In this document: positions 1-64,000 of the stretch, one piece after another | How the letters are laid out: every line of letters begins with the position of its first letter | Numbering within the stretch: the stretch's first letter is position 1 | Origin: Albula goreensis | Taxonomy: Eukaryota; Chordata; Actinopteri; Albuliformes; Albulidae | Direction: 5' to 3' | Length of the DNA: 64,000 bases | NCBI GenBank assembly: GCA_022829145.1 | Contig: CM040763.1 | Span: 1,337,342-1,401,341, forward strand | The notes under the pieces: generated by a model | Told to the model about the DNA's origin: nothing | Databases searched by the model: none | Seen by the model: only the letters and a program-made list of their open reading frames with translations | Position numbers and translations under genes: made by a program

Positions 1-590
1 TGGATCTTATCTATTGAGCACAACACACCCCAAAACAAGGCAAGTGTTAAAAGGGCCTGTTGGGTCGGGCTGCACATGCGGACGTTAGCCCATGTTGGGT
101 CTGTCCATGGAGGCGCTGCCAAACCACCAACTGACACGGGAATAAAAACCTTGAGGCCATGTCAATACTCGCTCTGTGGTGCTGTGATTATATGTGAGAG
201 GACCCGGTGGACGGTGCCAAATAATGAAACCGCCATCTGATATTTATGTAGCTGGTCACAGAGTACGCCATGCTGCAGGAGCGGGACAGCGCTGCCAAAT
301 CAAATGTTAGGAATAATTGTCAGGATTATCCAGGAAAATGGAGCGCACTGAAGTGAGAGGAAGAGATGGAGTAGTAACAGATACTTCCTCCAGGACCAGC
401 GGGGCCTCCATGTGTCCCTGTTCACTAATGCCATCTCACTGCAATCCTTGCTCTTGTGCAGCCTTCATCTTTACTAAGGGGCTATTTTATCAGCCCCCAA
501 CCCCTTCCACCAACCCTTTCATATCACCGGCATCTGCTGCATATTCCCAAACACCAGGATAGCCCACTCTATGTTTTACTGCACTGTGTT
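1..590. other. 5' flank, no feature recognised
   Basis: Unique-looking sequence with short open frames only (for example 317-562). None has a splice or family signature, and I see no repeat structure before 591. Confidence 0.5.
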
Positions 591-890
591 AGTGTTCCAG
601 TAATCACACTACACCAGTGTTATCGTAAACACACTGCTCCAGTGTTCCAGTAATCACATTACACCAGTATTACAGTAAGCACACTGCTCCAGTGTTCCAG
701 TAATCACACTACACCGGTGTTACAGTAAACACACTGCTGCAGTGTTCCAGTAATCACACTACACCGGTGTTACAGTAAACACACTGCTCCAGTGTTCCAG
801 TAATCACATTACACCAGTATTACAGTAAGCACACTGCTCCAGTGTTACAGTAATCACACTACACCGGTGTTACAGTAATCACACTTCACT
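591..890. repeat. 50-bp minisatellite, 6 copies
   Basis: Unit AGTGTTCCAGTAATCACACT followed by ACACCGGTGTTACAGTAAAC and ACACTGCTCC. Copies start at 591, 641, 691, 741, 791 and 841, then decay to about 1010. Each unit is itself two diverged 25-bp halves (CAGTGTTCCAGTAATCACAC and CGGTGTTACAGTAAACACAC). Confidence 0.9.
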
Positions 891-1010
891 GTTTTTATAA
901 TAAACATACTGCGCTGGCTTCTTCCAGGTAACTTTTCAATAATCACACACTGTTGTTTTTTACTGTAATAACATTGTATTCGTATTACAGTAACCACACT
1001 GCACCGATTT

Positions 1011-3655
1011 TACAGTAATTGCTCTTTTGTGATGTAACAATGGTAACAGTATGCTGTTCATAGATAACACTCCATGTATGAGCACAGAGGTCACCTGCAG
1101 CTGTTCAGGAAGGTCAGAACTGTGCTCAATCAGTACGGCACTCAACCAGAAGGAAAAAAAAAATGCACACAACTCAGCACCTTCAGGGTTCGAACATTGT
1201 GGATTTTATGTAATCTGCTAACTCTGCATGCTTTTGCAAGGAAACCCACAGTGAGTCACATCGTACATGCTCGGTTCCTGTAAGGCACTCAAAATGAATA
1301 ATGAGTGACCTCTGCGGACCAGCCTGGCCATCGGCCCCGCAGATATACTTTCCTATTTAATCAGCACCAGTCAGTAATGTCGCTTCAGTGCAGCAGCAGT
1401 AGGTCTGGATACGCACCAGGGCTCTCATTCTGTATGTGTCAAAGCAGTACTCTCAGACGTGTGCCTGTTTCTCTCTATTGAAACAAGAGGCACTGTGTTC
1501 TTTCGCAGGCTCAACTGTTCCTAGAATAGTGCTTCAAATAAACAAATCAATCAATAAACAAATAAGTAAAGGAAATGCCTTTGAAAAACATAATGGATTC
1601 AATTACGCAGATTAATTGGGGGCTCGTTTTTTCCCCATTCGTTTCCACCAAAAAGGCATTTTTCTGAGAATTTCAGCAATTTTTCATTTGTCCCCAGATG
1701 TTTCCTTTTGTTTGTAAATTTATTCGCTTGCCATCTGTTTTGCTTTAAACTCATGAGTGATATTTCAAAATTCTGCACATTTTGCAAAGCAGTCCTTTGA
1801 TATGGTCACATCTACATAAATTCATGTACACCATATTTTTGGGGGGGAAAAAATCTTTTTTCTATTCTATTCATCTGCTTACAAACAATTCAAGATGCTG
1901 AGAGTATGGGTTTCAGCATGAGTGTCCGCATAGTATATTCTCTTTTACATTGTGGCACAGCAACAGGGAGCTGTACTTGCAGGTTCAAATCCACTTGGTT
2001 AAGAAGGCAACACTTTGGTGCTGCAAAAAAAAATGCTTAACATAAAGCAGTTACTTAATGATGAGTAACTTATACAATACTTTTCATATATGATTTGTGT
2101 GTTTGTTAGCATTAGTAAGTGGTGATGTGTGTGGCTGCAGACAGGCTTGATCTCAGCAAGCACTGCTGCCTGGCCTCCTGGAGGCTGAGCCAGGTCACAG
2201 CACACCTGGTACCTGAGCCAGGTCACAGCACACCTGGAGGCTGACCCGAGTACTGGAGCAGTGATCAGTTAAGGATTAGAGAAAACCTAAAATCCTCTGT
2301 GAGGATCCTTAGACATAGGTGTAGAAACAGACAGTGTTCTTCACTGCTGTGGCAGAGCCTGTAACATGTTAATTATCATTCTATAAGATGTAGCTAGGCT
2401 GGCCTTGCACTGCATGCATCATTAGCTCTGACTCGCCTTCTCTGTTAACTAAATTGCAGTTACATAGTAATAGCCTGTAGTTACTACAGTGGTAATTATA
2501 TTGGACAGCTCTTTCCCATGAAAATGGACAGATCCGATTTATGTGTTGAAAACATTTTATACAACAATAACTAACAAGTAGCAGGCCTCGTTTAACATGG
2601 ACTCCAGAGCACTGGTGACTCTAGCGCCTTTCTCAGTTACAGACTTTTTTTTTTTATTTATTTTTTGTTTTACTATAGTTGGTAATGCTACTGCAGTTGT
2701 AGGTGAAACTTTATGAAAAGTGGATCTGGCAAATGAAAACATCATGTCCATCTCTTACCTTCTAATGTCTGGTCAAGCGAAGAGGAAATTGATTTGGTGT
2801 GTTGAAGCACATTTTCCTTCTTAGATCCTCTCAGGCTGTTTTACGCTCTCCTTCAGAGCCGGAAGCTGCATATTCACTCTGCATAACATTAAGGAAGAAA
2901 AATATCTGTGAGCCAAATGTCTGTCAGACTTCGTTAGGGAAGTAAATTCCTCACCTCCACCTCTGCATTATTAGAGGAGAACTATTACGGTTCACATCAG
3001 AGGACAACGCAATGTTTCTCATCACATTCATTCACAAAAACTCTAAAACTTGCTTTGAATTATTTCTGCCCTCCCCCCTCTGGCATGAAATCAAACAGAC
3101 TGTGGCCTGTGGAATAAAACACAAAGCTGAGCGCTCATGTGGCCGTTCCCTCTGCCCCACAACCACCCCCATGTGCACCACATGTGTATCTGCAGGGGGA
3201 AAAAAAACCTTTCTGCACAAGCTTAAATAACTCCTTTTACAACTGCTGTGGTGATATCGTTCCGTCCACCTGATTTTAATTTAAGATGGCCGGATTGAGA
3301 ACATGCAGCTAATCCGCGTTTTAATGCCTGATGGGTTTTCAGCATCATGTAAGAGACCTCTCTGATGAAGTACTGGTAAAGTGCAGAACACGCACACAAC
3401 ATGGATGTGCTGATCGTTTCCAGATTCCGCAGTCTCAGGCTATGACAGTGCTGTTATAAAGCCACTGCAACAGCAGGTTTGGTTACAGCCGTCTCAATCA
3501 CATAGCAGGAAAGTATATGTGATATAGGATGTAAAGGCTGCCAGAGAAAAGCACAAAGTTCAATCACACTTCCATCTTTACTCAAAAACATGGGAAAGCA
3601 CATGATGTGTTCCACTGAGCCTGCCACTGAGTTCAATTACACTTACAACTTTTTT
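1011..3655. other. 5' flank between repeats, mostly unique AT-rich DNA
   Basis: No gene recognised. It contains a possible SINE head fragment near 1955-2000 (GAGCTGTACTTGCAGGTTCAAATCC-like, tRNA-derived, low certainty), the short duplication at 2185-2237 and a T-run near 2646. Short ORFs here look like chance. Confidence 0.5.
2185..2237. repeat. short tandem duplication, 28-bp period, 2 copies
   Basis: CTGAGCCAGGTCACAGCACA followed by CCTGG occurs at 2185-2209 and again, identically, at 2213-2237. Confidence 0.8.
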
Positions 3656-3875
3656 GTGCTGGTCTCAGATCAGGTTCCCTTTAATGCTCTTCGTGACAAA
3701 GCATGGGATATTGACTTGGGAAATCTGATCCTGGATCAGTGCCTCAACCCTGAACTGGTTGATACATATGGGTCCATGTTCACCCCCCATCCATGCGCCA
3801 ACCATATAAGGGATGAGGTAGAAGGCAAAAGCTGATCCTAGATCAGCACTCTTACTCTGAGACACTGTCAGTACT
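3656..3875. repeat. interspersed-repeat fragment with TGATCCTAGATCA core
   Basis: Contains CTCAGATCAG, CTGATCCTGGATCAGTGC and CTGATCCTAGATCAGCACTC followed by TTACTCTGAGAC. The same core phrases recur at 7400-7905, so this is a dispersed repeat family in this genome. I do not know its name. Confidence 0.6.
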
Positions 3876-3885
3876 GGCTCTGGAC

Positions 3886-4394
3886 AACTGGGAGTACGCA
3901 CTGAGAAATCACACACTCTGACTGGGAGTACGCACTGAGAAATCACACACTCTGACTGGGAGTACGCACTGAGAAATCACACACTCTGACTGGGAGTACG
4001 CACTGAGAAATCACACACTCTGACTGGGAGTACGCACTGAGAAATCACACACTCTGACTGGGAGGACGCACTGAGAAATCACACATCCTGACTGGGAGTA
4101 TGCACTGAGAAATCACACACTCTGACTGGGAGTACGCACTGAGAAACCACACACTCTGACTGGGAGTATGCACTGAGAAATCACACACTCTTACTCAGAG
4201 CACGAACTGAGAAATCACACACTCTGACTGGGAGTACGCACTGAGAAATCACACACTCTTACTCAGAGTACGAACTGAGAAATCACACACTCTGACTGGG
4301 AGTACGCACTAAGAAATCACACATTCTGACTGGGAGTATGCACTGAGAAATCACACACTCTGACTGGGAGTACGCACTGAGAAATCACACACTC
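3886..4394. repeat. 34-bp minisatellite, about 15 copies
   Basis: Unit is ACTGGGAGTACGCACTGAGA plus AATCACACACTCTG. Interior copies carry point variants such as GGAGGACGC, GGAGTATGC and a CTTACTCAGAGTACGA type that occurs twice, which suggests block duplication of two-unit segments. Confidence 0.95.
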
Positions 4395-4399
4395 TGCTC

Positions 4400-5255
4400 T
4401 ATGGAACTAACCTCCACAGTGGCACAAGCCACAGATTCAGCACCTCTTCCTCTTTTGTATTTTCTTCTTCAGAACAAACAGAAGGTTTTGGTTGATAAGA
4501 GAAATGTCTGGTTCTGTATTACAGTACACAAGATCCATTGGCAATGTATTGTGCCTGGCCACACCCATTTATGAATATTAATACGATTTATGCAAACGGA
4601 ATGTTTCAGCTTCAATGGTGAGGACACAAAACGCGCCAGATTAAGTTCACGGAGCTCAGTTTCTGGTGGGTCTACAGAATCTGTGGTCTGTCTAACTTTC
4701 ATTCTGGCACTCAAAAATGAAAGGAGCAGGCAGAGGGATTACTCCAAAGACAAAGATATACAAGAGAAACTATAAAGCATTTTGGAACGTTTTTATTGTA
4801 GTGACTGATTACTTTGGGTTCTTCAAGGTCACCAGAGCATCACGCTGCTCCGCACAGCGAATCGATACGGACGCCCTCCACCCCATCGACTAAAAACCGC
4901 TGATCACTACGATAAGCCGCTTTGACAGATTGGCGGTTTTCCCCACCGAACAGCATGAGGAACCAACTGCCGATTTAAAATAGCAGTGTAATAAATTGTG
5001 GGTTAGCCTTTTTTTTTTTTTTTTTTCCAGACAAGGACAAAACGCAGCTTATTTTGCATTTTATTAAATCTCTGTCCAAGTCCAGAGTGCAGCCCACTGC
5101 TTTGGCAGCAGAGCAGGGACCTCAGAAACCTGCTTGCCGTTGCAAAGGCATGGCCGCGAATTTCTCAACCCCGCTAATCAGCCAATCACCACGCAGCAAT
5201 GTCCAGCAAAGCGATCCTCAGCCCTGGCCCTGAAGAGCAACAGAGCAACATCCTA
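4400..5255. other. 5' flank, unique sequence
   Basis: No gene seen. It contains a T-run at about 5010-5026 and a modest CpG cluster at 4830-4960. Confidence 0.5.
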
Positions 5256-6339
5256 TGCCAGGTTTTTCCTTTACCTCTCTGCTGTAAGCCTGGTGAAAGC
5301 AGTGCAGTTCAGAGTGATAGTGCCAGGTTTATACCTCTCTGCTGTAAGCCTGGTGAAAGCAGTGCGGTTCAGAGTGATAGTGCCAGGTTTATACCTCTCT
5401 GCTGTAAGCCTGGTGAAAGCAGTGCAGTTCAGAGCGATAGTGCCAGGTTTATACCTCTCTGCTGTAAGCCTGGTGAAAGCAGTGCGGTTCAGAGCGATAG
5501 TGCCAGGTTTATACCTCTCTGCTGTAAGCTTGGTGAAAGCAGTGCGGTTCAGAGCGATAGTGCCAGGTTTATACCTCTCTGCTGTAAGCCTGGTGAAAGC
5601 AGTGCGGTTCAGAGCGATAGTGCCAGGTTTATACCTCTCTGCTGTAAGCCTGGTGAAAGCAGTGCGGTTCAGAGCGATAGTGCCAGGTTTATACCTCTCT
5701 GCTGTAAGCCTGGTGAAAGCAGTGCGGTTCAGAGCGATAGTGCCAGGTTTATACCTCTCTGCTGTAAGCCTGGTGAAAGCAGTGCGGTTCAGAGCGATAG
5801 TGCCAGGTTTATACCTCTCTGCTGTAAGCCTGGTGAAAGCAGTGCGGTTCAGAGCGATAGTGCCAGGTTTATACCTCTCTGCTGTAAGCCTGGTGAAAGC
5901 AGTGCGGTTCAGAGCGATAGTGCCAGGTTTATACCTCTCTGCTGTAAGCCTGCTGAAAGCAGTGCGGTTCAGAGCGATAGTGCCAGGTTTATACCTCTCT
6001 GCTGTAAGCCTGCTGAAAGCAGTGCGGTTCAGAGCGATAGTGCCAGGTTTATACCTCTCTCTGCTGTAAGCCTGCTGAAAGCAGTGCGGTTCAGAGCGAT
6101 AGTGCCAGGTTTATACCTCTCTGCTGTAAGCCTGCTGAAAGCAGTGCAGTTCAGAGCGATAGTGCCAGGTTTATACCTCTCTGCTGTAAGCCTGGTGAAA
6201 GCAGTGCGGTTCAGAGTGATAGTGCCAGGTTTATACCTCTCTGCTGTAAGCCTGCTGAAAGCAGTGCGGTTCAGAGTGATAGTGCCAGGTTTGTACCTCT
6301 CTGCTGTAAGCCTGGTGAAAGCACTGCAGTTCAGAGTGA
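5256..6339. repeat. 60-bp minisatellite, 18 copies
   Basis: Unit is CTCTCTGCTGTAAGCCTGGT, GAAAGCAGTGCGGTTCAGAG, CGATAGTGCCAGGTTTATAC. Because 60 is a multiple of 3 and the unit lacks stops in two frames, open frames of 311 and 399 codons result (from 5134 and 5199); they encode only 20-residue reiterations and are not credible genes. Thirteen copies keep exact register, then a 2-bp CT insertion near 6061 shifts the phase for the last five. Central copies are nearly identical while edge copies carry CAG/GTGAT or CTGCTG variants, the pattern expected from unequal exchange. Confidence 0.97.
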
Positions 6340-6849
6340 ACTTCAGTTCAGAGCTACTTTTAGGATCTCAACCAATATTTTTTAACTTACTGCATTAACG
6401 TCTTTAAGAAGTTCAGTGACAGAATGGTGCTGTTATTTGTACTGGTACACTGAGGAGGGGTGTGGATTAAACACGTCACAGATAGTCACAGAAAAAGTTT
6501 GTTTTAGTTTGTTTATAGTACTAGATATTGCATATTTTGAACACACTACTTTGATTTAGAGCTAGTTTCATTAACTGAAGAGCCCCGTTTTCTTCAGTAC
6601 ATTAACTAAATTTAGCCTGGATAACCAGGGAACCAAGTTTTTGGCATCCTCTCCCTAAGTCTCCAGGGTTTTAACTGGAAAAGCAGCAGGTTAGAGTGGG
6701 TACCCTCTGCAATGTGTGCGCTGCCAGCTGAGGTTTGCCTCTCCGCTGCCTGCCAGCAGAGCAGTGCGGTCTCTGGGAAATGGGGTTCTGCTTCCTGCGC
6801 AGCTAACGTAAGCAGAGAGCAGGCAATGTAGTCAATGTCCATGAGATGA
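6340..6849. other. 5' flank, unique sequence
   Basis: AT-rich in the first part and no gene seen. A 76-codon minus-strand open frame (6612-6842) shows no recognisable domain. Confidence 0.45.
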
Positions 6850-7095
6850 GCTTATTGGCCAATCATGCTCCATTTGTGGGTTTGCTTGCCAATCACATGC
6901 CAGCCTATAGGCTTACAAGCTCATGTGCCACCCCTTGGTTTTGTGGGCCAATCACATGTCACCTAAGCAAATTTTGGGAAATGACATGCCACCCTATAGG
7001 TAAGTGGGCCAATCGCATTTCAGCCCAAGGGTATGCCAGCTAACTGCATGCCACCAAAAGGACTTTCTGGCCAATCATGTGCCGCCCTTTGGGGT
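6850..7095. repeat. degenerate ~30-bp repeat carrying CCAAT boxes
   Basis: GGCCAATCACATGCCACC-like units. CCAAT cores lie at 6859, 6889, 6948, 7009 and 7071, that is, at multiples of about 30 bp; intervening units have lost CCAAT but keep CATGCCACC. This is a decayed minisatellite rather than a compact promoter. Confidence 0.7.
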
Positions 7096-7399
7096 TGCTG
7101 GGATGAGACACCGTCATCAGAGAAAGAGTAAGGAAGGATATATTTGTGAATAAAATTTCCTTTTAGCCAGCAATCCGAAAGATAATATAGAGGTTAAGGA
7201 CTGCTCTACACTGTGATAAAGCACCAGGAACCCCTGTTATCAGCCTGAGCTGTCTGTCCCTATGCAGCACAAAGAGCAGAATAAAAAGCAGAGACAGGTG
7301 CTGACTGTGTGGTTAGTGCCAGCGTGTGGGCTGAAGCCACAGGGTTTGAAATTTCTCCCAGCTATCGGAGGCCAGTATTCATCAAGTGTTTAATTGTAA

Positions 7400-7905
7400 G
7401 AGTACTGATCTAGGATCAGTTTTTGCCTTTTAGCTCAATGTGGATAAGGTTGGCATACAGACAGGAAAAACCTGGACCCGTATCCCATATGCAACACAAA
7501 TTTCAGAGTATGAGTGATGATCCAGGACCAGTTTTCCCAAGTCCATACCCAATCCTTATTATGAGCAATGCAGAAAAAACTGATCTGAGATCAGTGCAAA
7601 TGTGGGACACTTGATAAATAAAATCCTGATCCTGAAGTCTGCACTCCTAGTCTGAGATGTTTTATGAATACAGAGCTTGAGTTAGTATTGATTAGATAAT
7701 CTACCTGAGGGTGGATAAGATATAGACAGTGGAAAACTGACTCTAGATCCATGCTCCTGCTCCTAGATGCTTTATGAATACAGTGCTTGAATTAGTACCT
7801 GCTTAGGTAATTCAGCAGACATAGGGTAAGGTTTAGAATACAGACGGCAATAAAACTGGCCCTAGATCTGTGCTCCTGCTCCGAGATGCTTTGTGAATAC
7901 AGGGC
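7400..7905. repeat. tandem copies (about 118 bp) of an interspersed repeat
   Basis: Units contain a TGATCTAGGATCAGT or CTAGATCYRTGCTCCTGCTC core, then GAGATGCTTTATGAATACAG, then GGATAAGRT..ATACAGACRG. Clear copies begin near 7404, 7505, 7625, 7740 and 7860. It is related to 3656-3875. Confidence 0.65.
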
Positions 7906-9394
7906 CCTAGTCCATGAGGCGAAGGGATGAAATGGGATGAAACGCAATGAGAAGGAGCTAGAAGAGGGGGAGATGGAGAGGGGCCTGTAGCAGGTCAGGG
8001 GAGCTGTGCTGCAGACCGGCTGCTTTCCCATGTGCCTGATGTGGGCAGGGACACAGTCCTGCTCCCTGGTTTGGCTTCCCATGCTCCAGAGGGCCCTCTC
8101 CAGCTGAAAGAGCTCCTAAACAAACACACACATGCCCGGTGGCTTCTCTTATTTAGTTGTCGGTCAAGAGTACTTAATAATATTTTAAAAGACAGTGAGA
8201 CATATCCTTTGGCCCTTGCCAAAAAGAGCTATATTTTTTTGCCTTTTTTTCTTTCCTACCTCACTAAAAATAAGAATAAAGAAACTGAGAGAAAAAGAGT
8301 CAAATCTAAAATGGACACTATTTGCGGTACTTCATAACCATATTTTGTAACTTTGGAACAAAGGGCTTGTTGACCGCTAAACTACGCTCTGGTATTAGAG
8401 GAATCTGCGTGGCACAGCAAGGGAATGGTTTCTATGGGGAGTGTCTTTGGCAGAGCGGAGTGCGGTCCTGTTACCTGAAGCCAAAATCCGTATCTGTGGA
8501 TCATCTCCCGGAGAAATCAATTTTCATCTAAATGTCAACTTTAAACCAGCCTTATTGGAATTAAGGACCGCAGTCCCAGACTGCGTGTTCGTATCGGCCA
8601 CCAATCTCATTCCACAACCGGCTCTGGCTCAGGGTTTAACCTTTCAGCTCATGGGATGCCCAAGTTTTGTGTTTTGATGGTTAAGCGTCCAAGTTAGCAG
8701 CATCAACTTTCAAACTCTCAGATAAAATCTCCAGGCAAGCACAATTGCACAGATACATTTGACCTAAAAGCTGAGAGATGGCTTCCTTTTACCATCTGAT
8801 AAATAAAAAAAAATTATAATAAGAGGACTCCTAATTCTACACACTCACAGATCCAAAAACGGTTTCAGGAACTTGCCGTTGGAACATGGCGACCCAGAGC
8901 GTCCTCGCCTCTTGCCCCCATCGTGTTTGCACGCTCTCGTCTGAACCGCACCACGTAAAAATATCTCCTTCAATTTTGTAAATGACAGTATCCATGTTCC
9001 ATATGTACCAGACAGCATGTATTTTGGTAAAGGGGGTGCGGGGACAGCAAGGCCTAGCGTTGTCTGAGTTCTCCACTGGGAAGGGATGGATTACGTGTTT
9101 GCCCCTCAGCCAGTTGTCTCCTCTTGGTCTCAGACGAGGTCCTGTTTCCTGAAAGCGTTCTTCAAAATACATTAAATTGAGGACGGTAAGACTTCCCACC
9201 CCAGCCGTTTCACATAGGTCCAGGGGTGGACGCGTGCTTTCACAGCTACATGGGGGTGGCACCGATATTCTCCGTCCTTACTCTCCACGGGACCAGCTCA
9301 ATAAAACATCCCATGCCGTTTACGCTGAATTACACCCAACAGAACCAACACGTGTTGTGAGAGGAGTGACACTTACATTTCTAGCGTTCTGAGT
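7906..9394. other. 5' flank, unique sequence
   Basis: Overlapping short open frames on both strands (the longest is 141 codons on the minus strand, 8837-9262), with no domain I recognise and no convincing splice structure. Could hold distal regulatory DNA; nothing can be assigned. Confidence 0.4.
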
Positions 9395-9535
9395 GGTTAA
9401 ACTATACTTTACATACTATTAATTTATACAGCTAGACAATTACTGAAACAGTTTGAGTAAAAGTACCTGGCTCAGGGTTTACAGTGACAGTAATTGAACC
9501 TGCAACCTCAGAGTTCCAAGCCTAGCTTTTGAAGA
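9395..9535 (-). mobile_element. tRNA-derived SINE, partial, minus orientation
   Basis: Reading the reverse strand from 9535: a tRNA-like head (GGAACTCTGAGGTTGCAGGT, TCAAT), then ACCCTGAGCCAGGTACTTTT, then TTTCAGTAATTGTCTAGCTG and TATAAATT. This order (B-box-like GGTTCAAAT, then ACCCTTGAGCAAGGTACTTTACC, then TTCAGTAtaTATCCAGCTGTATAAAT) is the common fish tRNA-SINE layout as I remember it. The conserved tail is missing. Confidence 0.7.
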
Positions 9536-10379
9536 AACCACATATTCATATAGATATGCATCTTACAGCTGGTAAAGGAGGGGATTAATCACTCAGATAT
9601 GAAGGGCAATCTTAGGGCTATTCAAAACTTGCTCAATATTGAATATTGATTATAAGATCTATTTCAAGTTCATAGTTTACCTCTAATAGCAGCGACATGC
9701 TTACATACACTTTGACCATTGTTTCATGAGTGTGTATACTAACTCACTATTGGCATGGCAACCTTTTCGCGCCTTTTCCTGTCCTCCAGGTAAGCGTTGC
9801 TTCTGCAGATAGTTCGCTCATTTCGCCACAAGGGGGAGTCGTGATGAGGTTTCAACATCAAAGGGACTTCCAGGACGGGAATGGATACGAAACTGGATAC
9901 CCAGGTACTCTCGCAGTTTTGAATAGGCGTCTGTGATATGTCTCTCGGATTGACCTTGGTTATGACATACTCTGCCCCCCTCATGAAACGTCTTTACTCA
10001 CCAAAAAAAACACCGGAACAGACTTAATGCTGGTCTCTGACAGAGCTGTGTTAATAATGAAAAATGTCCTTATACTCCTGGCAACCACAGCCTCATGCTA
10101 AGAGCTATGCCGAGAAAAAAAACAAGCGGTCATGGCCACTTCTTCCTCTGTCCAAGAGACAATTTCAGTTCTTGAGGGCGCACAGAACATTTCGTTCTAC
10201 AAATTGATGCAGCAATCACGTTTCAGATTGCATTGTTGTTCAGCGGGGTTTGGTGAGGACACGCGCTCAACAGGGATATTTATAGCAACACAGCAGGAGA
10301 CACAGCGAGAGGTGTGAAGAGACTGCGCCATGTTAAATTAGCCAACGAGTTTCACAGTTTACGTTTTTCAATATGTGTG
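9536..10379. other. 5' flank, unique sequence
   Basis: No gene or repeat recognised. Moderately AT-rich with some CpGs toward 10140-10280. Confidence 0.4.
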
Positions 10380-10978
10380 TATCTGCTTATGAACAAAGCA
10401 CAAACACACGATACTGGCTGCGCTTCCTCGGCTGTCTTACATGTGCGAGCTTTCTTCATGGCTCGCTCCATATGCTGCACCTAAAGCATTAGAAAAAGGA
10501 GGCGTGGATTGTGTTTGCTGTTACCTGGTGTATCATACCTGCAGACACACTGAAAGGTTTTAAGAGACACGGTTTAACGAGAGACGCAGCGGATTTCAGC
10601 TGTCTAGGTATAACGCGGTAACACGTCTCAAATCACAAATGTGCATTGCCATTTTAACTCAGGAGTAGAATATATTAACTACGGTTAGAAAAATTGCGGG
10701 ATATAAGAAAACAAATTGTCTCAACTTGGTCGGCGCCTCAGTTTTCTTCCCTTACGTTTTTAACTATATCCTTCTTTAACTTGGACAATCACTGCGTTTC
10801 ACGTGAAAACCTGTATGGAATCCATCACATGCAATGGATTTTAAAAATACCTGAGATGTTGTACTGTTATGTCTTACAGAACTTCTCAATCTGGGAGGGT
10901 TCAGCGGAATTCCAAATATGAAGGCACGCGTGACCAAATTTGTATTGTGAATGGCTTGCTCTCGAAGACTCTGAGAAC
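10380..10978 (+). promoter_or_regulatory. wnt7b: probable promoter and 5' UTR region for exon 1a
   Basis: Unique, non-repetitive sequence immediately before exon 1a, with scattered CpGs near 10430-10640 and a TATA-like TATAAG at 10702-10707, about 270 bases before the ATG. CpGs continue just past the exon (11340-11440). No transcription start site can be read directly; this is placed by position. Confidence 0.35.
10951..10974 (+). promoter_or_regulatory. upstream ORF before the exon 1a start
   Basis: ATG at 10951 opens a frame of seven codons (MACSRRL) ending with TGA at 10972-10974, four bases before the wnt7b ATG at 10979. It is out of frame with the main ORF. If the transcript begins upstream of it, this uORF could lower or gate translation of the canonical isoform. 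Whether it lies in the mRNA is an inference. Confidence 0.5.
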
Positions 10979-11049
10979 ATGCACAAACCTTTCAGAGATT
11001 GGATATCCTATGTGCTTTTGTGTTTCAGCATCATCTACCTAAGAATCGG
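10979..11049 (+). CDS. wnt7b: wnt7b exon 1a (canonical signal-peptide exon)
   Basis: Codes for 23 residues plus two bases of a glycine codon. It starts MHKPFRDW and continues with a hydrophobic stretch (residues about 9-21, [13 protein letters not shown]) that reads as a secretory signal peptide. The human counterpart, as I recall it, begins MHRNFRKW, so the start is well supported. The ATG has A at -3. The donor is GTGAGT at 11050. The two leftover bases GG join the first base of exon 2 to make Gly24, which restores the family sequence Gly-Ala-Leu-Ser-Ser. The exon is too short to stand out as an ORF and was found from the splice phase and homology. Confidence 0.9.
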
Positions 11050-14000
11050 GTGAGTGTTCATGAACAGCAAGCCTAGTCAACTCCGTTGATACATGCGACA
11101 GAAATGATCTATTTTGTTTGTCTATGATCAACAGTTATGGCTTACAGTTATGGCTTACATTTACTGCACTGCTTTTATTTACTGGCTCTCACTTATCTCT
11201 CGTTTACGCTGTGCTGTTGTGCGTTTATCTTTTTAGAGAACTATGTAAACACGTAGTCCAAGTGTGCTTGAATAAACTACAGAAGAACGTCATGAAGTTA
11301 AGAAACAACCCCTTCTGAAATTGTCTTGCAACACCAGTAACCTGCGCGCGGTGTGGCGGTATCCATCACGCGCTGTTGAAACGCGCTGACAGCACTCAGC
11401 CTCCGGCCGGTGAAAGATAGTGCGCGCGTCATTTATTCAATGGTTCTCGATAAGGATTTGTGTTGCTGTTGAAGTAGCCTGCTCAACGCTAGATTTAACC
11501 TTTCATTGCCGGTATGAATGGCAGACCGTTTTTAACTTATCGCTTAACAGCCTGGCTTTGCTTTCTGTCTGCGCCCGCTCCAGCTCACCCCGGAACTCCA
11601 TTAACAGCGGAATGCCGAGTTGTACTTCCACATTCTTTCACTCCGTAGGATTTACCCCCCATTTTTCTATGCTTCACCTTGGTTCTTGACCGCGTTACTC
11701 TTTCAACACTACCTTTATTGGCTGGGAACTAAAACACATACAACACCCTCCACAAAACCAATTCATCTGACGTTTCGGTCTAATAACCCGCCAAAACAAA
11801 CAAACTCGGATTTGGATTACATTTTCATTTCTGCAATGTAGTTGTAGCCTACATCATGCTTGGTGTCAGTTTTAAGAAATATTTACCCGTTTCATTCATT
11901 CTCTTTGTTTGTGTTAAGGATTCTGAAATGAACAGAAATGACCGCTTTTCTGTTAAAATTTGGATTTGTCATGCAAAATAAGCGTCATTTTGTACTACCA
12001 TGCACTGCTGCTGTGTTAAGCTAATTAACACGTATTATATATATACGTATTATGTACAATGTATTTACATGACACCTTAACATTTATTTTAAAAAAATGC
12101 AAAACAAGGATGTGAAGTATGGTCACCATTTGTTGTATATAGAAGTAAACCATTAGAAAAACTAACTGAACACATATTTTGACACAGGCAGCATAAAAAC
12201 AAAAATGAGGGGTGGGTCGTGGGTCAACTAATGACTGTCTAACCTTGGTGTAAGCACACCAATCAGCATGAGTGAACACTACAAATTCTCCCTGACAACT
12301 TTTCCTTTTCCCAAGAACTTTTCGTGATAGTGCCCAAATGTCCACTGGTGTTTGTACCGTGTCCCTGGAATGTTTCCCTGAAAGATTTATAAGCAGAATT
12401 AAGGCCATGCGAAGCGCTGCCAAATGACAAATAGTGTTTTGATCAAGGGTAACTTTTTTATACATCCGGCCCACCTACACTTTTCATTCGGGGGAAATCT
12501 CGCAGGATACGTTCAGTTAGTCACAGAGTCAGACACAGTGGAATTTCACCAGAGACCAAAGACTGACGCAGGCACGTTTCAAACAAGATGTCAAGCAATC
12601 ACGACGGCTAATTAATATTATATGAAAAATGCAAAGCTCATTTTATTGGTATTTTCTTTTTTAAAATCGAATTGTACATCGTGCGTCCCCGCTTCATTTG
12701 AGGAGTTATTGGGATTTTTTTTATTTCAGTATATGAAAATGGCACTGTGGTCGGATGTTCTGTCGGAAGAGCAGATGTGACAAGTGTAAGTAATGTACAC
12801 AGAAATAATGCATTCAGAGCACACAGCAGGGATGACACGAACATAAAAGTATGCATCTATGTTATGGGAAAGACAGGGAAAGACAAACTACGTTTATTTA
12901 CTAAGGCTATAGTAAGTAAGAGAGAGGTGGTCGCAGGAGACAGAGCGGTGTCGCCCCATTGTCCCGTCGTGTTTCAGAAGTGGGCGGATCTCTGCCCAAT
13001 GGCAGCCCCGACTCTCACGAGAGAAAGAGAAAGGCACTTTTCTGCCATCCAAAATCCCTTAAACCATCATCATTCCGGCACAGGAACCGCACTCTGTAAC
13101 AGCCTCTACCGCGAGGAGCTGAGGGATGACAGAGTCAATCCGCGCACCCGCAGCTCCGTCACGGCCCCGCTTGGAGTTGGGAGCGAGGCGGCGGCACCCG
13201 CAGCACTGAAGCGAACGCTGCGGAACGCATCAGGCTCGAACAGGAACGATGTGCTTTTTTTGCGTGCGAGGAAACTTAAAATCAGAACAAAAGGAATAAG
13301 GAATTCCTTTTTCCCCACCATTTTTTAATCGGCCGGAGCGGCCGTTTGTTCAATGTCATCATGATCATCTTTTCGTCACGCAGTGTACTGCTGTCAGTGT
13401 ACTACCCACAGATATTCCTCATCCTCACCAGCGGTAGCTACCTGTAAGTTGAGCTCAACATCTTACTCTGATTGCTTGTTGTATGTGTTTGTTTCTGGGT
13501 GCATAGTAAGGTACTGTGCGTTTGTATATGAGCTCGTCTGTTGTTTTTATTTGTTTAAATGTAGACTTAAATATGCTATACAAAGACTGGATATTAAAAG
13601 ATGAGAAGTTATTGTTTTTATGCTACATTTGAATAGCCTAATCATTAATAATTATTAACTGAAGTAACAGACACAGTGTGCAAACCTAATTAGCTCCCAA
13701 CAGCCAAGTACATTAGCGCATACTACCAATCAATATCGTTAATTTTTTTTTTTTTTTTTTTGGAGAAGGGGGATGCCGTTTTCTTTTAAGTTTACACATT
13801 TAAAATGGCATTGTTATTTTGTTTTTCAGTGATTAAAAGCAGTGTTGCAAATATTTTAATACCATGATATTTTAGGTTTTGTTGTATTTAGAAATATAAT
13901 GCAAGAAAGTTCTAAAACATTTAATTGCATTGATTGTATGAAAAGTTATTTGATTTTCCTAGCCACGTCTGTGAATCACATTTGTGTGAGGAATTTAAAG

Positions 14001-17000
14001 CAGTATTGATTTTTCCAAATGGTTTTAAAAACTTGCGAGAATATATTCTTAGTGTAATAGATGGAGAATAACTGCGTAATGGCTATACAGGATTTCATTT
14101 GGCCACAGACAGACAGAGAGCCGCTGAGGAAAAACTAAGGAAATAAAACAAATTCCCCTTTTTCAAGGGAGGAAGGATGTCCCTGCGTTTTTACCTGTCA
14201 GTGCTCGTGAATAAGGATTGCGCTTAGCCCATTACATCACCGTGTACTTACACGCGGCTCACGGAGGTTATAATTTAAAACCACATCTGGAAAAGCGGTA
14301 ATAAAACGTGGTCGCAGTCATGCTGCGTTTGATTGACACTAGTCTTCGTAATTACATCGTTATAACCGAAAGCAAAAAAAAAAAATTAAAAAAAATCAAG
14401 GTCCGGTTGCTGGAGAAAGATTTTTCGCCTTTACAATAATTACTGAACCATACGTTTAATCTTTGCGCTTAGACCCAGGGCTGATGCTAAAATAGATGTG
14501 GTTTATGGTTAGACGGTTTTTTTAAAAAAGTGGGCATGACTATGTTTAACTTTGGTAGAAACTACATACTTTTGTTTGTTTTTTAATTTCAACTTGCTTT
14601 ATTCGGCTTATGGCAAATTTGAAACGTCTTTCGGGGAAGGGGGCTGTTTCAAACATGTGTGGAATAAAAGGCCAGCATGCGGTTCATCCTCAAACGCCCC
14701 TTGCTCTTCAGATTCATATCCATAGCCTTATATTTTCTCGATCATAATGAATCCTCACGCAAGCTCAAGAAGCTGTACAGTCACAGCATTGTGTTCCTTT
14801 CAACCAGTTACAGCTGAACGATTTCGGATTGAACGTTTTACACTTTCTGCAAATAAGGTTTTTTTTTTTTTTTTTTTAATATAGACTGCGAAGCAACCAG
14901 ACAGATTTTCGTCATAAATAATTCACGAATTATCTTTAAAAAAAGAACAAAATATCAAATTAACATAAATTATCACAGCCAAGTGACTTTTGATTTACAT
15001 GTTTTTTTGGCTCCTTTCTCTCCTGTAGCCATTTTGTACCGCTGCTCACCATTGTTGTAGGCTGCTGGTTAATTTTTTTCTAGAAGAGAAAACGTAATTT
15101 TGTTGGTTAGAACTGCGAAGGTAACATGGTGAACATGAAAGGTGGGCTGTATGGAAAATATGTCAGTCTGGCCCTCAGACCCTGGGTTTCTCAGCAAGGG
15201 ATACAGCAGTGCTTTACCCATCAGCTAAACCAGGACCAGGGCCTTCTCGCTAACAGCATGATACTAAGAGCATTTTATTTTGAGAGCTTCTCAGGAAACA
15301 TCTGTAGCGGCAGTGTTCAAAATGATTTCATTCAGACAGGAATGTTTAAATTAATCATGGATTAACAGATAAAAAAACAACAGGACCAATTTCAATCCAA
15401 CAAATTTAGGGTCTTTGATGGCAGTGGCTATTCTGTTTTAGAATGACAGACTGCATTCCAAATGTCAGGTCTGGAGTAAAATACAAAACACTCCAAGAAA
15501 ATGTAAGTCGGTTTTGACTGAATTGCATGTGTGCTCATAGAGACAAAGGGCATTTAAACTGAATCATGCCAATACTTAGACCAGAAGCTACATCCAAAAC
15601 CTTTTTGGCCCCACTTAATCTACTTTCTATCACTGAACATGCCATAAACTATTTGCCCAGCAAACAAAAAACAACTTACATTTTATTTAAGCAAAATATT
15701 ACAATGGTATCTAGTTAACACTAATGATTGTAGCTTGTTTCTGACTGTCTCGGATTGCTTTATGTCAGAAAGTCCAAACACCCAGACATTTTGTCAATAC
15801 AGTTTTGTTTCACTCACTTATTCATTCCTGATGATACGTATAGATTGATTTTACCAATCACTGTAGAAGCAGATGTATTTTGATCTAAGGGATAAACATA
15901 ACATACATTACCCATTCATTACCACTCCCCTATACAGGATGCCCAAGTTCAAAGCCAACAGATCACAATCTGCTTTTATTCCTGCTGCGACTAACTTTTA
16001 AAATAAGCCATATAACCGGCACAATTTTATATCTTATAATGCTTCCTGTACCCTTGCTTCATGTGTCTTGCAGTTCATTTTTTACGGTGTTCGTGCTCAT
16101 TGTTTTTAAATATTGGTTCAGGTAATATACGCTCCAGGAGCTGCACAGGGTGGAGGAGAGGCTGTGGGGTGTGCTAACGGGGGGCATGTCTGGCTTAGCC
16201 TCGCATTCTCCCCCTCCAGCCACACAGATTGTACTGCGCTGGATTTGTGGCATGTTTCTGTGTGCCGCACAAAAATGAGAACTTAGCCTTGAGAGCCCCC
16301 GGCCTCCCGCTTGGAGAGTGCTGCGCTCATTTTGTGGCGTGTTTCTGTGTGCAGCACGAAAACAAGAACTGAACCGGTGGTGTTTGATTCATATTGGGTT
16401 TGACCACTTTGCTGGCTCTTGCACTCCTTTAGTGGTAAAAAAATGACCATAATAACAGATGAGTTAATGAGTGAATGGGAAGTGAATATTAGAGGGGGTG
16501 AATGAGTGAGTGAGTTGTTGAATGTGTTAGTGGACTCTTGAAGGGGTAATTGGATGAGTGGGAGGGTGAGCATGGGAGGAAGGTAGTGAATGAGTGAATA
16601 GATGTGTGAGGAAGTGAATGGGTGAGTAGGTAAACGAGTGACTGAAGAAGTGAATAATTCATGTTAATGAAGGGGATGAAGGAGTGAATCGGTGAGTGGG
16701 TGAGTGACTGAGTGAGTGAATATACATGTGAGTGGATGTATGAGAGGGACTGAGGAGTAACTTTGAGAGCGAATGAATTAGTGAGGGTGAACGAATGAGT
16801 AGCAAGGGACACGATTGTTTCATTGACTGGTTCCTCTGGTCTTAGCCATAACTTCCAAGATTGTCAGTTTTGACAATGTGGATGCTTGATGTGCTGCAGG
16901 ATTGAGTTAATCAAAAGGCAAGGCAGTTTGCCATTCACTTTCAACAGAAACAATGCTCTTTTTGTCAGAACAGGGTTTTTCATTTGCATGTTATAACCAA

Positions 17001-20000
17001 AAATAACAGTAAAATATGGAACAGAAAAAAATAACTGCACTGAATTTTACAACTGGATGGCCAAACCACTTTGTGATTTGACTGCTACCTCTCTAGAGCA
17101 TGGCCTGAATTATTTTTGATTATTCATTTAATACGTCTAGGCATATTTTTGTTTGTGCACTCTTAATGCTTTCATTGGTGGGATGGCAAAACCAAAGTCC
17201 CGAGATTAGTCTTTCAATAATATTAAATATTCAAAATCCCAAAATTATGTTATTTTTTCATATTGTCGTATGGACACCAAGTCTATGAATGAGATGAACC
17301 CTTTAGATTAGCAAACCACAAAAACAAAATACACCTTTTAAGTACAATTCTGAAAGCACGCTCCTTAATCTGATGAATCTCACTTGGGGAAACTGAATTA
17401 AAGTCAGTTTAAAGACTGTTACAGAGTTCTTCAGGTTAAGGCCCTGCTGCTGGAACGGTTGTGCTGTACTGCACTGCATATCTACAGGCCTCACTTTTCA
17501 GACTCCTAATTATGACATCATAACTATGCTAACCATTACATCATAACCATGTGCCCAGCATTCTACTATCTCTAATGTAGCTTTATTCAGGGCTGTTGTT
17601 GGCTAACAAACCAATGTTTGTTTACATCTACTTCTAATTAATCAACTGAGATGTACTGAATAATCTGATGTAGGCAGGACTCCAACCTGAAGCAGCTGTT
17701 CCCGGCTGTGGAATCTTTGGAAGCCATGTGGGGTAACAATATTTACCTGGGTTGGGGTGGGGTGGGGGCAGTATCACCTGAATGATACCCTGCCTGTGTT
17801 CCAAGGACTGAGTAGCACCTGGACACATGCCCTATAAAGGAGTGTGGGGGTATTGTCTGTGCTCTCCCAAAACGATGGAGGATATAGCAGTGCTGAGACA
17901 GGCCGAAAAATACCAGTGGAGAGAAAAAAAATGGAGTTCTTTTGAGTTTAAGAAAAATGCTCTCTGTGGGCAAGGTAATGGCAATGTTAAATGTGAGAAG
18001 AGAATGGAAGGGATTGTGTAGCCAATCAGATGTGGAGAGTGATTAGTTGGACACATGCAGAGAGCCACACTGGGGGTTTGTGAAGGATACTCGTGTTAAC
18101 ACCATAATCTTCTGTCATATTCCATGGGATCTCCTAAGACCGCAGTGAGTCAGGACTTCGCAGACTTTGGTTCAGCTTCACAGCTCCACCTAGCCCACTG
18201 GATGGCACAGAGGGATTTGAGAACCTGACTCACGGACAAATTCTTGTTCATTAGTGGTTGTGCATGTGGTTGTGTAGACTTCAACTCAACGAAAACAGCC
18301 AACACTGGAGTTGCCAAAATGCCCCCATCAATGAAATTTCAAATGAGAAAGTTATGACAGCAGAATTTACAAGCAAACTTGTGTGCACTGTTTCAACTTT
18401 CAGCAAACATGAAAGCAACCATCAACCAGCTCAGTGGTTCATTCTAGACAATTAAGCCTGGACCACTCTTGTTCATTAAAATGAGTTAATTCGTTGAGAA
18501 TCAGTTGTTGAGCAGCGCACGTATGTTTGCACTATGCCTGAGACAATGGAAACTGAAAGATATTCAGCATTAGTGGATTCCCCAGTGATCTATGCAGCGG
18601 GTCAGAAACACAGTGAACTATGCAGCGGGTCAGAAACACAGTGAACTATGCAGCGGGTCAGAAACACACAGTGAGCTATGCAGCGGGTCAGAAACACAGT
18701 GAGCTATGCAGCGGGTCGGAAACACAGTGAGCTATGCAGCGGGTCAGAAACACAGTGAGGTATGCAGCGGGTCAGAAACACAGTGAGCTATGCAGCGGGT
18801 CAGAAACACTGTGAGTTATGCAGCGGGTCAGAAACACAGTGAGTTATGCAGCGGGTCAGAAACACACAGTGAGCCATGCAGCGGGTCAGAAACACAGTGA
18901 GCTATGCAGCGGGTCAGAAACACAGTGAGTTATGCAGCGGGTCAGAAACACACAGTGAGTTATGCAGCGGGTCAGAAACACACAGTGAGTTATGCAGCGG
19001 GTCAGAAACACACAGTGAGCCATGCAGCGGGTCAGAAACACACAGTGAGCTATGCAGCGGGTCAGAAACACAGTGAACTATGCAGCGGGTCAGAAACACA
19101 GTGAGTTATGCAGCGGGTCAGAAACACACAGTGAGCCATTCAGCGGGTCAGAAACACACAGTGAGCTATGCAGCAGGTCAGAAACACACAATGAGCCAAG
19201 CAGCGGGTCAGAAACACAGTGAGCTATGCAGCGGGTCAGAAACACACAGTCAGCTATGCAGCGGGTCAGAAACGCAGTGAGCTATGCAGCGGGTCAGAAA
19301 CACAGTGAGATATGCAGCGGGTCAGAAACACACAGTCAGCTATGCAGCGGGTCAGAAACACACAGTCAGCTATGCAGCGGGTCAGAAACACACAGTGAGA
19401 TATGCAGCGGGTCAGAAACACACAGTCAGCTATGCAGCGGGTCAGAAACACACAGTCAGCTATGCAGCGGGTCAGAAACACACAGTGAGCTATGCAGCGG
19501 GTCAGAAACACAGTGAGCTATGCAGCGGGTCAGAAACACAGTGAGCTATGCAGCAGGGTCAGAAACACAGTGAGCTATGCAGGGGGTCAGAAACACAGTG
19601 AGCTATGCAGCGGGTCAGAAACACAGTGAGCTATGCAGCGGGTCAGGAACACAGTGAGCTATGCAGCGGGTCAGAAACACAGTGAGCTATGCAGAGGGTC
19701 AGAAACACAGTGAGCTATGCAGCGGGTCAGAAACACAGTGAGCTATGCAGTGGGTATGCATTTTAAGTTTTTTTTTTTTTAATCTTGTGCCAAAAAATGG
19801 AAACAAAGAACATGGAAGTTCCTCGTTTCCAGTCATTTTCTTGTTTTGCTGCTATGTTTCATAAGTTAGAGATGGCGACATTTCATTTCATTTTTTATCA
19901 TTTTTTAAAACTCATTTAAAAAGGTATCCACAAAATGCAGCCTGTCCTCCTTCTCTACTCTCTCCTCTCTCTTTCTGCCTCTCAGTCAATTCAAATTCAA

Positions 20001-23000
20001 ATATGCTTTATTGGCAAAACAAGAAAAACTTGTTGCTACAGCAATACTGATATGAACCGCAACCTCCCCTCCCCCTCCTCACAAGCCCTGGAGGGTTGCC
20101 AGTTGAAATGCTGGCATCCCCCCTCTCCTCCCGTTCCCCACCATCCCCATCCCTCTGATGTATTTGGAAGGAGAGTGTCTCGCAGCGTTTTTGGAAGTCT
20201 TTAAAAACACAGCCGGAGAACCATCCCCACTGTTTCTCAGCGGTCGCGAGCTTTGCTCGAGAGAGACCGCTCCAGAACGAGCCAAAGCACATCACAAAAA
20301 TACGAGCACAAAGGCAGGGATCAGAAACACGGCCACCACTGCTGTCCACATCTGCACCCTCTTGATGATATGAAGATGAACGATCGATTGCATTAGCAGG
20401 GTCCCTCGCATTCAATCAAAATGGACGATTCAGTCAAAATAAGAACCGAGTCTTTTAAAGAGCATTTGCTAATCTATTGTAGAGAAAAGAGAGCACAATC
20501 CAAAGGTCTGCTTGCTATCCAGTTAAATTGGAAATACTCAAACATATGTTGTAATATAAAGTCTGTTTTGATTGGATCATGTATTCCTTTAAATACACTC
20601 AGCCCCACCTGAGTGGTGCAAGGCAGCCATTTTGAGCCAGAGCCCTCCTAACACATCAGCTCAGGTGCGGAGAGAGAGAGGGACACAGTTACACTGTGAG
20701 GTCATCAGAGAGGGACACAGTTACACTGTGAGGTCATCAGAGAGTTACACTGTGAGGTCATCAGAGAGGGACACAGTTACACTGTGAGGTCATCAGAGAG
20801 GGACACAGTTACACTGTGAGGTCATCAGAGAGTTACACTGTGAGGTCATCAGAGAGGGACACAGTTACACTGTGAGGTCATCAGAGAGTTACACTGAGGG
20901 ACACAGTTACACTGTGAGGTCATCAGAGAGGGACACAGTTACACTGTGAGGTCATCAGAGAGGGACACAGTTACACTGTGAGGTCATCAGAGAGGGACAC
21001 AGTTACACTGTGAGGTCATCAGAGAGGGACACAGTTACACTGTGAGGTGATCATGTGACCAGGCTGAGAGAGTGGGGATTGGAAATTGGTCCAGAACTCC
21101 AGCGGAACCCCTGTCCTTGTGAAACATACCACGTGATGATATTTGTCATCTCAGTGAGTAACAAACAGCTATGGGTCTGCAAAAGGCAGTCTCTAAATTG
21201 CTGTCCTGCTTGCTAGCTGTTATGCACTCATACTAGGCTGCAGTTCTGCCATAGACACATAAATCTCAAATTATAAAGGAAAACATTTTGTGTGTGAGTG
21301 CTTGGAAGTGAAGTGAACCATGCCCAGCTTTGAGAAGCGCAGTTCCTTAGATGAGAAAAACGACTGCATGAGGCCCCGTACGGCCCGCACCGCCTGGTCT
21401 GAGCCTGGAACCAATTCCAGCTACAGCACCAGGCATCTGCGCGAGACCGCACTGTCACTCGCCAAACCATCCGGAGGGGGTATTGTCAGGGAGAAAAATA
21501 AACAAAAAATTTTTTATTTACTTTTATATTCTTTTTTTCCTGAACAAGATTTAAACATGCTGGGGGTAGCATTACGTGGAAACATTCTGTAGTTGGGATA
21601 CGCATTCCACTTCCTAACTATTTCAAATATAGAATTGCAACCACGATACTGGTATTATCAATGAATTGATTACATTACAAAATAACTGATTATTGATTGA
21701 TTGAGAGGATTGAAATCTCTGTCTCTGGTCTCTCCGCAGGGCCCTGTCCTCAGTGGTGGCTCTGGGGGCCAACATCATCTGCAACAAGATCCCCGGGCTG
21801 GCCCCCAGACAGCGTGCCCTCTGCCAGAGCCGGCCCGACGCCATCATCGTGATCGGGGAGGGCGCCCAGATGGGCATCAACGAGTGCCAGTACCAGTTCC
21901 GCTACGGGCGCTGGAACTGCTCGGCCCTGGGAGAGAGGACCGTCTTCGGGCAGGAGCTTCGAGTAGGTCAGTCATGTGCCCTGGACATGCCCCCCACCTC
22001 ACACATTCCAAAAACCCCACACTCCACTTGAATCATGTTGTTCTAAAGCTGTGGCCTAAAAAACTGCTGTGAGCACCAGGCCAGCTGCGAGATGATTTGT
22101 TTATAAATGGGACTAAACAATAGCAAAGACTGATAGACTGACTGCTTGGGTAATTAACTAATCAATCGGCTAATTGGCATATTTTCTGGGTGTTGCTCCA
22201 GGATGTTGTTTAGGGGCCAATTTAGTGTGCTGCAATGAACTGACTTTTGGACTTGGGAGATATAAAAAGACCAAAAGGAGAGTTGTAAGCCTGGTACACG
22301 AGGCTAGACAGAAAACAGAAAATCAAATCCACCCCCAGCACCCAGGTCTTGCAATGTTGACAGTACAGACTAGTGAGGGAAGAGCTGACCACCTGAACAC
22401 AAAGTAAATGACAGCTCTCTGGCATTCAGTGCTGGTGTTCCAGAATTCTGGATGTGGCGTTCTGGATTTCTGGACATGGTATGTGAAACATTGTTTAAAA
22501 TTCCAAGAGTCCATGTCTTAACCAGCTATGATATACGATGATATACTCTCTTCAGAGAGCAAGTAAACCATGCTGACACAATTGATAGTGGATTTTCCTT
22601 TGGCCTGTGAAGAATACCTTAAATACAAGGTTGTGTTAATTCAAATGATAAAACTATTTTTAAAGGGATTTGTGCTGTACTTCACGTGTGCACAGCTTGT
22701 TGCATTGTGGGATGGAATGAGGACATTAGGGGATGGCTTCCACTGTTAAATCAGACTCTGCTGTTGGGCTGACAGGTGCTTCAGGTGAGCTTTGGGGCTG
22801 AGAGAGCGATAAGCCTTGCTGTTATTCTGCTCTCATTATTTGTAGTTTTTTTATTGTAGTCTGCATTTGTCTGTGAGACCAAAACTATAAAAGTCCTTTT
22901 TTTAAAAAAAAAAAAAAATGCTTTGTTGCTGTAAAAATGCAGTTTGACTGCGTCTTTAATCTAGAGGTTCTGCAAACAATCACTTACCTTTGGAGTCGGC

Positions 23001-24604
23001 AGACTATCCCCCCTCCCACCTCCTCCCCCCCGTCCATTTGTCAGCTGTAGAGTTTTTGTAAGAGATGTATTGATTTCCCCTCTGTTTCAGAAAGTCTTAG
23101 CCATTAACCCTCAAAAGGACTGCGGCTTGTTGACTCAACTACATATGACTATTCTTCTGCAATTGCTTACTGTTACTTAAAGTTTGTCCCTCAAGGTTGT
23201 GATCCTGCGAGACTGTGAAGTGTGTTTTGTACTCCGCCATCTCCGTATCTTTAAGATTTGTGCCATGGCACGATTATGTGGACTTACGTGTTCAGCTTGC
23301 TAAGGGTTAAAGACTGGCTGAGCAAACGGCGTAGTGTTCATTCTCTCTCTTAGCTGCCTTCCATTCAGACAGAGTCGGTCAGTTTGAAGGAGTTCCGCAT
23401 GATTACACTGGCCTTCCAAGAAGGTAATAGCCGGGTTATGGCGCGTTACAGAATCCCAGCAAGTCCCGATTCAAGGAAAGGATTTTGTTACTGAAAATAC
23501 CAGTAATCTGATATTTAAGCCTTTTCGATTGCAATACATTTAATATAAATAAATAATTTCTGAAACAAGGGTCTGTTGAAAAGTTCATGAAGGAACACGT
23601 CCTGATGCTGGCAAGCGTCCCCGTTTGACAGGATGTCGTACACATATTACCGATGGAGAGACTGACCAAAGCGCCTTCATTACGGTTTCATGTGTCCTTC
23701 AGCAGCTCCTCCACTGAGGGAAAGCACACTACATTTCTCTGCATTACTGCGATTCGGCTGCCAAATAAAAACAGCAAAAGCTAAAGAAGCGTAAAAGAAT
23801 GAGCTTGGCGCAGATTTTTGTCTCTATTTCCAGAATCTCTTTTCTGGCAAGACACTGCATTTGGAAACAGGTGTGTAGCTGGCATACCTCAGACCACTGA
23901 TTTCTGTTACAATACAGACACAACCCTCTAATTAAAAAATTGTTAACTGGTGTAGGATTAATTTCTGCTAGACTGAACCAATGGAAACTGGAAAAGGTAT
24001 TACCATATTGACACGTGTCTGTAAAGGTTTAAAGAATTAATTAAATATTTGGTATTTAAGGTATGGTTTGCAAGGATACATGCTGTCACAATCAGCTATT
24101 TTTTTCCCCCCAAAGTCAATTAAATGACATGTAAGGAAAAAACCTCAGAGTTATGGACTGACCAGACAACCGAATGCAATATGGACCAAAGTAAATTCAA
24201 CTAAGGCTAGGAGGCATGAGGAGCAGTACTGAGGGAGGGGAAAAAAGAGGGAAGGAGACAGGCAACTGAGAAGGGGAGAGGGGCAGATATAGGAATGGAC
24301 AGGGGCAAAAGAGGGTGCAGAAAATAGGGGCTGGCATACACAGGTGAGTGAAAAGGCTGCAGAGCCAACTTCGGGTCTCAAAGGCCATCGGTGTTACTCT
24401 TGGAAATGTGTACAAACCTGTGCTGCAGCAAGAGAGAGCCAGGAACATCACAAGTAATGGAAAAACAATCACGCCAGGAAAGCAGAAACACTAGAGTACC
24501 ATGACTGCCTTACCTATGTTTCGCAAACTTGCTATCTATCTGACATGCCAACTTATTATTTGATATCTTAATTTCCTTGTTTGGCTGTCTCGGATGGTGC
24601 GCTA

Positions 24605-24638
<34 letters not shown>

Positions 24639-27600
24639 TTAAATTACTAACGGAAATTTCTCAGCATGTCAGCAAAGTATTTGCTTGGTATCGTATCTTA
24701 CATTACACATTCAGGAAGAATTTCATTGAGCCACATTGATTGTTGATTTGTTTGTGTCTCGGTTGGATGATAGTCATGTAATTTTTATAATGAGAATCGT
24801 GTATACAAATACCACCAAAAACAGACTGTATACATGAAAGTATGTTCCACAAAAAAAAAACCCCTTCACACAGTGCCGAGCGTGAGTTATGTTTTCACGT
24901 TAAGAACATTTACATTCCTGCGTATCAGATATCTGAAAGAATTTGGCACGGTACGATTCTCATTGTTTATTTCTCTCCGCAAACTGTTTTCTGCAGTTCC
25001 CTCTCCAGATACACTGTCTACTGCGTTCTTCTTCAGTTAGAATGATGGGTGTGAGGCCTTTTTGCTATTATCATTTATGTAAAAAACCGACATGGAGAAA
25101 GTACAGAAAGCACAGTACGAAATGAAGAGTGACTGTAATGGTGTTGGGCATGTTTCCGTCACTAACATATGCAGCCAGTGTGTAGCTGTAATCAGAATCC
25201 ACGAGGCTCATCCACACTGAACCTTCCCATTAAAAACAAAACCTGACCATCGAATGGGTTAGATTCTCCATTCACAATTCAAATTATATTTTACCTGATT
25301 ATTTTACCTTTTAACAACAAAGCTGAGGGTGATGATGTTCCTCCAATGTTCCTTGTCACTGGAAGAAAACATTCCGGGAACACCCAGGGAACTGGAGAAA
25401 TATTCCTTGCAAATATTTGCCAAATTAATTACACTTTGGTCTTTTATGGCACCATACATTGTAATTACACCGTACAGGCCACACACAGTACTGCAGGAGA
25501 GAGCCAGTGACTATTTTACACCCTACAGGCCACACACAGTACTACAGGACAGAGCCAGCGACTATTTTACACCCTACAGGCCACGCACAGTACTACAGGA
25601 GAGAGCCAGTGACTATTTTTCACCCTACAGGCCATGCACAGTACTACAGGAGAGAGCCAGTGACTATTTTTCACCCTACAGGCCACACACAGTACTACAG
25701 GAGAGCCAGTGACTATTTTACACCCTACAGGCCACGCACAGTACTACAAAGGACTGTGGGCACCTACTTCATAGTTTGGAGGATCTCTTCACCCAAAGAA
25801 TCCCTCTCTGACGTAAACCTGCCAAAGTCCTGGTGAAGTTAAATCCACCCCGGCTCTTGGCCAATGGGAACTCCGTATTCGTGCCATTTTAAAGATGTTA
25901 CCTGTGTGCTCTCCAAATGTGCAACTGTGACAGCAAAAGCCCTTCAACAGCTCCTTCAGCTAAAAACAAAGTGACTTTTGTTTGCCAGCCTGAACTTTCA
26001 AATCAAAGATGCTGCATCTATTTACAACATTAAAACAGAAAAAAAAAAAACAGATCCCAATTATACAAAATTGGGCAGGTTCCCCATTTTTCTACAAATC
26101 TACAAAAAAAGAAAAAAATAACTTGTGGTGAAATGAAATCTGAACTAAATGCAAATGCAATAGTCTTGCGGAATCTGAACCTAATTACAAATTTCTGCCC
26201 CCTAACTTAACATATCTGAAAGCTGTGCTATGTAGAAAATTAGAAAATTATGAACATGTGGTTTAATTTATGTATAATATTTTCCAAGTGGCCTGATTTT
26301 AAGCAAATGCAAATAAATATTGAAATTTTAATTTCATCCAGCTGGGTATTCATTCAACACTTCAACATTTATTCAACATTCCAAGCTGGCATGGAATTTC
26401 AAACATTAAGATCAAAATTTATACTTTCCTTAAATATCAACTGACAGAAAGTGGATTACACTGCTAAGGGAGCGATAACAGAGGAAAGATGTTACACCTC
26501 CATAGCAGAAATATTTCAGAAAACTGTACATATCACATCCCAGTTTTAGCAACTCCCTAACCATTATACTACACTGTAACCTCTGAGCTACAAGCCCAGC
26601 TCCCTAACCATTACACTACACTGTAACCTCTGAGCTACTAGCCCAGCTCCCTAACCATTACACTACACTGTAACCTCTGAGCTACAAGCCCAGCTCCCTA
26701 ACCATTACACTACACTGTAACCTCTGAGCTACAAGCCCAGCTCCCTAACCATTACACTACACTGTAAGCTCTGAGCTACAATCCCAGCTCCCTAACCATT
26801 ACACTACACTGTAAGCTCTGAGCTACAAGCCCAGCTCCCTAACCATTACACTACACTGTAACCTCTGAGCTACAAGCCCAGCTCCCTAACCATTACACTA
26901 CACTGTAACCTCTGAGCTACAAGCCCAGCTCCCTAACCATTACACTACACTGTAACCTCTGACCTACAAGCCCAGCTCCCTTACCATTATACTACACTGT
27001 AACCTCTGAGCTACAAGCCCAGCTCCCTAACCATTACACTACACTGTAACCTCTGAGCTACAAGCCCAGCTCCCTAACCATTATACTACACTGTAACCTC
27101 TGAGCTACAAGCCCAGCTCCCTAACCATTGCACTTGCTGATGAAGTGTGGTGTGGCTCAGAGCGTTTGGGAAGCCCCTGTGTTAGACTATCAGAGCAGAG
27201 CTGGTTTGAAGCGCTCTGCCCTCGTGGGCCCCTGTTCACAGAGCCTCCGCTTTGTTGCTTTGTTCTGTGAGAGATGAGTAGGATCCTTCCTGCCTTATCA
27301 GGTTATTGGGATTCCCCCCCCCCCAGGACAGAGCACAGCGTGGGTCGTTAAGTCTCTAATCTTCGCTGTTGGTCTGAGCCTGGGGGGCGGGGGGGGCACA
27401 CAGAGAGCCCCCAAAAAAAAAAAAGAAAGACAGACAGACATCTCTTATGCACCTGCCTGTGAATGGAAATTTTGCAGTTGTCCATTCATAACAGAAGTAT
27501 TATGCAGCACATGTTCATTTGAATACTTTATGGAGAAGGACCGCTCTGCATCCCTTTGTTTAAATGTTTAAGCAGTAAGCTATTAATGATTAACATGCCT

Positions 27601-30600
27601 GGTACATTTGAGGTTCTCCAAACACTTCTGCGCTGGGGACAGCGAAGGCCGCTCACGTTCATATCCCACTGTTTACATGCTGCTGTATCGTATATTTTAA
27701 AAGGTTTGCTGCACACAAAAAATCAGCCAAGATGAAGCGTAACCATCAGAGAGCAGAATAGTTTCATTGGTAAGGTCTAAACTGGCCTCACATTAACATA
27801 AAGTTCCTGCTAAATTCTGGTTTTGTTCGCTGATCTTCCACAGATCAAGTTTGCCAAATTTTCTCTGGGGGCAAAAACGCACCCCTCTTAGCCCTGCAGG
27901 GGTGAAAGGGAACATTAACCCCACAAGTGTTATGAAACGGTTTTGCAGTAATGGACCCCACTGTGCCCCGAGAACCGTCTCAAAGCTACCACTCTTTTAC
28001 ACAGCAGCCGTCAGCTTCGCACACGACCTTTGACCTCTATCACCCATCACCTCCAGTGAACCGCAAGATTAATTTTCTGCGAAGATGCTGTCTATGTAGT
28101 CATTACTCATGTTTATACACGATACGAGCAAGCCACTCGTTTAGCTCTGGTAAAACAATATAAGTTTATTGAAGCAGAGTGCTGCTACTCTAATCTCCAA
28201 AAACCTCATACACCACAAGTCTGCCTGTAATTTGTACTGAGCGCATGTTCATAGCAACGGTACATAAAACTGAACGGAAAACAGTAGTAGTTGAGTTGGA
28301 GATTACTCAGCCCTGCCAATGGTTTCGTGATATTCAAAGCAGTGTGTTTTTTTCCTACACACTGACCCACAAGGGAATGAGGAGGCTCACTGCTGTGTTT
28401 CAGGGCGGTTGGAATATCGTTGTCTAAGCGTATGCACTCTGTCGATGCAGCAAGAAGATAAATCCTTTTAACTGCTTACTGTCGGGGAGAGGTATTGTCC
28501 TCTTCTGAGCAGTTTCAGGGCTCTCCTGCAGTACTGTGTGTGGCCTGTAGGGTGTAATATAGTCACCGGCTCTCTCCTGTCGTACTGTGTGCGGCCTGTA
28601 GGGTGTAAAGTATTCACCGGCTCGTCTCTTTTCATTGATTGCACCAAGCATTCTCATAATCATTCAATCTCTCAAATCAAACTAATTTCACGGAGGACAA
28701 CCTTTACGCTCACTGGCCAAACAGTTCATTAAACAGTTCACTTAATGGCTGAGCAAAAACCTGCAGACTGTGGATGTCCAGAGCTGAAGTGTGACATACC
28801 GGTCTTATAGTTTGTGTTATACAGAGCCATCTGCTCGTTTGGGGTCCAGGTTTGCCGCATCAGGCATTATGCGATTGACAGTGTTCATTCTGCGAAACCT
28901 GGCTAAATGAATTTGAACTGCAGTTCAGCTACATAGCCAGCAGGTGTCGCTTTTTTCTGTCACCAAGCAAAATTTTTAAGGTGACAGAAATTATTTGGTG
29001 CTTTTGAGATACTCTGCTCTGTTCATTGTGGCTACAAACTATGGTGGACCAATAACTAATTTGTAATGCAAATGTTTATAAATAACAGTCCGTTGTTCCA
29101 TCATGTATGTTCATTCATTCATATAGTTGGCTGTAAAATGTAAACACTTCCCTGCTGTCTGTGCAAAAGTCCAGTCTCCAAACATTCAGCAGACGGGTGA
29201 AAATCTCCTTTTCTCAGGTGACACTAATTTATGCAATCATTTGTCTCTTCTGTCAAGAAATGAAAGTAGAATTACCCGGCAAATCTTCCAGGCCCCAAAT
29301 TTTCATGGAGTGTCAGATATCTTGCGTGCTCTGGCATCCACAAAAACTGGCTGTTCTTATAATGGGAGACAAAGAGTCATCCTTCCCCTGTCTGTGTTTT
29401 TACGCAACCTGTTCCAGACCTCTCACAGGGCATGCTGGATGGACAGCACCTAAACAGGTTTTTTCTCCAGGAGTCATGTTTTATTTGTTGGTGATGCCAT
29501 TTTACCCGCACTGTGGACTTAAAGTTGAAAATTTAAGGACACATTTTGATTGAATTTGGGCCTCCAGTTTGTTAGGTGCAACCAATGCGTCTCTACTGCC
29601 GCTCAGCGTTCCAGTCTTCCTTAGTTGCCATAGCAACCTCACTGATGCGTTCAGCTACAGGGGAAAGCAACTGAAAACTTCACAGTGAGTGTTTGGGAGT
29701 ACCAGCTCTGCTCTTTCAGGTCGTAAATCTCGACTGCTTGTGCTTGATGTGAAATACACTTGGCTGCCTGCATGCTTTTTGGTTTTCCTTCCTGAGTACA
29801 CATCGCTGTAAAGTCGCCACCGCGATGGGAAATGTCTGGGCCCGCTCTGTGGTGGACACATGCTGGACACCAGAAGAGTGGTCATTCAAAGCCCTGATAT
29901 CACACCTGAAAAACTGCAGGAGGAGCGACGGGCACCAAACTCCGTGCGCAGAACCACAACTGTGCTTCGGTTTGCATCTTGGACACAGTCAAAGACACTT
30001 GCCACTAAACTCTATTACACATCTGGCTCAAACCATCCCCACCCCCCCCCTCCTCCTCTCAAAACCTGTCCAAGTCCGTTGAGGTTTTTCTGTTCATTCC
30101 AACTTTCCACTGGCAGATTGCAAGGATATCCCAGGGGTGGTTCCTTTGGAACGCGGTCAGAAATCCAGCCTGGCCCCTTCACATCCCCCTCACCCCCACC
30201 CCCCACCCCCATCAACCACGAGCGGTAGGGGGCTCCCTGAGCCCCAGTGTACCCATCCATCCCTCACAGCTACCGTAAGCAGTTGAAGTTCCCCAGAGCA
30301 CAAACACTTCACAGATATGACAAAAGCTACAGCAGGCTCCATAAGTGTGAGTCTTTCACACGCACTCAAAGAATAAGCATGTCCCACCACAGAAGCTTTC
30401 AAAGAATGGTTTTAAAATAAATATTATTAGGAAAAACAAGACATCACACGCAATAAGTTGGCACATCTGAACTGTGAGCACAAAGTCTTAAAACACTACA
30501 GTCATTACTAAATAAAATTCTATTAAACCATATTCATCACAAGTGTGTTCCACAGATGCAACTACAGACGAGTGGTAGGTGACCAGAACCTTAACCATAT

Positions 30601-33600
30601 ATCAATCAACAAATGGCAGTTATTTTAGGTATAGCATTCAAGAGCATTCGACAGTAACAGGATGGGTAAAAACACAGTGCTGTTCTACATTTATGTTACA
30701 CTGTGTTCAGTTAGTCAGTTTACTGCTTTATCTTTCATGAGGTACTCTCCAACTCAGCTCTCTTGCTTAACTTCTTACAACTTCTTACACATGTTGCGTA
30801 ACTCTGCCCAACATCTGTAAAATTCCACCACAGAGTGGATGCACGAAATTCGAGGATGCACAGAACCTCCTACAGCAACAAAGCCCAACCAAAATCCTGC
30901 AACCAATCAGATTGCAGGAAGCCAACGCAAGAGCAGCTGAAAACATTATCCATAAAAACTCTCACAGAATAACGTGCATATTTACACTGCAATTGGTGGG
31001 GTGCACTTGGTGACTTTTTCTAATTCTGTGGGCTCTTTGTGCTCCCTTCATGGTGAAGATGGGTCCCATTTTGTTATGCAATGTCAGTCAGACATGCATT
31101 ATACAATAAATACTCAAAGGGTTGCAAAACAGCCATTGCCAATCTTTGCCGTTTAGAATACCTCTTCACATGCACGTTGCAAGTCAGCTTTCGGTCAGGT
31201 TTTTTTCCCCCTTTTCATTTGGTTTGGTTTTAATGTGTTGGTATTTTCTCTTTAATTCCTTCCTCGATTCTAATGTACCTTTTCCTCATGAGCAGCCAAA
31301 ACCACAGGCTCTTGGACGTCCAGACAATTACGCAAAACCGGATAACTCCTGGAGTTCTGACTCATTAAACTCCTGAAAGAAAATTCCACAACCAATGTTA
31401 CGTATTTTAATGCATGAACTGCTAAAACATCAGGAAAATGAAGTTTGGTTCTGTTTTATGTTTCTGTTTTTGGTCAGAATTCTGGTTCTGTTTTACATGC
31501 TATGCAAATATTTTTCCCTTAATTAGAAATGTGCAATCATTCTTTCAAAAGTGGAACGCATGAGCAAACGGGAATTATCTGAAAGGAAAAAGTAGGTAGG
31601 AAAAATGAGTTCTGGGCTTTTATTCTAAACTAGCACCCCAAACGCATCGCTGACACATTGATCTACGCGGTATTGGGCCATGAGAACACTCTGTGCAGAT
31701 AATGCCTCCGCCATGGAAACGGAGTGTGTCTGAGTAGGTGAAAATCGCCCTGCAAATACCTAAAAAACCAAGTAAACAAAAGCACCAAACGTGCCAGCGA
31801 CCAAAAGCTTCACGTTCTCACATGCACTTACTGAAAGGATTCTGAACCTGTCTTAAGTGTCTTTCAGATCACCATCTCTCAACCAATCGCTGTCGCTGTC
31901 ACCATCTGTGCCCCTGTGTGTCATTGGTCTGTGTTGCTGTCTGGTCTAGTCCAGTAAATTCTGTTTATAATTATTTAATCCAATAACTTACATGACCCAG
32001 CGTTTTTGGCATCTTTCATTGAACTCATGAGAGCTTGCACACTGTTTTAATGTGGTTGAATGTATGAGTGAAATAGTGCTGGTTTCTGTTTACAATGAGG
32101 TAGTTGGCGGAAACAGCAATGGATTAAAAGTGATGCGGACAGGGGCACATTTACTTCCTGTGGGGGATCGGGCTATGCAGGGGAAGTGATGCGGACAGGG
32201 GCATATATACTTCCTGTGGGGGATCGGGCTATGCAGGGGAAGTGATGCGGACAGGGGCATATTTACTTCCTGTGGGGGATCGGGCTATGGCAGGGGAAGT
32301 GATGCGGACAGGGGCATATATACTTCCTGTGGGGATCGGGCTATGGCAGGGGAAGTGATGCGGACAGGGGCATATACACTTCCTGTGGGGATCGGGCTAT
32401 GGCAGGGGAAGTGCCCCTGGTCCAGGAGCGCTAGAGATGCATCTTGTTTTTTATTCCATCCCAGATTTCAGTTACAGCAGGAAGTCAGAGCGTTTAAACT
32501 CCTTTGCTCCAGAACACGGTCACCAGCGCCAAGCCTAAAAATGAATGATTATGTAGTGAGGACTTCAAGCAAAAACTGGATCTGTGTGCCACATTCCAGG
32601 ATTGGGGTTTTCTAAAACAAGTTTATCCCTAATTTTATCTCTTATATTAGGACTGATTATAAACCTTTGCGCAGGGACTGTAAAATTCGCTGGTGTTACT
32701 GCTGTACCAGACTGCAGTTTCCTTGCACGTTCCCTTTGGCCATCAGACTGCATAGGTATCACAGCGGCTGCTCGGTGCGCCAGAGGCAGACAGACCTTGC
32801 TATTATGGACTGGACGGCCCGTGAGGTGCTCAGAGAAATTCAGCACATTGGACAGCACCTGCTCCTGCCAGTGCGGAGTCTTCGCCTCGGCGTTCTTTCA
32901 GGCTGTCTGCTGGAGCGACAGGCAGTCTTCACAGAGAGCACTGGCTTCAAGCACACAGGGAGGATGCATCAAGCTCACAGATAAAATCATTAGTATAAAT
33001 ATGATTATTATTTTTAGAGTGATAATGATAGATCCCCACATGATCTGTTGTGATTTCTATTTTTTGTGTTTTTATGTCTTGGAACTCTGTCTGAATGAGC
33101 GTCTGACTTTGTGCCAAATACTCTTTCTGAATGCTTTGAGAAACTGCCTCATTTCACAGTTATTTCCTTCCGTAATTCACAGTATCTCCATTATTTACAC
33201 TCATGGTATTGTGATGCAATGGTGAATTGTGCATTGATATGTATGACATCATAATGGGATGTATTACATAATTCCATGTATGATGAAATTCATGTTCCAC
33301 CTCTGAATTGCATGCTCAGCTGATACCACTGCATGTTGGCATAGGATTTTTTTTTTTTTTTTTTTTTTTTTACTTTATTTATGGTGCAGTCAAGAGAGGA
33401 ATATGATTTGACCATTTACATTGCTTTGGGGACAGGAAATTGAGTCACATGCTATATTTACCCTGGCATGCTGACAGGAAGTTCAGTTGAATGACATACA
33501 GTAGAGTATTTATATATTTTAATTTGCTGTGAGGACAGGATGCGGAGTACTGCACTGTATTTATATTAAAGGAAGCTAAATATTTAAAGCACTGCCACAC

Positions 33601-36600
33601 AAGAAGTTGAACTACATAGTAGTGTGGGGACAGGAAGTTGAGTTGCACACTGTATTTACACCGCTTTTGGGACAGGAAGTTGAGCAGTTACAGCTCTGTC
33701 CAGACAGCAAGTTCAGTTGTGTGCTATTGGGACAGGAAGTTGAGTACCACACTGTGTTCACACTACTTGTGGGACAGGAAGTTAAGCATGTATCACTGTC
33801 AGAACAGGAAGTTGAGTTGCAGTCCATGCTGCTGTAGGGACAGGAAGTCCCCAGCTCAGAGGCAGCTCTAACGGCTTCTCTCGCTCTCCCCTCCTCCCCC
33901 AGGCAGCCGGGAAGCGGCATTCACGTACGCCATCACTGCGGCGGGCGTGGCCCATGCCGTCACGGCGGCCTGTAGCCAGGGCAACCTCAGCAACTGCGGC
34001 TGCGACCGCGAGAAGCAGGGCTACTACAACCAGGAGGAGGGCTGGAAGTGGGGAGGCTGCTCGGCAGACATCCGATACGGCGTTGAGCTCTCCCGAAGGT
34101 TCGTAGATGCCCGCGAGATCAAAAAAAACGCCAGGCGGCTGATGAACCTACATAACAATGAAGCAGGAAGAAAGGTAACTGCAGCAGTTTGGGGAAAAAA
34201 GGGTTAAAAACCCACAAAAAGAGTTAAAAACCTGCAAAAATGTGCATATTTTCTTAAGGAGATAATCAGGAAATTTGCATTTTATTAGAAATTTTGCATC
34301 AGTAATTTGCATACGCTTACATTTTGCCATTTTGTTATTGGTTGTTTGCTTGATCAGTGAAATCGATCTGCATAGTACCGTGAGATGTGTTGTGCTGAGT
34401 TGCCTGACGTGTTTGATGTTAAGGCCAGTTTATAGAGTTCACCAGCGAAAGCATGCAAGTGTGTGTGTGCGTGACTGTATGTGTCTGTGTGTGACTGCGC
34501 ACCTGTGAGTGTGTGTGTGTGTGTGTACGCACATGAGTAAGTGAACATGTAAATGTGTGCGTGTGTGTGCGTGTGAGTGTGTATGATGATGCATGCTTGA
34601 ACGGGATTGCACATTTGGGTATGCTCGTGCATGCATGCTTGTACAAATACCTTTCCAGCAAACGATACCCAAAGCATGCTGAAATCAGGCTAGAATCAGC
34701 AGGAGAGAGGCTGAGAAGCACAGGGCCCATGGGCCGCTCCTGCAGCGGTCTGTGGCCTTGCAGTGGGGTGCAGCGCTTACTCAGAAAGCCATGGTTAGGC
34801 TTGTTTTGTTTCACTCGATTGCTGTGTTATTATCTTTTTCTTATGTGGCATCCTTTTCTTGACCAGTACTTTGGCACACGCCTCTTTTGGCATGTTTGTT
34901 TATTCTTATCCATCAAAGAATGCAGAACAACAAGGGCAGCTACACAGAAACAGGCTTTTAGATTTAAACCTACATTTAGCAGACACCCATATCCAGAGCA
35001 ATTTACACGGCCTGCTTTTTCTAACACACATTCATATTCTGGTGAAGTACCTTGCACATCACTGAAGTAAAAGCATGTTAATATAAAATGTGTTTTAAAA
35101 AAAACATTTTACAAGTGCACGAGAGTAAGGAGCTCAAACATCTCATCTGAGGGAAGGACCCTTGTACAGCACAGTGTCCCCATTGCTGTGTTGGGGCACT
35201 GGGGTTCTCTTTGTCCTGCAGGGACCGCCCCCTCACCAATCGGCCAATCAGCATCTCCCTCAGCAGCAAATTCATTTTTCCAGGTTGTCTCCGAAACCCG
35301 CACTGACTGAGCACTGACGCACTGTGTAATAACATGGGGGTGTCAGTCATCATTTAACTGAAAGCACATGCAGAGCTGGATCACTGAGGTTACTTTACTC
35401 CTGTCTTTCTTTGGGGACGGTTTATCCCAATCCCATGTTCAATGAAAGCTCAATCGAGTGCATTTTTCATGCACATTCTGTCTTTCCTTAACTTCGTTTT
35501 ATATGTAATAAAAGAGCACTGGTTAAAAGACTTCTGCACAGAATTAAGAACAATACAACATAATGTTGTATTCCTGGGCTCGTCCACAGGGTGCCTAAGT
35601 TCCCTCGCTGACTGTGGGTGAACACGACACCGTAATTACGGGCCTTCCTGCGCTTTACGCTGATCAGAAGCGTCTGCAAAGAAAGAGGCCGTGAGATCCG
35701 TTTCCATACGGTCCGCCGTTCCTCCCACAGTCCCAGGAACCGTTCTTGTAATCGCAGGATTCTGAATTTTATTACATGTAACGCAATACGTTTCCGCAGA
35801 TTGCAATGGTGTTCAGAATTTGCAACACCGATTATCTGCGTCTACGGGCATCGGGGGAAGGCGCTCGCTTGGGGCGCAGATGATTTTTTTCAGCCACAAG
35901 CAGCCAGGGTTTTTCCCGCATAAATGCCTCATGAACACTCAGACACATGAAATCAATTTTTTGACTTTCATGATCCTCCGCGCACAGCGATGTGACGGGG
36001 GTGAGCTCAATCAGACATCCCTGTTTGTATTTTTGCTAATACGTTGCAGACGCCAGTCTTTGAAGGACACCCCCATGCTAAGTGATCATTTCCAATGGAT
36101 CATCAATCAACTGCATTTCGTACGAACGATGATTGTGGCCTCCGTGCATTTTTTGGTGACTCCTCGTTTCTCAACTGCAGCCCAAAGACTGTTCATCCCT
36201 TTGTGACTTCTTGTCAGGGATTTCTGATGAATGAGAGAATTTCATTTTGAGTCTAAACACAATGGATTTCTTTTTTTTTTTTTTTTGGATAAATGACATG
36301 GTTCGAAAGGATTAAAGTATTACTTTGCGTGAGTTTTTCATAGAAACCATGACTTGCATTGGCAGGGCATGGTGCCAGGAAAAAAAGAGGGCACTGGAAA
36401 CATATTTTTGCAGAGAGAATTATGAATTTAATATAATGGACAAACTCATGTTCATCATTCCCATACCCACAGAGGCCTGGGAATGGAAGGACAGAGCATT
36501 GTCAGGCTAATACTGCAAAGAACAAAAAGGAAAAAAAACAAACAAATTATAGCGAGCAAACGCAGCATGCTACACTAGTCCAGCCAGCCGTTCACCGCAA

Positions 36601-38897
36601 AAACTGCAATGCACTGACAAATAAGCTATAAACCAGATTTCTATTGTAACTATACGACTGAAAGCTTTTTGCTTTGAGTTAAAAGTTCAGTCAACATGTG
36701 TGATCAAGTTTCATTCAACTTTACATTAATTTTTTGCCTTTTTTTTCTTTGTCAATTTTTCGTCTTTAGGAAGTTGACTTTGGTAATCACTGGCATTGCT
36801 ACAGCATGTTTGTGGGAATGTAATTGGAGAGCAACATAATTTGTGTGTGTGTATGTGTTTACATTCATATGTATTTAATACATCAATGCATGTTCATGTT
36901 TGTTTCAAATCTGACCAACACTAGTTTCCAAACACTGTAAGAGGTTAGGTTAGTTGTCAGAAACCTCAATTTATTTCTAATTGGTTTCATGCTCATCATA
37001 TGAAACAAATGAAGAGTTTTATATAAATACATGTACAGTAAATGCAAAAAACATGCCCATTTTTACTTAATACTGAAATTACCCTCAATGTAAAAGTTGC
37101 AAACTCCCATTAAAATAAATGACTAGTCTCTCTGAGGTGGACAAACAAACTTAAAGCATCACATCTCTTATTAAAGTAGATTATTTACTTCCTTCATGCA
37201 TATATGTAGTCCACATGTAAATGGTTAATAGCCTGAACTACAAGTCTGCAAAATAAGAGACCACTCAACATTTAACTTGAGTATAAAAGTATTTGAGCTT
37301 GAGCTTATATGAGAACCACATTTATTTATTTTTTGAACTCATGTGGTGTTTCAGAAGGTAAAAGGAAATTACAGCTTCACCAAATAAATGCATCCTTGCC
37401 ATGTATTTGACATATATCTGGATTACAATTACATTTCAGAATTTCAAATATGCCAGAAATGGGTTCTTTCCACTTGCAAACATCCATGTAAAAGAAAGAA
37501 CTGCAGCCCATGAATCAGTTATTGAAGTCTGCCAACTCTTTCAAAGCTAGAGTCAACTCTGGAATGGTCTGTCAACAAATAAAAATGTCATTTTGAAAAG
37601 AAACAGCAATAAAGATGCCAAACACAATTATTAATTGTTACCACAAGTAAACTATGCATTGTTTTTTCATAGAGGGAAATGACACATTGAATTGGAGGTT
37701 GTCGCTCTGAGAGTTATTGAGAGCCCAGTAGGCCTTGCCAAAAACTCGGTTTAAAATAATATGTCTTTGGTGCCGATCGAACGCAGTGGCGCATATAAGG
37801 TACTGATTTTGTCCAAAGACTTTTTACATATAAAAACTCTTTCATCTGTTCCTTTCTTTACAGTCAAACATCCTTGTAAATTGTCTGACAGGTAATCCTG
37901 AAGACCTTTCAATTTTGAACTTGTTGGGGCAGAAAAGCTGCCATTTCAAATGTGGCCAAATTCCCACCAGGCAATTCTCCAGATGCCTGTCTCTGTCTGT
38001 CTCTCTCTGAACAAGAACACAATACATCATAAAATCCTCACTATGAAAATCTGTATTCTATAAGGACTTATTTTTACAGATTAAATAATGGCCCGAATTC
38101 TACAAATAATCTTTAATACTTTTCTTCAATCTAAACCTGCAAGATAGGATTCTCGAACACTAGTCAAGGGGCTGGCTTCAATAAAGCAGTTCTGCCAGTA
38201 GCATTAGCAAAGCTAACGTGCACTGTTGCTTTATGTTGCGCACATACTTTGCTGGTGTAGAAACGTGGCGCTATTGCTCATGCTGAACACAGGTATGTAC
38301 TCTCACACTGCAAGCTGCTCTGGATAACAGTGTCTGCTAAATGACTGTAAGGTTGGGCTATGCAGTATCTGTGGAAAAGCGGGGCTAATGCATTCATCTG
38401 GTCGGTTATTTCTGTAGGTTCTGGAGGACAGGATGAAGCTCGAGTGTAAGTGCCATGGGGTTTCAGGTTCTTGCACCACCAAGACCTGCTGGACCACCCT
38501 GCCCAAGTTCCGGGAGATTGGCTACATCCTGAAGGACAAGTACAACGAGGCAGTACACGTGGAGGCGGTTCGGGCAAGCCGTCTGCGCCAGCCCACCTTC
38601 CTCAAGGTGAAGAAGGCCCAGAGCTACCGCAAGCCACCCGACACGGAGCTAGTGTACATCGAGCGGTCACCCAACTACTGCGAGGAGGACAGCTCCACAG
38701 GGAGCGTGGGGACACAGGGACGGCTGTGCAACCGCACCTCCCCCCATACGGACGGGTGCGACCTCATGTGCTGTGGGAGGGGCTACAACACGCACCAGTA
38801 CACCAAAGTGTGGCAGTGCAACTGTAAGTTCCAGTGGTGCTGCTTCGTCAGGTGCAACACCTGCAGTGAGAGGACCGAGGTGTTCACCTGCAAATGA
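10979..38897 (+). CDS. wnt7b: wnt7b, whole coding span (4 exons, canonical isoform, 349 aa)
   Basis: Secreted, lipid-modified Wnt ligand that signals through Frizzled/LRP receptors; in vertebrates Wnt7 proteins also use the RECK/GPR124 co-receptors in brain endothelium (family knowledge). Joined exons 10979-11049, 21740-21966, 33903-34174 and 38418-38897 give exactly 349 codons plus stop, the length I recall for human WNT7B. Phases are 2, 1 and 0, and every intron has GT/AG ends. The predicted mature protein has 24 cysteines. N-glycosylation sequons are visible at N83 (NCS), N127 (NLS) and N295 (NRT). The porcupine acylation serine is S206 in CHGVSGSC. Residues such as [26 protein letters not shown] and [20 protein letters not shown] match wnt7b rather than wnt7a as I remember them. 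Teleost ohnolog identity (7ba or 7bb) is unresolved. Confidence 0.95.
11050..12934 (+). other. wnt7b intron 1, 5' part
   Basis: Begins at the exon 1a donor. A CpG-dense patch lies at 11340-11440 and again at 11500-11600, directly downstream of exon 1a, suggesting that the promoter CpG island extends into the intron. The remainder is AT-rich and mostly non-repetitive; no coding exon seen. Confidence 0.5.
12935..13360 (+). promoter_or_regulatory. wnt7b: CpG-rich putative second promoter and 5' UTR of exon 1b
   Basis: Within an AT-rich intron this block is strikingly rich in CpG, with a GC box (GGGCGG, about 12982) and a nearby CCAAT (about 12996). It ends at exon 1b. A 193-codon open frame crosses it (12747-13328) but stops before exon 1b, is in another phase and resembles no family I know; GC-rich DNA is poor in stops, so I treat the block as promoter/5' UTR. 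It supports an independent transcription start for the 353-aa isoform. Confidence 0.55.
13353..13364 (+). promoter_or_regulatory. three-codon upstream ORF overlapping the exon 1b start
   Basis: ATG TCA TCA TGA at 13353-13364. Its stop codon overlaps the exon 1b start codon (ATGA at 13361-13364), the classic arrangement for termination-reinitiation. The uORF ATG has weak context (T at -3), whereas the exon 1b ATG has A at -3. A short GC-only inverted repeat (GGCCG GAG CGGCC, 13331-13343) lies 17 bases before the main ATG and could form a hairpin in the 5' UTR. Confidence 0.5.
13361..13443 (+). CDS. wnt7b: wnt7b exon 1b, alternative first coding exon inside intron 1
   Basis: ATG at 13361 (A at -3) opens 27 codons plus CT, followed by a perfect donor GTAAGT at 13444. 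The two leftover bases join the first G of exon 2 as CTG (Leu28), so the frame continues into Ala-Leu-Ser-Ser exactly as exon 1a does. The peptide starts [17 protein letters not shown] and continues with a hydrophobic [11 protein letters not shown], consistent with a signal peptide. An in-frame TAA at 13277 lies upstream, so this is the first ATG of the frame. The isoform would be 353 aa. From memory, vertebrate wnt7b records include an isoform with a very similar N terminus (a leader ending in SGSYL before ALSSVV); I could not check this. Phase, donor and leader-like composition together make coincidence unlikely. Confidence 0.8.
13444..16455 (+). other. wnt7b intron 1, between exon 1b and the GAGT repeat
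   Basis: About 3 kb of AT-rich DNA with T-runs at 13741-13760 and about 14861-14877 and A-runs near 14376. It is notably free of minisatellites compared with the rest of the window, which would fit preserved regulatory sequence but proves nothing. Confidence 0.4.
16456..16805. repeat. degenerate GAGT/GAAT tetranucleotide repeat
   Basis: Runs of GAGTGAATGAGTGAGTGAG with many interruptions over about 350 bp. The long serine/threonine/histidine-rich minus-strand frames here are products of the repeat. Confidence 0.8.
16806..18586 (+). other. wnt7b intron 1, unique segment
   Basis: AT-rich intronic DNA without a recognisable gene or repeat array. A G-rich stretch lies near 17750-17770. Confidence 0.45.
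18587..19755. repeat. 28/30-bp minisatellite, about 40 copies
   Basis: Unit GTGAGCTATGCAGCGGGTCA plus GAAACACA. Copies differ by one CA (AAACACAGTG or AAACACACAGTG), giving 28- and 30-bp forms. Between about 19305 and 19484 the variants form a three-unit higher-order pattern (GAGATATG, CAGCTATG, CAGCTATG) repeated twice. All open frames here, on both strands, are by-products. Confidence 0.97.
19756..20675 (+). other. wnt7b intron 1, unique segment with a probable dispersed-repeat fragment
   Basis: Contains TCAATTCAAATTCAAATATG followed by CTTTATTGGCAAAACAAG at 19985-20025, a phrase I recall as frequent in fish interspersed repeats, and a CpG-rich patch at 20180-20420. No coding exon seen. 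Confidence 0.45.
20676..21049. repeat. 32-bp minisatellite with 24-bp deletion variants, about 13 copies
   Basis: Full unit GAGAGGGACACAGTTACACT followed by GTGAGGTCATCA. Each full unit contains the perfect inverted repeat CACAGT-TAC-ACTGTG. A shorter unit lacking GGACACAG appears several times (about 20741, 20829, 20885), losing half of the inverted repeat. Confidence 0.93.
21050..21739 (+). other. wnt7b intron 1, 3' end and exon 2 acceptor
   Basis: Contains a short GC-rich island at 21340-21480 that is open for 90 codons from 21320 and has no recognisable homology. The splice acceptor for exon 2 has a pyrimidine tract at about 21715-21737. Confidence 0.45.
21740..21966 (+). CDS. wnt7b: wnt7b exon 2 (N-terminal Wnt domain)
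   Basis: 227 bp. The acceptor is CCGCAG ending at 21739 after a pyrimidine-rich run, and the donor is GTCAGT at 21967. It codes for residues 24 to 99 plus one base, including cysteines 38, 52, 73 and 84, the [13 protein letters not shown] block typical of Wnt7, and the N-glycosylation sequon N83-C-S. One substitution stands out: Leu51 in RALCQSRPD, where I recall Ile in human WNT7A and WNT7B. GC content is far higher than in the surrounding intron, as expected for a conserved coding exon. Confidence 0.95.
21967..25467 (+). other. wnt7b intron 2, 5' part
   Basis: Non-coding AT-rich DNA. It includes a 15-A run near 22904, a C-rich patch near 23009-23035, a 30-base A-run at 24606-24635 and a purine-rich stretch at 24225-24300. 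No exon or mobile element recognised. Confidence 0.45.
25468..25748 (+). repeat. 51-bp minisatellite, 6 copies
   Basis: Unit CACCCTACAGGCCACACACA, GTACTACAGGAGAGAGCCAG, TGACTATTTTA. Copies start at 25468, 25519, 25570, 25621, 25672 and 25721; the fifth is 2 bp short. As 51 is divisible by 3, open frames arise that have no protein meaning. An inverted relative lies at 28521-28624. Confidence 0.93.
25749..26549 (+). other. wnt7b intron 2, unique AT-rich segment
   Basis: A-runs near 26037 and 26105; no gene or repeat recognised. Confidence 0.45.
26550..27132 (-). repeat. 47-bp minisatellite built from a tRNA-SINE head, about 12 copies
   Basis: Unit CTCCCTAACCATTACACTAC, ACTGTAACCTCTGAGCTACA, AGCCCAG. 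On the reverse strand it reads GTGTAATGGTTAGGGAGCTG, GGCTTGTAGCTCAGAGGTTA, the tRNA-like start of many fish SINEs (A-box-like sequence). The array is therefore a SINE head expanded in tandem. Copies are very similar, with occasional CTGTAAGCTC or ATTATACTAC variants. Confidence 0.85.
27133..28520 (+). other. wnt7b intron 2, unique segment
   Basis: Includes a C-run at 27316-27325, a G-run at about 27381-27397 and an A-run near 27413. No coding sequence recognised. Confidence 0.45.
28521..28624 (-). repeat. inverted copy (2 units) of the 51-bp minisatellite
   Basis: Reverse-strand units read CACCCTACAGGCCGCACACA, GTACGACAGGAGAGAGCCGG, TGAATACTTTA, nearly the same as the + strand array at 25468-25748. 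Two units are present. Confidence 0.9.
28625..32128 (+). other. wnt7b intron 2, middle part
   Basis: About 3.5 kb without arrays. A C-rich/CA-rich patch at 30040-30240 contains C-runs. Open frames of 60 to 130 codons show no recognisable domain or splice context. Confidence 0.45.
32129..32412 (-). repeat. 56/57-bp minisatellite with ETS-type motif, 5 copies
   Basis: Unit AGTGATGCGGACAGGGGCAT, ATTTACTTCCTGTGGGGGAT, CGGGCTATGCAGGGGA. Each copy contains ACTTCCTGT (starts 32153, 32209, 32265, 32322, 32378), the reverse complement of ACAGGAAGT, a consensus-like ETS-factor site. Confidence 0.93.
32413..33433 (+). other. wnt7b intron 2, unique segment
   Basis: A 213-codon open frame (32584-33225) spans this stretch but shows no recognisable domain and drifts into AT-rich sequence; judged chance. 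A 25-base T-run lies at 33347-33371. Confidence 0.45.
33434..33850 (+). repeat. degenerate repeat with seven ACAGGAAGT motifs before exon 3
   Basis: Irregular 30-60 bp units centred on GGGACAGGAAGTTGAGT. Exact ACAGGAAGT occurs at 33474, 33630, 33672, 33732, 33774, 33804 and 33840, with decayed forms between (for example GACAGGAAATTGAG at 33431, GACAGCAAGTTCAG at about 33703). The last copy ends about 55 bases before exon 3. Confidence 0.85.
33903..34174 (+). CDS. wnt7b: wnt7b exon 3 (central Wnt domain)
   Basis: 272 bp, from after the acceptor CCCCCAG (33902) to the donor GTAACT at 34175. It codes for Gly100 (split codon) to Lys190, with cysteines 123, 131, 133 and 152 and the sequon N127-[22 protein letters not shown] and [12 protein letters not shown] are diagnostic for wnt7b over wnt7a. 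Residues GVELSRRF differ slightly from the GIDFSRRF I recall in human WNT7B. The exon ends in phase 0 after NNEAGRK, the usual Wnt7 boundary. Confidence 0.95.
34175..34458 (+). other. wnt7b intron 3, start
   Basis: Begins at the exon 3 donor; unique, no feature. Confidence 0.5.
34459..34590. repeat. imperfect TG dinucleotide repeat
   Basis: GTGTGTGTGCG/GTGTGAGTG-type alternating purine-pyrimidine run in the 5' part of intron 3. Histidine/threonine-rich frames on the minus strand are by-products. Confidence 0.9.
34975..35060 (-). mobile_element. SINE 3' part (tail), minus orientation
   Basis: Reverse strand reads GCAAGGTACTTCACCAGAAT, then GTGTAAATTGCTCTGGATAT, GGGTGTCTGCTAAATG. This is the conserved fish SINE tail (GTAAGTCGCTCTGGATAAGAGCGTCTGCTAAATG-like, quoted in pieces) preceded by the ACCTTGAGCAAGGTACTTTACC block. 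The tRNA head was not found. Confidence 0.7.
35061..38295 (+). other. wnt7b intron 3, main part
   Basis: Unique DNA. A CpG-enriched, non-repetitive patch lies at about 35580-36010; the remainder (36.2-38.2 kb) is strongly AT-rich. A T-run lies at 36269-36286. No coding exon seen. Confidence 0.45.
38296..38352 (+). mobile_element. SINE tail fragment, plus orientation, just before exon 4
   Basis: AGCTGCTCTGGATAACAGTG followed by TCTGCTAAATGACTGTAA is the conserved fish SINE tail. It ends 65 bases before exon 4, so a retroposon landed close to the acceptor and branch-point region. Upstream head sequence is not recognisable. Confidence 0.65.
38418..38897 (+). CDS. wnt7b: wnt7b exon 4 (lipidation site, linker and C-terminal cysteine-rich domain)
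   Basis: 480 bp from acceptor TCTGTAG (38417) to the TGA at 38895-38897; 159 residues (191-349). It contains the porcupine target Ser206 in CHGVSGSC (the thumb that inserts into Frizzled), the Wnt7-specific linker (about 236-280) that in the family is read by RECK, the sequon N295-R-T and 16 cysteines. The C-terminal index-finger hairpin reads [13 protein letters not shown]. Most Wnts I recall have His where this has Gln329, and wnt7 has Lys where this has Arg335. The terminal [11 protein letters not shown] is typical of wnt7b and the frame is intact to the stop. Confidence 0.96.
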
Positions 38898-41000
38898 GGA
38901 CCAGGGAAGTCAGACCATCGGGTGGACGGATATCAGAGAGGGTTGAGCATTGCATGATGGGAATGGACAGGAGGACACAGAGGAAAGAGAAGGGACAGGA
39001 GGATTTCTGGAGATGGCAAAAGAGAATGGAATAAAAAACAGAATTAATCCTATGGACCAGGAGATAGCTTAAGAGAATGTCTTAAAGAACAAAATTATTT
39101 CTATCGACTCTTGCCCATTGGTTTGAGTGGTAACAGAAAGGCCATAAATTCTGGGATCAACAGGACGGGGACAGACCACCACCACAGGGTGGAAAGAGGA
39201 GCAATTTTGGAATGTTAATAGAGCATGGGTTTAAAAAGAATGGAATTAACACTATCAACTTGTCATGGCATCTTTTTGCACATCAAAATATATTTGCTTT
39301 ACTAAAGAAAATCTTAAGATAACTAGGTTAAATATTAAAAGATAACATTAAACTATTCAGAGTCCACTTCTTTTTCTGGACAAAAAAAAAAGAAATGTGT
39401 TCGTATGCACTGATGTGTCCCAAGCTGACTGGAAGTTGTGACTTTACAGGATGCAAATTGTGGATCCCCAGATGAAAGCGGTGTAATGCACTGTGGGATT
39501 TGTAGTTCTTTATTGCCATGAGACCAAGGAAACACAGCAGAACTTCATTCCCAGGATGTTGTGGAGCAAGACAAGGAAAGTATTCTAATGGAAAGACTAA
39601 GCAGGAGAAATGTATTCCTTCTTACTGGCAGGTCACTGAATCTAATATATTCTTGAGCGTTTTTCTTGAGGAAAACAGAAGTATATAAAAAAATGTATGG
39701 ACTGAATTTTTTTTTTTTTTAAAAGAAGAATCAAAGGAAGTGGTACATCAGCCTAGCACGCCTTTTAGGGCCCCCTCAAAAGTTAGGGAGTCGCCATGAT
39801 GGGTTCTTGAACTGCCAACTGGAAAATAATGGTGTGAGTATGTTAGCTGTCCAGTCACACTGGAACTGTTTGTTTGAACACTGTTTGAAAAAAAAAAAAA
39901 AAGTTTATTTATGTTATAGTATCTTTAAAGAAAGCACTAACGGGTAGAAATGTCTTATTGTGTATTAAGTGTATAAGAAAAAAAAAAAAACAAACAAACT
40001 GAATGACTGAAGGTGTGTGTCTTTTGGACCATTAGTCCCCCCCATCCCCAAACCTCCTCAACAAGCAGTTTCAATGGTGCTAGTGAGTTCATTTCATAAA
40101 TCCACCCCCAGTACAATTAACAGTTTGCAAGCAGTAAGGAATGTGGTCTCTAATTCTAGGCTTCTCTAGTGACTTCTGTCACATCATGTTAATTATTCTT
40201 GCTTTATTTTTGTGTACACAGCTCTACCACAGGAGCTGGTTTCTCTTTGGGGAGACCCCCTCCTTCAGTGTATTAAAATATGATTGGCTTTGCGATGCAC
40301 TGATTTTATTATTTGTTTTAGCATTTTTTTTTCCTCCCCAGTTCAGATGCAGTTAAAATATGAATGTGGAATCAATATCATTTTAACTGATAATGGGATT
40401 TAGTTTCACCATTACTTCCCCGCCCCCAACAAGCACAGTTTGCAAACACATTTTGGATATTTACAAAATTAACAAAGAGAGGGACGAGCACTTTTGATTT
40501 CCACAATTCGGGCTAACTGGCAGGTGATCCAGAGGGTGAGGTCTGGTGAGCCACTGAATGTTTGCAGGAAACTGATAAAAATGTGGATTTCAATATGATC
40601 CAGTCAGCTTTCACATGCCCAAAGGTCAAAGGTTAATTACCCACATTTAATCAAGAGAGTCAAGAGATAAATTAATAGACAAATGCTGATTGAATTCAGG
40701 CCACATTCACATTCTATAATACCAATTTCTACAAGCACATTGAATTTAGCAAACTAAGTTTAATATTTTGGCATAAATGTACCCTTTTGCCATCTAAAAG
40801 GACGGCAATAAGAATGAATTAATAATGCAAACAAAAGAGTTAAAACATTAATTAGGCAATGAGAGTAAAGGATAAATATTTTTATATACACACTACATGT
40901 CACAATGTTGGCACTTTATATTATTTATATTCTGATAAAAATGTGTCATTGTTCTCATTATCTTGGGTATTCTTTGAATAAATCTCTTATGTCTCATACA
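38898..41000 (+). other. wnt7b: probable wnt7b 3' UTR
   Basis: Unique AT-rich sequence following the stop codon. It contains A-runs (39885-39901, 39978-39990), an AU-rich TTTATTTATG near 39904 and no good ORF. An early AATAAA at 39030 is only 133 bases past the stop and probably weak. The next good signal is at 40977, followed by T-rich sequence. The end point is inferred. Confidence 0.5.
40977..40982 (+). terminator. candidate polyadenylation signal AATAAA for wnt7b
   Basis: Canonical AATAAA followed within about 60 bases by a T-rich stretch (CTTTGTTTTGTATTTTTTTT), which resembles a downstream element. It would make a 3' UTR of about 2.1 kb. Confidence 0.45.
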
Positions 41001-44000
41001 CACATAGTTCGAACAAGTGTTTCTTCTCTTTGTTTTGTATTTTTTTTTGTAACTGTAATTGATCATTTAGACATGCTCTGACAAATCTATGAATTCGGTG
41101 AGGAGCAGTTATTCACCAGAGAGATCATTTTCTCACCATACTGCTCTTATCTCATGAGTGAATACTTTCTTTTGTAGACTGAGCAGGGTCTATTTAACAA
41201 TGACCCAACATCAATTTATAGTGGCACTAGGGCCAAATCCAGATCTGAATCACTCAGTTCATTTTCCTGTTTTAACTTTTAACAGACTTAAGCAGAAAAT
41301 CCACTTAAGAACCATGCAACTCAGGTTTGGTTTTGACCGTGAGTTTTCAAATTAACTACTACATTCTGGTTGTACCAAACTTTTAACCGTTATGGAAAAT
41401 GGTCAATTTATGTTTAATTTGTTAAACTCATAAGTATAAAAGTGTCTATTATACAATAACTGATTTTCATAATTTTGTATTTATATTTATTATATTTCAT
41501 TTATATTTTTATACAGTGTGCATTCACATAGCAGTTTTATTGACACACTCAGAAAGGTTGATACTCACTTCATGTATTGATCAATACCTTAATTCAATCA
41601 AGTCAATTATGAAACATTTGTAGAATTTTGATTAAACAAGACAAACTCTTTCCCAGCACATGATTTAAGTGCCATAACTCATGTTTACTGTATCTGTGTA
41701 AGACATAGGTTATCATGAGCTAGCTACTGTAGCTACATTTTTCAAAAGTAGCTAGTACTACCTTTTTTTTCCCCCATTATTATTATGGTGAGTTACATAT
41801 CCTGGGTTTGCTATCTGAATATATCGATTTCAGCCGTAAGGTGATATTACATTATTATTAGTGATATTATTACTAGTTATCTCTGGAATGTTAGTACTTA
41901 AGAATTCAACTTCAGAATGAAGAGTGAGTGAATGAATGATTGAGGAATTAATCATTTTTCATACATAAATATTATATATATATTTTTTACAATAACTATT
42001 TTCCAGTGCTACACATGAATCAGTGAAACAGTGGTGATTTTCAGCATTATTATATTTTTTTACTAAAGGGAGAAAAAAAAAATCAAAAGCAGTTTGATAT
42101 GGTACAAATGAAAAAAGTTCCATGATCACATTTCTCAGCCCAAAGGGGCACAGGGTTGAATTAAGACTCCCATTATTCTCTCTTAGCTGCTGACTAACAC
42201 GCATTGATTTTGTTTTTGGAGAATCGGCTGCTTGCAGGCTTACTGGAGCCCTTAAATTCCTGTGGTCAGACTTGGTTGACCGGCCCAGAAAACCTTGCCC
42301 AGGTCTGCATTTACTACAGCGATACCACTGGAGAATTTCACATCTCTTAACAGCCCGTTCAGATTGGATTTGAACCTAAAATTGATCATAATCAGTCAAA
42401 AGTAGTGACTGCCTGTTGGTTTACTGTCAAAGGACATACCCAAAGCAGGACTCCAGCCAGAGGAGAAATCTGGGCTGATAGCAGTCGCCATTTCATGCTA
42501 CATTACACTTACCTGCGTTAGAAAGCATTCAGCCACAGAGAATCCTGAATGTCCAAACAAGTGATACCAATTACAGAAAAGGAAATTACTAAATTGGGCA
42601 TTTTAAACACTTATCCATGATTTGTGTACCCAAAAACATACACTCACTAAATTTGGAGAATGTTGATAACCAATGTTTCTGTGATCAACAGTTTTTGTTT
42701 TTGTTATTTTAAATGTAATCTTGTGGATTATTATTTGGCTTTGCTTCACTCAGATTCTCTCTGTCACAGACCATTACTTGTCATGCATGGATTTACTGAT
42801 CAACATCTGGGATAAACAAGCACATTGTTATTTCTTTTTCGCAGTGTTCCTTGTCCAAAAATTTGCAAAGTATTCAATTCAAGTACAGTTTTGGGTTTGT
42901 TCTCGGTAAGGGGGGGGACTTCCTTTTCAGAAGTTCCAGCCATCATTAATACAGCTATTGGCTACAATGTGGAAACACAAATCACAAAATATCATAAATA
43001 AGTAATAAAGCTGGGTGAATCTGAATTTCGTTTAAACAGGCATATGGTATTGATAGGCTGTGGTGTGCCGGCTTCTTGTCCCATGTTTGCAATTTTCTCA
43101 GTAATGGCACCCTTAGAACGCCAGCAAACGCTCTCCAACACTGACAGAACATCAGACAGTCATGTACTGCCGGGCTAACACTTGGTCCCCGGAGAAACAG
43201 AGTCGCCATGGTGCTAAAACTATCCAGCTCAGCCGCTCACGATGCGAGGGGAGATTCCCTGCTCACTTATGACTGCGTTAGACGTTTAAATGGGGCTGAC
43301 AACACTGAAAGTTACAATTTAAAGATTGTTTTTTTCCTGTGGCCTGTATGTTTAAGAATCATTTTGGTGCTTTTATAACCATGTCACAATGTCTTGGGGT
43401 GCTGCATCGACTGTCAAACTTCTGAAAAAAGTTACTGGAGCACAATGTCTTTTACCTGGCTGTCTGTTGAATTGAGTCACTTAATCTATATCACTGCCAT
43501 CTGTGGTTCACCCCTCATCCAGAACAGATGAGACTGTTGTTTGATTCAAAGCCAAACGCATCTCCAAGATCTGCCGGAGTTAGCAGTGCAGAGGACAGTT
43601 GCATTACACAAACACAAGCTGCTGGAGTGAGCTGAGAGACTGGACAGGCCTTGCTCATTCCTACTGGCTGTGCCTCTGGTATCATGTGACTTGGACAGAA
43701 TGTTAATGAATCTGCACCTCTGGTCAGCCATTTGCTTTAACCATGAAAACAAGGGTCCAACATTTTCTACTCTATCATCGTTTTCCTGAATGTGTTGGAG
43801 GAAACGTGTGAAATATGGGTCAATTCAAAGCAGACACAAAAAAACAACGGTCATTCACCAGTAATTTACCACTGTTTGTTATTTGTGAATTCTGTAAAAA
43901 GCATATAATATGCATACTGTACGTCAATTTTAATGCAAGACTTGTTTGATATTGCATTTATTTTTGTAATTGATGCATTGTATAAATGATGAATAATTGT

Positions 44001-44685
44001 TTTAAAGCTACAGTAAAGTCTTTCATGGTGATAAAATGACATTCCCATTTTTATTAATTTAAGCATACATAAATACAAACGGCTAAATATTGAACGGCAC
44101 TCATGTTAAGGGTAGACAGTGCATGGGGCTCAATGAAATAATGCTACACCGGAAGCTGTGACATAACTATGAAGGAAAGTACCACTGTTATGATTCAGCT
44201 CAAATTCATTTTGAATGGCTATTTTAACGGACGGATAACCGACATTTCTTCTCAATAATGCTACCTATTGAAAGTGTATCATACTGGTGTCAGTTCTCTT
44301 TTATTGTCGAGACAATATATCATTTAGAAACAATAAAAGTTTCTGAACAGATATATATAATCCTGAAATTGCACGGGAAATTGCAATTCTCACAAACATT
44401 CATATAGTCTCTAAAACGTAAATCAAGCATAAATATCATTTCATCAACCACTTCAGAAATAAAACCAAGGCTCAACAAACCATGAAAGTGATTTACTGTC
44501 ACGGTTCATATACAATCAAATCCTGCGAACAATGCGTACTTGCTCTGTAACCAAAATGCAAAAATCTAAATGCAAACGGGGTTTTAATGAAAACCTATAT
44601 TTCTAAATAAAAGATGTTCCTGTTTACTGCGTAAACCAATGGCAGGTATATTATGAAACAAATTTGCAGGTTGCAGGCGCTCCAT
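41001..44685. other. 3' flank, AT-rich, no gene recognised
   Basis: Unique AT-rich DNA. A G-run lies at 42910-42917. Open frames up to 81 codons carry no family signature. Confidence 0.5.
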
Positions 44686-46030
44686 AAACCGTGAACAGAG
44701 GGTCGCGCTACTTTATTCAGTTGGTTTATGCCCTGCGGTTGCCTTCCTGTGTCTGAAAAGCATAGCAGGCGGCCAGCAGAGCAGAAGTAAGTCGTGTTTT
44801 GTTAGTTGTCTGAAACCCCTCGTCCCGGAACCACATAAGCTCCCGCACTATACCGGGATTGAGAAAAATAAATCCATTTGTTCCCGACAAACATTTTGTC
44901 ATTAAAAATATGAGATAGAAAAAACAGGTTTTGCCGCGTGTGAGTGTCTTCCCCTGCAGCGGGCATTGTGGAGGTGTCAGAAACATTAGCTCAGAGGGAT
45001 ACATTCTGAAAGCTAACGTTTCTGGTCTGATAGACACTGGGAGGAACCGATCTGCTTTTTCAGATCCGCCCCACACTACGGAGGGGCAAAGTTGCACAGT
45101 AACTGAACTGAATGGGGAGTTAACAACCGGCGTACAACGTATCTGTAGTCGGTTAACGTTCAGTCACAGCAGAATTTTCAAACGGGTGTGGGTGAAGGGA
45201 AATGGGAGGTCTGCCTGCTGCTTTGGCAAGTGACTATATTACTGGCTATTAACTCCAAAAACTGTGTCTGTTGTAAATAAAATGCAAACACTGGGATATG
45301 GCACAGAGTAACGGGATACTGGACACCGCTCCAGTGTCGCGAAATTGCAGATTTATCCCGGTTTTGGCTGCCTAACTTCCTCTTTACATTACCCTTGCGA
45401 AGTTCAGAGGCAGCTCAGTTATTTCTCTCCATTTTGCATCGCTTTGCTCCAGATAGGATTGATCCCTGTTATTTAGTATTGGTCATTTACATACCGTTAC
45501 CACCCAGCTCAGCAGAGCCGAAGCTAAGTGCTGTAATGGACACCAGCGTTACCAGGTCAAACTACAATATGAGTATGGAATATAGATATACACAAGGAAC
45601 AACAACAGGGCCGCTGTGACAACATCCACAATCTACGGGAGGAAACAGGTGGACTCACCAAAACTGTAGTAGAATGAAGTTTAGCTCAACGCCAGCCCGG
45701 TCTTGAACCCACTTTTTTGGGCCTAGCTATTTTCGGTTTTCCACAGGAGCAGATTCCTTCAGTCGGTTTTCAAAGACGGGCAGTAAACGTGAATCAAAAC
45801 AAAAAAAAAAACAACGGCGCAGTATCTGTGGGCGCTTTCGAGAAGTTTTAAAACCTAAAGTAGAAATTTTACATCAAATTACCAAACACTATCCTCCCTC
45901 TCTCATAACTCCTGCTTTTTCATTTGGAGGTGTGTGACCTCACCTGTATCACCTGTGGAGAAAGAGCGCGTGACACAGCACTGAACGCGGGCGCTGCTGC
46001 GTGTTAGCCTGCTAACCCGTGACAAAACTA
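44686..46030. other. CpG-enriched block in the 3' flank
   Basis: Against an AT-rich background this stretch has repeated CpGs (for example 44690-44950, 45110-45200, 45810-45850, 45960-46020) and open frames of 123 (minus, 44726-45097) and 100 codons (plus, 44931-45233) with no recognisable domain. It resembles a CpG island of an unseen promoter or enhancer more than a protein exon. Confidence 0.4.
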
Positions 46031-48167
46031 ATAAAAATACTTACCAAGACTCACCAAGAGTTAAACTAATACCTTGAATATTTATTTATTTATTTACATT
46101 TTTATCACCTTTTTAAGTGATTCGGGGAATAAAAAATCAATCAAGGCAAAGATGTCGGATTCTGACTGTTTAGACTGGCGTGGGACAGAAGTGGAGTTTT
46201 TATTGGAAAAATATAAATGAAATCAAATAAAAATACATGTATCCCTTAAAACAGTAATATTTACATAAACAGATTTAATCTAAGAGAACTTTAGTTCAAC
46301 GATTCAAATAGTTTTCATGTGGTCTGAATTTCAAATTCTGCCTTAAAGTAGAACAATGTAACTTTTGTTATTTTTGTTTTACAACGTTCATGTTAAGTAA
46401 CCTTTTTTAAAATATTAGAAATTCTTAAAACAATTTTTATTTTAAAATATTATTCTACCACAAATATTTTGGCCAAACAGACTAGCCACATTTTAACCAG
46501 TGCCCATAACTATAATTAAGATGAGTGTAATTAAAGTAAGCTTGACTTTGAGATTTAAACGGAAGATTTTAGGCTTTGAAACTTGAGACATTCATATGAG
46601 TTTCATAGTTTGAGTTAATACATTTTCTGACCTCCCCTGCTTTGGGCATTAGCCAAGATGAAATGATTAAATTGAGAATAAAGTACCCAGTGTTACTTAC
46701 AAAAGTTACCAAATGAGAGGTTTAGGCAACAAGCAGAGATGGTACCACGTTATGTGGTTGCTGTAACTGGTGGTAGTTTACATTTCATCAGCTTACATCA
46801 CATATGGACCAGGCTGGACAAGCCCAGAACACTAACTATTATACTATAGATATAGATTCACATGCCACACTGAATTCATAGATATTCTATACTGTGCTGT
46901 AGATAGCTGGGTAGTTTGGGTTGAGTTGTATTTTCCTACCTTCTTTTGAGCTGGTGGGTTGCTGTAGCAACACCCGGACAACAAATCCAGCAAAGTCTCC
47001 CTTCCTCCTCATTTTAAAAAATACATCAGGTCATTTTTTTTTTTTTTTAGATTTTGTTCGGGTTAGAACTGTGTTTTCCACCATTTATTTTACATTGTTT
47101 TGGCTTCTTTACTTATTGAAAAACCATCATTTGAGGGGAGGAGGTGGGGTGGGGGGGTTTGTCTCATCTGGTTGATATTAGTGGTGAGAAGCATATGGCT
47201 ATTCAAAGCTCTGGGGTAGAGGGGCATCATTTCCACCAAATGAGTGTCAGCTGACCGCTCGACCGCTAACTCTGCAGTTCAAAGGCTGGAAAAATAGAAG
47301 GGGGGAAAAAAAACTTTGATTGGCTTTGCATTGTCCTATTCTCTTTTGTTCATTAGTTATAGGACGTCATTCTGGACGGTTACTTACTGTAAAACCCAGA
47401 GCCGAGTCTCACGGAAAAACGTTCCTTTTGCATGGGTGTCGTATAGGGGTTGAAGTCAGGAATGATCCAGGGGACCTGGGGTTGGACAGGGGGCTCAGAA
47501 ATGTTCACCAATCTCATCAATTAACTATGTGGGGCCTGTTGTCATTTCTCTCTATGGGACCCATAATTCCTGGCAGTACCCCACCCCCACCCCCTTCTGT
47601 TACCATGGCACCAATAGAATAAGAACAATTGTTACTAGTCCTTAAGAATGGCAAACACAGTCTGTTGAATTACATTTGAGTACACTGCTGTTCTCACCAC
47701 TGCCTGTGGGGAGAAATAAACAGTGGTGACGATTAGGATGCTCTGTATTCACCTGTTTGAATTTGTTGATACCATATCCTGGATTCAGTCAAGCTGGAAA
47801 AGCACCACCTGTACTCAGTAACTTTACAATAAGCACAGCTATATCACATCTGTACAATATGATAGAGCATATACAGTATTGGTATGCAGGATGCTACAGT
47901 TCTCCCTGATTAAATAAAACACATTTCTTTTATTAACACAGAGCCTAGTATTCAGTCAGCATTTGTCTTAACAACGACATGCAAGAGTTTGTTTTTATCT
48001 TCACTTACACAGTTTGGCAACTTCAGTGATCACAGAAATTAACTTGGTAAATTGTTCTTGTTCAGAAAAAGAATGATGCTGTTACTCAGCTGTAAGTAAA
48101 ATTTAAGGACAAATGGGCAGTGAATCCAGGGTAGAGTAAAGTTGTATTGGACAGGCCAATGTATGTG
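46031..48167. other. 3' flank, AT-rich, no gene recognised
   Basis: A T-run lies at 47036-47049 and a G-rich patch near 47136-47158. No coding features. Confidence 0.45.
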
Positions 48168-48169
48168 TA

Positions 48170-48214
<45 letters not shown>
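48168..48214. repeat. compound (GT)n(GA)n microsatellite
   Basis: GTGTGTGTGTGTGTGAGAGA passing into an uninterrupted GA run. Confidence 0.95.
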
Positions 48215-48218
<4 letters not shown>

Positions 48219-49562
48219 TGCAAAGATCAGTTTTACAGGGAAATGTCTGAGACAGGATGTCGTAGTGAAAAATTACTTCAGAGACATTGGTCAGAGGAAA
48301 AATCTTTGTTTAAAAAGGAACTCCATGAAAAAAAATGAAAATGTGATAGTTTACTCTTTACCCAAAGTTTGTCAGACAGATCTTTCACTCTAATGTGTTG
48401 CATTGGTTTATTCATTAATTTTAGCTGCCTTCAGTTTCCTTATGATGTCAGCGGAAGACACCCCATTCACACTGAGAATAGGTACTTTCCACTATGCTCA
48501 CTACTGAGGACAAGCAGAAATAAAATATGACATAACCAACTAAAATTTCAGCTAACCACTTGTTCTGTGGCATAAAACATAATTTAGCAATAAAAAAACA
48601 ACCCATCAGAGATGTCCATCTTTTTCCTAAACTTCCACCCGTAGCAAATCGGACCCATGGAAGTGGGTTTCATTTCTCTGGTGATGCAAGATGGTCGCTC
48701 AGAGTTTTCCAGGACAGGAGACTGATATCCGAGGGTTGCTTTGCTGTGGTTGGCTGGTTTTGCTTCCCCATTTTAGTCCCTTCATTTGAGCGGTTGTTTG
48801 TATTTCCCTCAATTACTTGGGGTGAATTCGGGAAATTAACTGCGCATACCAATACTGGTTCCCTCATCGATTAAACCACAGTAAGCTATATAATACAGGG
48901 ACAGAAGAGCGTTCTTCATCTGTCATTCACAAATGTTTTTTTTAAAGAAAGTGCTCAAGTTTAAGATTCTAAAGGTTATTGGTCTACTTAAATCTGACTT
49001 ACAAATCAAGACAGGAGTTACTAATTTTCATAACCTGGAGAGCAAGTTTTTGGCCAGCATTTTTGGAGATTGCTGAGCTTGCCAAACTGTTATAGTTAAG
49101 GGAAAACAGACTGGCAGGCAGAGAGAGAGAGATGATTTCAATATGATGATAATTATTACAGATTATATTTATAAATCATGTGCTGAAATGTCTGAGGACT
49201 TTCAGCATAAACAATGAAGATCTTATTCACAATTTGTAAAGGATTATTAAAATAACACTTCAAAATGTTATTGTAGAGTTTTATATAATATGCAGGATGG
49301 AAAAATAAGTATGATAAATACAGTGTGGTACTTGACATTACAACATATTTTACACTTCTACAAACATTGAAGATCAACACTGTAAAAATGAATTCTGTGT
49401 CACCTGACATACTGTGAGGAACGCCTCCAAAATGAAGCTATTTATTAAACGTATATTTTTTTAAAACGATGGCACGGAGTGAACCTCTCTACGGCTGACA
49501 TGTTGTTTGAAATATGATGTGAAGCGAAGACAAAGCAGGCTGAGAGCGCTCTGTGGGGGAAG

Positions 49563-49610
49563 GGGGAGGTGCTGGCACAGTGGGGAGGTGCTGGCACAGT
49601 GGGGAGGTGA
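49563..49610. repeat. short tandem repeat, 19-bp period, about 2.5 copies
   Basis: GGGGAGGTGCTGGCACAGT is repeated directly, then truncated as GGGGAGGTGAT. Confidence 0.8.
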
Positions 49611-49899
49611 TTCCCCATTACTCCAAACACAACTAAACATGAACTAAAGCCATGGCGATTATGACAGCCATTCACTGGGCTGATGGAGGAGCGCTGCAAA
49701 TCATTTCTCTACAAAACTTCACTGGATTCACCCGGCGTTATTCCATTAACCGTCCTGCACAGGCTGTTGGACAGTGAGTGGCTATCCTCAACGCCCCCCA
49801 CATACACCCCCAATATAAAACCATACCTACAGAATATATCTGCTGTAGCCTCTCACTGTGACCCTGTCTTACTTGTCTTGCTTACTAAATCTGTCAACT

Positions 49900-50130
49900 T
49901 CCACTTACAATCAGAGAATTTCTACCAGCTTATCTTTCGGTCTCACCAAAAAACACAAACTAACATGGGGAAAAAATCCTTTAAGTAAGCAAACACCCTT
50001 GACTGGAATGACCTTGAAGCAATCATTCAAAATGACCTCTCACATATCCCTGGCCACATTTACGGCTAAGGCAGTTCATTTCATGATTGAAGCTAGTAAC
50101 TGCTCAGTCTATTTTTGTTTCCGTTTGTCT
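49900..50130 (+). pseudogene. probable decayed non-LTR retrotransposon (LINE) 3' ORF end
   Basis: Allowing frameshifts and stops, + strand translations give FRSHQKTQTNMGKKSFK, then DWNDLEAI or TGMTLKQSFKMTSHISLATF. This resembles the C-terminal motif of many LINE ORF2 proteins (T..N.GK.SF...AP..WN.LP..LK....L..F). It is broken and inactive. The assignment rests on motif resemblance only. Confidence 0.4.
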
Positions 50131-53100
50131 GAACTTGAACACTAGTCCTGCATTTCAAACTTTGGTATTTTAATTATGGGATTTAGAAATCAGTGAACCT
50201 TTTTGGTTTTATATCAAACCATTAATGAGGCATAAATGAACAATCTGTTGCTCTTTGGAAATATAGATTTTACAGCACAGAATTATTAACGGAACTGTTG
50301 CAGTCTGTTGTTTTTTGCATATTACCTTTGTAAATCCAGAGCATATTTCAAGATAAGACTAAATTAGGCGACAATCATGCAGGTAATATTTCCAGACAAG
50401 GGTTTAAATTCTTTAAAATGGTGCATTGTGACATCGCTTTGAAAGTTAAGAACATTCAGGTGTTCCGAGTGATCTCCGTTCCTGATTGTGTTCGTATTCC
50501 TGCGGTATTGCAGCGTTCCGTGGCATGCGCACAGTGGGGGAGACGGCCTGCACGTCTGAGCCGGCGCGCCCATACGTCCTGGTGCATACACCTCCCAATC
50601 AGACACAGCTGTTTGGAAAGGGTTTTAGCTCAAGAAAAACAGAACATGTCAGAGAGTGTATCATTAACACAGTCATATTCATAGCACAGTCGTCACAATC
50701 TGTCACGCCTGCAGAAGGAACTTCAAGGGTAAATAGAAAATAATGTTCTGTATAAATGGGGCTAAGCGTTAGGTTGGCAGAAATCCCCTAGATTCACTCT
50801 CAGGGATAATTGCAGGTTTAAAAGGGGGGTGTAAGGAAGCAATTTCCTTTTTATGAAAAGATACCTCTCAAAATGTGACAGATGCAGAGGGAAATTAAAT
50901 AACTAGGACGGGTTGGTTAAACACACGTTTTTTTGGAGCTCCATCCTGAGAGCCCCCACAATCCATTAATTCTGGAGAGAACACAAAAAGAAAGCAGGAT
51001 TCCTGAGCGTGTGTGAGAATGGAAGTCACAGAGAAAATAAGCCAGACCATCCTGACTCAGGATCCAGGGAGTGTGTTACCATGCATATTGATGTCTGTTA
51101 ATTTGTTTGTTACTTTATCATTTAATTTCCTTGTTTGCGTTTTGTCAGTATTGTTCGATACAGAGCACATGCGGCTTAATTGAATGTTTAATTGATTGTT
51201 GGGATGTTTGGCTGACAGATAAAGCCATTCTTCCGTTACGCTTTAAACTCTCTTTCTCATTTCTGGTCACATGTGAGGAGAAGCGGCTTCTCTTCACATG
51301 AAACATTATACTGCAGACCTTCTTGTAAATTAGGAGCACACATTTTTTTGGTAAACATTAAAAAGAGATTGGCTCCCTGACAAAAAAAGTGAAATTTAAG
51401 TGGGTGCTGGCTTAAGAAGTATACCAGTCGTGACTGTCACCATAGAAACCAGCTGGTGTTTTCAGTTTGAATTTTACATACCAGCCAATACAGTTTTACT
51501 GATATGTAGGGTAGTAAAGCTTGTGTGTATGTGTGTGCACTCATGTATTAGAGCGATTGTTGATTACAGGGGTTGGGAACGGTATAAATCTCCAAGATTA
51601 CAGGCTGGAAGAGGAACCAAAACAAACCGTGCTGTGCAGTTAACCGGCAAGAGTTGAGATATGCGGCCCGTGGCAGAAGGTAAGACTGACAGCGGGGTTT
51701 GAGCTCTAAATCTCTCTTTCTGAAGTGCATGTGAACCGTCTCCCCCGGCTGCTAGTTAACAGCTCACTGGAAAATCAGTCTGCAAGTGTTTATGTGCAGC
51801 GATCTGCGCCGTGCACTTCACCGTGAAGGCCTGCATTTACACGGTTGCTAAGAAACCAAAAATGGGTTTAAGAAACGCTCTTGTTTGGGACATCCATCAT
51901 TCGCCAAACACCTTCCGCATCACCAACATATCCAGCTGTGGGATCACCTCAGTGTACATTTTGGATGTGTTTTAAACCAAATACAACTTCATGCAATGCT
52001 TACATGGTAGGGACGCAGTTCAGAGGTCAAGCTAGTACAAGAGGCCGAAGAGCTGGAGGAGTACAATTCAGGCCTCAAACTTTACTGTAGGGAATTACCA
52101 CTGAAGACACTTCCTTAATGCAAATGTGTAGATTTAAAAAAATACACAACACAACTCCATAAGGGACACATTTAAACCTGGTGAAAGCAGAGCAGCTCAT
52201 AGCTGTAAGCCCGCCCACTTTTCAGTGCCTACAAAGTATTTTTGACCAATCATGTAAGCAGGTGAGAGGTGAAGGAGAGGCTGACTCCATCTAGATGATC
52301 TCCTGTTTGGCTCCTCAAGCCGCACACGTCTCTTTTTGTACGTATTTGATATTGATGGTAATGTAAATATGCAGTTTTATACCAACACAATGACCTAAAG
52401 AGGGTTACGGAGTGACTCTGTCATGAAAGGAATGCATATGTCCACAGTGGAAATGGTGTTGGCACCTTGCTGTTGATATTGTTGCTAGCCACTCATTTAG
52501 TTTTTTTTTTTTTTTTACATCTTGTGATTGCAGATCCTCGATTATCTAATCTTTCCTTCAGCTATTTCCACCAGATGCGCCTCATTTCAGTCGCAAATGA
52601 GACGAAACACAGCTATCAGTGTCTGATTACAGACAGAGAGAAAACCCTCCGCAACCGTGGTGACACCCTGTGCAGGCCAAAACTAATGTAAAAATAAAAG
52701 AATGTGTTTCCCAGTTTGTGTGTGTGTGTTTTCAGCGTGTGAAAATACACAAGCTCATTTTCCCCTAATCAACCACAAATATTTTTGACATGAAAACACA
52801 CTTAATTCACGACCCCCTACTTTCAACATTTTTGAAAAGGTCACATATTATACCAATTTACATGCAATGCTGATTGCAGTATTCTGTCTGGACAGAAAAA
52901 TAAATTGGCCGTTGCAGCTTTGCGTGAAAGCAAAAAGGCGTGTAAACACACAGGGGTGTGCAACTACCTGGAGCTCCAGCTTCTCCACTGGGAGTCTGTG
53001 CAGCACAAACAAAAGCAATGAAACTGCTTTGTGTGTGTTCTGGTTTATTTTGGTTACTTGAATTCATGTTTTCTGAAATGTCAGCCTCGACTCATATTAT

Positions 53101-53779
53101 AGTTTAAGTATTTCATAAATTATTTAGAATTTTTTCCCAACTTAAATTAGTGCAGTTACATTCATCCTACTTATATATTTTAACACACTTTACAAAATTA
53201 ACAACAACAATAAATTTTGCACTCATGAGTTTGTACAGTGTTGTCTTCCGATTTATTTTTATGTGTTTTGGACCTCTCTGCTAAATACCTCAAATCAACT
53301 CATCAGGATGCGCCCTTAACTTTGTAATTTTTAAGCAGTTTTATCAAACCTATGAAGTTACACTAAATACAAAATTGTATAATTGTAAATTTTTTGCACG
53401 GATGATTTATGGATTTCTGCAGAGGCCAAAGGAAAAACAGATTAGGTAATCCATGCATAGGGGCCTTAGATTTGAGATAATGGGGCAGTATAATTTGAAA
53501 GCCTGAACAAACCAGAGCAACTGCGTTTCCTGTGCCAGTGGCGTCTGCCAGACGACAGTGGGGACATTTCTAATCAAAGTGCATGGCGGTTTGGCCCCAG
53601 CTTCTAATAATGAGCTTCAGACAGTTGCTTTATTTTTGACAAACAACTTTTTTTTTGTTTATTTTGGGCTGGAAAAATTGTTTGTTGTGTATGTAACTAA
53701 ACAATAACAGTTGGTTACATTTACTGTATATTCCAGCTGAGCTGCTTTACACACTGTTCAGTCTGTGTCTGATCCACAC
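50131..53779. other. 3' flank, no gene recognised
   Basis: Unique AT-rich DNA, with a T-run at 52500-52516 and a local CpG patch at 50510-50580. Short ORFs appear to be chance. Confidence 0.45.
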
Positions 53780-53965
53780 TTCATATTACGGCATTTAGCG
53801 GATATTTTTATTCACAGTGATTTACGCAGCTTATATCCATACAATTCATGATATACGAGCATATTATTTACTGAAGCAATCTGGGTCAAATAACAACGTT
53901 AAGCAGCAATGTCCCACCTGAGATTTGAACTCTTAACCCCCTGGTTACGAGACCATTTCCGAAAC
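53780..53965 (-). mobile_element. tRNA-derived SINE, nearly full length, minus orientation
   Basis: Reverse strand reads GTCTCGTAACCAGGGGGTTA, AGAGTTCAAATCTCAGGTGG, GACATTGCTGCTTAACGTTG, TTCAGTAAATAATATGCTCG, and at its 3' end GTAAATCACTGTGAATAAAA and ATCCGCTAAATGCCGTAAT. The tRNA-like head with a B-box-like GAGTTCAAATC, body and conserved CTAAATGCC tail are all present in the right order but diverged. Confidence 0.75.
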
Positions 53966-55514
53966 AAAAACTCAGTGCACAGGAAAATACATTACAGTTT
54001 CATCCATCAAATGTGAAAAACATGAAAATGCTTCGGAGGGGAACAAGTGCATTTAAATTAAAATGAGTGCACCATTAAGTGTTTTTTTCTCTCTCTTAAA
54101 TACACCACAGAGGCCAGGAATGCTGATGAATCAACGAGGGAAAATGAAATATGATTGTTGTGAGGACGGCGGATGATTGCTCATTTCCCTGGGAATTCCT
54201 CTCTGAGTCCCAGAGGAGACAGTGAGCGGGGGAGGGGGGGCACCCCGGGGGAGGTGGGGGGGACCCCAGACGAGCTGAGTGCCAGAGGAAGGCCTGCAGT
54301 GCACCGCTATGGTAACGCCAGCCAAACACACGGAATGTTAAGCTGTCACCGTGTGGTCACATTTTCCTTTGGGAAAAAACGGACCCTGATTTGTCCATTC
54401 CTTCAGGCTTCCCACCAATCTTCCGCAGTACTCCCCCTCCATTCGCCGGCCCCCGGGTTCAACATGATGGGCACAGGGAGGTAGTCCTTGAGTGTCCAAT
54501 GAAAGCCACATGTCATTTTGTCATTTTAGCAATCCATTTTTTTCCCTGTATTCTTCCAGTGGTTTTTGGTCTGTGGTCCATCCCTTCATCCCCTCAGTAA
54601 GGCCTTCAGCACGTCCTGATTTGAGAAGAATCCAGGTTGACACTTCTGGTTCCTGTCATCTCAAACTGAAGTTGAGTCATCTAGAGCCCAGTTAACGAGG
54701 CTAAGACAATCCCAGGGCCAGACAATGGCCCATCGGCTGGCCTGACTCAGCTTATCAAGGTTTTATCTTGACAGAGCACTGTGATTAGTTGATTAGTTGG
54801 ACCAGGGAGTTTTAGTGCTCAGAACTTAAGACCTCACCCACACTAACCCTTCCCAGATAAGGAAGAAGATCCTGTAAACCTCCTCAGTAAACCAAATATT
54901 TTATATTTTGGGAAGACAGTCTGTGGGTGGTGTGAACAGAATACTAGATTCCACTTCCCTTTCTTCATTTCCAATCCACAAATGAATATTTTATATTTTA
55001 TAACAATAAATCCTTATCATGTTTCTGTTTTGGTAAATTGATCTCAGAAATTGAAACATATTATTAATAATTTCAAGACTCAGTTATGCATGAAAGACTT
55101 TCAAATGAAAGCCACGACAAACCAGAGAAAGTGATTTGATTCTCTTCCCAGACCAGTAAATGTCTGTAAATCAGGTTTTGATAAATCCAATTGTTTTAAT
55201 GCTGCTTTGATTTTCGATGTGTGGTTAAAAATAACCAATACCTTGGATCAATTTCTCCCCAGTCATCTGATTGCTTTCGTAAGTGTGATCTTTGTCTCCA
55301 AACCAAAATTGTTGTTGGAGAGTATGAATGAGAGTCTGTTCCATGTGTCTTTTTTTGGGGCAGTGAAAATGTATTTTAGGTCCAGGGTGCTCTGGGTAAA
55401 AACGTGCCATATTGGAAAAACAGTCCCACCACAGCACTGGTTTGAGGCCACCTCCTGCACCCAGACGATATGTGACTTATGTCCCAATTCTGTCACAGCT
55501 GTCATCCCAAACCC
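53966..55514. other. 3' flank, no gene recognised
   Basis: A G-rich patch at 54228-54265. A 170-codon open frame (55207-55719) runs into the CA repeat and shows no domain. Confidence 0.45.
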
Positions 55515-55640
55515 CACCCTGGACACACACACACACCCACACACACACACACAAACACACACATGTACTCACGCAGACACACAAAACACACGCACATGCA
55601 CAGACACACACACACATACTCTCACAGTTACACACATGCA
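55515..55640. repeat. interrupted CA dinucleotide repeat
   Basis: ACACACACACACCCACACAC-type run with CAGACA and CATGCA interruptions. Confidence 0.93.
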
Positions 55641-58600
55641 CAAACACCTGCCTCTTCATTTTCCATTACCTGCCTCTGCCATTTTCAACCCTGAAGCTGC
55701 CTTTTCTGGACTGCTTTGAGGAAGCTGATGGCCTTGCATGACTTGCATCGGGAATCTTAATGAGTGGAGCTCATCATCGGTCTTCACCACTGATCTTCAG
55801 CATAAACTGCTTGAAGGTTCCCTGTTTAGAAAGTTCAGGGCATTCAATTTCCTCAAACCATTTTGTTAAGCTCTGTTTGCAGGGTTTTACAGTGCAGCGG
55901 GCCTTTTTCTCTCACCCATTTTCCAGGGGTTCAGAAAATCTTGACCGTATTACTGCCTGTGCTTCATGCTGGGTGCTGGGTCGCTTTAGGATGAGTTTGT
56001 GGATTCTGTGGCCCGCTGCGTATTGTTTACGCTTTGTTTTTATTCCTAATTAGGGCGGTGCTGACGACCACTGTCACAGACCGCTGCCTGAAATGGAGGA
56101 ATCTCACGCAATGCGGGGACCAAACCCCTGGCACTGCGTCACGCTGCGCTACGAACTGCTAATCAGCTAAAGCAAACATCTGTGAGCCTGAGGTGTGTCC
56201 CTCTGAAGCAGGGCACACGCTCAAACACGTCACAATGCCAGACAGAATTTCAGTAATAAATAAATATGATGTCATGTTTTTCCTTTTGGGTATCAGAGCT
56301 ATAGAAATAGGATGGGGCTGTCTGAATGTTCCTGAGTGGAAAGGTGATCCATTTCACAGAAGCAAAGGACGGTCTGATCATCGTATTTTGATTTAGAAAT
56401 CACAGCGGCCACTTTGCAGATACAAGCCCAGTTCCATAACAATCGTAATACACAGCCACCCATTCGCAACCAGATACGGGGGGACTTCCACATGCTGGTG
56501 TCTGAGTGAAAGCAGTGGCCGGGTCCTAATGCAGGCGCCGGAGAGCATGCCGGGCTCTCTGTGGCGCAGCTGAGCACGATGGCCTAGCGCTGGATCCCAC
56601 TGCACTACATTACCCAGCAGCCTCCGAGCCTGCTTAGCGCTGCCTTTCTGATCATCCAATCAGGTCGCCAGAAACATGCTTTAAAACCCGATGGCAAACG
56701 CAAAGGCCAGTAAAATAAAAATCTATACTAAAAGAAGGAAATGGGAAACAGACAAATTCTATAATAAGGACAAATAATAATAAGAACAATACTAAAAATA
56801 AAAACTCAACTTGGCCTCACTGTTGGACTCTCATTTTGTGACAGCAGTCCTCTCTCATCACTCTTTCTCTCTCTCAGTCTGTCTCTCTCTCTCCACGTTT
56901 GGGGAACCCCCGGCAGTGAGCCCCAGAGCGGCGGGAGACCACAGGGCCCAGCGCAGAGGGAAGACTCCCTGGCATGGCGTGTTTTTCCCTCCCCTCTGCG
57001 GTGGCACAGCCTAATGCGTTTTCCTGACACGCATGCGGTGGGAACACGCAGGATCAGGCCTGCTCCCCCCCCCATCCCCCCGCCCCGCGCTGGGCTCCAT
57101 CACTGCGGCAGGGCCCTCACGGAAAAACAACAAAAAAAAAACGCAAATCTGAAAATCCGCTCTGGTCACCCATAGCAACGGGGCAGTATTTTTAGTGTGA
57201 ATAGGAGGTTGGGCGTTTGGGGGTGAAGGGGTGAAGAACCTCTCTCTTAAGATTAAAATCCTCCCAATACAATACCTGTGTTAATGGACTGGTGGGGAAG
57301 AAGTGAGGTCTGGTGTTTTGCTTTGAAAGCCCATTGGCCCATTCTACAATGCTGTACATGTGTTTTCTCTGAGTTCAGACATTTGCTCTTAAGTTGGTTC
57401 TACTTTCCATCACTAAATTAAATGACAGGAACAGAATAGCACACACAAGCGCACACACACTTATAACATTTATCTTGTTGGCAAAGAGACACTCCTTATT
57501 CACAATAACAACAGAAATTTGTCCATATTGTATTTTGACAGCCCAAACTCATGGTGTGACAATAAAAAAACACTGTGTCACAGACACTTCTCTATCGCTG
57601 CGCTCCATAGAGCTCCATATCCTGCATGAACTGCACTCTCTCAGCTGGTGTTTATCATTCTGGCTCAAATTATGTGATTAAATGAAAGTGTTTGTTGTTA
57701 TTTCTCTTTCCTTCACAAACCAGAACTGGTTAGGTCAGCAGTCACCAAAATTTCCATGCCAAACTATCTCTTCAGGGAGAAAATGGTTCAGCTCGCTATT
57801 CCATTGGACGTCAAAGTTGAAAACAAACATTGACAGGCTCCAGACTCTAGGCTCTGCAAGCGGTTAGACGGGAAGCAGCGATACAAGGCATGGTGCTTCC
57901 AGTTGTGTGTCAACAAATGCTTACTAAACGAGAAAATATGGAGTCACACTTCTGTGTGTTTAGGCGTGTGTGTAGGCATAGCCTTTGAGACTATTTACTT
58001 ACACTCATTTTCATGACCTAAGCTTTTCACACCATCACTACCTATCAGTGAAAACTGGATGAAGAGTCAAACTCTCCCATCTACAGGAAAGCAATGGCCA
58101 TGTATGTAGCCTGAAATGCCCTCGGTTTCCTCCTGCTTCACTCAGACGGCACAAATCATTTCCCACTTCATCCTGCCGCTCCGCAAAACAAAACAACAAA
58201 AACCCTTTTTTAATTTGCGGTTTTATTGTACAGATTATGCCTGTGTGTTCTGTGCGGCTGGCAGCTCACAGACGGGAACGAGGTGGAGAAGAGTCTAATC
58301 CAGCGCGCTCTGAGCACTGGAGAACACCCACAGTTCTGACGGGCTCTGTCCGAAAACCGCGAAGGAAATTCCACCCTCCCCTGCCCTCCACGGTTAACCC
58401 TCTACAGCCAGACACCCACCAGAAACACAGCCTCCGAGGCCATGACTCTGTCGCTCCAGTCTTCCATTAACTGCATATTTATAATACAGCTGCACTTTTA
58501 TTCATTTATTTATATATTTTTACTGATGTAGGTAAGCAAAAAGGCTACCTCTGTTTCACGGTTCTTCAGCTGTGGCCTTCAGCTTCCTGTCAGAGCCAGC

Positions 58601-58822
58601 ATTTCAGAGCTCCAGCTTCAGTTCTGCAGAGTGAAAATATTACTTGATAAATATTTGTTGATATACAGTAAAATGTTTAGTGTTTAGCATTTATGGGTAA
58701 TCTGAGAATAAGTTCAGAAAATAGGCTGTTCTGTTCACTTTTTAAAGAGCAGTTGTGTTTCTCAGGGTAGGCATTGCTTAGAAGAGGACAGACAGTGGAG
58801 CATCGGGTGGGGGAGAAATTGC
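55641..58822. other. 3' flank, no gene recognised
   Basis: Contains a pyrimidine-rich stretch at 56855-56895 and a C-run near 57063-57090. CpG patches at 56510-56600 and 56900-57100 have no associated exon. Confidence 0.4.
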
Positions 58823-58823
58823 A

Positions 58824-58862
<39 letters not shown>

Positions 58863-58880
58863 AGTGTGTGTGCATGGGTG
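58823..58880. repeat. TG dinucleotide repeat
   Basis: GTGTGTGTGTTTGTGTGTGT continuing to TGTGTGTGTGTAAGTGTGTG. Confidence 0.93.
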
Positions 58881-60721
58881 GGTGGGGGGGTACCTTTGGT
58901 TCATGTTCTCCTCTCTCAAGAGTGTTACAAAACCATGAACATTTTTATAAACCCTTGCACCACAAAACCGTTGCATTGTTAGATATTTAAAAAATCTATA
59001 TTTTAAGAAGACAACATGTCCAGCAAAGCCCGGATGCATGGCTGCTCTGGGCTTTCTTCATGTCTGTTTTCCTGACGGTTTGAATGGGCTGCCAGCACAG
59101 CCAAGAAATACATTTATAAATACAAAATATATTTATATAAAAGAAACATAACTGCAGTGTGGTATGATAACGCAACAGAAATGGTTTTGGCATTGCACGT
59201 GAAGACTAAAACAATAAATTCATGAGCACTCATATACACATCATAATGTCTCATGTTTAATGCTGAGCTGTATGCCCACTGCCTATTACACACACGGACT
59301 GTTGACACTGGGGTGTCGGGTCGGGTTGGGGGTGCCTAAAACCTCATATTAGGAGTTGATTACACTTTGCCTCTCTGAGATCCACATGCCAAGGCATTGC
59401 ACATTTGTGTTTGTAGAGGAGAACGCAGAAAACATTTAGGGCAGACATTTAGGTACCAGTTCCCCTTCTGTGTGATTGGGCTTAATTTGTACCATGAGGT
59501 AGAGCGATGACACGAGAGAGGCTGGGGCTTGGCGAATCGGTTCCAGCGACGGAAAATGAATTGGGGATTAAGAGTCGCATGCATCAGGAACAAAAAATAA
59601 AAACATAAAAATTGTTTTATGGATGGAAATGTGAGCCTGAGAGGGATGAACAAACTGCATGCGACACAAAAACAAGTAACATCTGGACCAAAAGGGCAAA
59701 CAGGGAGACTTTCAAAGCATTTCTGTCAAAGACAGGCAATTTGTCTCTTTCATGACATGAAGGTACATCTGAGAGCTGACAAAAAAAGCTCTTTAAAGAT
59801 TTATGTGGAGATTCATGACAGTCTTGTTTTGTAACTATTTCATAAATTCCTTTGCGAGCCTGCACAATGAACCAAAGTAAATAAAGGTCACCTAGTGGTA
59901 AATGGAAGGTACTACTGGTACACTGGGGGGAGCTGTTTTCTGATTTTAGCCATTACTGTTATTACCTACAGGTAAACTTTGAAAGGGCTAGACAGCCACG
60001 CAAATCCTCCACACATTCCCTGGAAATGAATCTTTTAATCTGACTCTAGCATAAGATCTGACTGAGGCGCCAGGCATATTTTTTTAAGTGTGAAGAGAAC
60101 AAAAAGCACATTTACGACCAACTTCTACATCCGGTTTTGCAACGATACAAACTTTTCAAATTAAATGGTGCTCTGAAGACTGGAACGCAAAGGAAAAAGC
60201 ACGTCATTAAAAGTCCTTTCATTTAGCGCCACAATAAACACACATACAGACAGATTTTTACATTTCTTCCTCTCTTCTCTGTAATTTATTGCCATGCAGA
60301 CAAGAAAACAGCATTTCTGTTCTCCCCCTTTTTCTGCAAATGACATGAAAAAACAAAGCGATAAAAAAACAGGGGAGAGACACTAACTTTACATGATCGG
60401 TGATTATCGGCCTGACATAGAAGAACAAACATTAGGAGCAACACAGACCATAACCCAAGGACTGCTGACCTCCAAAACTAGGAAACATTTTCATTTTTAT
60501 TTCGATAAGTTATGAGTTTTGTCTCAAAGTAAAGATGCCATGGGGAGGAACTATTCCTGAAGCTCTGTGTCTTTATTTCTAAACTTCTCAGGGCAGTGTG
60601 CGGCTCGTATTTTATTCACTTTATTCATCTTTACAGCACTGTAGACAAAAGGAAGTTCACCCCCAATGTCATTTACAGACAATAACAATCACAGAACAAA
60701 CAACACCGCCACAGTCACAAC
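58881..60721. other. 3' flank, no gene recognised
   Basis: Unique AT-rich DNA with short open frames only. Confidence 0.45.
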
Positions 60722-60789
60722 AGCACATACGCAATAAAAGAAGCTGATTCATGCAGTACGACTGAATAAGAAAAACTCACACACACACA

Positions 60790-60861
<72 letters not shown>

Positions 60862-60940
60862 TATAATATACTATATATATGTATAGCACATACGCAATAT
60901 AAGAAGCTGATTCATGCAGTACGATTGAATAAGAAATACT
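60722..60940. repeat. direct 56-bp duplication flanking a long (AC)n run
   Basis: AGCACATACGCAATAAAAGA, AGCTGATTCATGCAGTACGA, CTGAATAAGA at 60722-60777 recurs with few changes at 60885-60940. Between them lies an almost pure (AC)n at 60778-60858 plus a short AT-rich spacer. Confidence 0.9.
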
Positions 60941-61339
60941 ATAATAAAAAAAAATGATAAAGTGAAAACTAAATACAATCCAAAATAATGAGAGAAAAAA
61001 TGACAGGCAACACTCAACTCTTTGTTAAATGTTTACAATGAAGAATAAAGATATAAAAATGATTTTAAAGATAAAGATAATGATAGTATAAATGGACGAA
61101 TGAGAGACTGAGGGGTTGGAGTGAATTCCACTGTCCTCCTCTGCATTCCATCTCTCCGGTTCCTCCCTGGGAGCCCGCGGGCGACGGGCCCGTGGCCCAG
61201 CTTTGACCCCACCGCTTAAATCAGGATTCCTAAGAGGAAATGTTGAAAATGGGGCGCCTGAGAAAGTAGGTACCATCTGACAGACAGAGAGACGGAGGTA
61301 AGATGGAGCCCCCCCACATGGTGTGTGCCCTGAGCAGAG
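60941..61339. other. 3' flank, unique, GC-rich centre
   Basis: A GC-rich patch at 61140-61215. No gene; the long minus-strand frame starting in the GT repeat enters here by chance. Confidence 0.4.
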
Positions 61340-61694
61340 TGTGTGTGTGTGTGTGTGCGTGTGTGTGCGCGTGTGCATGTGTCTGTATGCGCGTGCATGT
61401 TTGTGTGTGCACACGTGTGTGTGTGTGCGTGTGCGTGTGTGTACGCGCGTGCATGTTTGTGTGTGTATATATGTATATGTGTGTGTGTGTGCGTGTGTGC
61501 GCGTGTGCATGTGTGTGTATGCGCGTGCATGTTTGTGTGTGCATATGTATATGTATGTGTGTGTGTGCGTGTGTGTGCGCGTGTGCATGTGTGTGTACGT
61601 GCGTGCATGTTTGTGTGTGTGTATATGCATATGTGTGTGTGTGTGTGTGTGAGTGTGTATATGTATATATGTGTGTGTGTGTGTGTGTGTGTGA
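61340..61694. repeat. complex GT repeat with higher-order pattern
   Basis: GTGTGTGCGCGTGTGCATGT-type sequence in which GCATGTTTGTGTGTG recurs at about 61395, 61451, 61527 and 61604, so blocks of about 56-77 bp are reiterated within the dinucleotide run. Histidine/threonine and cysteine/valine-rich frames on either strand are artefacts. Confidence 0.9.
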
Positions 61695-61844
61695 GTGTGT
61701 GAGTCTGCAGCACAGGCTGTCATGCTATGTGATTTACATCCTCTTCACCACCCAGTGATGTTTTCTTTATTTCTGCCCTCATATCGGAGTGAAATGTCTG
61801 TCTTTGGGCAGCGGGGGATGGGGGAGATGAGGCCCTTCATTTAA

Positions 61845-62021
61845 CAATCAGCGAAAAAAAAAAAAAACTACGAGAAAAAAGGAGAGAAGAAGGACAAGGA
61901 GAGAGATGAAGAAAGGAGAGATAGAAAGAGAGATAGTGTGAGAGAGGGAGAGGGAAATACAGGGATCATTTCACTTAAAGTCAGAAGAAAAAAGGGAGAG
62001 AGAGAAAGAGAGAGAGAGAGG
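61845..62021. repeat. purine-rich (GA/AG) tract
   Basis: Almost all-purine top strand with an A-run at 61856-61867 and GAGAGAGAAAGAGAGAGAGA at the end. Interrupted at about 61950-61985 by mixed sequence. Confidence 0.85.
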
Positions 62022-64000
62022 TCTTATGTAAGTTTGGCAGCCATCCAAATAAACCATTAAATATCACTCTGTGTCTGCCCACTGCCCCAAACCCACTTCC
62101 TTGTTCTGGTGCCAGTATCTCAGTGTTTTTTAGGATCTCTTTCACTGTCCCCCTTGTTTGACTGCCAGTCCTTACTGGATGCATAATGGCCAGGCGACAT
62201 TTTACCTCAGCACAAGAGCTTTGGCCTTACTGAAATGAAAGTCAATGCAATTTACTGAAATAAAATACATTATCAAGATTTTGAAACACTTCGAAATATA
62301 TATGAAAATACAAACATCATCATTACAGCCACAGATATTGCCACATATGCTTTTTTTAAATGTATTGCGGTGAAATATATTTTTCCAGTGGTTCTGATGT
62401 AGTTGTTTTGGGCTGAGGTGAGTTGTTTGAATTGCTCATTACGCATTGAGAAAATGCAAAGCCAGCATAGTCTGAGGACCTGTGCATGTAATTCTGTAGA
62501 AGGTGTGCGTATTCACTTACTTTATGCATTTCAGTATATTCCATATCTGAGAAACTCATCTCAGGGCCACAGTCTGAGGGGACCAATCACACGGCTTTAA
62601 GAAAACAACAGCAAACAGAACTCACATTACTCACCGACCGACGGCAGCGTTACTCAGGCTTCTCTTTCAGGTCTGTTTGACTCATCCTCACATTTTTCTG
62701 CCCTATATCACATCCTTTGGTTTGAGAGAGGAGCTGCATAGTGTTCCACGTCTGAAAACTGACAATACACAGTATTTTCGCCATAAAAGTCCATTTACTG
62801 ACTTCCTCCTAAAGCCATTTCCCACAGACTGTGAAGTACATTTTTTCATACATTTCAGAAGTGTCACAGACAGTTCATTAAGTCACAGTGAAAATGGACG
62901 GGTGTTTGAGGACAGGGGAAGGTCATGTGCAGGGGAAAAGCAGACTTACTGTAACCCCACTTCTTCTGCTCATAGATCCAGGTAAAGACACACTGCACAC
63001 ACAGAGCCCTCAGCACCACAAACACTCAGTCTCTTTTGATTAAATATCAGTTGATTTCTCCAAAGAGGAAGATGAAACTTGCATGAACATCTCTGCAGCT
63101 AGTTCTAACAAGACAGGTTCTCCCCTATCCCACCCTTTGCAAAACGACCCACGGCATGGAATGAGCTACAGAGGATTAGGGCTGAGAATGACCCCATATT
63201 CCTCCTAAACTCTCCATCTGAGGACCAAAGCGGAGCCCTACTCTCAACAATGCTCTTAAGTCTCAAACAGGCCACGTGCGTTTCCATGGTTATCGCAGTA
63301 ATGTCACTGGCCTGTTTGCTCCAGAAATCTGCATAAAGGAGCAATCCTGAACCTCTGTGGCCCTGACTCATGCTTAAAAATCTGTGTTAACAGAAAATAA
63401 AACTTCATTTATGTTCACAACATTTTCCCTGCTTACTGGAAAAACACGCAACTCCCATTTAAAAAAAAATATCCAAATGGCCACCATTCAAAGATTCAGT
63501 TGATTCACTTGGAGTCATAGGACCAAACATGTGTAAAACTGAAAGATATAAGTGCCTCATGTGTTCAGAAAAGACAGAAGCACTTTAAACATCCAGGATT
63601 TAAAGATAATTGTAATTCACGTGGCTTTTTCTCAGTAGGACAGTAACACCTTTTAACACATATTCAGCATATATCTGTTATTTTCTTTGAACTGAACGAG
63701 GTTCCACTGAGGGCAAATCCATAGTGTCTAAGTGATGTGCTCCGATCCTCAGGTCTCCTGGATACCCGAGCCAAGGAGTGCCTGGTAATCTCTTAAGACC
63801 CACACAGGCGTCTCCTTCAGAGAGGGTGAACATGTTACTGAATCCCTGAAACACGCTGCCGATTGGCCCGCTTTCACTGGGCTTTTAAAAGCCGTGGCAT
63901 TTAGTGGTTACACATTAAAATAGTTCTGTTCTGGCCAAGGGCCATGCGGTACCTGGTACAAGGTATTCAGGTCTCTAAAGATCGGGGGCCCCAGATTCAA
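62022..64000. other. 3' flank to window end, no gene recognised
   Basis: Unique AT-rich DNA. Short ORFs (up to 102 codons, 62677-62985) lack any recognisable domain. Confidence 0.45.

Follow-up and report, generated by a model that had tools for sequence, protein, structure and literature searches.

Evidence from two gene copies for a probable alternative first coding exon of wnt7b in Albula goreensis

Organization of the wnt7b locus

The window, a 64-kb stretch of DNA from Albula goreensis (C23:1337342-1401341 in a genome of 932 Mb and 208 contigs), contains a wnt7b gene on the plus strand with the Wnt domain and Wnt7-like sequence of the Wnt7 group (Table 1). The leader encoded by its canonical first exon is, we presume, of the Wnt7b type. 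A further leader-like frame lies inside intron 1 and ends in a splice donor; it is referred to below as the leader exon. Splicing of the leader exon to exons 2, 3, and 4 gives a product of 353 amino acids, as the preliminary description of this DNA had predicted, compared with 349 amino acids for the form that begins in canonical exon 1. The longer product matches the Pfam family wnt (PF00110) across residues 45–353 with an E value of 8.3e-126. When the leader and exon 2 were compared with chains of solved structures, the best match was Wnt-7a (E 2.4e-40), beginning past the leader; none of the solved structures matched the 28-residue leader itself.

Two tandem repeats occur in the window. The first, at 5272–6336, has a 60-base unit in 17.7 copies with a 98% match, which explains the long overlapping open frames at this position; these frames matched no Pfam family. 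The second has a 28-base unit in about 41 copies and occupies 18583–19755 of intron 1. No Rfam family was detected in the window at gathering scores.

Table 1 Features of the wnt7b locus in the window and of the second wnt7b copy on contig C25.
Feature	Position	Strand	Remarks
Canonical first coding exon (23 codons + GG)	10979..11049	+	Donor CGG/GTGAGT; C25 counterpart identical in 20/23 residues
Conserved block with CCAAT box and TTAAACC	12985..13105	+	CCAAT box CCCAATGG at 12995-13002; candidate second promoter or mRNA 5' leader
Three-codon upstream frame ATGTCATCATGA	13353..13364	+	Stop overlaps leader start codon; identical in C25
Putative alternative first coding exon, coding part (27 codons + CT)	13361..13443	+	27/27 residues and 81/83 bases identical to C25
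Splice donor GTAAGTT of the leader exon	13444..13450	+	7 bases identical to C25, then 18/54 (intron positions 7-60)
Exon 2	21740..21966	+	Acceptor 21739/21740 common to both first exons; gene model
Exon 3	33903..34174	+	Gene model
Exon 4, coding part including stop	38418..38897	+	Gene model
C25 canonical exon 1	22904580-22904650		Locus comparison
C25 leader exon	22906851-22906933		Locus comparison
C25 exon 2	22915656-22915882		Followed by exons 3 and 4; locus comparison

Structure of the leader exon and strength of its signals

The leader exon has its own start codon, an open frame, and a donor in the phase of exon 2. The 27-codon frame described previously is present, with the ATG at 13361 followed by 26 sense codons and CT, and the good start context ascribed to it is provided by an A at position -3. 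Exon 2 opens with G GCC CTG TCC, so that the codon at the junction is CTG (Leu), and the proposed phase fit is correct. The donor had been called perfect, which holds for its intron side, GTAAGT, but not for its exon side, CCT, which is poor. The exon side lowers the 9-base donor score, calculated with approximate nucleotide frequencies, to 2.9, compared with 6.3 for canonical exon 1. The hydrophobicity peak over ten residues is moderate in the leader (1.67) and reaches 2.78 in the canonical one. The form that begins in the leader exon has 28 residues ahead of the sequence ALSSVV, whereas the canonical form has 24.

Both strands of the 64-kb window were scanned for hydrophobic ATG frames of 15–45 codons that end at a phase-2 donor. 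With thresholds of 2.5 for the donor and 1.5 for hydrophobicity, which were chosen after the values of the frame at 13361 were known, the scan yielded seven frames on the plus strand and three on the minus strand; at the stricter thresholds used initially, canonical exon 1 was the sole frame that passed. Sixty first-order resamplings gave a mean expectation by chance of 3.6 frames per plus strand; for frames of intron 1 that have a purine at -3, the mean was 0.35. Intron 1 contains two frames with an A at -3, one starting at 13361 and the other, more hydrophobic, at 16039. Sequence signals alone place the leader frame little above chance and are suggestive but weak. Both the expectation of 0.35 such frames in shuffled introns and the presence of the more hydrophobic frame at 16039 would suit the idea that the leader frame arose by chance in intron 1. 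However, this origin is scarcely credible in view of the comparison with a second copy of the gene.

A second wnt7b copy with the same exon order

When the genome was searched with the leader joined to exon 2, 25 matches had E values up to 0.001; two of them start at residue 1 of the leader: that of the window itself and one at C25:22906851. The exons occur in the same order in the two copies, and the distance from the start of exon 1 to the leader is 2.27 kb in C25 and 2.38 kb in the window. Conservation of the leader had been put forward as a check of the proposed exon. Performed on the C25 paralog from the same genome, it showed that all 27 residues are identical.

The ten leader-like frames of the window were scanned against 59.7 kb of the C25 locus without gaps, a match being required at one of the first three residues. 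Two have counterparts there, canonical exon 1 (20/23 residues) and the leader frame, which retains every residue. By contrast, the frame at 16039 and the seven other frames outside exon 1 have at most nine identical residues and no counterpart. Judged by this comparison of sequences, the leader is far above chance, and a chance frame was rejected on these grounds, unless the two genes were a recent copy of one another.

At the nucleotide level, 81 of the 83 bases of the leader exon are identical, and both differences are synonymous. The odds that two random changes in the leader would both be synonymous without coding constraint are approximately 7%; therefore, the codon pattern by itself is not proof of coding. 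Canonical exon 1 differs between the copies at 11 of 71 bases, five of these changes being nonsynonymous, and has changed more than the leader (11/71 versus 2/83, Fisher p 0.007). The difference between the leader and exons 2–4, in which 67 of 979 bases have changed, is not significant (p 0.16).

Boundaries of conservation

Of the 26786 non-exonic bases at 11050–38417, 2474 align between the two wnt7b copies. The donor of the leader exon is identical at 6/6 positions, and identity collapses in the next 54 intron bases to 18/54. The three other donors of the gene have the same pattern: those of exons 1, 2, and 3 are identical at 6/6, 6/6, and 5/6 positions, and are followed by 13, 11, and 17 identical bases out of 54. 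Conservation in a related gene that ends at the donor is thus found for the leader exon in one paralog. The identity also extends beyond the coding part, to 20 bases before the ATG and seven bases after the exon; because of the 20 bases ahead of the ATG, some of the constraint there is not coding. In a comparison of the wnt7b loci, the block at 12922–13450, which comprises the upstream region and the leader exon, has a similarity score of 426 bits, the third highest in the 45 kb covered, behind exons 4 and 3 and ahead of exon 2.

Conserved noncoding blocks with identities of 73–82% between the wnt7b loci lie at 14269–14702, 8099–8288, 44620–44999, and 29972–30181, and are candidates for old shared enhancers.

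The frame could be accidental and untranslated, carried within a conserved noncoding element of wnt7b such as an intronic promoter or enhancer. Such an element would explain why conservation continues for over 400 bases ahead of the frame and why the bases immediately ahead of the ATG are identical; the locus has other conserved noncoding blocks, among them 14269–14702 and 44620–44999, and the two synonymous changes (p ~0.07) are not decisive. However, the peak of conservation runs exactly from start to donor and ends at the donor as the other exons do, and both copies retain the frame, its phase, and its hydrophobic character, which makes a purely noncoding element unlikely.

Age of the wnt7b pair

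The same genome has two other Wnt7 copies, on contigs C14 and C12, which are candidate wnt7a genes. The start of exon 2 in the C14 copy resembles that of the solved Wnt-7a, and the start of exon 2 from the window was set beside it for comparison. In a gapless scan of 19.9 kb around each of these copies, the leader was not found; the best scores were 32 at C14 and 22 at C12, compared with 130 for the leader against itself. The wnt7b genes of the window and C25 are presumably a teleost duplicate pair. The synonymous divergence (dS) of exons 2–4 between them is only 0.29, whereas that of exon 2 between the C14 and C12 copies is saturated. Either the synonymous sites of wnt7b are constrained, or its exons have been homogenized, or the two wnt7b copies are younger than those of wnt7a.

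The low dS beside the saturated wnt7a exon 2 is what would be expected if the identity of the leader exon arose because the copies had undergone gene conversion recently or were young duplicates, and the frame had no function. By contrast, the introns are mostly unalignable and similarity stops at the donors, the divergence of canonical exon 1 exceeds that of the leader, and a conversion tract that ended exactly at the donor would be odd. A recent origin of the identity is therefore very unlikely. The retention of the leader in two apparently old copies of wnt7b is the single sign of its age.

With 27 of 27 residues shared by the paralog, the best reading of the frame remains the one given in the preliminary description. 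With high probability, wnt7b has a real alternative first exon, of which the segment 13361–13443 is the coding part.

Upstream region and candidate promoter

When compared in 20-base bins, the segment 12980–13099 is approximately 93% identical to C25, where 10 extra bases are inserted at the beginning of the block, and both the CCAAT-box sequence CCCAATGG and TTAAACC are kept in the two copies. The region that follows, 13180–13319, is conserved much less; therefore, the upstream block and the exon form two separate peaks. The conserved block is suggestive of a promoter belonging to the leader exon, which is probably driven by a promoter of its own. No conserved splice acceptor was seen by eye ahead of the leader ATG in the alignment with C25, which makes a first exon more likely than an internal exon. 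The CpG-rich block described previously is real, with a GC content of 0.60 and a CpG observed/expected ratio of 0.98 at 13000–13249, against window-wide values of 0.42 and 0.46, but it is modest and not unique: bins near canonical exon 1 (10500 and 11250) and at 14250 have ratios of 1.1–1.55 at lower GC content.

The frame ATGTCATCATGA ahead of the leader has a T at -3, which makes it plausible that ribosomes scan past it; it could set how frequently they initiate on the leader. Two other upstream frames differ between the copies. The frame at 12999 has 109 codons in the window and 20 in C25, and that at 13126 has 27 codons in the window and 24 in C25, where it encodes a related peptide. A transcript that begins ahead of 12999 would include the 109-codon frame in the window. 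Since a start site ahead of these frames would burden translation, one nearer the exon or control by upstream frames is likely.

Comparison with other Wnt genes

The Wnt genes WNT16, with isoforms WNT16a and WNT16b, and WNT2B have two first exons that give rise to two N termini; they are different genes from wnt7b. We believe that vertebrate databases contain WNT7B isoforms of 353 amino acids; if so, the exon has already been annotated elsewhere, and the window would hold the fish counterpart of a form with the same length and a similar leader.

The closest documented case, and a comparable one by analogy, is exon 1-beta of human WNT5A. According to PMC3832467, exon 1 and exon 1-beta of that gene give rise to WNT5A-L and WNT5A-S; exon 1-beta is produced by an alternative start of transcription, and the two secreted forms are different. 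As in the arrangement proposed here, a second first exon inside intron 1 is joined to a shared exon 2 and alters the precursor at its N terminus (PMC3832467). However, the same text describes exon 1-beta as noncoding, with the shorter WNT5A-S starting in exon 2 (PMC3832467), whereas the second exon of wnt7b encodes a complete and different leader. The WNT5A forms are backed by protein and RNA evidence (PMC3832467); the wnt7b exon is predicted from sequence.

No paper on an alternative first exon of Wnt7b was among the matches listed in a literature search that lay mostly outside subscription journals, which is weak evidence of absence. Text searches of the literature did not find the leader peptide; PMC11633749 deals with a sequence from the interior of Wnt7a rather than with the leader. 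Collections of prokaryotic and viral contigs, which are little informative for a vertebrate gene, gave no relatives.

Proposed expression and significance

A second promoter would lie within intron 1, about 2.4 kb past canonical exon 1, and transcription would start in or after the conserved block. The first exon would then be spliced from 13443 to 21740, and the resulting precursor of 353 amino acids would differ from the 349-residue form in its leader only. Transcription of the leader exon, its separate promoter, the activity of the leader as a signal peptide, and tissue use are all inferences. The leader, with a hydrophobic core broken by YYPQ, would provide a second signal peptide, and the signaling part of the protein would be unchanged. 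Cleavage after G25 or S26, as predicted by eye from the -3,-1 rule, would add two or three residues to the mature protein relative to ALSSVV; none would be added if cleavage took place at the shared ALS/SVV. The main gain would probably be separate control of one ligand by tissue or stage, with a possible small shift in entry into the endoplasmic reticulum or in the cleavage site.

A more far-reaching proposal is that two separately promoted leaders predate the duplication of wnt7b, and that the second of them, together with its start codon and ATGTCATCATGA, has been held more tightly at the nucleotide level than canonical exon 1; the second transcript would then be under separate translational control and have an indispensable role, possibly involving different secretion. 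We regard this proposal as tentative and rather doubtful.

Wnt7b is active in the vessels of the brain and in lung, kidney, and limb. If the leader exon is old, then alleles, reporters, and constructs based on canonical exon 1 would miss one class of transcripts, and removing exon 1 by itself may not yield a null allele. Two leaders on one Wnt would also offer a clean test of whether a pair of signal peptides alters secretion or only the site of gene activity.
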